NCBI GenBank assembly: GCA_035772405.1
Contig: JAYKKM010000439.1
Span: 1,297,001-1,361,000 of the forward strand
Direction of reading: 5' to 3'
Length of the DNA: 64,000 nucleotides
Source of the DNA: Chrysogorgia sp. JL179-B06
Taxonomy: Eukaryota > Cnidaria > Anthozoa > Scleralcyonacea > Chrysogorgiidae
This document shows, in pieces, positions 1 to 64,000 of this stretch (its first letter is position 1; each line of letters opens with the position of its first letter). Position numbers and translations under genes: made by a program. A model generated the notes under the pieces. The model worked only from the letters and a program-made list of their open reading frames with translations. It was not told where the DNA came from and searched no databases.

Positions 1-240
1 AAAAAGTTTAAAAACTACCAAACGTAATTTTCGACTACAATGTCATCTTCAGGGTACAAGTTAACCATTAGCTAACCTTCGCGACAGCTCAGTGAATAAT
101 CAAACTAAACCTTAACTATTTAAACAACCTGTTAACAAACATATTTTGTATACTATAATAAAATTATCGTATATTATGTAATAAAAGATTGCTGGTAGCA
201 TATAGGAATAACGAGACCATAACATTGGCTGCGTTATAAA

Positions 241-375
241 ACAACCCATGGTTATAAGCTAGCAATTCTGAAAACAGATTTGGAATTAGCGAGTCTAAAT
301 ACATAACACACGTACCTGTTATTTTACGCAAACGTGTATACGCTTCGTAAAAACCTCTTTATGTTTTAGTTCTTC
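241..375. repeat. dispersed repeat family R1, copy 1
   Basis: This is one member of a repeat recognisable by 'ctgaaaacagattt', 'gaattagcgagtct', 'acataacacacgt' and 'cttcgtaaaaac' in that order. Related blocks occur near 1805-1960, 1982-2110, 25885-26005, 34840-34940 and 49955-50100. It lies just upstream of the TA-rich hammerhead cassette, and the same arrangement is seen again at 1982-2335. No open reading frame is conserved between copies, so I treat it as non-coding repeat DNA. Confidence 0.7.
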
Positions 376-485
376 TGATCACAAATCAATAATGGCCGCT
401 GGAATTTCTCTGCTCAAATATGGTCCGACTCAATTAAACGGATCACCCAAAACGATATTTTACTACCTTATAAGGAGTTACCCTA

Positions 486-617
486 CCATGTGCGGCTTAT
501 ATGTATATATATATAATCAAGGGTGACTGTAAATACTACTAAATAGCAGTCATCTTCATCCTGCTCATCAGCACTACACTGATGAGGCCCAAAAGGCCGA
601 AACGGTACCGTCTGTAG

Positions 618-662
<45 letters not shown>

Positions 663-740
663 CCGTACATAGTGGGTCCCAAGTCCACAGTTACCATAAA
701 GCCATATGGTGATAGCCGGTAGGGCACATTGTATACTTTC

Positions 741-790
<50 letters not shown>

Positions 791-835
791 GAATCTTTAG
801 CGAGAAATGAATCCCTGCCACGGTGAGATTATCAC
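486..835. repeat. TA-rich cassette carrying a hammerhead ribozyme
   Basis: Two (TA)n tracts (about 619-660 and 742-790) enclose unique sequence. The hammerhead block at 520-618 is flanked by inverted copies of 'catgtgcggcttata' and 'tataagccgtacata'. The cassette ends in 'gagaaatgaatccctgcc' and 'gagattatcaccctcgct', which recur at 1390-1430 and 2270-2325. The related unit at 1982-2335 has the same outer sequence but lacks about 300 bp with the ribozyme, so the ribozyme block looks like an insertion into, or a loss from, a TA tract. Confidence 0.65.
573..618 (+). ncRNA. type-I hammerhead ribozyme 1
   Basis: All core elements of a hammerhead are present in order. Stem I 5' strand ACTACA (573-578) is followed by the core CTGATGA (579-585). 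Stem II is GGCC/GGCC with a five-base loop (586-598). GAAA (599-602) is followed by a minimal stem III, CGGTACCG (603-610), then T611 and C612. Stem I 3' strand TGTAGT (613-618) pairs with ACTACA. Predicted cleavage is after C612. The very short, self-complementary stem III is typical of metazoan retrozyme and Penelope-type hammerheads that work best as dimers. An upstream CTCATCAG (563-570) can pair with CTGATGAG and could form a competing inactive fold. Confidence 0.85.
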
Positions 836-897
836 CCTCGCTTCCTCGAGGAAGAAAAATAATTTACGGTAATGTTGCAATAAAATAAAATGAGGAA

Positions 898-979
898 TGG
901 CAGCGGTGAGATTCGAACCCACGCCATCGAAATGACTGGTGCCTTAAACCAGCGCCTTAGACCAGTCGGTCACGCTACC
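898..979 (-). tRNA. tRNA-Leu (anticodon AAG)
   Basis: Read on the minus strand, the sequence folds as a class II tRNA. The 7-bp acceptor GGTAGCG/CGCTGCC has one G-U pair and discriminator A. The D arm has one A-C mismatch. The anticodon stem CTGGT/ACCAG closes loop TTAAGGC, giving anticodon AAG. A long variable arm and T arm GTGGG-TTCGAAT-CTCAC follow. A TTTT run lies just downstream, as expected for Pol III termination. It could be a functional gene or a young tRNA-derived copy; the D-stem mismatch is the only visible defect. Confidence 0.75.
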
Positions 980-1660
980 AATTTGAAAAAACTTATGGTT
1001 TAGCGTGAGTTATTTCTGCGTTTACACTTCATGTTTCATTTCATTCGATCTCTAAAATTAACAACACGCCAGCTGGGCGTTGACTCGGGATACTTGGGCT
1101 AGTGGGCAAATTCAGCTATTTAAATGCAATCCAGCTAATTCAATTGCGGTTGTCCTTTAAATTCAAAACTCAAAACCACAAAAGGTCAAACTTTAAGCGC
1201 GAAAAGCATGATTGCGTGTGCAGGTTAGTATGCCACCAACATACAGCGACCCGCAATAATTCAAACTAACCTCCACATATAAACTCCCATCATGCTTTTC
1301 CCGCATAGAGTTTGAGGTTTTCCGGTTTTGAGTTTTGACCTTAAAGGAACCTTAATTGAATTAGCTATATATACAAACGTACCTTTTGTGAGAAATGGAT
1401 CCCTGCCCCGGCGAGATTATCACCTTCGCTTGCGAGGAGTAAAATAACCCCTCGCCCGCCTTCTCTCCCCAGCTAGAGTTTCTTTTCCACATCCATTGTC
1501 CCCAGGACCCACAGACCGCGTATGATCGGCAGTCGGTAATCGTAACAATAATTCTAAAATAAATCATAATCCTAACCCTAACCAAACCCTAAGCCTAACC
1601 GTTAAAAATCAAGACAAAAAATAAAAGAATGATAAATTAAAAGAAGAAAACTCACAGAAA

Positions 1661-1735
1661 GGATGTCCGTTGTGGGATTTGAACTCGGCATTGCAACCCT
1701 TAAAACTAACCACTACGCTAAGACAGCACGCTCGA
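1661..1735 (-). repeat. tRNA-like fragment, probably a SINE head
   Basis: On the minus strand an A-box-like 'tagcgtagtggtta' is followed at normal spacing by a B-box-like 'gagttcaaatccc'. The acceptor ends do not pair and the anticodon stem is poor. It therefore looks like a decayed tRNA or a tRNA-derived SINE, not a functional tRNA. Confidence 0.4.
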
Positions 1736-1804
1736 CAGAAGGCAAAATAATAATACGTATTTACAGCATAACACTTCGTCTTCCATTAACAGATATCGCA
1801 CGTA

Positions 1805-2335
1805 GATTTTGAACGTTATCTCGGCCAATATGTACTCGATTTCAATCCTGAAATCAGATTCGGAATTACCGAGTCTTAATACATATAATACGTGTGTATT
1901 ATATTACGAGAAGGTGCATATACCCTTCGTAAAAACGGTTTATCTACTTATATTATTTTTATATATTATTGTCGTATATTATTTTGAACGTTATCTCGAT
2001 AAATATTTAACCGTTTAAAATTCTGAAAACAGATTTGAAATTAGCGAGTCTAAATACATAACACACGTACCTGTTATATACGCAAAGGTGTATACTCTTC
2101 GTAAAAACCTCTTTATGTAGTTCGTCAAATTACCACTCGCGAATGGCCGCCATTTGGTTGTCTTCAAATTTTGTCCAATTCAAACGGATCACCCAAAACG
2201 ACATTTTACTCTACCACGTGCGGCTTATATATATATATATATAATATACATATATATATATACGAACTTTTCGTGAGAAATCGATCCCTGCCACGTCGAG
2301 ATTATCACCCTCGCTTCGCGACCTCGCTTGGAGGG
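1805..2335. repeat. repeat family R1, tandem partial copies plus ribozyme-less TA cassette
   Basis: Two R1 blocks (about 1805-1960 and 1982-2110) are followed by sequence parallel to 340-500, then a short (TA)n tract at 2228-2262 and 'gagaaatcgatccctgcc'. This is the cassette seen at 486-835 without its hammerhead insert. No coding potential is evident. Confidence 0.6.
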
Positions 2336-2339
2336 GAAA

Positions 2340-3240
2340 ATATGTAAAATTTCTTTTGGTCGATCTACTTCCGAGCTAATTTTTATTGCGCGTCATTCTA
2401 TATTTAGCATGCAAGCTTTGACAGCTTCGCGAGAACCCGGCTTTGTTTTTTAATTAGCCTTTTGTCAAGAATTCAAACCAGTGATATCAAGTTGGAATTA
2501 AGACATTTTGTATTGGTAACGAAAGATCAGACAGAAGTAGTAAGTAACCTTCATGTATGTTCGGCAAGATGAAAATGGAACGCTTGGCGGCGTAGTGATG
2601 TGAGTTCAAAAGCCTTTATTTATTTATTTGCATCGTTTTCCTTTGGTGACCAGACTACAGACTCACTTTTAACGACGTGGGAAACTCTCGATATAGTGTC
2701 TCACTGTTTGGGTCTTCACGCTCGAATGACATACTAGCATAAACAATCAAATAATTCAAAATATATTACAAAACCTTTATTTCAATATATCTCTATGTGT
2801 AATAAACAATATGACGATAAACGAAATAATCAAAATAACCAACAAAACTATGACCATAACACAACATTTAGTTGATCTGTTTGATAAATCAGATAATATA
2901 TTCAAGTTTCATCGCAATCCGCGACCTTCAAAGAATAAATAAACACAACACTACTTCTCACACTCATTAATAATTTATGAGGAAAATTCAAAATAAATCA
3001 ATATTTAATCAGTATTTAGAAATCGGAGGAAGATGACAGTCAAATTTACCAAAGTTTGAGTCGATTTTCTTTTAAAATATTGATTCGTTTGAGAAGCTAT
3101 ATCCAACACGAGTCAAGCTGGTAGTTAAAAAAACTCGGCTTCGCCTCGTATGTTCAACCTGCTAGAAAAAGGAGGAAGAACACTGATTCGTGTTGGATAT
3201 ATTACTTAAATATGTATATTAATAAAATAAATAAAATTTC
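2340..3240. other. no gene recognised
   Basis: AT-rich sequence with no convincing reading frame, RNA gene or terminal repeats. A short inverted pair is present ('atccaacacgagtcaagctg' near 3101 and 'gattcgtgttggatat' near 3184), which may mark a small hairpin repeat. Confidence 0.4.
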
Positions 3241-3243
3241 AGT

Positions 3244-3771
3244 TCACTGACAATCTCGGCCTTCTCTGCAGGTATTTACGTTGAGCAGCGACATCAACGC
3301 GTCGGCTGCATCGTTTTCTCTTACGTGGCTTGGATTGTTTGCAATTTCACGCACTGCCGCTGCGGTATCATTGCATGTTTTGCCTTGATATGCTTGACAT
3401 GCATTTGCTTGTAAAGCCAGCTCGAGTTGGGCCACTTCTTCGTCTATTGTCGTTGGCTCGCAACGGCGCAAGAGTTCAGAAGCACAACTCACTGTACTGG
3501 ATGATCTCGTTTTTGAAGCTGACGCACTGGAAAGTTCAGGAAAATTTACCCCGTAACTTTCTAGAACGCCTTTTGCTGGATTTTCATGACAGCGTCGCCC
3601 TTTTCGTTTTGGCTGTGACATACCAACTTGTTGCTCTTTGTCGATTTCAGCCATTCGCAAGATATCGGATAGATTTTGTTTGGGTGGAACTTTGCAGAAG
3701 TGTAGTACCTCTCGTAAGGTCTCCTCTGATTGGATGAGAGAGCAAAATCCGTACCGAGCGTACCGGTCCAA
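3244..3771 (-). CDS. 'LESYGVNFP' family protein, copy 1 (unknown function)
   Basis: An open frame of 175 codons. The likely start is an internal Met at residue 41 (about 3651) or 55, because no ATG opens the frame. The central part has a basic patch (PKRKGRRCHENPAK) followed by KGVLESYGVNFPE and a Ser-rich linker. The C-terminal half is rich in Ala, Glu and Cys (DEEVAQLELALQANACQAYQ). The sequence around LESYGVNFP is shared with the gene at 18158-18502, which shows this is a repeated family. I recognise no named domain. The basic patch and acidic-helical tail would suit a small nuclear protein of a mobile element, but that is inference. Confidence 0.5.
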   Translation of the reverse strand: MDRYARYGFCSLIQSEETLREVLHFCKVPPKQNLSDILRMAEIDKEQQVGMSQPKRKGRRCHENPAKGVLESYGVNFPELSSASASKTRSSSTVSCASELLRRCEPTTIDEEVAQLELALQANACQAYQGKTCNDTAAAVREIANNPSHVRENDAADALMSLLNVNTCREGRDCQ

Positions 3772-3904
3772 TCAGAATGCTATATTACCTAGTTCCAGGT
3801 TCTTTTTGGCCAAGGCGCAGCGCAGCGTCCATGGTTGTTCTTTGTGCAATAATTTGCTGTTTAAAAGAAGCAAATAACGTTTTTTGTTTCTAGAACGGTT
3901 GATT

Positions 3905-4193
3905 TACAGTGTAACCCTCGATAAGGTGAACATGCATTCGCAGTAACGACCAGTTACGCATGCGTCCAACAACATAATCAGATCCATTTTCTGACAACAA
4001 CCTTTCTTCAATTTGGAACGCTGGTGCTTTCTCCAAAGATGTAACATACAGCTGATCGCCGATTTTCAAGTTCTTGTTCCAGTCTTTGCAACGTAGTTTC
4101 TTCCTTTTTTGCGTCTACGTTGCTTAGCAACGTAAACGCTATGCTATCGGCTGCGGCATAGAGATCATAAATAAAACTAGAGGGGGCATCCAA
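3905..4193 (-). pseudogene. unrecognised coding remnant upstream of LESYGVNFP copy 1
   Basis: The minus strand reads KQRRRKKGRNYVAK and then, after a one-base shift, DWNKNLKIGDQLYVTSLEKA and further to a stop near 3905. The shift sits near 4090. It lies upstream of, and on the same strand as, the 3244-3771 gene, so both may belong to one transcription unit. No function can be given. Confidence 0.3.
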
Positions 4194-4406
4194 TCTTCAT
4201 TTCAGTCAATCCCGGGTAACCAATTGGGCGCTGCCATCTTGGATAAATTGGCGGCAAGATAGCACACCCGGATGTAAAAAATATCTGGTGATTGTCGTGA
4301 GGTCAAAGGTCGCTCGTTGTTTTTCATGTCTTTTGACAGTGTAGAAAACAAAAACCGTGTTGAAACTGCATATGTGCTAATACACCTTTTTTCCCGGAAA
4401 CCAGCC

Positions 4407-4444
4407 ATGGTAAATTCATGCTCGTTTGTAGACTGCTCAAACAG
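4407..4444 (+). CDS. THAP-domain N-terminal exon (partial)
   Basis: ATG at 4407 opens MVNSCSFVDCSN, the usual opening of a THAP zinc finger (Met, a few residues, C-x4-C). It is followed at AACAG|GTAGAC by a plausible splice donor. The remaining Cys and His ligands of the C2CH finger are not found before the hAT insertion at 4655. It is a relic of a THAP gene inside the 4213-7425 element. Confidence 0.45.
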
Positions 4445-4654
4445 GTAGACAGGAGAATAGAGGACAGATGCACAGTCACGTCAGCTCACGCCAGATCACG
4501 TCAGCCGACTGCTTTTATCTTTTTTCATGCCCCAGAAATCGCCAAAGAGCTAATAGGCCCTAATAAGCTTTTGAATGGTTTGTTTCCAATTTTTATTGTA
4601 TAAAACAAATTGATTCCATTTTGCCGTTGTCTGTTCAGTTATAGACGTCAGACG

Positions 4655-7291
4655 CAGGGGCGGATCTAGGTCATAATCTGACTGTAGCATATTACGGAAG
4701 TGTACAAATTTAGGGGGGTACGGGGGCATGCCCCCCCGGAAAATTTCAGATTTTAGAACCTCTGAAACCCAATTTCCTGCATTTTGAGCATATATTTTTA
4801 GGTAATTTTGCAACATGTGAAGTTGAAATTTTAAGCAGAAGTAAAGAATCAATTATGATAACAACAGTATTATCACATGCATGTTAACTTCCAATAAACA
4901 CAAGAAGCAAAATAACTACTTCAAGCAAGATTTTATACAATGCAGATGCTTGATAAATTTATTTTCCCGCACAAGACAGTAAAATTAATTTACTATGCAA
5001 CCCTGCAAGACATCACATTCACAAGAAGGCAAAATCACTACCATGGCTGTTAATGTACAGTAGTGGTCAGGAAGCACAAACAGTTCAACAATTTGTTGGT
5101 ACTGTACTGTACAGCAGTCTAATATTGGTCAGGAAGCAAAACTAGTTAAAAATCAGGCACTTTCTCGATATATGAACAACCGAAATACAAACCAATCCCT
5201 AATCCTAACTGTAAAATTATTATAGCATCAACTCAAGTCAGTTTCAGGATTAGGGTTACCCTAATACCAACCCTAATCCTGACTTGAGTTGATGCTATAA
5301 TAATTTTACATTTCGGTTGCTCATATATTGAGAAAGGGCCCAAAATCATCTCGGTATAGCAGCAAGGTAATGGTTGTAGGAAGCACAAATCGAAACAGTT
5401 CAAAATCATGTTGGTAGAGCAGCACAATAGTGACCAGAAAACATTGACAGTTGAAAATCATATTGGTAGAGCAGCAAACTGTGGTCAGGATTGGGCAAAA
5501 TCAGTTAATAATGGCTTAAATAATGTTAAATAAATATGTTAAACAATGGCTTAATGAAAAATTCTTCTTGATTAATTGGCACTTTATTTGGGCTGGCAAA
5601 GGGAAACATAATGATCTTTAGTCGTAGGAATTACTGTTGTCTTGAGATAGTCTATATGTAATGATGCGTGCGCACATAAAAAGGTGTATTTGCTCAATTT
5701 GAATATCATCCCATTTGCTTCTCTTGGCAAAATGGTGCAGTTGAACATGAAAGCAAGGGAATCAACCTATTCTTGAGGGTTAATATCATCTGGACTTTGT
5801 TGGCTCTTAGAAATTGGATAGTATGATTCAATGGGAAGTTTAATTGATCACACTAATAGTGAAAGAAGACATACAAATGAGGAAAATTGAGAGTTATGGA
5901 CATTATTGTAAACTTCTGCAACAACAGCCTTTGATCGATCTTCTCTTGTCAAATGATTCATTACATGCATTTTCAGACAAACACATAGCAAAGGCATTTG
6001 CTTCATCTGCAAATGCATTAATACACTACTGCTCAACCAATGGGTGGGAAGTATAAATTGAGAGTATGCATTACATATGCAGTTCAATGCTTGTAAGACA
6101 GCAGAGGTACATATATGACTAGGGACTCGCTACCACACAGAGTAATATAACAAGCATTGTAAAGACAATTACCATCTGCTGTTGTTCTCTACAGTATATA
6201 CAAGATCAAAGGAGCAAGTGGTATCACAACACATATGCAATGCTCAAATTCAAACTTCACATACATAACAGTATTGACATCGTAAAGACGTAAATGTCGT
6301 ACTCGCAAAACGAAACTTATTTACATTATAATATTATAATACACATGACATATTAATGCATGTAATTTACACTCTCTTGGCTCGATTTCCATATAAATAT
6401 CCCCAAATTTAAATACTCAAGTTAATTCAAGTATTAATACTCTCTAAATCAAAGGGCCTAAGACCCTAAACAATATTTCGGCAGTAAACCAACCTTTTAG
6501 AGTTTTCGATTTGTTTTACACAGATCATTAGCATATTTAATAATATAATTATTATGCATGAGTATGATCATTCACAGATTGAGCTTACCGGCTGCGAGGG
6601 AACTGAACATGCATGCAGATAATCCTTCTTCAGTTTCTTCCCAACTTCTCGCACAATAACATGCTCACAGCACCGTTTAAGGACGATTAGTCTATCTGAC
6701 TCTTCCTCCAGAGAATAACTTTACATCCAATGTATTCAATAGGGCAACAGTTGTTGTAAAACATTGTTAATGGAGCCATTGAAGCTGCACGAACTATGCA
6801 CGAATGTAGCGCACTACATGTAAATATCACATCATTCAAAAGCTGCGAGCATATGACGTCGGCTACAGTTGGCTACAGTCTAATGTAGCCGACGTCATAG
6901 AAATCTGGCGTTTGGATTGGTCTGCTACATTTTCGTACAGTCCTACGGCTCGTATGACTGTAGCCGACGTCACACTTGCAACACAGCAAATGCGCATTTA
7001 GAGTGATGCTATGTAGCTAGACATTATATGCGGGCAAGCGCTAGCCAAGAGCAATGCAGGCTCTTGGGGAGGAAAGGCAAGCGCGGGTGGACAGGAGCAT
7101 GCCCAATCAATGGTAATGGACGCATATCGCGCGCAAAATGACAAAAATGGCTTAGAATGATACCACAGAACCTTGGAAAAGTTGTCTGAAAAGTATTATT
7201 GCAATTTAAATTTAGTTATGATTTTCTCAAAATCTGTCTCAAAATCTGACTGTAGCATGCGCTACAGTTGCTACGGTCTAGATCCGCCCCT
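4655..7291. mobile_element. non-autonomous hAT-like element (2.6 kb)
   Basis: Termini are CAGGGGCGGATCTAGG at 4655 and the inverse CTAGATCCGCCCCT at 7291. Just inside both ends is a shared 'ctgactgtagcat'. The flanks are GTCAGACG (4647-4654) and GTCAGACG (7292-7299), an 8-bp duplication if one terminal G was lost on the right. Subterminal G-runs and C-runs ('cgggggcatgccccccc') are typical of hAT-derived elements. No transposase frame is present. The interior includes a hairpin repeat at 5161-5335 and a block (6379-6425) shared with 10729-10760. Confidence 0.75.
5161..5335. repeat. hairpin repeat with TTAGGG-like core
   Basis: The outer arms 'tatgaacaaccgaaat' and 'atttcggttgctcata' and the inner 32-bp arms at 5210-5241 and 5279-5310 are inverted copies. 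The loop contains 'aggattagggttaccctaa'. The whole block can fold into one long hairpin and looks like a foldback MITE inside the hAT element. Confidence 0.6.
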
Positions 7292-8200
7292 GTCAGACGT
7301 AATGTTAAAAACATTAAAATTCTCCTACTTGTGGTCTAGGCAGACGTCTGGGAGCTGGTAATTGTACATCCGGGTGAGTTATTGTGCCGCCAACTGAGCA
7401 ATGGCGGCGCCAAATTGGCTACCCGATTTTCCTCAAAGTGCCCGCGGACTATGGCTATGGCTGTGTTTGGACACTGTGACGTAATTGTTTGGCCACTGTT
7501 TGCTTTGATTTTCGAAATTTTATCAAGGTAAAGCGACAAGTTATCAGTGTTAACGTCAATTTGTTGATCAGTTCTCGTGTGAATATTTACGATTTTTGTG
7601 GAAGTAAAAGGCAGCACTTTCCGTTAAGGAAACTACAACTCGCCCGTTGAGGCAATCTACAACTACACAACTACTGTATAATAAAACACGAATCATTTGA
7701 AATGGGAGTATTAAACGATTGAGCAGATATACAGAGCTCGAATTGGTGCTCACAATAGCATTGCAAAAACCAAAGAGGATATCAACTCTCATCTCGAACT
7801 AAGGTATCATTGGAATACAATGTCAATATTGATATTGTTTATACCGCTGTGTATTTTTAATAGGTCAAGACCTACTGTGTATGATTTATCCAAGTGTATA
7901 TAATTTATCAGTGATACAATTTGTGCAGATTTTAGTCAAGACAATTTGGACAAAATGCTGGTAAACAATGTGTAGCCATGTCACTAACTGCAATAATATA
8001 TACTATCAAGTAAAAGATATTACAACTTGGGATTCACAATTTTTAAATACCTGTACGATATTATTTTAACCTTTATAGTCTTACTTGCATAAGTAATTCA
8101 TTAAAATATTTTTTTGCTATTATTGACGTGCCAGAATTTATTTCAATGATTTGATGATAAAGTTTATTATTTACAATATAGTAGTGACTCCTTTGCTGGT

Positions 8201-8499
8201 GGGGTTTTACTACATCCCGGGCGTTCTTTGTCAGCACCTTCAAACAATTGTCTTCTGGACGATCCTTTTATTAGTATTAAGATTAGTATTAGAAAACCAA
8301 GGTGGGAGGTTAGAAAACCCATTAGGTGGGGTTTAGGGTTCGTTGTTTTGGGGTTAGCAGTTTTATGATGCATTTTATCAGACATTGTCCGATTGTATGA
8401 TAGCAGTATAATCTCTCATTTTGTCCTACCTAAAAAAGATATGATAGAAGATGATTGTTTGCGGGCACTGACAAAGAATGCTGGGATGTACTAATACCC
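8201..8499. mobile_element. MITE with 8-bp target duplication
   Basis: Inverted ends of about 60 bp share 'actacatccc'/'gggatgtact' and 'ttctttgtcag'/'ctgacaaagaa'. TTGCTGGT lies directly outside both ends (8193-8200 and 8500-8507), a perfect 8-bp duplication as made by hAT or P-type transposases. No coding capacity. Confidence 0.75.
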
Positions 8500-8509
8500 T
8501 TGCTGGTGA

Positions 8510-10925
8510 CATATTCATGATAACAGACAATTAACCATTTTTCATCACATGACAAGTGCTCTAAAATAAAATATTTTCTCACTCTGAATTAGTGAATTGA
8601 ATTATCAACATTGTTGACTGTAACACAGTAGTGAAATTTAAGATTTTTGATTTTCATTCAAGAGATAAATGGCATGCCAGACCCATGTGGAAAATTTGTA
8701 TTAATTGATTTTGAAGGTATCCAGAAACATTTAAACATTTGATGATGATGGAAAGCTTGTATTTTACTTTAATATTTTTCTTAATGCAATAATCTATTAA
8801 GGTAATTTTGTAAAAGCTCTGTTGATAATATACTGTACATTTAAAAGATTTTAACACACTCATTCTGGACAGTATGTGTCAAAAATTGCAATGTAAGATG
8901 TACCGGTACTGTATGTATGATTATTACTACATAGTACATACTGTATGCATGGGTATTCACACTCAAGGAAAAATAACATTACATGCTAAAACTAATCCAA
9001 ATACCAACGTCCAACCCTAATGCTAACTTCAATACTAACCGTAGACACTTTTAAAATTAAAATTTAACCCAATGCTATACAGTATTTATAATTGAACGGT
9101 TTAAAAAAAACTGTTTGGAAAATTAAACTGGTTTAAAAAAAATTGCATGAAGTTGTTATTGTTTTCTCGCATGGCATTTCTAGCAAAGTGCTCCACTTGG
9201 ACACAAATAATTTTGAGTTGATATTGTTGATGTTTTTGTGGTACATGAAAACTGGGGTATGAATAATTATTTAGTCTATTTAGGCAATCCATAGACCAGG
9301 GTCCCATGTTTTCTCAACTGCATTCCTCCGGTGGGAAACGTGTGTTTCGGAAGGCAAGAGGGGCCGAGGAAGAGAAAAAGTTGTTGGAAAGCAGTATTCC
9401 TGGATCAACACGATGATCGACTAGATGGGCGTTCAACGCCTACTGCAGCGTTGTCAGGTTGTGTGTTTTATAACTGTACAATTAACTTCGGAAAGATATA
9501 AACTGGATTTTGTGTATAAAACTGTACGAGAATACTTTGTAAATTCGCAGTGATCTTTAATATAAATTGTAATGTTGGGGTTTAATGAAATAATTAAATT
9601 ATTTGCTTGCAGTGAGCGAGAGAAAGTGGTTTATGTGCATACTGAGTCAATTTGACGAGTTTTAGGTATTTTTTGCATTTGTAAGCAGCACGCAATTTTA
9701 TATAAAATGCTACGTTCATTAGTATTCTTTATATAAAATGTCATGTTAATTAGCATTTTGATTGTTTTAATGAATAAGCCCATATTTCCCGTGGGAGAGA
9801 ATTCAAATTCCCTCCCCTGCCTTTCAAGACGCATGATTTTACCAGGTATAAAACGCTTGCACGTGAACAAATGCAGGAAGCCTATTGGGCAATTTCCTTA
9901 TGAATTATTAATGAGTGATTGAAGGTTATTTATCTTGTTGTGAGACTTTAACAGGTTGGTCCAGGACTCCAGGTGTATACAAGTTAGTCTTGTTATCAAT
10001 TTTATTTATTTGTTATCAATTTTAATTAAATTTCAACCAAACAGTGCAGGTAATTTTTTCGGGAAAATTTGTCTCAGAAATCACAAGTGCCCTCACAGCG
10101 CTTTTTTTTCTGGGGGGTGCCCCCATACGCACCTACATTGGTCGCGGCTAAAGCCACCACTATACACCATAACGCTTGATAATTCTAATTTAACTGCACC
10201 CCCAAAATCTTGGTCCTAGCTACTGCATACCACTGGTAGACACTATACAGTGTAGACACTAATATACCTGTGCAACAGTAAATACTAAATATTACTATCC
10301 AGTGCAAAATGCTTTCTTTTCTTGATTGTTTATTTTCTTCTCACTGTTTAATTGGTATAATAACTGCACTTTACCATATAGAAAAATAATATTAAAGTTT
10401 ATGGTTGACATTGTTCAATAAAACATGTTCCTGTATTTCTTACCCAAAATGCAAGCAGTCTAATAACCCAAGACCAAGTGCTAAAAACTACAATGCCCAT
10501 CGGTAGTGTAGCAACGCATTAGAAAAACAATGGGCTATACCAGTACTGTGCGTATAGTTTTACCACAAGAAATATGTTTGTTAAGTTTTTAATGGTTAAT
10601 ATATCTGCACCAGTCCACCAAGCCATATGTAAAGTAATGATTTTCTTTCATCTGAAATCATTATAGCAATCACTTCCAACGAATGTAAATACCAATATTA
10701 ATTGCTTTACTATTGTATATTTGGGCTCGATTTCCATATAAATATCCCCAAATTTAAAACATAGTGGCTAACCCAAACCTTACCCTAATCCTAACCCTAA
10801 CCCTCCACCTAATATATACTAACCCTAACTCTTACGATAATGTTTTATTTTAGAAATAACAGCTGATTTTAATTTCGACTTTTACTACCGATAGTCTATG
10901 TGACGTCATTTCGGGATTTTATATG
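8510..10925. other. no gene recognised; transposon remnants
   Basis: AT-rich DNA without a convincing gene. About 10060-10210 resembles a decayed hAT end (G-run followed by 'gtgcccccatacgc'). A 'tcgatttccatataaata' block near 10729 repeats one near 6379 and is partly inverted at 10915-10930. CCTAAC runs occur near 10785. Confidence 0.35.
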
Positions 10926-10930
10926 GAAAT

Positions 10931-11862
10931 TCAACCTATATTTGTGCCATGATGATAATTATACGCCCCCGTAGACGCATGTACGCATTGCGTACCTATT
11001 TTTATACCTTGGCTCAGTTTTGTCCGGTTAACCTGACGTGCGTGAAACTTTTCCACTCCGCAACCAAAGACATCGGTGCACTTCTCAATAGAGCAGTTTC
11101 TCGAAGTGTGCCCTAGCCTTAGGTGGGCGGTAGATTTGGCATGCGTCAGTTTTTCCTCGATTATACGTAAATTATCCTTCATCAAGGTTACTTTTCGTTT
11201 TTGGTTGTTAACATTGCCTTCTAACTTCTCCACGTAGCGTTGCAGAGGTGAAGGGTTTTTCATAACGGACACGGTCTCCGTATGAATCAGTGGTTGCATA
11301 TAGATGGTGGTTGTGACCGAGCAAGATGTACTTTTTCGTCATTTATAGCAGCTACATCGCAAAAATTTGAATCAAGACTTCGAGACGTTTGCTGGTTTTT
11401 CCAAACCGGTATTTTAGAATAATTTTCGTCTTCGATAAGTATAGGTTCGTCGTCCCTAAGTTCGTCGATAAGTATAGGCTCGACTTTTATTATTGGCCGT
11501 TTTGCATCAGAAGCTTCGCGCTGCCCTGATTGGGATATTTGAACTGGAGAATCCAATTCAGACACTTTTATATGCATTTTGGTATAATCGCGGTCTTTGA
11601 CTGTATGCCCAGACTTGAACATTTCCTTAAACATTTCTGCATCACCATAAGGTAAGTTGATGTAGTCTCCATCTTCATCGCGAAACCTTATTCTGATTGT
11701 TGAGGGCGTAGTTATTTGAAGAGCTCTCACGTTTGCTCTTATATCATTAGTCAAATTTACGAAAGAATAATCACTATGTTCCAGAAAGTTAACAAAAAAA
11801 GAACAAAACTTTTCAATTCCGTACTCTACTTTGAAAATATATCTTGTCGCCATGTCAGACAC
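10931..11862 (-). pseudogene. PB1-like domain protein with C-terminal Cys/His motif, frameshifted
   Basis: The first frame (11862-11287) begins MSDMATRYIFKVEYGIEKFC and contains RIRFRDEDGDYINLPYGDAE. That matches the basic beta-strand and acidic OPCA motif of PB1 dimerisation domains (residues about 5-100). A Glu/Asp/Ile-rich linker follows. After a frame change near 11290 the second frame (11299-10931) continues with a predicted coiled coil (RYVEKLEGNVNNQKRKV) and a Cys/His stretch (HLRLGHTSRNCSIEKC). The two frames overlap by 13 bp, so a one-base indel, or less likely an intron, separates them. The gene points away from the 18158 gene. Before the 11963-18125 insertion their 5' ends were only about 120 bp apart, which suggests a shared promoter. 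Function unknown. Confidence 0.55.
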
Positions 11863-12124
11863 GCAGAAAGTGTTTGACAGTTTGTCACTTTTGACCTTGG
11901 TAACGTCACGTTACGCCCTTGACAACGTCGAATTTCATTGAGTAAACATCAAGTTAATTAACGGAAGGTACTAGATGCCATCGTCCTAAACCAGGTGCGC
12001 CAACAATCTGTCAGTGTTACATTAAATTTTCGGTCGTTTTCGAGACTCCTAATCCCAAAACAACTTAGATCCTAACCCTAACCCGCCGCCTAATCCTTGT
12101 TGGAATCGAGGCACGTTCCGCCAC

Positions 12125-12220
12125 ATATCTGTGGCGTACTTAGGACATTTATTTCCGCCGGCGTAATTTAGATTCAGATCCTTAGATCCGGCGTAAAGAT
12201 TTAAAACTGATACGCCGGCG
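12125..12220. promoter_or_regulatory. left subterminal GGCGTA motif cluster
   Basis: Within 100 bp there are four copies of (C/T)GGCGTA in either orientation (near 12130, 12160, 12192 and 12211). The same motif recurs near the right end at about 17963 and 17993. Clusters like this near the ends of hAT transposons are transposase-binding sites; that role is inferred here. Confidence 0.4.
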
Positions 12221-12519
12221 GGTCAGACAAAATTGACAAATGAGCCAAAGTTTGTTCACAATCAGTCAATCACAAATCAGTCACAAGTATTTTTTAGATT
12301 TTGATTAATAGTGATTATGAACTAATAGTAATAGGCAATAGCCCACTCAAAATCCAATATTATAATATAAGATGAAGTATTACAGTGACAAATCACATTC
12401 CAGAAGTACAAAAGGAACGCGGGCTCTTATTTCCTGTTCGTTTGACATTTCACCACGTGTTGAACTGAGTTGACGATGACAATGCCTGTATCACTTGTAT
12501 CAAAGTGCGGAATGCTATA

Positions 12520-15500
12520 ATGTCGAAGGACGCCGTCGATAAACAGTGCTGTGTGTGCAAGGGGAGTTGCCAGTCCCACTTTTGTATTTCCTGCCACAGT
12601 CCTTGCCATCCATTTTGTGGCACAACAATCGAGGAAGATGAAGAGGGCTATGGCGCAAGCGTAAAGTGTTTCAATTGCGAAAAAGCCGAAAATGAAAAGT
12701 TGGATAAATCAATTTCAGGTAAATACATTATATATATATATATATTGTTATATTGTTATATAGATTGTTATATTATTTATTTCTGACATAATGCATACAT
12801 TCTGTAACAAAGATCCAGTGGTCCCAGTCCCAGCAACAAAGCTGGTAGAAAACGTCCACTAGTTATAACTCTATCTGGACAATCTGGTAAGCAGTTCTGA
12901 ATCACTTCACATTTGTCACTTGAAGGTGATGTAGAATCTAGATTCATTAAAACAGTATCATTTCAATAATTAAAACATGTTTTGTTCAATCAATTTGCCA
13001 TTAAACATTATAAATAAAACGTAAAGATAATGTGATATCATGTATATATGTACTACATAAAAAAGTTTAATATTCCTTTTAACACTTCATTATAATTTTA
13101 TGATCCAGAAGATAATTCCACACCAGCTCACAAAAAGCCTAGTTTACAAAGCAAAATCGCTTTTTTGCCATTGACCATTGGAAAAAAATATCCGGGCAAA
13201 GCAAGACGTGTATGTGTTGCAGAGACTGAGAAAAAATCGGACAAGAAAAGCTTTTGCTTGTTGTGTGCTAGGTATTATAAATTTATAATTGTCTCATTTA
13301 TTACAATAATCGTATGGTTTTGAGCGATGTTGGTAATTAAATTAACTTGAAAGCAGATCAGAGGGAGGTAAGAGAGTATCTGCTTATAACAGGTGTGTCT
13401 GAAAAAATGTTTCAAGGTGAGGCAGTTTAATTGTCAAGAAAAGTTTAAAATACCCCTAGCAAGCCAAATATAGACTATAAACATTATATTATAATACATG
13501 CTGGAGCATTTATTAATCTAATACCTATTTAGCTGCACATGAAAGTTAAAATTTGTATAATTAAAAAAATGATTTGCCAAAAATATTTTGCTTTACCTTT
13601 TTTATAGAGCTGTAGAGAAGGAAGGAGTACCTAAAGGTCAGGAACCTTATTTACTTTGCAGGTCTGACAAAAACACAAAAAATCGTCATGTTAAGAGAAA
13701 TCATAGTGATGTAGCAATTGATGGCAGACATGGATGTTATGAGTTTATAGTAGCACTGAATCACAAAGAAGCTATCCAATTGACGTCTACCATTGACCGC
13801 TTTTTTGCTACATCATCTATAACTGCCTGCAAAGGTTTGGATAAATCATGTAGTGCTCACAAAGTGGGAGAAAATGTACCAGCACCAGCATCTCCAGGAC
13901 CAGGAGACGCTAATGATGGTGAACTGGTTACTGGTAGAACATTACAATTTTCCCAGGTGCGTCAGCAGCACAAGATGCACATCACTTCGATGACATAACA
14001 AAGAAAATTGACTCATTGGCAAAGTCAATGGACAAAATGTTTGATTTTGTGAAAGAGAAAAGTGGAAATATTGAGTTTGGACCATTTCTCTCTCTTGGCA
14101 CGAAGAACTTTCAAGAGTCTTTGAAAGTTGTTAATGAATGGGCTAATATACAGAATATTTCCCAAATTGTTAACAGATTTCCAAATTTGTCTTTTTTTGT
14201 TGGCAATTCAGATACCCAATTATCAGTTCTTCGCTGTGAAGTTTGCTTTCGTTACCTAACAAGGGACCCTTTTCAGATCAACCAAGCTTGAATGATGCTC
14301 TTGTCACTGCACGAAAAGGCATTGGAAAGTAAATATTTTTACTGCTATATTAGAACAAAATCCTTGCAAAATAATTGGGCTTGTAGAGGTTACGCATACA
14401 TGCAAGATTTAATACAAAAAAGGTTAAATTAAATTTATGTGTATACATAAACCTGTACAAGTAAATATATTAAGTGTCGTATGTACCGGTATTTATAGCC
14501 TATCAATTAATAGTAATGGCATATTTATCTTTTAGTTATTCAAATTCAATTGCTAGTGGAATAATTGTAATGCCTGAAAATCGGGAAAAACTCTTAGAAG
14601 GACAAAACGCGTATTGGTTCAATATGAAAAGACAAATAAAGAACCATATGTTGTGTAATGGCGAACTGTCAAAAATTCACTTTGAAGCACTCAAAGTAAG
14701 TTGTATTTAATATTCAATACTTACTGTTGGTTTAGATACACTCTTTATATCATTCTTTCATACTAGTATAAGGATCAAATGGACAGAAGGAAAGATCGAG
14801 CTGTTAAAGCCACTGAGAATATTGTCCTGGTAGCTCTGAATCTCATAGAAACCAAAACAGCCGCTCAACATTACGAAACAAGCATTGCCTGTCACATTGC
14901 CACAGGATCAGATATGGGTGACATGAGCCATGGCAGAAAGCAGATGAATGAAATTATGCGGGCAGCGGAAATATACATTGATAGAAGCGTTTCAGAATTC
15001 CTTTTGACACCATTACCATCAACCCATCTACCTCCTCATTTTTATGCGTCTTCTGACAAGTCTACTATACACAGAATAACCAACCAGGCTATTATGCTGT
15101 GTCCAATTGTTTCAGGTAGTTATGTATATTTTATCCAGTAATAATTTTTAACTAATATATTAACAGACTAAAAACGATTAAAAAAGTTAAAAGGAATAAA
15201 ATATATTAATACAATATTTTAACTATTTTATATATTTGAATTAGGACAATGTACGCATGTATTAGTAAATGAAGAACCACTGTATGTACTGTAGGTACTA
15301 CTAGTGAATTCATTATTATTATTATTGTTATTATTATTATTATTATTATTGTTATTATTATTATTATTGCATAGGGAAAAGACGTGCTATACCTGTAGAT
15401 GCTTCGGAAGTTTATTCGATTACCAGCGATGAAGCGATGATGCGGCTGTGCCAACTGAAGTGTCTGCATGGAGCATGTGCACCTGAGTTGGCAAACTCAG

Positions 15501-17504
15501 TATATGATGCTATCAAGTCTACCTATAACTTGGAAGAGGATGCTTTGAGTGCTTCATGGCAGGGGACCTGCTGTGATGGGCAGTATTATCTAGCAAGGGC
15601 TTTTGAACAGACTTTGAACAAGCGATTGAAGCATAATAGTACTTTCTTCGATGTCATCTGGGATCCTCCACACTGGCTTGATAAAGGCATTGATGATGTG
15701 TTCAAAGGTACTTCAGCCTACGTTAAATTGCATTTTTGTGAATATTCTTTTTACACGTTCCCGTGTTATGTCAAAATTCCAACCTATTCTGTTATAAGGT
15801 ATTGTTGGTCAATCCAAAGAATTTATGGGGCGGCTGATAAAAAGAACGTCTTCTATTCATCACATTTTCAATCGTGGCAAGATGCTTGCTCAAGCTGAAG
15901 CACAGGCAAAGAGTGATAAAAGCCAGCTGTATGTTACTAGCCGGGCTTGTGCTACCCGCTTTTCAACATCGCAGTATCATGAATTCCTTAAGATATACGA
16001 TTCATGACCAAACTATGTTAAAACTTTTCGTAACTTTGCTTACTCAGAAGTTACAGAGTACGAAATTGCAGGCAAAGATTTTGTCATCGACCTTTGTGGT
16101 GCTATCGACATTCTCCATCCATTCATGTCGTTACTGGTGGAACTTCAAAGCTTGCAAGCACCGATATGGAAAGTTTGCATTTGGTACCCAAAGCTGCTAA
16201 AACAAGTTGAAGCAATGGAAAAGTTTACACTCCAAAGTCTACCAACGTCCATGGTTAGATTATCATCTAATGTGGAAGATGTGCGGAAGGGTCTGTTCAA
16301 GCAGACTAAACTGGTTGACGGTTGGATCATCATAGATTCTGGCTCCGGGCCAAAGGAATCACAATTGCTAACGTGGAAGGCAAGAGAATTGGAAGACAGT
16401 GAGAATGACCTTAAGACCTAACTTACGGATTTAAAGACATCGTTGAAATCCAGGTTAGGTATAAACAATCTTGGAAATGTCCTTCGTGATAAAAATATAT
16501 TTGATTTAATTGTCCAATTCTAACATTTTATTTAATAATTCAATCGGTTGATGTGCATATTATATTCTTGTATTTGCTGCATTTTTGTCATTATGTATAT
16601 TCATTGAAGGTGTCATCAACATTGTTATTATCTTATCTTAGGTTTTTGGAGAGCATGTCCCCAATGCAGAATGATTTGACTTGTCTAGATCTTGACAACA
16701 TTATTGGCCTACTAGTTGGACATCGCCAATCACATAATGGGATTTATATGCTCTTTAAATCATGTACAGTGTATGGCGTTGATAGAAGATATTGCCTTTA
16801 CTCCATCATTGTCTCGTGTTGTACATCGTAAAATAAAGACAACTCTAAAAGAGTTAGTGTGGCACCCAAAATATTTAGATATTTTGGCAAAGTTTGCCAA
16901 AGTTTTGCACAAAAAAGGAAACGTCGGAGCATTCCTGTGCAACCACTTTGACTATGTCGAGAAGGGAAAAAAAGTTCACTTTGAGAGCATAAGAAACAAA
17001 GTTGGTAAACTGAAGGATCTTTCTCTGTCGTCAAACACTGTACACTTCAAGAATGTTTATGGTGCAGAATTTGAGTTCCTGACCGTCAGTTTGGTTATTG
17101 ATGAAGAGGCGTTGGTGGTACAGATGTACACAAATCCCACGGTATTCGACATGCTTGGTTTGGAAATTTGCGTATGTTATGACATATGCATGGCAAAAGG
17201 TGGAACAGAAGCAATAATAGAAAGCTTCTACTCGTCAATGCAAGCCCAAGCCATGAGTGCTGCCCAAGACAACAAGACTCTAGCACTCAGGACAAAGCTC
17301 GAGTGGGCTGTACCACCTCTTATCCAGGCAAGTAAACTTGTCTCGGGCACAGCTAAGATTTACATCGAAGGAGACAAACAAAAGAAGTTAAAGTCACACC
17401 AGTGGCCAACAATCGGTGACGCAGGAAGATCAAAATCTCACAAATTCTCTAAAGTTGTAGATAGACTGTCATCTTCTGAAGCATATTTGCCGTTTCTTCA
17501 GTAG
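12520..17504 (+). pseudogene. hAT-like transposase, nine exons, inactivated
   Basis: Exons with GT-AG borders: 12520-12718, about 12813-12886, 13109-13271, 13608-14328, 14536-14695, 14767-15115, 15375-15707, 15799-16453 and 16642-17504. Exon 1 encodes a Cys-rich zinc finger (CCVCKGSCQSHFCISCHSPC). Exon 6 contains PPHFYASSDKSTIH. Exon 7 has GTCCDGQYY and VIWDPPHWLDKG, resembling the DG and second-Asp regions of hAT RNase-H folds. Exon 8 has TRFSTSQYHEFL, like the TRW motif. Defects: frameshifts near 13960 and 14270 (homopolymers), in-frame TGA at 16008 and TAA near 16422, and a frameshift near 16710. Phases agree across most junctions, so the intron model is sound. I give the family as hAT-like; KIAA1586/ZNF862-type relatives are an alternative. 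Confidence 0.65.
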
Positions 17505-17959
17505 TTAGCTCATAGTATGGCCAATAATCCAACATTACCATCAGGGACAGTTCAAGAGAGTACAGTAAAGAGAAGGCAATGCGAAACGAAGCATATACTA
17601 TGGGAATGATTTAAGCCAGAGTCCATAAATCGCCGTTTAGTTAACACAGAGCTCTTGTCGTCGTTATCGACACTTATGGAACAATACGTTAGGGTTCTCT
17701 TTACTATTTTACAATGGCATTGTTATAATTTTTCAGTTTTTTTTCAGTTTTGTTGACTGTATTGACGTATAGCGACTCATTGTTCACTAATAAATTCGGA
17801 TTTTGGATACATGTTATGATCATATAGGTCATATTTGTCACATTATTAATGTTATACATCGATATTAATAATTGCAATAAAAGTAACAATATTTTGTAAC
17901 AATATTTAAAGCGCGACATATAGCGCAATTTTTCGAACGGCAAATTTTATAAATTTTTT

Positions 17960-18010
17960 AGACTGGCGTATGAAAATCTATACATATTTACTTGGCGTAA
18001 AATATGTGGC
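17960..18010. promoter_or_regulatory. right subterminal GGCGTA motifs
   Basis: Two copies, 'ctggcgta' and 'ttggcgta', lie 30 bp apart just inside the 'gtggcggacgtgctg' block that is inverted relative to 12105-12135. They mirror the left cluster and are the expected partner binding region for a transposase. Confidence 0.35.
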
Positions 18011-18157
18011 GGACGTGCTGCACCGATTCCAGCCTGGCGCCTAATGGGTTTTCTAACCCTAACCCCCCGCCTTAAGTGTCTTCCTAATTGGCAAACCTTT
18101 AGGTCGATGACATCTAGTACTTTCCTTAATTAACGCACGGTGCACACTCAATTGCAA

Positions 18158-18502
18158 ATGGCGGTAAGTGGCAGTTTGTTTCCCACGACACCAAAAACTC
18201 CAATGCAAGCGAAGTTAGAATCATATGGCGTCAATTTTCCGAGTAGGAAAACGTCCGCATTAACCTCTCAACTGAGGCCCAACACTGAGATTGAACAGCT
18301 CCGAATGGCAACTAAACTTTCACTGACTGCGGCGCCCACCGACATAAACAATGAAGTATTCGAAGTAAGGGCTTGTGAACCAGTGATGTCTGACCACGAA
18401 GAATTGCCAGAATATACCGACTTGCAGCAGGATGAGCCGGTTTATCGTGAAATTAAAGACAGGGTAACGAAAACGAAGCCGCTAATATTTTATTGGAATT
18501 GA
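18158..18502 (+). CDS. 'LESYGVNFP' family protein, copy 2 (unknown function)
   Basis: ATG at 18158 opens MAVSGSLFPTTPKTPMQAK, then LESYGVNFPSRKTSALTSQ, matching the core of the 3244-3771 protein. The frame ends with an acidic half (EPVMSDHEELPEYTDLQQ) and a basic end. It is about 115 residues, shorter than copy 1. It starts 25 bp after the right target duplication of the 11963-18125 element and diverges from the PB1 gene, so the two were probably a divergent pair. 'atggcg|gtaagt' at the start could also be a splice donor, leaving the true 5' end uncertain. No domain is recognised. Confidence 0.45.
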   Translation: MAVSGSLFPTTPKTPMQAKLESYGVNFPSRKTSALTSQLRPNTEIEQLRMATKLSLTAAPTDINNEVFEVRACEPVMSDHEELPEYTDLQQDEPVYREIKDRVTKTKPLIFYWN

Positions 18503-18910
18503 TGAACCAATAGTGAAAAAAATAAAACTTTACGGAAGGTTCACATTTTACGTAAAGCTTTCCTGCATTTAAGAACACGCTTTGTTTTTGATCTTCCTTT
18601 TTTCGATTTTTCTTTTGGTTTTGTGTTTTATACATTGAGAACCTGACAGTGCATTTAAAAATAAATGTATATTACGTTGAGTTTAATACAAATATTAAAA
18701 ATAATGACGCCCACCCAGTGCGTTGTTTACTTTGAGATGTATTTTGATATGAAAAAGGTATACATTGTTTTTAATAAAATCCTGGTATTAAATTTAAAAC
18801 GTATCACTGTACATAGAATGTAAATTTGATGTTACACTGAACAACAAGTTGTTTTTTTACCCAGGCTTATCTATTAACATATAGTCAAGTAGTCAACAAT
18901 AAATGTGACT

Positions 18911-19955
18911 TCAAAGTTGCGTAAAGTAACCAACGTGACGATAATATCCGGAAGAATCAGCACTGGTTATGTCTCCCACTGCACACCAGATTGCATACTC
19001 TAGGTTGTCAAACACAATCTCTTGGTATCTGTACTGAAGTAGATACTTGAGCTTCGAGAACACTTCTTCTACAGGGTTTAGGTCGGGTGAATATACAGGC
19101 AAAAATAACAGTTGCACACCTATTTCCATCAAAGACTCTCGAAGAATTTCTTTCTGCCTCTCCGTGATGTGCGGCAAAATTATCCACAACTACAATGTCA
19201 CCAACTTCTAACACTGGTCGTTGTGTATGTGGGTCTGTTGTATGCAACGCATCAGAAAAAACTCAAATGCATTACATCCACCTTCAATAACATTGGCGTA
19301 TTTCATTCCATCTGTACCCACCAAAAAATTAAGAGTTTTGTTTGCTGTGGATGAGTACCTGCGAATGTCAAGACATTGTTCGCCAACAACAGAATGCCCA
19401 TACTTTCTGTGCCCACTATCGGGTAGTTGAAAGCCAGTTTCATCAAAGAATTTGACGGAAGCGGGATTCTTTGTTGACAAATAATCAAGGTTACCTGGGT
19501 GTAGACAAGATTTTCGTGGGTAAATCTTTTATCCACACACTCTCCCAAACGTTTACGAGAGTATTCTCTTCTGCTTGGCAATTTATGCCGAACATGTCGT
19601 GAAATTGTGGTAAGTGAAATCAAACCACAATCTCCAAACTCGTTCAGTTGTTTCTGTATCTCCTTCAAAGAGTAAGTTGCCTTATGGTTTACCAATGTTT
19701 CCAATAATAATGAATCAGCAAACGAAAGTTTGCTTTGAATTATAACGTGATTTCGTGGCATAGGCTCAATATGTCCCATTTCACGATATTGTTTCAAGAT
19801 CTTTGAAACTGTCGTTGGTTGAATTCGCAGTCTTTTACCAACGCAACGCTCCGAAAGGAACCTTGCTGAGAAAGTTCAATCGCCTGGTGTCTTAAATCTT
19901 CAGATAAACGAGTCCCTGGTTTATATGATCTTCCGAACTTATTTACAGTATTCAT
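18911..19955 (-). pseudogene. Tc1/mariner-type transposase, frameshifted
   Basis: From ATG at 19955 the product starts with a basic leader and a helix-turn-helix region (RLSEDLRHQAIELSQQG). After a frameshift near 19850 comes TVSKILKQYREMGHIEP, typical of the paired-like DNA-binding domain. The catalytic part shows FFDETGFQLPDSG (first Asp), VGDIVVVDNFAAHH (second Asp) and YSPDLNPVEEVFSKLK (Glu) in three different frames. At least three indels therefore break the gene. Roughly 38 residues separate the second Asp from the Glu, once the shift is allowed for. No clear terminal inverted repeats were found. Confidence 0.8.
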
Positions 19956-20291
19956 CGAGTCGATTTAAAAAGGCGGAAACATAAACGTTTAGGCCAACCA
20001 CAGCGAACTTTCAAATTTTGCAGCTTGTTAATTTAAACTCATTACCCCATTTCATGTTTGTGTGTCACGTGTACACGCTTAGGCGCCAGCGACTGTATTT
20101 CATACCCCAAAGCGACATTTTACGTCTGCCGACGACTGTTAATTCTGAAAGCCTGCAAATGCTAACACCTGATTTTCCTTCTGACCCTCGTGCCCTCGGC
20201 CCATAGTGAAGAGCAGCAGTTGTTGTTGGCACATCGACCCCCATCATACTGGAATACAACACCAAGCAGGAAAAGTTGACATTTACTTTTT

Positions 20292-20514
20292 ATAAGCGAG
20301 GATGAGGGGAATTGATTATTGTTTACTATTATACAGTCTGTCAGTATTAAAGGCAATTTTGATAAAAATCTGCCTGACCTTCTCCTGGGATTGAATATGG
20401 TTGGATGGATAATCCTTTATATATAAAATAAATAATCTATTTGTTCATGACAGCTTGAAGACGCGAATCAATGGCAAAATAATTTCTGTCATATCTTTGC
20501 ACATCATATGATCA
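20292..20514. repeat. 223-bp block inverted relative to copy at 28426-28637
   Basis: Here the block reads 'ataagcgagg ... tttgcacat'. In the other copy, between the same flanks ('gacatttacttttt' and 'catatgatcaaatt'), it reads 'atgtgcaaa ... cgcttat'. Both breakpoints fall at an AT dinucleotide. It has no terminal inverted repeats, so it is a true inversion of the block, not a mobile element inserted twice. Confidence 0.8.
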
Positions 20515-20643
20515 AATTTTGCTGAATATAAAAACATCATATCCCGGAAGTCACCAGAGTAGATACAAGAGAAACCTATATTAGATTTTTGCGACACCAC
20601 ATTTATACTAAGATATAACAACCATGCAATATGTTCATTTAAA

Positions 20644-20909
20644 GGTGCCGTCCAGTCCGTTCTGCGCATGTGTGATATTTCAAACGTGAGTTCGAAAGTG
20701 AGTATTGATCAAAGGTGGCAAAGGCTAGAGTGGTAGTTAAATATATTATCCACATTTAGGAACAGAACAGCTTCAACGTTTTTTAGGCGGAAAAGCTCAA
20801 GCGTGGAAAACAAATCCACAATACTTCATGTTCAATGTTTATATAATGCAATGTAAACAAATGATGTAAACAGAAACGTGGACATGCGCAGAACGGACTG
20901 GACGGCACC
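20644..20909. mobile_element. MITE with 28-bp terminal inverted repeats
   Basis: The terminal repeats are identical for 28 bp, beginning GGTGCCGTCCAGTCCGTTCT. The element is 266 bp and has no frame. The duplicate segment at about 28770 lacks it. The target duplication is not clear from that comparison. Confidence 0.75.
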
Positions 20910-21090
20910 AACAATAATAAACACGTAACCAAACTTAGTTAAAATACATATGGAGCCTGAAAGACCAGAATATTAAGTATGATATCAAGTGGGGAAAAGT
21001 AAAACAAGCTAGGTCATACACAAACGTTAACAAGAAATGCAAGATAAGCATAAGCTTATGGAAAAGTATTTTGTAATAGATGTAAACCTA

Positions 21091-21544
21091 ATATAGTCCA
21101 GGAGGAGAAGGGGGTATCGTCACCCGAGGAGGGCATTTACGGGAGTTAGTGTGTTTGGTCAAGTTTGGTGCGCTGATTTCAAAAATCGATGTTATACAGG
21201 GAATTAACGGGCCTTCAGCCTCGTTTTCACGAATTTAGCCTCGTTTTGGTGCAAATTGAGAAAACAGCAAAACACGCTAAACAGTATTGTTACTACATGG
21301 TAAATGTGATAAAAGTTACCAATTGCAATAAATTATTGGACACTGAATCCAAAATGTGAAATGGAAAATGTGGGCATTTTAAACCTCGTTTTGGTGTAAA
21401 GCCTCGTTTTGGTGTTAAGTAGCGCCCTCGCCCTTGTTAAAACACTCAAACGACGTTCTGAGAGCGCTTATTATCTCATTTGGGTCCAGCTAACGTTACA
21501 ACTTCGTATCCATGGCCTGCCAGCCCTATATTTTCAAGATGGCG
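21091..21544. other. no gene recognised
   Basis: Unique-looking sequence with a short repeated phrase 'cctcgttttggtg' (near 21241, 21385 and 21402). No frame or RNA is supported. Confidence 0.4.
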
Positions 21545-24016
21545 GCGGTACCGCCATCTTGAAAAAACCCAGCAATAAATCAAACGCATTAGAATAACTA
21601 TGGTAAGTTTGTCATACCGTTTTTCAAAATTCACTGATGCCTTCGATCTCGACATCCATATCATCTTCGAATTCGAATTCATCACATTCAAACTCCTCAC
21701 TTTCTTCAGTAAGAAGCAGCTCGTTCATGTCATCAAGATAAGAGACGTCGCTCCAAACCACTTTTCCATCAGCGTCCCATCCATGTGTCTCGGGGCTCTC
21801 TAAATTAATTACCAGGTGGTCTACCTGTCGAAAGAGGAAGGCAACATAAGTTGCTCTCATGATGTGGTAACGCAGGTTGCTTTCACATGGAGGTATCAGC
21901 TGGCCAAGGTCTACGATTTTATGATCCTTGTTGAATTTCTGCCAGAAGACTTTCCGTCGAGCGTCGTTGACTGACGTCAGGCGTGGATGGCCATAGAGAG
22001 AGCAGACAAACCTTTTTAATCCTTGCACTAATTCACTGTTTGTTTCGTCACCGAGAAAAGCAAATAGATTGACAAACGCGTTATTCTTCAGTATCGCTTT
22101 CCAGATTACTTGCTTTCCCTTTCGAAAAATGGAAGAAACATAGTGAGTCATTCCCGGAAAAGGCATGCATTCCAAATAGTGCTTTTCTCTGCTTCGTGGA
22201 CAACTCGCGGAAGATGTTACATCGATTATTTTTTTGCTTTTCCCATTGCCATTGTGCACATCGAGGAAGTCGTGTCCCAGAAACAAGGCAATAATGTCGA
22301 TGTCACCAGATGGTGACCGTACCATGACAGAAAGATTGACCAGGTTGCAGTGGACTTGCACGAACAAACGCAACGAGTTTGGTGTCAGCTTCCTCGTGAT
22401 CACTCTTCAGCAGATGCGATACAACTGCGTCATGTTGTGTAATCTTACATTCGATCTTGTTTGAAAAGTAAACGACTTTTTCACCAAGGCTCTTCTTGTC
22501 TTCCTCAATTGACTGCTCTATCAGATTGAACAGCATTTCCTTGTTGTCTCCATTTCCAGGAAGTTGACAAAATCTTAGGGAACTTTCATGTCGGGACTAT
22601 TAAGAACATAGCGGGTGCTAACGACCCGGGCTTCTCTCTCTCTCGCCTCCTTTATGCTGTTCGGCTTGTACGTGTCGCATACCAGAGAAATGATTTTGAA
22701 GTGCTTAGGAATACTGTAAGCTGTTCGGTGCTGCGATGTCAGATTTGACTATGGTTAGCTTTGAAGATCTTCCACCGCCAGGAAAGATGCAGATTTACCT
22801 CCTAGATCTCGCAGCCGCCATTAGGAGTATCGTTGGCAAGGTAACAACAATTAGAGATATTGCATCGAAAGTCATGGCCAATATTCCTAAGCACTTCAAA
22901 ATCATTTATCTGGTATGCGACACGTACAAGACGAACAGCATAAAAGGAGGCGAGATTCTTAATAGTCCCGACATGAAAGTTCCTTATACGACTTTGTCAA
23001 CTTCTTGCGAAATGGAGACAACAAGGAAATGCTGTTCAACCTGATAGAGCAGTCAATTGAGGAAGACAAGAAGAGCCTTGGTGAAAAAGTCGTTTACTTT
23101 TCAAACAAGATCGAATGTAAGAAGATTACCCAACATGACGCAGTTGTATCGCATCAGCTGAAGAGTGATCACGAGGAAGCTGACACCAAACTCGTTGCGT
23201 TTGTTCGTGCAAGTCCACTGCAACCTGGTCAATCTGTCATGGTACGGTCAACATCTGGTGACATCGACATTATTGCCTTGTTTCTGGGACACGACTTCCT
23301 CGACGCGCAGATTTTGATTGACAATGGCAATGGGAAAAGCAGAAAAATAATCGATGTAACATCTTCCGAGTTGTCCACGAAGCAGAGAAAAGCACTATTG
23401 GGAATGCATGCCTGTTCCGGAAATGACTATGTTTCTTCCTTTTTTCGAAAGGGAAAGCAAGTAATCTGGAAAGCGGTACTGAAGAATAACGCGTTTGTCA
23501 ATCTATTTGCGTTTCTCAGTGAAGAAGTCGCGCCAAACAGTGAATTAGTACAAGGATTAGAAAGGTTTGTCTGCTCTCTTTATGGCCATCCACGCCTGAC
23601 GTCAGTCAACGACGCTCGACGGAAAGTCTTCTGGCAGAAATTCAACAAGGATCATAAAATCGTAGACCTTAGCCTGATGCCTCCATGTGAAAGCAACCTG
23701 CGTTACCACATCATGAGATCAAATTATGTTGCCTTCCTCTTTCGACAGGTTGACCACCTGGTAATCAATTTAGAGAGCCCCGAGAGACATGGATGGGACG
23801 CAGATGGAAAAGTGGTTTGGAGCGACGTCTCTTATCTTGATGACATACACGAGCTGCTTCTTAATGAAGAAAGTGAGGAATTTGAATGTGATGAATTGAT
23901 ATGGATGATATGGATGTCGAGATCGAAGACATCAGTGAATTTTGAAAAACGGTATGACAAACTTACCATAGTTATTCTTTTGCGTTTGATTTATTGCTGG
24001 GTTTTTTTCAAGATGT
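21545..24016. repeat. large palindrome encoding PIN-like nuclease relatives on both arms
   Basis: The left arm (about 21545-22707) and right arm (about 22884-24016) are inverted copies with small indels. The match runs from 'ttcctaagcacttcaaaatc' at the inner ends to 'cagcaataaatcaaacgca' and its inverse at the outer ends. The 176-bp spacer carries the 5' part of the right-hand gene. Just outside the left arm is a small palindrome (21531-21561, 'caagatggcggcggta'). Confidence 0.85.
21624..22707 (-). pseudogene. PIN/FEN1-like nuclease relative, left-arm copy
   Basis: The minus-strand product parallels the right-arm gene: SDHEEADTKLVAFVRA, then RSPSGDIDIIALFLG, then GKQVIWKAILKNNAFVNLFA, RFVCSLYGHPRLTSVNDARR, PPCESNLRYHIMRATYVAF and an acidic end (EFEFEDDMDVEIEG). 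It is broken: the frame shifts before MVRSPSGDID, the ACSGNDY motif is replaced by ECMPFPGMTHY after local indels, and there is an in-frame stop near the N-terminus. It retains SIKEARERE-like sequence that the right copy has lost. Inactive by these defects. Confidence 0.65.
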
Positions 24017-24051
24017 ACCGGTCCACTTTAAGAGTTTTAACCATGAGTTAA
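22736..24051 (+). pseudogene. PIN/FEN1-like nuclease relative, right-arm copy
   Basis: The N-terminal frame (22736-23044) has IPKHFKIIYLVCDTYKTNSI, like the first acidic motif and Lys region of XPG/FEN nucleases. A small deletion and frameshift near 22960-23000 join it to the main 348-codon frame (from 23005). That frame has HEEADTKLVAFVRA (compare EAEA..), STSGDIDIIALFLGHDF (compare TED.D), and LLGMHACSGNDYVSSF (compare LLGCDY..). It then continues through FVCSLYGHPRLTSVNDARRK and NLRYHIMRSNYVAFLFRQ. A late indel after FECDEL changes the tail. The PIN-like assignment is mine, from the order and spacing of acidic motifs. It resembles Asteroid-like proteins but no name is certain. Confidence 0.6.
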
Positions 24052-27000
24052 TCGAGTTATACAAAGAGCTATAAAGAGCATTAAAAAGTAAGATACAATT
24101 ATTGTAGGGAATATGCTTATATTCAGACTATAGATCTTTCTATACCTATTTATATAGTCCACTTGGTGCCACTGATATGCTTGGTCTTTTGCCACTTATC
24201 CTTGGCCTGTATCCTCCGTGTACATTAACGCAGTGGTTGTGATATACGTCTTGAGATACTTGCACGGGTTTAAAAGTATCATTCCTAATCTGTTCTTCAT
24301 AATCCAAAGAAGTAGGTTTTCAGCTCCGTACACGTTCATCGAGTAATCCAACTCTGACAGAACTATAGATCTGTTAAAGGTTTCGTGAACACAAATACAT
24401 AGGCGTCGTAGGAACCACCGTTTCCTGCAGTTTCACAATATCCAATTTTCCCCGCCATACTATACATCTCAGTTCCTGACGGCCATGCCTCGTCAAGCCA
24501 TAAAAGACGTTTTTTGCGACCAGAAATGTCTTGTTAAGTTGGTCAAACCCCTCGCCAATATAAATATCCATGTTCATAACAGACACGATACAATTTTGAA
24601 GTTTCTCGCTGGCATACCCAAACAGATCTCGGTATTTCGGCATCGTGTCGATGCGTTGTACACGAATTTTCTGTTTGTTACGAAAATTGAGATCGGTTAG
24701 CCTTTTTTGAGCGGACTCCTGATTTATAAGAAGATGGACATTTGTTACTAAAGGATTGTCAAGATTTCGTTGTAACGTTTCTTCCAGTTCTGCTTGTCTT
24801 TCCCACAGTTTGTCATGTCCAACCCTTCGTCTTGTCTTTCCCACTGTTTGCCGGGTTATCCTTCCAAGGACTCTCGACCATCAATGGGTAGTTTGCATGT
24901 AATGACATGAATACCCTCATTTGCACCAATGATATTTGTTACCAAAGGTTGTCTCTCCCACAGATTGTCTTGTCCCACAGTTCGTCTTGTCTTTCCCACT
25001 GCTCATGGTTATGCTTCTCGACCACCAATGGATAGTTTGTAATGACATGAATACCCTCCTTTACCGGCATGATATTTATGAGTCTACTTATATGAACACA
25101 AAAGAAGTGCAGATAGAAGTAGCGACTACAATTATCGCGCAATCACGGCGAATTTTCCTGCCCATTCTGAAATTATTTGTCCCCTTGCAAGCGAGGGTGC
25201 TAATGTTGAAGGGGGTAGTGGGTCACTGCATATAGCCTAGTTCATACATGATCATAAGTATAAGGACAAAACAAAAGAATGAAGTCAAGCCTGTGACATA
25301 ATGATCGTGATACTAAGGTATTAGTATAAGATGATAGTCCAAGCCTGAGACAAGAGTAGAACAAAACAAAAGACGAAACAAAGATAAATTATCGTTGTTT
25401 TGTTATCGTAAGTCCCAGAGAAGTCATGCTTTGTTTTCGTATTAATCTTGTGCTTATGTCGCTCGTGTGAACGCTAGAACGGTCTCGTAAGCAGGCGTAA
25501 AGTGTCGTAATAGCCGAGCGCTTTACGAATAGCAAATTCGGTGCAGTTTCGGTTTTTATATTTTTACCTAATGTTTGCGTGTTTGGATGGCCTGATCCAA
25601 ACATGGTGGGATGTTATCATGCTGCGAGAGTTGACAAAAGCGATTTTTTAAGTGGACCCATAGTATGATAAATATACACTTTCTTCCTTCATAAGCCTTT
25701 TGTCGCATTCTGTTTATACTAATTATTAGTTGATTATTTCATGAATGATCAAGGGTAGTGCACAATTGGTTTCTAATGCTGTATAGCTGTGTGACAAGTA
25801 ATTTCTTTCTTAGTGATTCATGGTAGAAACAACAGTAGACTTCCCCACTATTAATATGTTACTGCCCCTAAAATTAAAAAGCTCAATCAATATTTAATCG
25901 ATTTCAATTCTGAAAACAGATTTTGAATTACCGAATTTAATACATAACATATGTGTCTATTATATTACGAGAACGTATGACACACCATTCGTAAGATAAA
26001 CTATAGAGCTATGAAAAAGTACTACATCACTTGTTTAAAAACATTTAATCGCTACTCGGAGTTTCACGCTTCTCGCGAAGCAATCATCAGGCAACTGCCT
26101 GCAACTATAACTAATTACAATAAAAATTCACTGAGAATATTTCTAGAACGTGCGCTTGCTACTGTATGTAATTATATATGTTTATGTTTAAGTGATGGAG
26201 TGTTCAACAATTAAAAACTTCTTCGAATTTCTACAGCTCAACATCAGACCATTTCTTTTATTAAATGTGGCCATATTAGGTTTACATACTAGCTGTAAAA
26301 TAATTTATTTTTTTAATAATAAGTTGTATTTCTTGTTAACGTTTGTGTATGACCTAGCTTGTTTTACTTTTCGCCATTTGATATCATATATATATATACT
26401 TAATGTTCTGATATCATTTATCGAAGACGAAAAGAAGTCGCATATCGGTCTGAGTGAAGGTCTCAGGACGTTAATATTAATTCACAAAAGACTGATATGA
26501 CTACCACTCCCATTCCCTCGAGCGTACTTAACTCAAATCTTCATACATCAAAAGACTGCACTAACATCCTTGAGAACAATGCCTTATCAATTAAATCCTA
26601 CAGAATCCTACAGTGTGTATGAAAAACCCGGAACGCTTAGAAAATTAATTAGTATTCTTTTAAAACAAGTTATTGTTGTAGTTTGAAAGACCTATAGACA
26701 CCTTTGAGCTATAGGAAGAGAAAAATCTTTCAAATACTTTCACCATGCATATACACTTCAAGTTATCTTACTTTCCCAGGTGTAGAGACTTTTTACGCAT
26801 CCGTGGCTCAGAATTAGTGTCTAGGGCTTTCAAACTACTACAATAGGTTGTTTGAAAAGAATATTAATTTATTTTTTATGGTTTATTTATAAATGAGCCA
26901 GGCTGAGTTTAGTCACGAAAATCTTTCCTTGACCTAAAAAGATCATTTGAATGAACTTTATGTTCTTTTTACAGCTAAACTAAGCATTAAGTTCTGATTT

Positions 27001-27290
27001 GAAATATCATTCTAGATGTCTATAGTAATCATGATAACAACTTTGTTAACAGAATCAGTCTGGCTAAGATGGCTAGCCCAGCTTATATAAATAACACTTA
27101 AGGGTTCCGTTTTTTTTATACACACTATATATATCAATCTAAACGAAAACATTCATCTGACAAGAATAACAAGTATGACGTAATGAATTATGAAATGAAT
27201 AAATTACAAAATTACGAAAATGAGGATCTAAAGCAACAGAACGATGTCTTGAAAAAGAAATATGAACGGTCAATCTGAAAGATGTAACAA
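24016..27290. repeat. segmental duplication, copy I (empty-site copy)
   Basis: From the 3' flank of the glycosyltransferase-like gene through 'ctagaacggtctcg', 'agtggacccatag', 'tgaatgatcaagggtag' and 'cttgttttacttttcgcc' to about 27290, this matches 29690-44100 in order and orientation. It lacks the insertions found there. Intact target sites are visible at 25500 (LINE), 26336 (TTAA element), about 26355 (TA composite), about 26398 (pogo-like MITE) and about 26816 (TTA MITE). Confidence 0.85.
24146..25165 (-). pseudogene. type II membrane glycosyltransferase-like gene, copy I (broken)
   Basis: This aligns along its length with the intact copies at 45219-46220 and 52580-53575. Recognisable parts are NVHLLINQESAQKRL, MPKYRDLFGYASEKLQNCIV, MDIYIGEGFDQLNKTFLVA and, near the end, a stretch corresponding to LLNPCKYLKTYHNHC. 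Insertions of one to three bases ('tactatacatc', 'cctgcagtttc', 'tgatatacgtc') and a shift after the first third break the frame. The ATG equivalent is at 25165 and the stop at 24146. Confidence 0.8.
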
Positions 27291-27299
27291 TCTGGGTTA

Positions 27300-27640
27300 T
27301 ATATTATCGGATTTAAACGCAAAGTCAAAATGGTCGAAAACTAAAAAGCCAATCTAATAACTGCGATTAGACATTCCGTGATGCATCAACTGTTGCTTGC
27401 TTTCAATCTAAATTGAAAAATTATCTCATATTCTGTACTTAAACATTTTCTTTCTGTTTAAACTCGTGATCCGGTTTTCTCGTGCTCTGATGTTATTTAA
27501 AGATAAATATTAGAGCCCACGGCAAATGACTTTGAGACAAGACATAATAAAAGAGATTTAATTGCTAACGTTTCGTTGTTTGCAGTGCAATTATCATCAG
27601 AGCGGTTTAAGATAATTACAAATTATTGGTATATACAGTA
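27300..27640. other. no gene; repeat tail with hammerhead-like trace
   Basis: 'gcaaagtcaaaatggtcg' here is repeated at 48975-49000. On the minus strand near 27568-27602 there is CTGATGA, then GAAACGTTA, but without a convincing stem II. No frame is supported. Confidence 0.35.
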
Positions 27641-28080
27641 TTATATAGTCAAATACTTATATGGGAAAAGTGACTGCCCCAACCGGGAATCGAACCCTGG
27701 TCTCCGAATCAACGTTTCGGCGCTCTAACCTTTGAGCTGACATACGGTCAGAACAGTCAGTGATTTCTCCATATACATATTAAATTCGCCGCTTTCACTC
27801 GACACCAACAGGCAGACATTACATCTAACCATAACGTGGAGCAAGGCCTCTCGAGCGCACTTCACAAAGCTAAGTAGCGAAGCGATACACAAGAGAGGAT
27901 TTAATATAGTCAAATACGTATATGGAAAAAGTGACTGTACCAACCAGGAATCGAACCCTGGTCTCCTAATCAACGTTTTTGAGCTATTGCGAGACACGGT
28001 CAGAACAGTCAGTGATTTCGCCATATACATATTTAAATTCGCCGCTTTCACTCGACACTAACAGGCAGACATCGCATGGA
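27640..28080 (-). repeat. tRNA-derived SINE, tandem pair
   Basis: Two related blocks (27640-27900 and 27908-28080) each carry, on the minus strand, an A-box-like 'agctcaaaggttagagc' and a B-box 'ccagggttcgattcc'. Each has the 3' half of a tRNA ('gggttcgattcccggttggg') but no pairing 5' acceptor. Both share the same tRNA-unrelated body ('aacagtcagtgatttc', 'attcgccgctttcactcg'). This is the structure of a SINE; the second copy has lost part of the anticodon arm. Confidence 0.65.
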
Positions 28081-28344
28081 ACAAGGGGAAGCGCGGGCTC
28101 AAAATCGGTAAGTGGTATTCCGCCCGCGTAATAAACATTCACTCCAAAATATAAAACAAATGGTCGAGGCGAAAGAGAAATTAGCGAAACTGAATTTGGG
28201 TTCTGGTGAAGATACAGAAAGGTCCGAACAGTTTTGGAACCGCAGTTCCGTAGAGATGAAATTTTCTGTGGAGAAAATTTGGTTAGGGTTAAGTGTTACC
28301 ATGAAGTATATACCGGACATGCATGCTGATATATGCAGCGGGAA

Positions 28345-28950
28345 GAGCAGCAGTTGTTGTTGGCACATCGACCCCCATCATACTGGAATACAACACCAAG
28401 CAGGAAAAGTTGACATTTACTTTTTATGTGCAAAGATATGACAGAAATGATTTTGCCATTGATTCGCGTCTTCAAGCTGTCATGAACAAATAAATTATTT
28501 ATTTTATATATAAAGGATTATCCATCCAACCATTTCAATACTAGGAGAAGGTCAGGCAGATTTTTATCAAAATTATCTTTAATACTGACATACTGTATAA
28601 TAGTAAACAATAATAAATTCCCCTCATCCTCGCTTATCATATGATCAAATTTTGCTAAATATAAAAACATCATGTCCCGGAAGTCACCAGAGTAGATACA
28701 AGAGAAACCTATATTAGATTTTTGCGACACCACATTTAAACTAAGATATAACAACCATGCAATATGTTCATTTAAGAACCAACAATATAAACATGTAACT
28801 AAACTTAGTAAATACATATGGAGCCTGAAAGACCAGAACATTAAGTATGATATCAAGTGGGGAAAAGTAAATCAAGCTAGGACATACAAGAAATGCAAGA
28901 TAAGCATAAGCTTATGGAAAAGTATTTTATAATATATGTAAACCTAAGCG
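28345..28950. repeat. duplicated segment D, copy B
   Basis: Matches 20205-21090 except that the block 28426-28637 is inverted and the 266-bp MITE is absent. It lies between the SINE pair and the second segmental-duplication unit. A 109-codon frame at 28112-28441 crosses into it, but its first half has no recognisable family and I do not call it a gene. Confidence 0.8.
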
Positions 28951-29199
28951 AGTGCACCCAATAGGAATGCATTGTTTTCAGTGAATTTATTGTAATTAGT
29001 TCTATATTTTCAATACATTTTTATTGTAATTAGTCATTCTGCAGTGGCAGTGATTGCTTCGCGAGAAACATGAAATTCCGGGTGGCATGAATTAAATGTT
29101 TTTAAACAAGTGATCTAGCTTCGTAAATATATATATATATATACACAGAAACTATATTCGTGAGAAATTGATCCCCGGCTACCGCGGAGAGATTAAATC

Positions 29200-29520
29200 T
29201 TTCCTGCCTAGGCATATGCACATGAGATCCAGTCACACGCCAAGTTAGTGATTTGATTTCATAAATAACTCTGCGATTGGTGGCATTTTGAATTTTCATC
29301 ATGCTACGCGGACTTGCAAGATGCGCTTTTCTAGAAAAATAAAAGTTTTTCACCCTGCTAATTTATATTAACATAATATGTCTTGTTCGGGAAATTTAAA
29401 AGCACTATTATAAAGGCCGATTTATTTGGCTTTCGCAACAGTTACAGTATGGTTATTTCTAGAGATATCAATAGAACAAAGAGGCATCGCTTAGCGAAGT
29501 CAGGCAAATTTCACCTAACT
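29200..29520 (-). repeat. relative of the nested TTAA MITE (39969-40414)
   Basis: Shares 'tttgatttcataaataactc', 'attttgaattttcatcatgc', 'cgggaaatttaaaagcac' and 'tttggctttcgcaacagtta' with 52010-52310 and, in reverse orientation and more diverged, with the MITE inserted at 39969. The conserved terminal CTCTTTCCCTACGG is not found here, so this copy lacks its ends. Confidence 0.6.
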
Positions 29521-29804
29521 TGACTCTAACAAACTGGTGACGTCCAGAAGCACAAAATACGAGAATAAAAACGTCATATCTCGAAGAGCAGATATCGTAA
29601 AATTATTAACATTTCTAAACATAACACTAACACTTACATGAAGAAGATCTTTGATTTAGATAATCTTGACTATACAGTTAGTCCACTTTTAAGAGTTTTA
29701 ACCATGAGTTAATCGAGTTATATAAAGAGCTATAAAGAGCATTAATAAGTAAGATACGATTATTTTAGGGAATATGCTTATTCAGACTATAGATCTTGCT
29801 ATAC

Positions 29805-30805
29805 CTATTTATATAGTCCACTTGGTGCCACTGATATGCTTGGTCTTTTGCCACTTATCCTTTGCCTGTATCCTCCGTGTACATTAACGCAGTGGTTGTG
29901 ATACGTCTTGAGATACTTGCACGGGTTTAAAAGTATCATTCCTAATCCGTTCTTCATAATCCAAAGAAGTACGTTCTCAGCTCCGTACACGTTCATCAAG
30001 TAATCCAACTTTGACAGAACTAGATCTGTTAAAGGTTTCGTGAACACAAATACATAGGCGTCGTAGGAACCACCGTTTCCTGTTTCACAATATCCAATTT
30101 TCCCCGCCATACTACATCTCAGTTCCTGACGGCCATTCCTCGTCAATCCATAAAAGACGTTTTTTGCGACCAGAAATGTCTTGTTAAGTTGGTCAAACCC
30201 CTCGCCAATATAAATATCCATGTTCATAACAGACACGATACAATTTTGAAGTTTCTCGCTGGCATACCCAAACAGATCTCGGTATTTCGGCATCGTGTCG
30301 ATGCGTTGTACACGAATTTTCTGTTTGTTACGAAATTGCAGATCGGTTAGCCTTTTTTGAGCGGACTCCTGATTTATAAGAAGATGGACATTTGTTACTA
30401 AAGGATTGTCAAGATTTCGTTGTAACGTTTCTTCCAGTTCTGCTTGTCTTTCCCACAGTTTGTCATGTCCAACCCTTCGTCTTGTCTTTCCCACTGTTTG
30501 GTTAATATCCTTCCAAGGACTCTCGACCATCAATGGGTAGTTTGTAATGACATGAATTCCCTCATTTGCACGAATGATATTTGTTACCAAAGGTTGTCTC
30601 TCCCACAGATTGTCTTGTCTCACAGTTCGTCTTATCTTTCCCACTGCTTGGTTATGCTTCTCGACCACCAATGGATAGTTTGTAATGACATGAATCCCTC
30701 CTTTACCGGCATGATATTTATGAGTCTACTTATGAACACAAAAGAAGTGCAGATAGAAGTAGCGACTACAATTATCGCGAAATCACGGCGAATTTTCCTG
30801 CCCAT
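29805..30805 (-). pseudogene. type II membrane glycosyltransferase-like gene, copy II
   Basis: An open frame of 288 codons (30671-29805) covers most of the protein: two EGIHVITNYPLMVE-type repeats, LWERQAELEETLQRNLDNP, MPKYRDLFGYASEK, MNMDIYIGEGFDQLNKTF, SYDAYVFVFTKPLTDLVL and LLNPCKYLKTYHNHCVNVHG. The signal-anchor part upstream (start equivalent at 30805) is out of frame after a one-base change in the first repeat near 30695. If translated from the internal Met it would be soluble. Flanks match copy I and the duplicate boundary. Confidence 0.8.
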
Positions 30806-31150
30806 TCTGAAATTATTTGTCCCCTTGCAAGCGAGGGTGCTAATGTTGAAGGGGGTAGTGGGTCACTGCATATAGCCTAGTTCATACATGATCATAAGTA
30901 TAAGGACAAAACAAAAGAATGAAGTCAAGCCTGTGACATAATGATCGTGATAAGCTAAGTATAAGATCATAGTCCAAGCCTGAGACAAGAGTAGAACAAA
31001 ACAAAAGAGGAAACAAAGATAAATTCTCGTTGTTTTGTTATCGCAAGTCCCAGAGAAGTCATGCTTTGTTTTCGTATTAATCTTGTGCTTATGTCGCTCG
31101 TGTGAACCAGGATTCTGGCCTGCTAGAACGGTCTCGTCAGCAGGCGTAAA

Positions 31151-31152
<2 letters not shown>

Positions 31153-31182
<30 letters not shown>

Positions 31183-34100
31183 AACTTTATTTCAATACGG
31201 AGTCCAATTCACAACAAAAGTGCTCTTCCTTGGAGCCGTATACATAAGTAACTAACTAAGATTTTTTTTAAAAATAACTATATACAAAGAGAGACAAAAA
31301 TTAAGTATCAGTAATCAACTTCACACTCGAGATTTAAAAATAGATAAAGAAGGAGCTAATGTTTTTTCCCGAGGGAAGCTATTCCAAAGAACAGCACCCC
31401 TGTAGGTAAAACTTTTTTTAAGTGCCTCGGATTGAGGTCGAGGAACAAAAATGTTATAATTTGAGCCACGTAGATTGTGATTATGTATTGCATTTGTTTG
31501 AACAAATTTCTGGAAAAGATATTCAGGAGCCTAATTATTAAAGGTTTTATACATTGTAACACCTAGGTGCTGAGACCGTCTCTCCTCAAGAGTGGACCAA
31601 CCTAACTCAAACAATAAATCAACTGATCTAATAGAATAATCAGCTCCTAGAATAATTCTGGCTGCACGAGATTGAAGTTGTTCAAGTTTAAGAGCTAGGC
31701 CTCTACCCAAATTACCCCATACACCATCACAATTGTCAAATTGTGTTAGAATTAAAGATTTATAAATAAGAATCAAAGTTGATTGGGGCAAATAAGGTTT
31801 TTAAGTCTTCTTAACGCACCGATAGCTTTGGCAACTTTGGAAACAACATTCGAGATATGCACGTCCCAGGAAAGAACTTCATCAAGTTCAATCCCTAAGC
31901 ATTTGTAACTCTTTTCTCTCATTATTTTGTGACCATTTATAGCAATGTTAGGATCTTCAGGAATCGAGGCCAGTTTACACCAAGAACCAATGAACATACA
32001 TTTGGTTTTTAGAACATTTAAGCTAAGTTTGTTAGCATCAAGCCATTGTTTTAGAACTATCAAATCATTGTTCATTTCTGAGTAAAGTTGCTCAGGATTT
32101 TCATTAGCATATGTTAAGGTGGTATCATCAGCATATAAACGACCCTCAGAAGAGAGTTTACAATTTGGAAGGTCATTTATATACAGTAAAAATAACAAAG
32201 GGCCTAAAATAGAACCCTATGGGACGCCACATGTTATTTTAGAACTTTCGGACGGGATGTTATTTACAATCGTAATTTGCGATCTATGAGAGAGATAATT
32301 TCGAAATAAATCAACTGTCTGTCCCCGAAAACCATAACATGCTAATTTTTTTATAAGAATTTCGTGGTCAATAGTGTCAAACGCTTTCTTTAAATCTACA
32401 AACAAAACAGCATTTATCAATCCATTGTCCATATTTTTGTACCAGCTATCTGTTGCATCAAGAAGCGCCGTTAAGGTAGAATGTAGAGGCCTAAATCCCG
32501 ACTGTAATTTAGAGAATAAGTCATTATCACTCAAGTATCTGTATGTTTGATTGAAAATAGCCTTTTCAAAAATTTTAGCAACAACAGATAAAATAGAAAT
32601 AGGCCTGTAGTTACCTGGATTTGTCTTAGAAAATTCTTTATAAATAGGAATAACTTTAGCTTTTTTCCAATCACAAGGAATAATGCCATAAGTTATTACA
32701 AGATTGATTATATGTGTCAGTGATTCAATCGTATCCGAAATACTAGCTTTTAGGAGAAATGCTGGAATTTCATCAAGCCCACAGGCTTTGGCGGATGGAA
32801 GACTATTTACAATATTTAGAATATCACTTATGGTAACTTGATCCAATTCAAACGAACAATTGGACACTTGGATATCACCGTAATTTACTGGAGAAAAATC
32901 AGAAATTTTGGAAGCTAGGTCAGGACCAATTTCAGTAAAATATTTATTGAAAGCGTTGCTTACCTCTTTTGGATCACTGATCACCTGATCGTTAATCACC
33001 AATTTAGAAATAGGAGTCGACTTGTTTTTATTAGAAAGCAAGGAATTAATTCCTTTCCAGGTATTTTTAGTGTTACCCTCATTATCGTTAAAAAAGGAGC
33101 AATAGTGCAATCTCTTGCTTTCTCTTATGATATTATTAACCTGATTTTTAGCATTTTTATAATTTTGCCAATCAGATAATTGACTAGTGATAATAGCAAT
33201 TCTCTTTAATCGATCCCTCTCCCACGTCAATCTCTTGATCTCAGGGGTGAGCCATGGTGCTGATGAGGATCTAATTCTTTTTTTCTTAATTGGTTCATGA
33301 TTGTTTGCAATGAGCTGAAAAAGTTTCTTCCAATTTTTCCATGCATCAACAGGATCATTTATATCCATAATCCTGTCCCAAAGGAGCTAACTTCATATCT
33401 CTTAAGAAATCATCAATGTTGAAATGTTTGTATTGTCGACTTCGAATAATTATTGGTTTAGATTTGGGACTATAGTGTTTTCTAGCAGCATAAATTAAAC
33501 TATGATCACTGATGCCAACATGGGACACACCCGATGACAAGAATTTTTTCGGTTCATTAGTAAGAAAGAGATCGATTAGAGTAGAAGTTGATGAAGTGAT
33601 ACGTGTTGGATCAAGAATAAGCTGAACATATTGATAGAAATCACAGAGTTCAATCAAATGCTTTGTACAATTATCAACTGGATCTGCTTTCCAGTTGCAA
33701 TTAAAATCTCCAATTATGTTAGACTCAATGTTTAATGCATCAATTTTTTCCAGTATAACCTGGAACCTCTCAAATAATTCGACAGAAGCTTTAGGTGGTC
33801 TATACCAGGTTGATACTTGAAAAGGTTTGATTTTGGGTTTATTGATTTCAATACATAAAAACTCAAGGGAGTCATCGAGAAGATCATCTTTGATTGTAAA
33901 ATCGATAGTATCTCGAATAAACATCGCTACTCCACCACCATTTCTGGTTCTATCACGTCTTATAATCGAATAATTAGGAATAGCGATAATATTATCGCTT
34001 ATAGTTTGATCAAGACGAGTTTCGTTTAGTATAAGGATATCCAGATTTGCATTTTGCAGATTTAAACGAATTTCATCGATGTATTTAAAAAGGCTGGCAA

Positions 34101-34472
34101 TATTGAGAGAGGCAATTTTGAAACCCTTGAGTTTAGGTAAACCAAAATCGGAATTTGAGAATTCATTAACAAAATCAGGATTATCCGGTAAATCGTGTGA
34201 CTCGTTATTACAAATAGAAAAGTCAAACGAATCAGATAGTCAATTTTTCGAGATAAGTTCAGAATAAAAATTAGTAAGAACAGAATTAAGATCCCTTTCT
34301 GTTGAGGTGTAAACCTCTAGAATTGAGGCAAGTTTTGTCAATGGTCTTGCAATTTACAAAGTTCCATTTGTGTTGTTTGCATATTGCTTCCATTGATCTG
34401 TTGGTATCGTTAATCTTACCTTCGAGATGAGGATTGTCATTTCGAGGAAGAATCCCAGATATCGTAATACCA
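31153..34472 (-). mobile_element. CR1-like LINE with SGNH-esterase remnant, endonuclease and RT
   Basis: A non-LTR retrotransposon on the minus strand, ending in a (TAA)n tail at 31153-31180. The 5' end near 34472 starts inside the esterase end of ORF1 (SGILPRNDN and LHLNRKG motifs, about 34460-34280). The second frame starts with an APE endonuclease region (KIASLNIASL, NETRLDQ, RDRTRNGGGVAMF) and continues to the RT. Copy I of the duplication has the uninterrupted site 'gcgtaaagtgtcgtaatag' at 25495-25512. Little or no target duplication is visible. Confidence 0.85.
31356..34150 (-). pseudogene. LINE endonuclease-reverse transcriptase (inactivated)
   Basis: The frames in order are: endonuclease (about 34150-33355, with YRPPKASVELFERF, IIGDFNCNW and GISDHSLIYAARK), then RT (33368-31773, with LPSAKACGLDEIPAFLL, NYRPISILSVVAKIFEKAI, SGFRPLHSTLTALLDA, LFVDLKKAFDTIDHEIL and the catalytic YADDT), then the C-terminal region to about 31356. 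Defects: a frameshift near 33360, an in-frame TAG at about 32220 that replaces the Gln codon of the RT's GVPQGS motif, a frameshift near 31785, and a stop near 31530. The product is therefore dead despite an intact YADD box. Confidence 0.85.
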
Positions 34473-35513
34473 TGTCGTAATAGCCGAGCGCTTTACGAAT
34501 AGGAAATTCGGGGCAGTTTCGGTTTTTATATTTAATGAAATACCTAATGTTTGCGTGTTTGGATGGTCTGCTGCGAGAGTTGAGAAAAGCGATTTTTTAA
34601 GTGGACCCATAGTATGATAAATATACACTTTCTTCCTTCATAAGCCTTTTGTCGCATTCTGTTTATACTAATTATTAGTTGATTATTTCATGAATGATCA
34701 AGGGTAGTGCACAATTGGTTTCTAATGCTGTATAGCTGTGTGACAAGTAATTTCTTTCTTAGTGATTCATGGTAGAAACAACACTAGACTTCCCCACTAT
34801 TAATCTGTTAACTGCCCCAAAAATTAAAAAGCTCGATCAATATTTAATCGATTTCATTTCTGAAAACAGATTTGGAATTACCGAATTTAATACATAACAT
34901 ATGTGTCTCTTATATTACGAGAACGTACGAAATATGAATGCATCGTTCGAGAAATATTCTCAGTGAATTTTTATTGTAATTAGTTATAGTTGCAGGCAGT
35001 TGCCTGATGATTGCTTCGCGAGAAGCGTGAAACTCCGAGTAGCGATTAAATGTTTTTAAACAAGTGATCTAGTACTTATTCATAGCTCTAGTTTATCTTA
35101 CGAATGGTGTGTGGTGCGCTCGCTGCTAATTGCTATGTAATTATATATGTTTATGTTTAAGTGATGGAGTGTTCAACAATTAAAAACTTCTTCGAATTTC
35201 TACAGCTCAACATCAGTCCATTTCTTTTATTAAGTGTGGCCATATTAGGTTTACATACTGTAAAATAATTTTCCATATTTCATAAGTTGTATTTCTTGTT
35301 AAAGTACATATGCGAGAATTTTCATTTTTATTCTAAAAATCGGCCGTTCCGAGACGATTTCAACGGTATATCACATTCTTTCAACGGATGAAAACTTTTC
35401 GAGATATTTAGCGTCAAACACGAGTATTTCAAAACATGGCCGGGAGAAAAGAGGCTGAGTACGAATAACACTGGTGACGTCAAATCGGGACAGGAAGTCA
35501 TGGCGTCTCTTAA

Positions 35514-36861
35514 ACACAGAGCGAGCGCATAAGTAGAGGCTGAGTAGCTCAGCCAAACACATCTGATTGGTCCGCACGACTAATTTTACTTCCGGTGCAT
35601 ACTTTGACTAAAGAGTGAAGGCTTGTTTACTTGTTTTAATATTAAAAAATTGGACTTTCCCCTTGTTTAAACGTCGAGTTTGTCATTTTTCAAGTGTAAT
35701 ACATCATTACTCTTTCAATAAACTAAGGTAAGCGAAAAATACGGAAAATTCGGGAAAACACACAGGAAAACACAATTACAAAAACATCCTGTATACAACA
35801 AAAACATCCCGTAATATACCGTATAGGCTATAGCTTTCGAACTCTCATGGACACAGACAATGTATGAGAATATAGTGCAGGTCTTTTGTGTTGTATTTTC
35901 TAAAATGTCATTTTGAAAATGGAAACATGTTTTAGACGAATGACATACAAGTGTACACTGTACATACGTGCGGAAAAATGTCGATTACACCAGAAGCAAA
36001 AACAGTTTTATAGTGACGAAAGATTTCGGAAACAAACTTTACTTAGATAAATAACCATAGACAACAAACAAGACTGTCTGGTAAGTTAAAAACAAGCAGT
36101 AAAAGACATCGTGATTACTTTACCATGCAACGAAATGCAGCCAGAAAAGTCGATCATGAATATTCAACCATGAAGGACACCAGTTATTTTTAGTTTTATA
36201 GGTAATATTTTCATCAAGAATCGGGTAGCCCTTACCAGTTTAGGTATAAATTATTGGAGAAACTTAACGAACAATAATTGTGTAGAAATCATAGGGAGCA
36301 ACAACAAAAAGATGTATTCATTTCCCCCAAAAAACTAGGTCTAGACAGTGCAAATATATGTTTAGCGTCTCACCGTTATTGTTGTTGAATGCAGATGATA
36401 TCCTTCGCTTTTTTATTCATATATCCACACTTGTAGTTGTAAGACAGTTCTAACACCAATAATGTTCGGATAATGAATATCTCCATTAATGTCTAAACAT
36501 TACTTCCTAATGACGACTTGACGAGACAAACAACTTTGTTTTTGCACGACGCTGGACAGTGAAAATACTAAAATATGGAACCCGCTGTCTGGTGAAAGCC
36601 AGACAACTGCTGCTAAAAAGTTCTAAATTTAAATTGTTTGACTTGCAAAAAGGCTTTCTATGTTTTGGCAATATATAATAAAGACACTAGTGCTTTTTTA
36701 ATTCATATATGGGTAATTGAGGGTAACAAATTTCTGAATGAAGGAGGATAATCCATGCACTTCACTCACACACTCATTGCCGACTTGACAGTTGCCATTT
36801 AATTTCAATTTTCGTGCGTAAGACGGGGGGGAGATCTCCCTTTTATGCGCTCGCTCTGTGT
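35514..36861. mobile_element. nested TTAA element in the left arm (1348 bp)
   Basis: Terminal inverted repeats of 19 bp (ACACAGAGCGAGCGCATAA at the left, its inverse at 36843-36861) are flanked by TTAA at 35510-35513 and 36862-36865. Removing it rejoins the left arm so that it parallels the right arm. No frame above about 90 codons inside appears real, so it is non-autonomous. Confidence 0.85.
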
Positions 36862-36927
36862 TTAAGAAACAATAACGTTTAGAGAGAAAGACGGCGAGAA
36901 ATTGCGTTTTGCGGTGTTTTCTAGCAA

Positions 36928-37079
36928 TGTTTTCGACTGAAACTTTCTCCAAAGAAAGTTCAACATCAGTTGACGCCATTTACGATCGAATCGATGATTT
37001 CGAGCTCAAATTAGAGGAATTAGACTTGCATTCAAATGGACCTTCAATTCCAACGTCTGTTGTTTTACTTGGGTAGATT
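36928..37079 (+). pseudogene. terminal-repeat duplicate of the P2X7-ballast gene's 5' end
   Basis: The frame MFSTETFSKESS...LKLEELDLHSNGPS parallels the start of the opposite gene (MSSSQSYSEESS...VEVEELEPSNGQS) at the mirrored position. It stops after 50 codons. It shows that the inverted repeats extend into coding DNA and that the two arms have diverged since. Confidence 0.6.
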
Positions 37080-38061
37080 TTGTGAAGCATAAACGCGCAA
37101 AATGGGAGCCTTCCATGTCAAGCTGTGTGTGCTCCAAACATTTTAAGCCAGATGATTTTAGCCGAAATATTTGTTTGCCTGGACAAGAAACCTACATCCC
37201 ATGGCTAAAAAAGGATAACATTGGAATAGTCTCTTTTCCGTCCGTATTTACAATAGCCGATCGCGAAGAACCTTCTGCTTCGGGAAGGACGACAAGAGCA
37301 ACCAGACGCAAGGTATAAATTAATATCTCCTTCCATAATATATTGTTTTCGCATACACTGACAAAATGTTACAATTATTGGATCAGAATCTGGTATTTCT
37401 GGTATTTGGTTATACGATGAATATATACATGTATGATACATGTCATATAATTACCATCAACAGATACCATAGACATGTTCAGGATGTTTTATTATCAATA
37501 AGTAACATGGAGACTGACTGGAGAGATACATCAGAAACATATTTATCTAGAAAAAGTCATTTTAATACAGGTACTATATGCAAAAATGATGTTGCATAAG
37601 TTCTGATGACTATATTGATTTTATTTTTCAGGTTATGTTCAAGAAATTTATGAAACTTATCTTGATGCCCAAAAGAATAAAATGCTTAAAAATGAAATGA
37701 AAGAAATAAAGGAAATGACCCCCGAACCCATGAATACCATACTATCCAAGCAACCTAGGGATGATTGCAAGGAAAGCAATGGTAACAAAACCAACATTTA
37801 TTGCAAAAAAGCCTGGGAACGAGGTTTGCTTGAAATTCAGCTTATTCTTCATTATTTACACAATCAATTTTTTTTATGCCAAGGGCTTTCACCAAAGTAT
37901 TTTTATCTATCAACAAGTGTGTTTACAATTACCCTTATTTTATAGTATCACAAGTAGAGGAAACACAAAGCAATGAACGAGCAAAGCCACATTGTAGAGT
38001 ATGTCACCATCCCATGAAGGGCCACAAGGATGTCATAGATTTTCAAAAAAAAAACAAATAG
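37058..38061 (+). CDS. THAP-like protein with C-terminal Cys/His knuckle (5' part missing)
   Basis: Exons: about 37058-37312, 37483-37570, 37632-37781 and 37955-38061, with GT-AG borders and agreeing phases. Exon 1 contains WVDFVKHKRAKWEPSMSSC, VCSKHFKPDDF and SFPSVF, the second half of a THAP finger (Trp, C-x2-H and the AVPTIF-like end). The first Cys pair would lie in an upstream exon, which appears to be lost at the terminal-repeat boundary. The middle exons are charged and probably helical. The last exon ends with CRVCHHPMKGHKD, a C-x2-C-H...H knuckle. About 200 residues are visible, with no catalytic domain. THAP fingers bind specific DNA, so a role in recognising the element's ends is plausible but unproven. 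Confidence 0.6.
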
Positions 38062-38767
38062 TTTAAAATAAGCCTAATTTTACTTTTGATTATATTTATT
38101 TATAATTAATAATATTTAAATGACTAAAAAGCTTTTTGTTTCTATAAAAGAATATTATGTCACCTTTCGAATTTAATTTGATTGTCATTATTTTGTACTT
38201 GTAAGGGTTATACAGTATTTAATAATATGAGGTTAATTGAAATACTATTTCAAATAAATAAGTTGGTATTTATTAAAACAAAAAGCTTTTTAGTTGACAT
38301 TATGATCACTAAATAATGGTAAACAATTTATAATCAGCAAAATAGTATCAACATCCATATTGGAAACTCAGACTACGATTAAACAAGGTTTTAGTCATCA
38401 GGAATGCTCATATCGCTGGGAGTGAATAATTCCTGATGACTAACTGACTTGGGTCTGATTTGTTTGATTAGGATCGTACTGTTTCTTAAAAACTTGCTTG
38501 AAATACATTTAAAATTAATAGTTCTAGTTCAGTTTAGGTGCATATGGCACCCTAAACTCTAAAGCTAATTTAAATCTTCTTTGGCAGCCTGGCTCATAAA
38601 CCTCAGTGCCCTTTATAGACCTTTTTATACTATTACCATTTTACACATATACTCGGTCTTATTCTGTGCTATTACCATTATGCTGATTATTGACAGATTA
38701 CTGTATATTAATTATTATATCAATATTATGGGTATTCTCAATCCTTTATGCTTTTATTCAGTCTATA

Positions 38768-39902
38768 TCAGTTCGAGTTATCTTCCTCATAACCTGTAAA
38801 TACATCTTCATTTGTCTTAAATGTCTTTCCAATGGCATCATAGACACATGAGGGCAACGGTATTCTCAGCTTACCCAAAGTGCCATAAACAAGTTGGGAA
38901 AACTCTCGATATGACACTGATCGTAAGAACCTAAAACAGTTATAAAAACTTGTGTCACTATACTTTTTTTAAATAGTAAGTACTAGCAACTATACATTTA
39001 GTATTAATAAAATGGTTTCTCAGAGTAATCAGTTGTTTGTTTACAACAAAATATGTCAATTTCAAACCCTCAAGATAAATTTCTTCCCAACTTTTAATGA
39101 GAATGTTATACTAAAAAAGTTAGATGGGAAACCCTTGCCATTAAGAAGAGGCTTTGGTTCAGAAGTAAATTAGCAGAGTAAAGTTGTACTCAATAAAGAG
39201 ATACGAGATAAATTATTACAAAACTTACGCTTCCTCTGAACCACTAATACGATATCTTCGATGATCTTTAGTCCTGTATTTCGATGCCGATAATCTTATT
39301 GACCACTTCTCCAAGCAATTCACGCGAAATCCTGGGTGAAGTGTTACACACGAAGGTGGTGGGTGTTTCAACGTCTTGCAGGACTTCATCAGAACTCAAT
39401 GCTCTAACACATCTTTCTATTTCTTGACAACACGCTTCATAATATATACGTTTTGTAGTAAACCTATAGCACAGTTGCCACATTTGCACCTATATTAAAC
39501 GCAAAATAAGACATAAAAACATAGTTTAAGCGTTTTTATGTAGTATCATGACATTGAGTATTGACAATAATATTTACATGTAAATTGAAAACATTCAACG
39601 CTTACCATTGACTCGTCGGAACAATGCCATCTAATCGTTGTTGTAGTGTCTCAACGCGAATCTTCTCTACTTCTTTGTTCTTCATATTCCCGAACCCATT
39701 CTTCATTGGCGATGGGTTCGTCATCATATGGGAGAACAACGGCAGCGTCTGTAAGTCTGTTACTCTCACTCTGTCTTCCCGAGTCCCGACAAGGTGACTG
39801 TCCATTGGAAGGCTCTAATTCTTCCACTTCGACGTCGTAATCATCTAAATCAGAGTCAGCTGATCCTGAACTTTCTTCCGAATAGGATTGTGAAGAAGAC
39901 AT
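38768..39902 (-). pseudogene. P2X7 C-terminal 'ballast'-like domain protein
   Basis: Exons 39902-39606, 39489-39229 and 38930-38768 have GT-AG introns. Exon 1 gives an acidic Ser-rich leader (MSSSQSYSEESSG), PYDDEPIANEEW, and ends ...GIVPTSQW. The junction makes WCKCGNC. Exon 2 continues with EACCQEIERC and CVTLHPGFRVNCLEKW. Exon 3 has YREFSQLVYGTLGK, PLPSCVYDAIGKTF and stops shortly after FTGYEED. The order WCxCGxC, CCxE, C..HPGF..NCL, YR.F, PSC..D.I...F is that of the intracellular zinc-binding region of P2X7 receptors. No channel part is present. Three one-base shifts (near 39665, 39470 and 39340) make this copy inactive. It converges on the THAP gene. Confidence 0.75.
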
Positions 39903-39968
39903 GGTTACAAGACACCGATAAAACGCAATTTCACGCCGTCTTTCTCTCTAAACGCTACTGTTTCTTAA

Positions 39969-40414
39969 CTCTTTCCCTACGGCTGAAAAACATCAAAAAT
40001 TGAACGACCACGTTGTTCTATTGATATCTCTTGAAATAACGATAACTGTTGCGAAAGCTATACATTTTCTGGAAGCCCAATAAACCGGCTTTTACTTGTT
40101 CTTTTAAATTTCCCGAACAAAACACATTATGTTAATATAAATTAGCATTAATTATCATAAATCAGGTTGAAAAATTTACATTTTTCCAGAAAAGGCCATC
40201 TTGCACGCCGGCATAGCATCTTGAAAACTCAAAATGCCACCAATCGTAGAGTTGTTTATGAAATCAAATCAAACTTGGCGTGTGCGTGGATTTCATGTTC
40301 CTGGCGCTTGTCGAATTTCAATTTTTAATCTTGCATTACCGTGTGCCGTGTTTTTCGATTGACGACTTTACGGGTCATCAACGACCCTTTTTAACTGCGC
40401 CCGTAGGGAAAGAG
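39969..40414. mobile_element. nested TTAA MITE in the right arm (446 bp)
   Basis: Terminal repeats CTCTTTCCCTACGG and the inverse are flanked by TTAA (39965-39968 and 40415-40418). This is the same TTAA of the parent terminal repeat that was hit in the left arm by a different element. The interior is related to the blocks at 29200-29520 and 52010-52310. Confidence 0.85.
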
Positions 40415-40656
40415 TTAAGAGACGCCATTACTTCCTGTCCCGATTTGACGTCATCAGTGTAATTCGTACTCAGCCTCTTTTCTCCCGGCCATGTTTTGAA
40501 AAAACAATATTTTTCCATGTTTGACGCTAAATATCTCGAAAAGTTTTCATCCGTTGAAAGAATGTGATATACCGTTGAAATCGTCTCGGAACGGCCGATT
40601 CTTAGAATAAAAATGAAAATTCTCGCATATGCACTTTAACGTTTGTATATGACCTA

Positions 40657-40896
40657 CAATCAGTGACATTATTATTGGGACACTTCACTGAATATATTCA
40701 TTACTCCCCCTTGCCCCCTATTCAATGTTGGATAAAGAAAAACACATTTCTATTTCATCGTACCATTGCTGTTTGTTTCTCAACCGATTAGTACAACATT
40801 GAAAAGGGGGGAGGGTGGTTCAAGGGGTAAAGTTAAAACATTTTGGTAAAAAAATCGATTAATTTGATGTGTCCCAGGTTTTTTAGTCACTGATTG
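40657..40896 (+). repeat. 240-bp mariner-like MITE, left copy
   Basis: Inverted ends CAATCAGTGAC...GTCACTGATTG enclose 'attattgggacac' and 'gtgtcccagg'. It is nearly identical to 42298-42537, differing at a few bases such as the G-run near 40806. Confidence 0.75.
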
Positions 40897-41690
40897 TCTG
40901 ATTAAAAAACTTTATCTATTACATACAAATTCCGTATTATTACATTACAATTGCCAATAAAAAATAAAGTTTTTCGGTTTGGGACATTAACTAGATGTGC
41001 TAACATTATTTTAAAGCAGATTGTTTGTTGTTTTTCCCGGAACTTTGTTTCTTCAATGCAATTAAGCAGAAATATGAAACCTTCATGATGACATGTTAGT
41101 TAAAGCACGTGTGCCTGCAAAATGCGACCCAAATACAAAGTTATTCGTTTCATATTTTCGAAATGATACAATCTATTTTCTATGACAAACTGCTACAAAA
41201 AGCTATTAATAATATGGAATGTGGTTGAATTTCAGTCACGTAATATTCCTCGGGTGAACGATATGCCGTTTATGTCAATACTTTCACAAACAGCTTGCGC
41301 ATGTTATACTATCCCTTGCGTTATATTTCCTGTTGAAGTTTTGATATTACAATACTAGTGGTTATGAACAACCAGTATGAACATTCTTCATTGCGCACAT
41401 AATCAGTAGAACTGCGTTTGAGAGAAACGCTCAAGGTTTATATGGCCATTTAAAGTCATTGCAATCGTTTATATAGAAAGTTCTCAATTTCTAAACTAAA
41501 CGCTCGCAGGCACAATAACAGGAAATGCCCTCTGAGCGGCATATTACTCTCGCTAGGAAAGTTCATCCCCAATTAAAGGGCAGTAAAAAAGACCAACTAG
41601 AAAAGTAAACAATGTATGATACTGATATTGTTCTTTGGAAACGATTTTACCCAAATAACCATATCAAAAGTTCTATATTTTAGAAGTTAG

Positions 41691-41803
41691 CACAAGTAAC
41701 CACAAGTAACCACAAGTAACCATGGCAAATTAAATAAATTAGATTATCATTCTATATTTTTAGAATGTTCGTGGTTACTTGTGGTTACTTGTGGTTACTT
41801 GTG
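41691..41803. repeat. inverted minisatellite (CACAAGTAAC)x3 / (GTGGTTACTT)x3
   Basis: Three direct copies of a 10-mer (41691-41720) are followed after a 50-bp AT-rich loop by three copies of its inverse (41771-41800). A further 'ggttacttgtg' lies at 41824. It can fold into a stem of 30 bp or more. Confidence 0.75.
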
Positions 41804-42297
41804 CAAATTTTATCATAAATAGCTGGTTACTTGTGTGAATTAAGTATTATTTGAATTCCAGTAATCGTAAGGTATATAATTCGCAAGGAAAAAGTAACTT
41901 TCGAATGCAATGGCCATGTAACGTGAAACTTTATGCCCTGCAGGAAGCCTTAGTAACTTTGCAAATGTTTGACAAAAGTGTTAGTTCATGAGTGTAGTGA
42001 TCTTTAATTTGTGCTACTATGCGAAGTAAGAATAGTTTTGATCAGTTTTTCGCGTACTGTAGTTACGCACGGACGTGCGCAAGCGATTACAGGCTTGTTT
42101 ACTATTTCATTCCCAGAACAATACGAGAGGTTTTAAAGCCAAATTTTCGCTGTCAACTTACACTATATGTGTATCGGCAATTTTTTTTATTCAAAATTCC
42201 AAGAGTGTTTGCTCCTATAGATGTCCTAATGCCATTTTTGCCATTTGAAAACTATTTCCAAAACAAATTATAAAATGCTTAACGTGTATTTTTCAGA

Positions 42298-42537
42298 CAA
42301 TCAGTGACATTATTATTGGGACACTTCACTGAATATATTCATTACTCCCCCTTGCCCCCTATTCAATGTTGGATAAAGAAAAACACATTTCTATTTCATC
42401 GTACCATTGCTGTTTGTTTCTCAACCGATTAGTACAACATTAAAAAGGGGGGAGGGGGGTTCAAGGGGTAAAGTTAAAACAGTTTGGTAAAAAAATCGAT
42501 TAATTTGATGTGTCCCAGGTTTTTTTGTCACTGATTG
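42298..42537 (+). repeat. 240-bp mariner-like MITE, right copy
   Basis: Direct copy of 40657-40896 at the other end of the composite, adjoining the right TA. Confidence 0.75.
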
Positions 42538-42579
42538 TAGCTTGTTTTACTTTTCGCCATTTGATATCATATATATATA

Positions 42580-43095
42580 CAGTAAACACCCGCATGTAAG
42601 AACCTAGGATTTTTAAAGTTTGGCAAACTAGGTTCTTATATTTTGGGGTAATTACTGACAATTTAGGCAAAATAGGTTCTTATAGGTTCTTACAATTTCT
42701 TTAAGGGAGATGCTATTGTTATACTGTATGGCCAGAACATTAAGCAAGTATGGGTGTGGTACGCCCATAATTTGTATAACAAAAATGATCTTAGATCTAT
42801 TTGGATGTATTATAACACAACATAACAATTTAAGCATCAAACATTTGCAATTACTGTTAAGGTGTAACTGCTGGCTACATAAAAATGTATTATATGATGT
42901 ACGGTAGTATATTTGTAGAAAATTGTAGTCCCACATTTTGGCTACAGCATTGTTTCATTATTCAGATTGACTCTTCATATAAGAACTTTGTGGCTTTGGT
43001 TGGCTAAACAAGTTCTTATATTTTGAGGTACTAAACTGCAAAATTTCTGCCTACAGGTTCTTAAATCCTAGGTTCTTACACGCGGGTGTTTACTG
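42580..43095. mobile_element. pogo/Tigger-like MITE
   Basis: The ends CAGTAAACACCCGC and the inverse GCGGGTGTTTACTG, with TA on both sides, mark it. The duplicate site near 26395 reads straight through ('atatatacttaatgttc'). Inside, 'aggttcttat' and its inverse recur several times. CAGT termini and TA duplication fit a pogo-type transposase source. Confidence 0.8.
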
Positions 43096-43513
43096 TACTT
43101 AATGTTCTGACATCATCTATCGAAGACGAAAAGAAGTCGCACATCGGTCTGAGTGAAGGTCTCAGGACGTTAATATTAATTCACAAAAGACTGATATGAC
43201 TACCACTCCCATTCCCTCGAGCGTACTTAACTCAAATCTTCATACGTCAAAAGACTGCACTAACATCCTTGAGAACAATGCCTTATCAATTAAATCCTAC
43301 AGAATCCTACGGTGTGTATAAAAAACCCGGAACGCTTAGAAAATTAATTAGTATTCTTTTAAAACAAGTTATTGTTGTAGTTTGAAAGCCCTAGACACCT
43401 TTGAGCTATAGGAAGAGAAAAATCTTTTAAATACTTTCACCATGCATATACACTTCAAGTTATCTTACTTTCCCAGGTGTAGAGACTTTTTACTCATCCG
43501 TGGCTCAGAATTA

Positions 43514-43620
43514 GGCTGCGTTTACAGAGCAAAAGTAATCGGATTCGTATTGTTTTTTATTCCCATGAGGATGCAAAACAATATGAATCCGGATACTTTT
43601 GCTCTAGTATAAACGCAGCC
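43514..43620. mobile_element. 107-bp hairpin MITE with TTA duplication
   Basis: Near-complete inverted repeat from GGCTGCGTTTACA to its inverse, flanked by TTA (43511-43513 and 43621-43623). The empty site 'cagaattagtgtctaggg' is at about 26810. A 3-bp TWA duplication fits PIF/Harbinger. Confidence 0.85.
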
Positions 43621-44211
43621 TTAGTGTCTAGGGCTTTCAAACTACCACAATAGGTTGTTTGAAAAGAACATTAATTAATTTTTTTAGGATTTATTTATAT
43701 ATGAGCCAGGCTGAGTTGTGTCACGAAAATCTTTCCTTGACCTAAAAAGATCATTTGAATGAACTTTATGTTCTTTTTACAGCTAAACTAAGCAAGTTCT
43801 GATTTGAAATATCATTTTAGATGTCTATAGTAGCCATGATAACAACTTTGTTAAGAGAATCAGTCTGGCTAAGATGGCTAGCCCAGCTTATATAAATAGC
43901 ACTTAAGGGTTCCGTTTTTTTTATACACACTATATATATCAATCCGAACGAAAATATTCATCTGACAAGAATAACAAGTATGACGTAACGAATTATGAAA
44001 TGAATAAATTACAAAATTACGAAAATGAGGATCTAAAGCAACAGAATGATGCCTTGAAAAAGAAATATGAACGGATTAATCTGAAAGATGTAACAATGTT
44101 ATTTATAGAACCAAAACTCAGACAAACATACCAATATTGAATCTCATGGGATTCCTAAATAGCCATTTTCTATTGTTGGGAATGCAACTAATTGACCAAG
44201 TATATATATAG

Positions 44212-44606
44212 GTTATAGCACCGTATATATAGCACCGTATAATATAGCACCGTATAATATATATTGCTGCATATAGGTTACAGCACCGTATATATAGCAC
44301 CGTATAATATATATTGCTGCATATAGGTTATAGCACCGTATAATATATATTGTTGTATATAGGTTATGGCACCGTATATATAGCACCGTATATATAGCAC
44401 CGTATAATATATATTGCTGTATATAGGTTATGGCACCATATATATATAGCACCGTATAATATATATTGCTGTATAGAGGTTATAGCACCGTATATATATA
44501 GCACCGTATAATATATATTGCTGTATATAGGTTATGGCACCGTATATATAGCACCGTATATATAGCACCGTATAATATATATTGCTGTATATAGGTTATA
44601 GCACCG
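44212..44606. repeat. minisatellite of GCACCGTATAATATAT-type units
   Basis: About eight units made of 'tatagcaccgtatatata', 'gcaccgtataatatatattg' and 'ctgtataggtta'-like blocks, with variable copy number of the short pieces. The frames read across it are repeat artefacts. Confidence 0.85.
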
Positions 44607-44756
44607 ATTTTCGGGATATTGGTGATATATATCGGCTAATAATAATAATTACAGTTCTTGGCATTGCCGTGCATTTCGCAAAGGCTCAATGCGTTTACAA
44701 GGTGAAATTACAATATGTTAAAATACAACAAACTAAAAATTATTCCGTACTGAATT

Positions 44757-45130
44757 TTGATAACTTACTTTGAATTTCTAATATTATATTTATCATTTAT
44801 AGACCTGGAGCGAGGGGAATTCGACGAAATATTAGGATCTATAAATGATATATTATACCAAAACAATATTGAATGCTGTCTTGAAACGTCTAGAAACGTC
44901 TTGAAACGTCTTGTTGTTCCTCCATTGTTTACAGGAGCGTCTTGGTTTACGCGCGAGTACTGCGTACGAGCGGGGTATTCGAACTCGAATTCCCCGCTGA
45001 TGACGTAATCAGCGGGGAATTCGAGGTTAAATTAACTGGTCACGTGGTACAAATCTAGCTCTATGATTGGACAATTTATAGTTGATATATTCTAATATTA
45101 TATAAACAGCATAGCTAGCATATGGTACTT
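44757..45130. other. no gene recognised; short palindrome
   Basis: Contains a perfect inverted repeat around 44985-45020 ('gaattccccgctgatgacg' mirrored) and three copies of 'gaaacgtct' near 44882-44915. It lies upstream of the glycosyltransferase-like gene and could hold its promoter, but no element is identifiable. Confidence 0.3.
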
Positions 45131-45218
45131 GTTTACATCACTGGATAATAATTCACGCAGCGCGATTGCTGGCTTTGCGGGAATTGCGGCTTTGAAAGGG
45201 GGGACAAATAATTTCAGA

Positions 45219-46220
45219 ATGGGCTGGAAAATTCGCCGTTATTTCGCGATAATTGTAGTCGCTACTTCTATCTGCACTTCTTTTGTGATCATAAGTAGAC
45301 TCAGATATCAGACTTCAAATATCATGCCTGCAAAGGAGGGTATTCATGTGATTACAAACTACCCATTGATGGTGGAAAAAGATAACCAAACAGTGGGAAA
45401 GACAAGACGAACTGTGGGACAAGACAAACTGTTGGAAAGACAACCTTTGGTAACAAATATCATGCCTGCAAAGGAAGGTATTCATGTCATTACAAACTAC
45501 CCATTGATGGTCGAGAGTCCTTGGAAGGATAACCAAACAGTGGGAAATAAAGCAGACAAACTGTGGGAAAGACAAGCAGAACTGGAAGAAACGTTACAAC
45601 GAAATCTTGACAATCCTTTAGTAACAAATGTCCATCTTCTTATAAATCAGGAGTCCGCTCAAAAAAGGCTAAGCGATCTCCATTTTCGTAACAAACAGAA
45701 AATTCGTGTACAACGCATCGACACGATGCCCAAATACCGAGATCTGTTTGGGTATGCCAGCGAGAAACTTCAAAATTGTATCGTGTCTGTTATGAACATG
45801 GATATTTATATTGGCGAGGGGTTTGATCAACTTAACAAGACATTTCTGGTCGCAAAAAACGTCGTTTATGGTTTGACGAGGCATGGACGTCAGGAACTGA
45901 GATGTAGTATGGCGGGGAAAATTGGATATTGTGAAACAGGGAAAGGTCATTCCATAGACGCCTATGTATTTGTCTTCACGAAACCTTTAACAGATCTAGT
46001 TCTGTCAGAATTGGATTACTTCATGAACGTGTACGGAGCTGAGAACGTACTTCTTTGGATTATGAAGAACAGATTAGGAATGAAACTTTTGAACCCGTGC
46101 AAGTATCTCAAGATGTATCACAACCACTGCGTTAATGTACATGGAGGATACAGGCCAAGGATAAACAGTCATGGCAAAAGACCAAGTGCATTAGTGCCAC
46201 CAAGTGGACTATATCAATAG
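45219..46220 (+). CDS. putative type II membrane glycosyltransferase-like protein, copy III (intact)
   Basis: I choose ATG 45219 because MGWKIRRY directly precedes a 17-residue hydrophobic stretch (FAIIVVATSICTSFVII), a good signal anchor. An upstream frame to 45129 also exists. The lumenal part begins with two near-identical blocks (IMPAKEGIHVITNYPLMVE) separated by short linkers rich in QTVGKTR, then a coiled segment (LWERQAELEETLQRNL). The conserved region runs NVHLLINQE, MPKYRDLFGYASEKL, MNMDIYIGEGFDQLNKTF, LTRHGRQELRC, DAYVFVFTKPL, YGAENVLLWIM and LNPCKYLKMYHNHC. The pattern 'xDIYI...ALTR...DxxxF...NPCK...HxHC' resembles a widespread putative GT-A glycosyltransferase-like family; M/NxDIY would supply the DxD-like site. 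About 333 residues, single exon. Function inferred only. Confidence 0.65.
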   Translation: MGWKIRRYFAIIVVATSICTSFVIISRLRYQTSNIMPAKEGIHVITNYPLMVEKDNQTVGKTRRTVGQDKLLERQPLVTNIMPAKEGIHVITNYPLMVESPWKDNQTVGNKADKLWERQAELEETLQRNLDNPLVTNVHLLINQESAQKRLSDLHFRNKQKIRVQRIDTMPKYRDLFGYASEKLQNCIVSVMNMDIYIGEGFDQLNKTFLVAKNVVYGLTRHGRQELRCSMAGKIGYCETGKGHSIDAYVFVFTKPLTDLVLSELDYFMNVYGAENVLLWIMKNRLGMKLLNPCKYLKMYHNHCVNVHGGYRPRINSHGKRPSALVPPSGLYQ

Positions 46221-46567
46221 GTAACAGCATCTATAGTCTGAATAAATATATTCCCTACAATAATTGTATCTTACTTTTTAATGCTCTTTATAGCTCTATA
46301 ACTCGTTCAACTCATGGTTAAAACTCTTAAAAGTGGACTAACTGTATAGTGAAGATTATTTAAATCAAAGACCTTCTTCATGCAAGTGTTAGTGTTATAT
46401 TTAGAAATGTTAATAATTTTACGATATCTTCTCTTGTACCCGAGATATGACGTTTTTTCCCTCGTATTTTGTGCATTTGGACGTCACCAGTTTGTTAGTG
46501 TCAAGTTTGGAGAAATTTGGCTGTGTCCCCTCGCAACCGAGATCGCGAAGGCTATGGGAGGATGATT

Positions 46568-46735
46568 AAACGGACTGATTAACCGTTTAGAATTTTTAAT
46601 GTACCGTTTAAACGCTTTGGCCAAACCTTACCGTTTTAAACGCTTTATCTAAAACCGTTTGAACGCTTTACCTTGAAATCGTTTAAACGCTTTGCCTAAA
46701 CCGTTTTTAAACCGTTTTTTGCCTAAACTTAACTT
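46568..46735. repeat. degenerate tandem repeat of ACCGTTTAAACGCTTT
   Basis: About seven imperfect units of 22-26 bp ('accgtttaaacgctttg', 'ccgttttaaacgcttt', 'ccgtttgaacgcttt') in direct orientation. GTTTAAAC makes each unit partly palindromic. Confidence 0.7.
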
Positions 46736-48005
46736 AGTTTAGCTGTAAAAAGAACATAAAGTTCATTCAAATGATCTTTTTAGGTCAAGGAAAGATTTTC
46801 GTGACACAACTCAGCCTGGCTCGTATATAAATAAACCATAAAAACATTAATTAATATTCTTTTCAAACAACATTGTAGTAGTTTGAAAGCCCTAAACACT
46901 TTTGACCCACGGATGCGTATTAAATACATGCATGCAGTGAAAGTATTTAAAGTATTTAAAAGCTTTTTCTCTTCCTGTGGTTCAGAGGTTTCTAGGGCTG
47001 TATCCATATACATCCCGTGAATTTTTAATTATCTATTCAATTCAATTGCTCGGCCATACTCACTTCTTTAAATGTCTACGGTCTACCTACAAAAACTTTC
47101 TTCCCCTAGAGAAAACGTTGGCAGAAAACCTTTTAAAATTTGAACTAGATCAGTTAGATATACCTCGAACGTCGGCTCTTAGCCATGTATCCGGCTATAA
47201 GCCTCCGTTCTCGTTATCTAACTCTCATTTAATTCACAAAAGATTAATATCACCAACTTGAAGTACTTAGGAAAGAATCCTTGACTAATATAGTGTGTAT
47301 AAAAAAACCGGTACCCTTAGATAATTAATTAGTATTCTTTTAAAACAACCTATTGTAGTAGGTTGAAAGCCCCGGGCTGTTACATGCCGTTAATTTTTAA
47401 TTATCTATTGAATACAATTAATCAACAACGCGTTTCCCTGGAGACTATTCAAATCCCCCCAGCTTTAGGGATGTATAGGATATACAGGGTGTATAAAAAA
47501 AAGCGCAACGTCGGAATTTCCCAAGAAATCCACTTTGTTTTTATTAGCACAAAAGATTTTAGGCCTCTGGGAATTTAAAATAGCTTCTAATCGTATTCCA
47601 AGGGCATAACTGTCGAATTGCTAATGATAAACAACTTTTCATTAAATAAATGCATAAATTTCGATTCAATTCTGCTTTACGTGCTCGAGTTTGTAGTAAT
47701 TAGACAGTTATATGCCCCTGGAATACGATTACAAGCTATTTTAAATTCCCAGGGGCGAAAATCTTTTTTGTTTAAGAACACAGTGGATTTCTTGGGAAAT
47801 TCTGAGGTTGCGCTTTTTTTGATACACCTGTACAACCCTATAAAGAACAAAGAAAACCGACTAAAATTTGAACTAATAACGTCCTGAGACCTTCCACTCA
47901 GACCTATGTGCGACTTCTTTTCGTCTTCGATAGATGATATCAGAACATTAAGTATATATGATATCAAATGGCGAAAAGTAAAACAAATTTTAACAAGAAA
48001 TGCAT
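46736..48005 (-). repeat. scattered inverted fragments of the segmental-duplication family
   Basis: 46740-46990 is an inverted relative of 43490-43800 ('aaagaacataaagttcattc', 'gtcaaggaaagattttcgtg'). 47878-48000 is an inverted relative of 26330-26470 ('cttcgatagatgatatcaga', 'caaatggcgaaaagtaaaac'). Between them a 160-bp block with 'tggaatacgattacaagc' occurs twice in opposite orientation (47590-47620 and 47705-47760). No gene is supported. Confidence 0.6.
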
Positions 48006-48652
48006 GAATTCTTGGTATTTGCCAACAAAATATGTTTATATGTAATGATTGCCATCTCACCTGTCCAATGTAAATAGTGCAATGAAAAGAAAACAGTACT
48101 GATAGTTCTTATAGAGGCCAGGATCCCACTTTTTCCGGATAACTTGCTTAGCCGAGCAACTTGCCTTCATATAAAGTACAACATCGCATTGCATGTTATC
48201 TATCAAGTTAATCAAGCCATTATCATATGCACAGGTAATAAATGGCCAATTAATTAAACAAGCAACTATTGAATATTACCCTTTAAAATTATTTAATTGA
48301 TTTTCACTCAAAAAATGACAGAATTGGATGATCAAGGCTGATAACAGGCAGAACTGGGTTAATATTTCATTTATTAAAAATATACTAACAGTAAGTCACT
48401 CAATTTGAGATATTTATTAACACCGTACACTGTATGAAATGGCAATATTAATTTTGGTGGGGCTAGTCATGATTCAGATACATTGTTGTACAAACAACCA
48501 TGCATAAATATATGTATAATATAATATTGCTAATAAATTCAGTAGAGCATCCACTACATGTAGATAAGAATGAAACATATGAGCAAGTTATACAATTTAA
48601 ACCAAACACAAAGATCGCAATGCAATAGTATCAATTATTGAATGAGGTTGAG

Positions 48653-48749
48653 CATGATATGAAAAATTATCCAGGCCGAAGTTTGTGTTATCTGCCGAAG
48701 CCGAAGGCGGATAACACAAACTGAGGCCTTGATAATAATTCATATCATG
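48653..48749. repeat. hairpin repeat
   Basis: The arms 'catgatatga...gtttgtgttatctgccg' and their inverse meet at 'aagccgaag'. It is a compact foldback of about 97 bp. Confidence 0.75.
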
Positions 48750-48780
48750 CGAAAACATTCGCGCGCGTTTTCGGTCTTCC

Positions 48781-48818
48781 CCCTGCCCCCCCCCCCCCCC
48801 CCCCCCATCCCCCCCCCA
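48781..48818. repeat. poly-C tract
   Basis: C-runs of about 21 and 9 bases. The poly-Gly reading frames across it are artefacts. Confidence 0.9.
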
Positions 48819-48856
48819 TCTCCGTGCACCAGGTGACGTCAATCGTGCAAATTAAT

Positions 48857-49123
48857 GTCACAACTCCATATTTGGTAGGGCAATGAGTTGATATGACGAT
48901 TTCACCGTTGGCTGTTAGCCAATCAGCGATCACGAATTATTTTAAATAAATAATAATCTGGGTTATATACTCTCCGCAAAGTCAAAATGGTCGAAAACGA
49001 AAAAGCCAGTCTAATAACTGCGATTATTATTTATTTAAAATAATTCGTGATCGCTAATTGGCTAACAGCAAACGGTGAAATCGTTATATCAACTCATTGC
49101 CCTACCAAATATGGAGTTGTGAC
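48857..49123. mobile_element. foldback element with ~100-bp arms
   Basis: The left arm (48857-48948) and right arm (49023-49123) are inverted copies beginning GTCACAACTCCATATTTGG. The spacer ('gcaaagtcaaaatggtcg', 'aataactgcgatta') is also found at 27315-27365, which suggests a piece of that repeat was captured or hit. Confidence 0.7.
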
Positions 49124-49453
49124 AACATTGACCAGCTACAACATTGTTGTTTTCTCTAAGATACATATAATGCAAGTTTTTAAAATCATATTTCTACTTA
49201 AAACACCACCATGTATCTACAATTTGTGGTTATAATTGCATACCTACTACTCTAAGAGGATTGTGATCATGTTACATGTTGCAAGCACATTAATCTGCCA
49301 TATTGAAAGAGATGGCAGCTGTATATATTTTATACATGGTTCAGTTCTTGTTGTTACTATCTCCAGGCACCCATAACACATTCCAGGGCATATTGTATAT
49401 ATAAATTGATTCCCATCGATGTGGGGTCAACAATGACAAACAACTCGAACAAA

Positions 49454-49599
49454 TTTTATTGACTGTATGTTCGACCAAAAAGGTAATTTAAAAGAAAACC
49501 GAACTTTTGCACTTAAGCATCTACCTTCAGTGTATAAAATGGTAAAATGAGCTTCTTTTAAATTACCTTGTTCGTTGTCGGAATATACAGTCAATAAAA
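49454..49599. mobile_element. 146-bp MITE
   Basis: Inverted ends TTTTATTGACTGTA and TACAGTCAATAAAA, with further pairing of 'ggtaatttaaaagaa' and 'ttcttttaaattacc'. No obvious target duplication. Confidence 0.7.
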
Positions 49600-49954
49600 T
49601 ATTAAATTATGCAGCAACATATCAATTCTCAATTGTAACTCGAAAATATTTTTTTCATATTTCACTAGTAGTTATACTTTATTTTAACACTGATAAGTAT
49701 GCAGGAAAATGCCAGCAGAAAATATGCAACCATAATGCAAAATAATTATCCAGTTCCAGTTCTGTGAATATATGGTTATTCTGGTCATCTCAGCCTCTAT
49801 CCATATACCTACTGTATCCTCAGATTGTGTAGTTCGGTACAGGTACATATTTTCCCCAGGTTGCCTGGGGGATAGTAACACCAAGAATTGAAGCACACTG
49901 CATACATGGTCCCCAGTGCCCAGACCGCGTCTGTCGAAGCCGGTTCGTCGTATG

Positions 49955-50100
49955 TAGATTTTGAACGCTATCTCGACCAATATTTACTCAATTTCAATTC
50001 TGAATACAGTTTTGGAATTACGGAGTCTACATATACATAACGTACGTGTCTCTTATATTACGAGAACGTGCATACCCTTCGTAAAAACGCGGTTTATGTA
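49955..50100. repeat. dispersed repeat family R1, copy 6
   Basis: Carries 'gtagattttgaacg', 'atttactcaatttcaattctg', 'tggaattacggagtct' and 'cccttcgtaaaaac' in the family order. Confidence 0.65.
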
Positions 50101-50119
50101 CTTAGAAATTATTCGGCAA

Positions 50120-50700
50120 TCAGCCAGCCCGGCCCAACCGCCTCGTCGTATATATCCTGCACGTTAGTGCCGTCCGTGTCTGCGTCCGGGCCAAATGATA
50201 AGGTCAGCGTTAAGATAAGGTCAATATTATGAAATGATAAGGTCAGCGTTAAGATGATCAATTTTCAATGTGTTTAGCATTGAACCAGACCCACACGATA
50301 ACAAGCTTTTTCTCGAGCTTTCACTTTGAAGTGGCGAAGCAGGCCATGATAACTGGTCATGATATGCAAACTCTAAGATGAATTACATATTATTATTCCA
50401 AATTCAGAAATATATTGTTTTCAAAATATGCAGATGATTATAATTTAGCATATAGCATGACCAAATGCCATGGCCAGCCGCCAACTGATAGCTCAGAGAC
50501 CCATGAGGAGCGATTATAGAATATCCGTCAACTTTTTAACTTAAATTTACTGACATAAATCAAGAATGTGAAATCGTATTTATTAATAACTTTTAGCTAA
50601 ACCTAGAGTAATGTAATTTTAAAGAACGAAGCAATTCTAGTATGACAATTCTAGTAGTACAACGTTTTTAAACAAGTGATCTACATGTAGCTTCGTAAGT
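50120..50700. other. no gene recognised
   Basis: Contains a 'aaatgataaggtcagcgtta' direct repeat (50194 and 50234). Otherwise unassigned AT-rich sequence leading to 'aaacaagtgatcta', which also precedes the TA tract at 29105. Confidence 0.35.
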
Positions 50701-50761
50701 AAATATATATATATATATGTGTGACTGTAAATAGCAGTTATCTTCATCCTGCTCATCAGCA

Positions 50762-50811
50762 CTAGCTACACTGATGAGGCCCAAAAGGCCGAAACGGTAC
50801 CGTCTGTATAG
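50762..50811 (+). ncRNA. type-I hammerhead ribozyme 2
   Basis: Core CTGATGA (50771-50777), stem II GGCC/GGCC with CAAAA loop (50778-50790), GAAA (50791-50794), minimal stem III CGGTACCG (50795-50802), T50803, and C50804 as the cleavage base. Stem I is TACA/TGTA continued by CTA/TAG across a two-base bulge. It is nearly identical to ribozyme 1 and again sits at the edge of a long (TA)n tract (50813-50902). Confidence 0.85.

Positions 50812-50812
<1 letters not shown>

Positions 50813-50902
<90 letters not shown>
50813..50902. repeat. (TA)n microsatellite
   Basis: About 45 TA units directly after hammerhead 2. Similar tracts occupy 50988-51067 and 51266-51350. Confidence 0.95.
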
Positions 50903-50904
<2 letters not shown>

Positions 50905-50907
<3 letters not shown>

Positions 50908-50985
50908 GAGTGCTGCGTAGACAGTGTTTTGAATATATAGCAAAGTGAAAAGGTGGTAAACTGCCAAGAATTTAGTGACGAGATA

Positions 50986-50986
<1 letters not shown>
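50905..50986 (+). repeat. direct repeat P, truncated copy
   Basis: Matches 51353-51436 ('agtagagtgctgcgtagaca', 'gccaagaatttagtgacgag') with few changes, then is cut at 'agatact' where a (TA)n tract begins instead of the hammerhead-like motif. Confidence 0.85.
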
Positions 50987-51067
<81 letters not shown>

Positions 51068-51071
<4 letters not shown>

Positions 51072-51198
51072 CGCTTACCTCAAAACTGGTCTGCTACAAC
51101 TTGTTTCATCTGTAAAAAGAATCTTCAGGCAGTTTTTGTTTTTTTTCTTTTTACAGATGAAACAAGTTGTAGCAGACCAGTTTTGAGGTAAGCGAAAA
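51068..51198. repeat. perfect 52-bp hairpin arms
   Basis: 51068-51119 and 51147-51198 are inverted copies over 52 bp ('cgcttacctcaaaactggtc' mirrored), with a 27-bp loop that ends in a T-run. It lies between (TA)n tracts and copies of repeat P. Confidence 0.85.
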
Positions 51199-51263
51199 TC
51201 TATTATTTGCTCTAACTATATGTTGTTGAGCACTCTTTGCATTTCGTAGACCAAAACCTACAC

Positions 51264-51352
<89 letters not shown>

Positions 51353-51355
<3 letters not shown>

Positions 51356-51476
51356 TAGAGTGCTGCGTAGACAGTGTTTTGAATATATAGCAAAGTGAAA
51401 TGGTGGTGAACTGCCAAGAATTTAGTGACGAGATACTGACGTTTCGAGCGGAGTCCTTCATCAGAGTAAGACGAGA
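51353..51476 (+). repeat. direct repeat P, full copy
   Basis: Same start as 50905 and continues through GACGTTTCG and TTCATCAG. The paired copies flanking hairpin and TA DNA resemble the tandem or pseudo-LTR arrangement of Penelope-like or retrozyme elements. No reverse transcriptase frame is present nearby. Confidence 0.6.
51434..51464 (-). ncRNA. hammerhead-like motif (uncertain)
   Basis: On the minus strand CTGATGA (51464-51458) is followed after 12 bases by GAAAC and GTC, with a minimal stem III as in Penelope-type hammerheads. The 12 bases (AGGACTCCGCTC) do not form a clean stem II closed by G-C. The copy may therefore be degenerate or the match may be partial. Confidence 0.35.
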
Positions 51477-51594
51477 TGAAATAAAATAAATAGGGCTTAT
51501 ATATATGCCAAAAGGGTGTCACAAGTATAAAGTAGCCAATCAAATGCACGGGAGATAAACAAACTAATAATTAATGAGATGGGATAAGATTCAT

Positions 51595-52013
51595 TGGTCT
51601 TACAATGTATGTATTCCAACACTCGAAATTTTCCTTCACCATAAATCCTTTCAACATGTAGTTTGATCGAGTGAAATGCCAAATATTACCTATAATATAC
51701 CCAGAATCTTATCCCGGCATTACCACCACCATATATACAGAACTCGTGACTAGGCTCTAGGCAACGACTTCCGTAGCTCAGTGGTCAGAGCACTGCACTA
51801 GCATCGCAGGGTCGCGGGTTCAATTCCAACCGGAAGGCCTTGAAGTTGCATTTTTCGCAACTGGTCCCGGTTTGGTCTTACAATGTATGTATTCCAACAC
51901 TCGAAATTTTCCTTCACCATAAATCCTTTCAACATGTAGTTTGATCGAGTGAAATGCCAAATATTACCTATAATATACCCAGAATATACCACCACCATAT
52001 ATACAGAACTCGA
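51595..52013 (+). repeat. 150-bp direct repeats flanking a tRNA-like SINE
   Basis: 51595-51746 and 51872-52013 are near-identical ('ttggtcttacaatgtatgta', 'tttcaacatgtagtttgatc', 'caccatatatacagaactcg'). Copy 1 has an extra 'cttatcccggc'. The tRNA-like block lies exactly between them. It is far longer than a normal LINE-made target duplication, so tandem duplication with a SINE at the junction is likelier. Confidence 0.75.
51771..51836 (+). repeat. tRNA-Ala-like SINE head
   Basis: A box 'tagctcagtggtcagagc', anticodon stem CTGC/GCAG with loop CTAGCAT (AGC, Ala) and B box 'gggttcaattcc'. The acceptor pairs over six bases (CTTCCG/CGGAAG) but the T stem has two mismatches. The following 'gcatttttcgcaactggtcc' is not tRNA sequence. 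It is probably a SINE; a decayed tRNA-Ala is possible. Confidence 0.5.
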
Positions 52014-52310
52014 GATCCAGTCACACGCCAAGTTAGTGATTTGATTTCATAAATAACTCTGCGATTGGTGGTATTTTGAATTTTCATCATGCTACGCGGA
52101 CTTTCTAGAAAAATAAAAGTTTTTCACCCTGCTAATTTATATTAACATAATATGTCTTGTTCGGGAAATTTAAAAGCACTATTATAAAGACCGATTTATT
52201 TGGCTTTCGCAACAGTTATGGTTATTTCCAGAGATATCAATAGAACAAAGAGGTGGAAGAGTTAATCACCATCGCTTAGCGAAGTCAGGCAAATTTCACC
52301 TAACTTGACT
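52010..52310 (-). repeat. second relative of the nested TTAA MITE
   Basis: Follows the same sequence as 29230-29520 with small indels, directly upstream of the fourth glycosyltransferase-like copy's 3' flank, as at copy II. Confidence 0.6.
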
Positions 52311-52579
52311 CTAACAAACTGGTGACATCCAGAAGCACAAAATACGAGAATAAAAACGTCATATCTCGAAGAGCAGATATCGTAAAATTATTAACATTTC
52401 TAAACATAACACTAACACTTGCATGAAGAAGATCTTTGATTTAGATAATCTTGGTCCACTTTTAAGAGTTTTAACCATGAGTTAATCGAGTTATATAAAG
52501 AGCTATACAGAGCATTAATAAATAAGATACGATTATTTTAGGGAATATGCTTATTCAGACTATATAGATCTTGCTATAG

Positions 52580-53575
52580 CTATTTATATAGTCCACTTGG
52601 TGCCACTGATATGCTTGGTCTTTTGCCACTTATCCTTGGCCTGTATCCTCCGTGTACATTAACGCAGTGGTTGTGATACGTCTTGAGATACTTGCACGGG
52701 TTTAAAAGTATCATTCCTAATCTGTTCTTCATAATCCAAAGAAGTACGTTCTCAGCTCCGTACACGTTCATCAAGTAATCCAACTCTGACAGAACTAGAT
52801 CTGTTAAAGGTTTCGTGAACACAAATACATAGGCGTCGTAGGAACCACCGTTTCCTGTTTCACAATATCCAATTTTCCCCGCCATACTACATCTCAGTTC
52901 CTGACGGCCATGCCTCGTCAATCCATAAAAGACGTTTTTTGCGACCAGAAATGTCTTGTTAAGTTGATCAAACCCCTCGCCAATATAAATATCCATGTTC
53001 ATAACAGACACGATACAATTTTGAAGTTTCTCGCTGGCATACCCAAACAGATCTCGGTATATAGGCATCGTGTCGATGCGTTGTACACGAATGTTCTGTT
53101 TGTTACGAAAATGGAGATCGCTTAGCCTTTTTTGAGCGGACTCCTGATTTATAAGAAGATGGACATTTGTTACTAAAGGATTGTCAAGATTTCGTTGTAA
53201 CGTTTCTTCCAGTTCTGCTTGTCTTTCCCATAGTTTGTCTAGTTTATTTCCCACTGTTTGGTTATCCTTCCAAGGACTCTCGACCATCAATGGGTAGTTT
53301 GTAATGACATGAATACCTTCCTTTGCAGGCATGATATTTGTTACCAAAGGTTGTCTTTCCAACAGTTTGTCTTGTCCCACAGTTCGTCTTGTCTTTCCCA
53401 CTGTTTGGTTATCTTTTTCCACCATCAATGGGTAGTTTGTAATCACATGAATACCCTCCTTTGCAGGCATGATATTTGAAGTCTGATATCTGAGTCTACT
53501 TATGATCACAAAAGAAGTGCAGATAGAAGTAGCGACTACAATTATCGCGAAATAACGGCGAATTTTCCAGCCCAT
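52580..53575 (-). CDS. putative type II membrane glycosyltransferase-like protein, copy IV (intact)
   Basis: The frame is open from ATG 53575 (MGWKIRRY then the FAIIVVATSICTSFVII anchor) to the stop at 52580, about 331 residues. An upstream extension to 53752 is open but reads through repeat sequence. It has the same layout as copy III: two IMPAKEGIHVITNYPLMVE blocks, LWERQAELEETL, INQESAQKRLSDL, FGYASEKLQNCIVSV, MNMDIYIGEGF, GYCETGNGGSYDAYVFVF, YGAENVLLWIM and LNPCKYLKTYHNHC. It agrees with copies I-II at GNGGSYDAYV where copy III has GKGHSIDAYV, so the intact copies are not simple clones of each other. 3' flank shared with all copies. Golgi location inferred from the anchor. Confidence 0.65.
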   Translation of the reverse strand: MGWKIRRYFAIIVVATSICTSFVIISRLRYQTSNIMPAKEGIHVITNYPLMVEKDNQTVGKTRRTVGQDKLLERQPLVTNIMPAKEGIHVITNYPLMVESPWKDNQTVGNKLDKLWERQAELEETLQRNLDNPLVTNVHLLINQESAQKRLSDLHFRNKQNIRVQRIDTMPIYRDLFGYASEKLQNCIVSVMNMDIYIGEGFDQLNKTFLVAKNVFYGLTRHGRQELRCSMAGKIGYCETGNGGSYDAYVFVFTKPLTDLVLSELDYLMNVYGAENVLLWIMKNRLGMILLNPCKYLKTYHNHCVNVHGGYRPRISGKRPSISVAPSGLYK

Positions 53576-53589
53576 TCTGAAATTATTTG

Positions 53590-54480
53590 TCCCCCCTTTC
53601 AAAGCTGCAATTCCCGCAAAAAAAGAATATATCCGTCGCGTTTTTCTTGACAAACAAAAGGAAATGTCACAAGTAGAAAAGCGATAATGATATTTATATC
53701 GGGACCGCCGATATATGCCGATATATGTTGACGCGATCGGCCGATAACCCATCAGCCTAAATGTTGTCGGTTGTCGGCTTCTATCGATTAATTTCCAATT
53801 ATCTGCTCATCCCTAATTACTTTCACAAGCCCTTTATTATAAACTTCAAGTCATGGTACGGTATTACTTATAACTACAAGTGATCAAAGATTGTGTAACT
53901 CCATTCGACGCATGTGGACGAGCAAGTGGTGGATGAAGATTGGTTTATAAACATAAAATTATGCTGTAACGAATTATGAAAATAAATAAAGCTAATAAAT
54001 ATATTACAGCGTCTTAAGTTCAATTCAGAAATATTACAAACGTCAAGTTCGATTTTCCAAAACTATCGCTTGAATGGAAAATTTACAACTTCGCGAGGCT
54101 TGCTCTTTTGGAGTAAATGTTGTTCGAATTAGATGTATGGCGTTCAAATGGTCATACTGAATTTTGACATTATAAACGCGCCATATCATTACCATATGTT
54201 ATTTTAATATTAGAAGGCTATAATGTGCTATATGATACATGGTTTATATTGTTATCGAGTGGAACACGGCAACAAACGATACTAGCGAAGGAGACATGAT
54301 AACCTCAATGTTTTTGACAACTGTGACATCGGATCCCGCATGATTTACGTATGCTATTTTAATATTAGAAAGGTAATCCCGTTCGTTTGTACGATTTGAA
54401 ATATGACCACCAGATAAGTCGTTCAATTCAGCAAATATTATGAACGTGATGTTCGATTTGGCCCGACCTCGTACCCACTG
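53590..54480. other. no gene recognised
   Basis: 53690-53755 has repeated 'cgatatatgccgatatatg' and 'cggccgata', faintly echoed at 44608-44640 upstream of copy III. The rest is AT-rich and without a supported frame. Confidence 0.35.
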
Positions 54481-55840
54481 CTCCTGTGTCAGTCCCGAGG
54501 CAGCAAGACTCCACTCCTAGTCTTATATTATGTTATTAGGGTATGAGCAACAAAAATCAAAGTTGAAACATGAGAACCAAGATAAAATAGCATTAGTACG
54601 TCACTGTGTTAAAATGATCGTATATATATAAGTCGAAAACTCTAAGGATTTCAGATCAACATACGCATACGCTTTCCATTATTTACTCCGGTAATTTATT
54701 AAAAAAGGTAAAGTTTTATCTTGATTTATTTTAGCTGTAAAGCACAGTAACCCATGACATGCAAGATTAGAATGCGTTCTCCTTCGTCGAACGCAATAAT
54801 TACATGCCTTTTCAAAACATCCAAAACTCCTAAAAAACTATCCATTCCCAAATGCCATTATATACTTTGCTTTCACACATTTACATAACATATCATCAAT
54901 TTCCCCTTGACTATTCAATACCATTTGCCTTTAAGTGCGAAAATTAACATGTCGGCAAATAAAACCATTTGTCTTTCTTCCTTTTCAAATTTTCCACGAT
55001 AAAATCTATTTGCCTTGCTCTTTTCTTTTCTTTCCCAACATTTACTCCACTACACTGACAACATCACCTACTTTCCAATTACATTAGGCGCCCAGCCATT
55101 CCAATAAAAACAATGTTACTTTAAAAGTTTCTTCATCGCAAGCCGGCCAAACGCGAACCCGGTGAAACAAATCTCCGTCCAATAATTCCAGTAATTCGCT
55201 TCTCTCTTTAACTACTTCTTCCTTCCTGTAATTCTGCATCTCCGAATCGAACAAATTCTTTAACGACATTTTATTTCCTCACGAAATTTATCTTCAAGTC
55301 ACCAAATGTAGTCTAACCTTAAAATACCTATCACAATAAACCTTCGCAATCTTATCCATACCGCCCCACATTGCCTACTTCTATATCGTCTCATGAAAAT
55401 CCGACACCTTTCCTTCAAATATTTTACACTCACTTTTCCCAACGCTAAATACGCCCCATCAACTCGTTCTGTTTCTCAAATGTAACTAATTACACCTTTC
55501 TCAGCTACGCATGAAAAACCACAACATCACTATTAACACGCCACTTTTATGGGCGGCCGTTACCACCAAAAAGATAGTGAAACGAGATAGGTTATTGTGA
55601 AATTAAAGTTTATTAGACGAAAGCCATTGCAACCCTACCACTTCTAACACTTTTTAACTGAAGATTCTACTTCTATAAAAGTAAATATTCCTTTCGCATG
55701 TTTTACAATCCTCCCTCTTACACTTAGTACTGCGCTTTTTATCAATTTAGCAGCCCCCCACTGTCGAAAACCTCTTCCCTATGCCCTCCTACCTCCGACA
55801 AGAAATTTACTTATTACTAGGGGACCGGGGCGGCGCGCTA
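54480..55840. other. strand-asymmetric, G-poor stretch
   Basis: The plus strand is visibly depleted in G and rich in C, T and A over more than 1 kb ('ccattcccaaatgccatt', 'caatttccccttgactattc', 'ccctcctacctccgac'). Flanking sequence has no such bias. Apart from the short frame at 55084-55269 nothing is annotated. Confidence 0.5.
55084..55269 (-). CDS. small hypothetical protein
   Basis: The 61-codon frame MSLKNLFDSEMQNYRKEEVV... has a charged helical first half and ends DEETFKVTLFLLEWLGA. It lies on the purine-rich strand of the asymmetric stretch. ATG and stop are clear but no family is recognised. It may be an exon or chance; confidence is low. Confidence 0.25.
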   Translation of the reverse strand: MSLKNLFDSEMQNYRKEEVVKERSELLELLDGDLFHRVRVWPACDEETFKVTLFLLEWLGA

Positions 55841-56002
55841 AGGTATTAAAGGTATTAGTCTAATACCTTTTTTTTCTCCAGCCGGGTTGAATTGAATTTG
55901 TAAAATAATAAAATTATTCCATCAAAAAATGCTAGCTTTATAATTTAGGAATTAGAACACACTGAAACTTTAAAAAAATATCTGGTAGCTGCCCGACAAT
56001 AG

Positions 56003-56123
56003 CCTGCGCAGCAGACGGTCGCGTTCGGGGAGGGGTCTTTCGAGCGGGTGAGGCGGGCGAGCGTGTGAGGCGGGCCGGTCCAATTTTAAGCCCCTCCCCC
56101 AACGCGACCGTCTGCTGCGCAGG
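56003..56123. mobile_element. 121-bp GC-rich MITE
   Basis: The ends CCTGCGCAGCAGACGGTCGC and the inverse are identical over 23 bp, followed by 'ggggagggg'/'cccctccccc'. It stands out from its AT-rich surroundings. Confidence 0.7.
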
Positions 56124-56739
56124 TAGGATTTTAGTTTTCCGTAACATCGCACCGCGGCGCAACAACGTTAGCAACGAAGATTTGAATAGCCTGCACGCAC
56201 TGCACTCTCTGTGGGCAGAAACGCAGGTTGGCGTTTCAAGAGACTTACACCTCAAGGTATTAGAATCTCAAAACTAATCCTTGGTTTGACCAAAAGCAGT
56301 TAAATTTCACTACAGGCGGTCTTATATTTTAATGTTTAAAGTAAGACGCGTAATATTTTGATCTTAAACTGTCTTTATTTAGTAGCCAGAAGTATACAAT
56401 GCTTTTCACTGTATTACATTTACAATGTTCAACATATAAAGATGTAAATTACGCAAACCGATGAACGCGAATTGAACATGCAAACTCAAAAGGACGCAAC
56501 ACATCAATTGAATGCTTCAATAATAAATCGGGATATCGAAACCAATAGCAATTGTTCATAACAATTTTAAAACTTTTATATTCAACTTTCTTCAATTCAT
56601 ATATTTAACAAAATAGAGATATATACATTCTTTTAAAAATAAGAACGATGCGAATATACACAATCACGCAAGGTATTAGTTTTACGATTCTAGTATACAA
56701 AGCGCCAGTGGCCAACAGGTAAGGTAGACATTTAATACG

Positions 56740-56870
56740 ATGATCATTCCCGCCATTTTTCCCCGCCCGCCATTTTTCCCGCCCGCATGAGAGCCCGCAA
56801 TTTTTTACGCCCGCCATTTTTCCCTCCCGCATGAGAGAGATGCCTGCGGAGGAGGCTAGATGATCATATA
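56740..56870. repeat. CCCGCCATTTTTCCC tandem repeat
   Basis: Five imperfect units of 'cccgccatttttcc' and two of 'cccgcatgagag', bounded by 'gatgatca' and 'tgatcat'. Confidence 0.7.
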
Positions 56871-57239
56871 CATTGTACGCGCACCAAGCACATTTATAGC
56901 AACAATAACGCCATGTCATGCCTTGCGGAGTCGGTGCTATGTTTTGAATGTTTTGAAACGTTGATATGTTTTGAAAATATTGTCGTTACTATCGAGTCAC
57001 AGACGTCTCTCTCAATTGCGAGACTCCCATTACACAATCATTTTCGTAATCAACTCCATAACGCAACAGCCAACAACCCTAGAGTTAGTCCGTCGAGTTA
57101 GGATTCCAGTTACGATTCGTTTTAAAATTAAATTCAACGCGCGTTTCAATTGCCTGACTCCTGAATATACTGCCTTGTTGCGCGGTGTTGAACGGCAGCA
57201 TCGTCAACCATGAAACAATAAAGATCGTTTTATTGTATT

Positions 57240-59095
57240 AAATAAACGGATCTCAGCAGTTATCAACCAAAATAGAACGAACTCTTTAAAGGATGTTGGT
57301 ACACGAGATTGGTGGAAAAGAGTGGACAATATATCGCGGCGCCGTCAGAGAGCTGTTACCTCTCTCGATCATAATTCACTTGGTGACTTAAATACTTACT
57401 TTGGCAATGTGTGCACATATAACAGCTATGTAAATCCACTACCGCAGGACATTGGTGACGATGTAGAAATCCCAACGGTTAATGAATGGCAAGTGTGGAA
57501 TTCTCTTCGACATATCAAAAGGACAGCTATGGGCCCAGATTCCATACCGTATACTGTTTGGAAGGATCATGCTGAGCTATTAACTCCAGTATTGACGAGA
57601 GTGTGGAATCTGTCACTTTAAAACTCATACTTGGCCTGTTTCTTGAAAAAGATCTAACATCGATCCACTGCCAAAAGTTGAGACACCAAATGAGAATAAT
57701 GATTATCGAGGTAGTAAATATAACACCAGTTATAGCAAGAGCTTTTGAAAAGATTGTGATGAGAGTGCATGCTAAGGAGTAAGGATAGCATCGAAGAGCA
57801 TTTGAAGGCATCTCAGTTTGCATACAGGGAAGGTGGTAGCTGTACTGATGCATTAGTGGCGGTTCAACATACTGTTAATCAATACCTTGATAATCCAGAA
57901 TGTAAAGCTGTTCGTATTTTTGCCATGGATTTCAGTAAGGCTTTCGACAGTGTAAAACATAATTTACTATCGGAGAAACTGAGGCAAATCGGTCTTAATC
58001 CATACGTATTCAATTGGTATCTTAGCTTTCTAAAGGATAGAGAACAGAGAGTTGTCAGCAATGGATTTATTAGTGACTGGATACGAGTTAATAAAGGAAC
58101 TACTCAGGGTAGTGTGAGTGGCCCACATTTATTTAACATCTTCCTCAATGATCTTGAGATTGTATCAGCATCAGAGTATGGGTTATTTAAATATGCGGAT
58201 GATTCCAATATTATATCTCCAGTCTGGAAAGACAATGACACTTCGGACAAGATGGTACAGCAGTTTTTGGAGTGGTCAAGTCGTAATTGTATGAAGAGTA
58301 ATCCTACTAAATGTAAAGAGCTTATTATTCGGAAGAAAGGTTGCACTGAAATGTTTCCTTTGGTGTCTGGTATCCCTCAAAAGCCATCTATCGTTATGTT
58401 AGGAGTCACATTCCAAGAAGATAGCAGATTTACAATTCATGTTTATGAAAAACTAAAAAAGGCTAACAAGTGCCTTTTCATCCTAAGATCATTACGCAAG
58501 GAAGGCTATAATCAGAAAGAGATTGATCATTTATTTATTACCTTAGTACTACCAAATATTACATTATGCTCTTCCAGTATATGGTGCTTCTAAATCTGAA
58601 CTTACAAAAATTGAATGCTTTTTGCGAAGATGTTATAAACGCAAATATATTTCGAGGGAAATTAGTGTGCAGGAACTGTTAGAAAAGCAAGATAGAAAAC
58701 TTTTTAGCAAGGTCGCGCAAATTGAACAGCACCCGTTAAGGAACTTATTGCCAAAGAAGAAGGTTAATAGATATGAACTTAGAAATAAATCTAGTAACTT
58801 TCCAAAGATTAATACAGATCGTTTCAAAAATTCTTATATTAACCGTCTAATTTTTAAATATAATTTAGTACTGTAGCGAATGTAGAAATAAGTCTAGTAA
58901 CTTTCTAAAGATTAATACAAATTGTTTCAAATTCTTATATTAACTGTCTAATTTTAAATATATTTAGCTTTGTAAATAGGTATAGGTTCTATCCTTGTAA
59001 ATTAATTAGTTTACTAATATGATGTAACATAAGATATGTATTTTTTATCTTGTGATGAAATAAAGACATTTATTATTGTTATTTATTATTATGAA
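57240..59095 (+). mobile_element. 5'-truncated non-LTR retrotransposon (second LINE family)
   Basis: It begins in the spacer before the RT (DWWKRVDNISRRRQR) and ends after a polyadenylation-like AATAAAG and a (TTATTATTG) tail at 59060-59095. The upstream endonuclease is missing. It is distinct from the LINEs at 31-34 kb and 62-64 kb in sequence and in its C-terminal domain. Confidence 0.8.
57250..58876 (+). pseudogene. LINE reverse transcriptase (fragmented)
   Basis: Frames: 57250-57621 (GPDSIPYTVWKDHAELLTPV), then shifted sequence with VIARAFEKI, then 57769-58593 with [49 protein letters not shown], and KYADDSN as the catalytic box. The last frame 58622-58876 has FLRRCYKRKY, LLEKQDRKLFSKV and RFKNSYINRLIFKY, the usual tail of this clade. 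Breaks near 57650 (TGG to TGA in WPVSW and frame changes) and near 58585 inactivate it. Confidence 0.8.
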
Positions 59096-59968
59096 GTTTG
59101 AAATTGGCACCACTATTTTGCATTCAAAAGCGTTTAGGAATGTGAAAATTAAAAAATGCAGATACGGATGGCTATAATTTATATTGATCGTGGGCAACCG
59201 CCATAGAACAGCTAATCAAAGGTTCAAAGACTGGTATCGAAAATAATATATTCAAATTATTGCCAGTATTACACACTGTACTCATTAGATTCGACAAAAT
59301 GCAATTTGAACATTGAGATTTACCTACAATACTGAATGCGTGTTTAGTCAGATAAAATTAAAGGTTCGACTTTTTGCCCTTATAAATCCGCCATTTTGAA
59401 TTTATTTTTTTGACAGACAAGAAGATAGGAGCACACATTGTAAATATTGCCGGCGGCAAGAGAATATGACACATATATACATTTATATTTTTTATTGCTG
59501 CCACCCACCCTACCCCGTTAGGAGAGATTTGTGGCAAAGATTCGCGTCGACCGAAACTGCCGTAAAGTTCACCGGTTTTTAATGACGATAACTTTAGACA
59601 CCGCATATTCGTATGCGTCTTTACACAGAAAGATATGAAAGAAATCCTAACTCGAATCCTAACGTATAATCGGCCTCCCATAAAAAGAACTCGTTCGGAT
59701 TGCATTTTAAAAGAACTGCCTTAAATCTCGTCGCAGTTTGTATGGACGAACTTGCGCCAAGAAAACATCGTTTTTGAGTTCGACAGATATTTCGAGATAT
59801 TTCGAGAGAAGAGCTTGGAGCTTTTCACACTCTCGTCCCTCAGCTTCGGGCACAGCTTCGTCTTCAAGACAGATAAAATTCTTTTACAGCTATTTACATA
59901 AAATATTTACATAAAATGCTTTAGTTTCACTGATTCATCTAAATTTGCGTTATGTATACAATGAAAGA

Positions 59969-60565
59969 CAGGGCCGTAGCTAGCATGTGAAAGTTGGGGG
60001 GGTGTAAGTCCCAAATTTCCGAATCTCAAATTATTTTTCCGAATATGAGGAGGCACGCGCCGTAAGGCGCGTCAATCTAGGGGGGTCCCGTTAATTTTTA
60101 ATTCTAGGGTCTCGGAAATTGCATTTCCCGCATTCTGGGAGCAGTTTTAAGAGATTTCCTTGGACAGTTTACAGATGTAGGAATTTAGTTTTCAACAATA
60201 AAAAAGAGGCGAAATATAAACAATTTAATTCTACGGTATACGGTATCATAATTCGTGGTTTTGTGAAGGCTGTTTAAAATCCGGAAATGATAAATTTTAT
60301 TGCAAAGCAAAAGCCAAAAGGTGTCATCTATCTGATGTACGTATGCAGTAAATCGACAAAAATAGATTTGTTATCCTTGTGAATATTATTTTGTAAGTTC
60401 TATAAACTTAACATGAGTTTTTTGCTGTTCACTGACTGAAATCTCGCTTAACCTACGTTGCCGTAGTTTTCCGAACGAGTAATTCGATTTTCCGAATATC
60501 TCAATTTCAAAAATGTTGGGGGGGGGGGTGAAACACCCCCCAATACCCCCCTCGCTACGGCCCTG
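59969..60565. mobile_element. non-autonomous hAT element, 597 bp
   Basis: The ends CAGGGCCGTAGCTAGC and the inverse TCGCTACGGCCCTG are flanked by a perfect 8-bp duplication ATGAAAGA (59961-59968 and 60566-60573). G- and C-runs near both ends are as in the 4655-7291 element. Confidence 0.9.
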
Positions 60566-60629
60566 ATGAAAGAACCGTTTAATCTTATTACTGTAAGGTG
60601 ATTTATAGATATAGCCGAATGTCGCTGGA

Positions 60630-60815
60630 GTACATACCGATCGCTGAGATCGCCAGGATCGCTGAACCAGTGTTTCCATATCAAATCGCTGCGATTGCCG
60701 AGATAGAACATTTTCTATCTCCGCGATCGCTGCGATCGCCAGGATCGCTGAGCGTGTGGTTTCCATATGATCGCTACGATCGCCGGTTTTAAAATTGATA
60801 GATCGCAGCGATCAT
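60630..60815. repeat. GATCGC-rich palindromic cluster
   Basis: Repeated 'gatcgc', 'gcgatc', 'cgccaggatcgctga' and 'tttccatat' in both orientations make several overlapping small palindromes in 190 bp. Confidence 0.65.
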
Positions 60816-61435
60816 ATGGAAACCAGGCTTAATAAAGAAGGTGTGTGGTATTGTTGATAGTTATTGAGTGCAGCAGGGTTTGAAATGGCACTTTCGGGAT
60901 TCGGGTCCGCTGCTGTACCTGTTGAGCTATAGCGAGTGAAGTACACGAGATATTCTAGCGACAACTTAACGCGTATCCATGAGGATGTGCAGTGTTTCAA
61001 TTCTATTAGAGAATCATGGTCAAAAACAGGAAGAAATATTTTAATGATTAATCAAATACCGCTGAAGTAAACAGAAAAGTTGAGTGAAGCGGCCTATTGT
61101 AGGTAAATCTCAATGGGTAAGTATGGCGTTTCAAATTTCATTCTGTCGAATCTAATGAGTACAGTGTGTAATTTAATCGGCATGTGATCGATAAGAACTT
61201 TATATCATGTGCTTCGATGTCACTTTCAAACAATAAGTTCATCGGCTTTTATCGAACTTAATGCATTAATAAAATTCCGCCGTACTGGCACTAATTTGAA
61301 TATATTATTTTCGATACCAGTCTTTGACCTTTGTCTTTGATTAGCTGTTCTATGGCGGTTGCCCACGTTCAATATAAATTATAGCCATCTGTATCTGTAT
61401 TTTTTAATTTTCACATTCCTAAACGCTTTTGAATC

Positions 61436-61745
61436 AAATCGGACGAATCGGACGATTGGACGGATTTTTCGCTGTACCTCTTCTACCTAAGCCACATGCA
61501 GTATAACACTAGTTAACCTCACCAATCTCACGATCCGTCACGATCGGACAAATCGAACGAATCGGACGATTGGACGGATTTTTCGCTGTACCTCTTCGCA
61601 GTGTGCCCTCAGTCAACCTCACCAATCTCACGATCCATCACGATCGGACAAATCGGACGAATCGGACGATTGGACAGATTTTTCGCTGTACCTCTTCTAC
61701 CTAAGCCACATGCAGTATAACACTAGTTAACCTCACCAATCTAAC
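61436..61745 (+). repeat. three-unit tandem repeat before a LINE
   Basis: Units of about 100-115 bp start near 61436, 61547 and 61650. Each has 'cgaatcggacgattggac', 'tttttcgctgtacctcttc' and 'aacctcaccaatct'. The middle unit lacks 'tacctaagccacatgcag'. The LINE coding sequence starts right after, so these may be 5' UTR repeats of that LINE or a target minisatellite. Confidence 0.75.
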
Positions 61746-61754
61746 GATCCTAAT

Positions 61755-64000
61755 AATGATCGAAAGGAGTGTCAACTGTTTGTATAAGTGATCACTATCT
61801 TATTTATGGCATTAGAAAATTTAAATTTTCCAAAGAAAATGCAAAAATAATCGAATACCGCGACTACAAACATTTCAATGAACAAATATTCTTGCAAGAC
61901 TTGAAAAATTCCTTTAATGCTTTTGACCTGGATCAATACGATCCAAATATACCTTGGCAGATTTGGAAGAATAAATTCTTCAAAATCTGGAACAACCATG
62001 CCCCACTAAAAAGACGGAAGGTGGCCAATAAGCGGCTACCTTGGCTAACAAAAGATCTAATAACAAAAAAACGCCATATCAATTTCCTAAACAGAAAAGC
62101 TAAAACAGATAATACAATTAATAGCTGGTCCGTCTTTAAAAAGGCTAAAAACCAATACAATAGGCAAATTAAAGACACAAAATGTTCGTATTATCAAGGC
62201 AAACTACATAGCAATTTAGGAAATTTAAAACAAACATGGAAAACACTTAATGAATTGATGAATAGAACGTCAAATAATAATAAAATCCCAGAAATGAAGG
62301 ATAGGAATGGTGAAATAATTGACGAAACTCTGATTCCAGATGCCTTTAATACATATTTTATTGAACTGGGAGAAAAACTTGCGAACGAAATACCTCGATC
62401 GAGTATTTCACCGGATAGTTTTCTTAGTGATATAAATCATCCAGTTCATGGGCTCCCTAGCTTTCAAGAAATTCTAGAAAGTGATGTTTCAAAACTACTC
62501 CATGGTTTATGGAATTGATGGTATCTCATCTCGTATCCTAAAAATTTCAGCATCAGTTATTGCACCATTTCTAACATCCATATTTAACCATTCCATTATA
62601 ACAGGCATATTTCCCAATGATTGGAAAATCGCTAGGATTACTCCGATATTTAAGTCTGAAGCTAAAGATGAAATGACCAATTACAGACCGATATCGGTTA
62701 TTTCAGCAGTTGCCAAAATTGCGGAAAAGCTGATTCATAACCAGATCTATAATTATTTACATGACTTTAATCTGCTTACAAATTGCCAACACGGATTTAG
62801 ATCACAACACTCAACTGTTACAGCACTGCTGGATATTACTAACGAGTGGTACAAAAACATTGATATTGGTAAACTAAATGGGATTGTGTTTCTGGACCTA
62901 AAAAAAGCATTTGATACTGTCGACCATAACATACTTTTAAACAAAATAGCAAGTTATGGAATAAAAGGAACAGCGCATCGCTGGCTGGAGTCGTATCTAT
63001 CAAATAGGACCCAGTACTGTTGTGTGAATGGTAATACATCAAGCCCATCAATTATGAAAACAGGCATCCCGCAAGGTTCTGGTTTAGGCCCATTGTTATT
63101 TCTAATTTACATCAATGACTTACCAAAGTGTCTAAACAGGGAAAAACCAGACATGTTTGCAGATGATACCCAAATTGCAACAGCAAGTGATGATATTAAA
63201 GTAATTGAAGAAACATTGAATGGCGATTTAAACAATGTTGCAAATTGGCTGTCTGCAAATAAATTAACTTTAAATAACAGTAAAACCGAATATATGATAA
63301 TTGGTACCAAGAAAAGGCTTAGCCAACTAACTTTTGATCCAGTTATCAATATTGGTAATTTAGAAATTAAGCGAGTTAAAACGACAAAATCGTTGGGCCT
63401 AATGATAGATGAGTCTCTAAGCTGGTCAGCGCAAGTCGAACACATTTCAAAAAAGGTCACCTCAGGCCTCGGTATACTCAGACGACTTCGAGATACAATC
63501 GAATATAATACCCTAATAACAATATACCAATCCATAATTCAACCTTACTTCGATTATTGTGCTCAAGTATGGGGTTGCCTAGGGAAAATATTAGCAGATA
63601 AACTACAAAAGTTACAGAGCAGGGCGTTTCGAATAATCTCACGTGAGAATTATAAGATACGATCAGCTGACATATTAAGTAAGCTAGGAATTCCGAACCT
63701 CGAAAAACGAAGGATGCAACAACTTTCAATTTTCATGTACAAGGTAAAAAACAGGATGGTTCCTGATTATTTCTGTGATATATTTATAAATATTAGTGAC
63801 GTACACGACCATAACACAAGACAATCGAGAGCCAATTTGACATTACCCAAACCAAAAACAAACAATATGAAAAATGCATTCTCATACAGAGGGGCGGAAG
63901 TCTGGAACTGTCTTTCTTTATCACAAAAGTACTCGGAAACTATTGCTAATTTTAAAACTAGCATAAAACGTACATGTTAACATTAAGTAACATATTCATT
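61755..64000 (+). mobile_element. 5'-truncated CR1-like LINE running to the window end
   Basis: Starts within the last part of the endonuclease (CISDHYLIYGIRKFKF) and includes the whole RT and C-terminal region; the stop is at 63980. The tail lies beyond the window. It is related to the 31-34 kb LINE (SDHxLIY, YKHFN, SGFR/HGFRxxHST, YINDLP) but on the other strand and less decayed. Confidence 0.85.
61769..63980 (+). pseudogene. LINE endonuclease end plus reverse transcriptase, one frameshift
   Basis: Frame 1 (61769-62518) covers the endonuclease end and linker (HFNEQIFLQDL, IPWQIWKNKFFKIWN). A single shift near 62495 leads to frame 2 (62481-63980), with GIDGISSRILKIS, NYRPISVISAVAKIAEKLI, CQHGFRSQHSTVTALLDIT, IVFLDLKKAFDTVDHNILL, TGIPQGSGLGPLLFLIYIND and FADDTQIATASDD, then the thumb and C-terminal RGAEVWNCLSLS. 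All RT motifs are intact over 499 codons. Only the one shift and the missing 5' end show that it is dead. Confidence 0.85.

Follow-up and report, generated by a model that had tools for sequence, protein, structure and literature searches.

The question raised by this locus of the octocoral Chrysogorgia sp. JL179-B06 is what kind of mobile element carries, between TTAA tetranucleotides, a gene with THAP-derived sequence alongside a gene resembling the cysteine-rich cytoplasmic "ballast" of the P2X7 receptor. The window, that is, the whole stretch of DNA analysed, comprises 64,000 nucleotides of contig JAYKKM010000439.1, and the interval in question spans positions 35303-40635. Most probably, this interval is a broken DNA transposon, likely a non-autonomous element related to Kol0, a lineage of Kolobok, with the remains of a THAP gene (probably that of the transposase) and of KolX. 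Because a DDE domain was not recognised, it is denoted here a likely non-autonomous relative and not a tested member of Kol0.

Kolobok Transposons and the P2X7 Ballast Domain

In the available part of the text of Kojima and Bao (2022; PMC9587614), the Kol0 lineage of the Kolobok (TTAA) transposons carries, in addition to the transposase, a second gene, KolX, which resembles the P2X7 ballast, and P2X7 is proposed to be a P2X4-like gene fused with KolX; nanor is described there as related to KolX and the P2X7 ballast. The same part of that text gives 5′-RR and YY-3′ as the rule for Kolobok termini and reports a few piggyBac families that carry a protein similar to the end of KolX, so that KolX alone is no proof of a Kolobok affiliation. 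A THAP domain is present in Kolobok transposases, and the XKol elements of Xenopus combine AG ends with TTAA, according to the accessible portion of PMC6004289. The ballast domain has been described across animals (Rump et al., 2020; PMC7016195); in the portion of this article that was available, one tick protein has a THAP-type domain (printed "TAHP") ahead of the ballast domain, and the string "transpos" is absent from that portion. In our literature search, P2X7 and Kolobok were found together in PMC9587614 and one review, and KolX and Kolobok only in PMC9587614; the search yielded no report of Kolobok in octocorals and nothing on point on nested TTAA or MITE insertions.

Outer Boundaries and the Empty Site

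The interval is flanked by TTAA on the left (35299-35302) and on the right (40636-40639). Its outer inverted repeats, arm A (35303-35509, plus strand, 207 bp, starting with 5′-AGTACATATGCG) and arm A′ (40419-40635, minus strand, 217 bp, with the same motif cluster as arm A), align in inverted orientation at 200 identical positions, against 7 mismatches and 10 gap positions. The termini are AG...CT, in agreement with the 5′-RR/YY-3′ rule of Kolobok. When the two flanks are joined across one TTAA, they align with positions 26165-26366 (181 identities, 9 mismatches, 17 gap positions), which identifies the single TTAA at 26336-26339 as that of a copy of the flanking repeat that lacks the element; the 4-bp TTAA target duplication characteristic of Kolobok is thus apparent. 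The boundaries and the empty site that the earlier note had pointed out therefore hold, with the refinement that the empty site is a paralogous copy of the flanking repeat and not an allele.

The KolX Gene

The minus strand encodes a spliced gene (38768-39902) that contains the blocks WCKCGNC, CCQE, HPGF and PSCVYDAI, on which the earlier note had based its comparison with P2X7. Exon 1 (39606-39902) contains one frame change, exon 2 (39229-39489; CKCGNC, CCQEIERC, HPGFRVNCLEKWS) contains two, for a total of three in the gene, and exon 3 (38768-38930; RIPLPSCVYDAI) is open. Profile links connect the gene to the cytoplasmic ballast of the P2X7 receptor (PF20478), the result that the earlier note had anticipated from a profile search, and among named proteins the best relatives come from octocorals (51-56% identity). 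By homology to P2X7-like proteins, this gene corresponds to the KolX accessory gene of the Kol0 lineage, with a broken reading frame.

Two results count against the favoured explanation: none of the five KolX pieces scanned singly had a match in Pfam, and a phmmer search of the PDB with the single stitched sequence returned nothing up to an E-value of 1. The KolX profile produced 75 pattern matches among viral contigs, none of them a relative. Of the 19 rows from a Foldseek search with the P0001 model, the top four were P2X7 and the remaining 15 were glutathione transferases; no row was significant.

The Plus-Strand Gene, a THAP Remnant

The convergent plus-strand gene opens with a KolX-type first exon (36927-37058), which is followed by the rear half of a THAP domain (37070-37312; WVDFVKHKRAKWEP...CSKHF...), a predicted exon (37632-37781) and a predicted last exon with the knuckle-like CRVCHHPMKGHK (37946-38061); the latter two have no family match above the cut-off. 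The THAP match (Pfam PF05485) has an E-value of 4.2e-5 and covers profile positions 30-62 of 87; with the stitched query, the E-value is only 0.0041 and the match does not reach the curated cut-off. The C2CH zinc site of the THAP domain is incomplete, given that the first cysteine pair and the front half of the domain are lacking. All sequence ahead of WVDFV has been replaced by the KolX-type first exon, the frame of which differs from that of the THAP remnant behind it. Together with its leader, this exon resembles the KolX first exon in inverted orientation, with approximately 74% similarity; the regions that correspond are 36862-37041 and 39800-39968.

In the related proteins P0009-P0014 (among the 14 of 81 candidates that passed in all), the THAP domain extends from MPSRCVV onward and retains both cysteine pairs. 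The plus-strand first exon had also been considered as part of an intact THAP gene; this assignment was dropped, the THAP domain of P0009-P0014, which are mechanical gene calls, starting at its own MPSRCVV.

The earlier note had remarked that no DDE domain is seen, and none was detected in the 18 shorter stretches and the two stitched proteins scanned here, although Pfam might hold no model for the Kolobok DDE domain. There is no stop-free stretch of at least 110 amino acids within the interval, and the DDD/E transposase with the C/DxxH signature that typifies autonomous Kolobok members was not found here. The search for a full-length relative joining this type of THAP to a DDE domain did not recover one; two of the 57 candidates passed, with a THAP match only. 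Given that the front half has been replaced by a KolX-type exon in another frame and that a DDE domain was not found, what is left of this gene is a remnant, rearranged into a chimera. The assignment of the THAP gene as the transposase gene of the element is probable by analogy with other Kolobok elements and, with no DDE domain found, rests on the THAP part and on the position of the gene. Of the two spliced genes proposed earlier, the convergent arrangement of THAP-derived and KolX sequence stands but their integrity does not: KolX has three frame changes, and the THAP/zinc-knuckle gene is represented by a partial THAP domain that lacks its front.

Internal TTAA Sites and Apparent Insertions

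Four further TTAA, which do not appear in the earlier note, are located at 35510, 36862, 39965 and 40415, each exactly on the edge of an inverted repeat, which suggests that 35514-36861 and 39969-40414 are additional insertions bounded by TTAA. The interval is accordingly divided into A (207 bp), B (1348 bp), C (3099 bp), D (446 bp) and A′ (217 bp), with blocks B and D each beside one of the repeat arms; the sole TTAA of each arm is the one at its inner edge. Block B (35514-36861), between the TTAA at 35510 and 36862, has identical inverted ends of 19 bp (ACACAGAGCGAGCGCATAA), and its longest stop-free stretch is 89 amino acids. Block D (39969-40414), between the TTAA at 39965 and 40415, has identical inverted ends of 14 bp (CTCTTTCCCTACGG); its interior is approximately 76% similar to 29220-29479 and approximately 72% similar to 52006-52254. 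Block C (36866-39964) has inverted ends of 45 bp, in which 42 of the 45 positions match, and the termini GA...TC: the left inner repeat (36866-36910, plus strand, 5′-GAAACAATAACG) lies directly after the TTAA at 36862, and the right one (39920-39964, minus strand) stops directly before the TTAA at 39965. Comparison of blocks A, B, C and D among themselves revealed nothing of note (best E-value 0.033). PiggyBac elements combine TTAA with pyrimidine-rich 5′ ends; considered under this rule, block D starts with CTCTTT and block B with ACACAG.

Pairs of TTAA located 100-6000 bp apart and adjoined by 14-bp inverted ends with at most one mismatch were counted in the window and in 20 random sequences generated by resampling its dinucleotide steps. 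There are six such pairs in the window and none in any of the random sequences, a lenient control since these lack the other repeats of the window. Three of the six are the outer ends and the ends of blocks B and D, and the other three are elsewhere in the repeat-rich window; the ends of block C, with two mismatches in 14, fell outside this count. The latter three pairs (47575-47741, 43099-47948 and 46410-52391; zero or one mismatch) could represent additional TTAA elements.

Alternative Explanations

Against the favoured explanation, the arms might belong to one element and block C to another, and similarity is only about 74% between the shared first-exon regions compared to about 97% between the arms. 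With regard to the boundaries only, block C might be the whole Kolobok remnant, which landed in the TTAA at the centre of a separate 428-bp palindromic MITE (A-TTAA-A′), with B and D joining later at the TTAAs that flank C, a variant that we regard as rather unlikely. It would account for the near-perfect palindrome that A-TTAA-A′ forms around TTAA (404 identities, 14 mismatches and 20 gap positions when aligned with the reverse complement), and for the fact that C, bounded by TTAA, possesses its own 45-bp inverted ends, GAAACA...TGTTTC, of the RR/YY type. It requires, however, that three insertions hit a single spot, where two would otherwise suffice, and the GA ends of C are less similar than the outer ends to the AG ends of the Xenopus Kolobok elements described in the available part of PMC6004289. 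Motifs that we name CRE-like, ETS-like and ATGGCG, and take to be promoter-like, are present near the inner end of arm A and of arm A′, and these two CRE-ETS-ATGGCG clusters, both pointing inward, are the only ones in the window. With B and D left out, the clusters are located approximately 100 bp from each start codon (the motifs were picked post hoc, without a random control), whereas, with block C taken by itself, each ATG lies only 61-62 bp from the nearest end of the block, scant room for a promoter. On these grounds, the view that A and A′ are terminal repeats of the element to which block C belongs, and that B and D were inserted later, is favoured.

The remaining alternatives concern the state of the genes. 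The two convergent genes have plausible splice sites, a DDE domain was not found, and the indels between the two first exons sum to multiples of three, as might be expected of a functional element that is moved by another transposase and retains its THAP and P2X7-like genes for its own benefit. Such a carrier is nevertheless extremely improbable, considering the three frame changes in KolX, the THAP finger that is without its first cysteine pair and does not share the frame of the first exon, and the existence of relatives with a complete THAP domain. The unexplained gene carrier of the earlier note, dependent on another transposase, accordingly gives way to the published Kol0 type, which fits better; as read here, both genes are broken, and two other TTAA-bounded insertions lie inside. 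It is also improbable, albeit less so, that the frame changes in KolX are sequencing or assembly errors and that the gene is intact in the animal: a TA-rich run adjoins one of the frame changes, but base errors cannot explain why the plus-strand gene, too, is rearranged.

A Probable Degraded Relative of Kol0 and Its Possible Origin

Judged by its sequence features, the element fits Kol0: it combines TTAA, AG...CT ends, and convergent THAP-derived and KolX sequences. Under the explanation favoured here, the parent would have been an autonomous two-gene Kolobok, whose transposase would bind through the THAP domain and move the element by cut-and-paste at TTAA, with the same promoter, present in each terminal repeat, driving both genes. 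The present copy would then have lost the DDE part, and the start of the left gene may have been overwritten by the KolX-side end, for example through faulty gap repair. Blocks B and D would be two other TTAA transposons that landed in the single TTAA of each arm. A more general proposal, which we advance as speculation with little confidence, is that the terminal repeats of this Kolobok family comprise a promoter and a first coding exon common to both genes, letting the transposase-side gene and KolX swap their starts, and that the one TTAA per arm serves as a recurrent landing pad for TTAA transposons, giving rise to composite TTAA islands.

With the Kol0 elements of Kojima and Bao (2022), as presented in the available text, this copy shares the TTAA duplications, the purine-purine start and a KolX gene related to the P2X7 ballast, to which is added the THAP-derived partner gene (for THAP in Kolobok transposases, see the accessible part of PMC6004289). 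It differs in that no DDE domain was found, both genes are broken, the left gene starts with a KolX-type exon, and two further TTAA-bounded insertions are present. The AG ends, TTAA and THAP-derived sequence are shared with XKol of Xenopus, the transposase of which contains THAP; however, the full-length XKol copies listed in that part of PMC6004289 have transposase coding sequence, which the copy described here lacks. The WC.CGNC and CC blocks, the C-terminal P.C block and the profile links are common to KolX and the P2X7 ballast (PF20478) or nanor, but here the protein is a free-standing transposon product, and the channel part is absent from the frame read.

The earlier note had suggested that mobility by a TTAA transposon would explain the capture of the ballast domain by a receptor gene. 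A transposon origin would indeed explain the receptor domain, but this idea is already in print: the pairing of THAP and KolX in a TTAA transposon is not new, and the link between the P2X7 tail and a transposon has been published since 2022 (PMC9587614, available part). The locus is a further example that fits the published claim that the P2X7 ballast domain began as a transposon protein; being a broken copy, it contributes nothing new on the mechanism. Nested TTAA insertions such as these call for caution, in that bounds consisting of TTAA and long repeats need not mean a single element.

Neighbouring Repeats

A repeat that reaches 1.6 kb in length is present in four copies (29224-30824, 24021-25503, 45174-46523 and 52012-53620), which are 89-95% alike in the stretches compared and include an open frame of up to 408 amino acids with internal repeats; a Pfam scan of a single one of these frames, 52583-53806, gave no match. 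Next to the copies at 29224 and 52012 lies sequence that resembles the interior of block D, and the TTAA pair 46410-52391 links two inverted copies of this repeat. Positions 21555-22716 and 22879-24015 form a large inverted repeat, approximately 90% similar, of one open frame (frame 22966-24048, no Pfam match). Reverse transcriptase frames (Pfam RVT_1) at 32220-33386, 57763-58590 and 62478-63977 are probably the remains of non-LTR retrotransposons.
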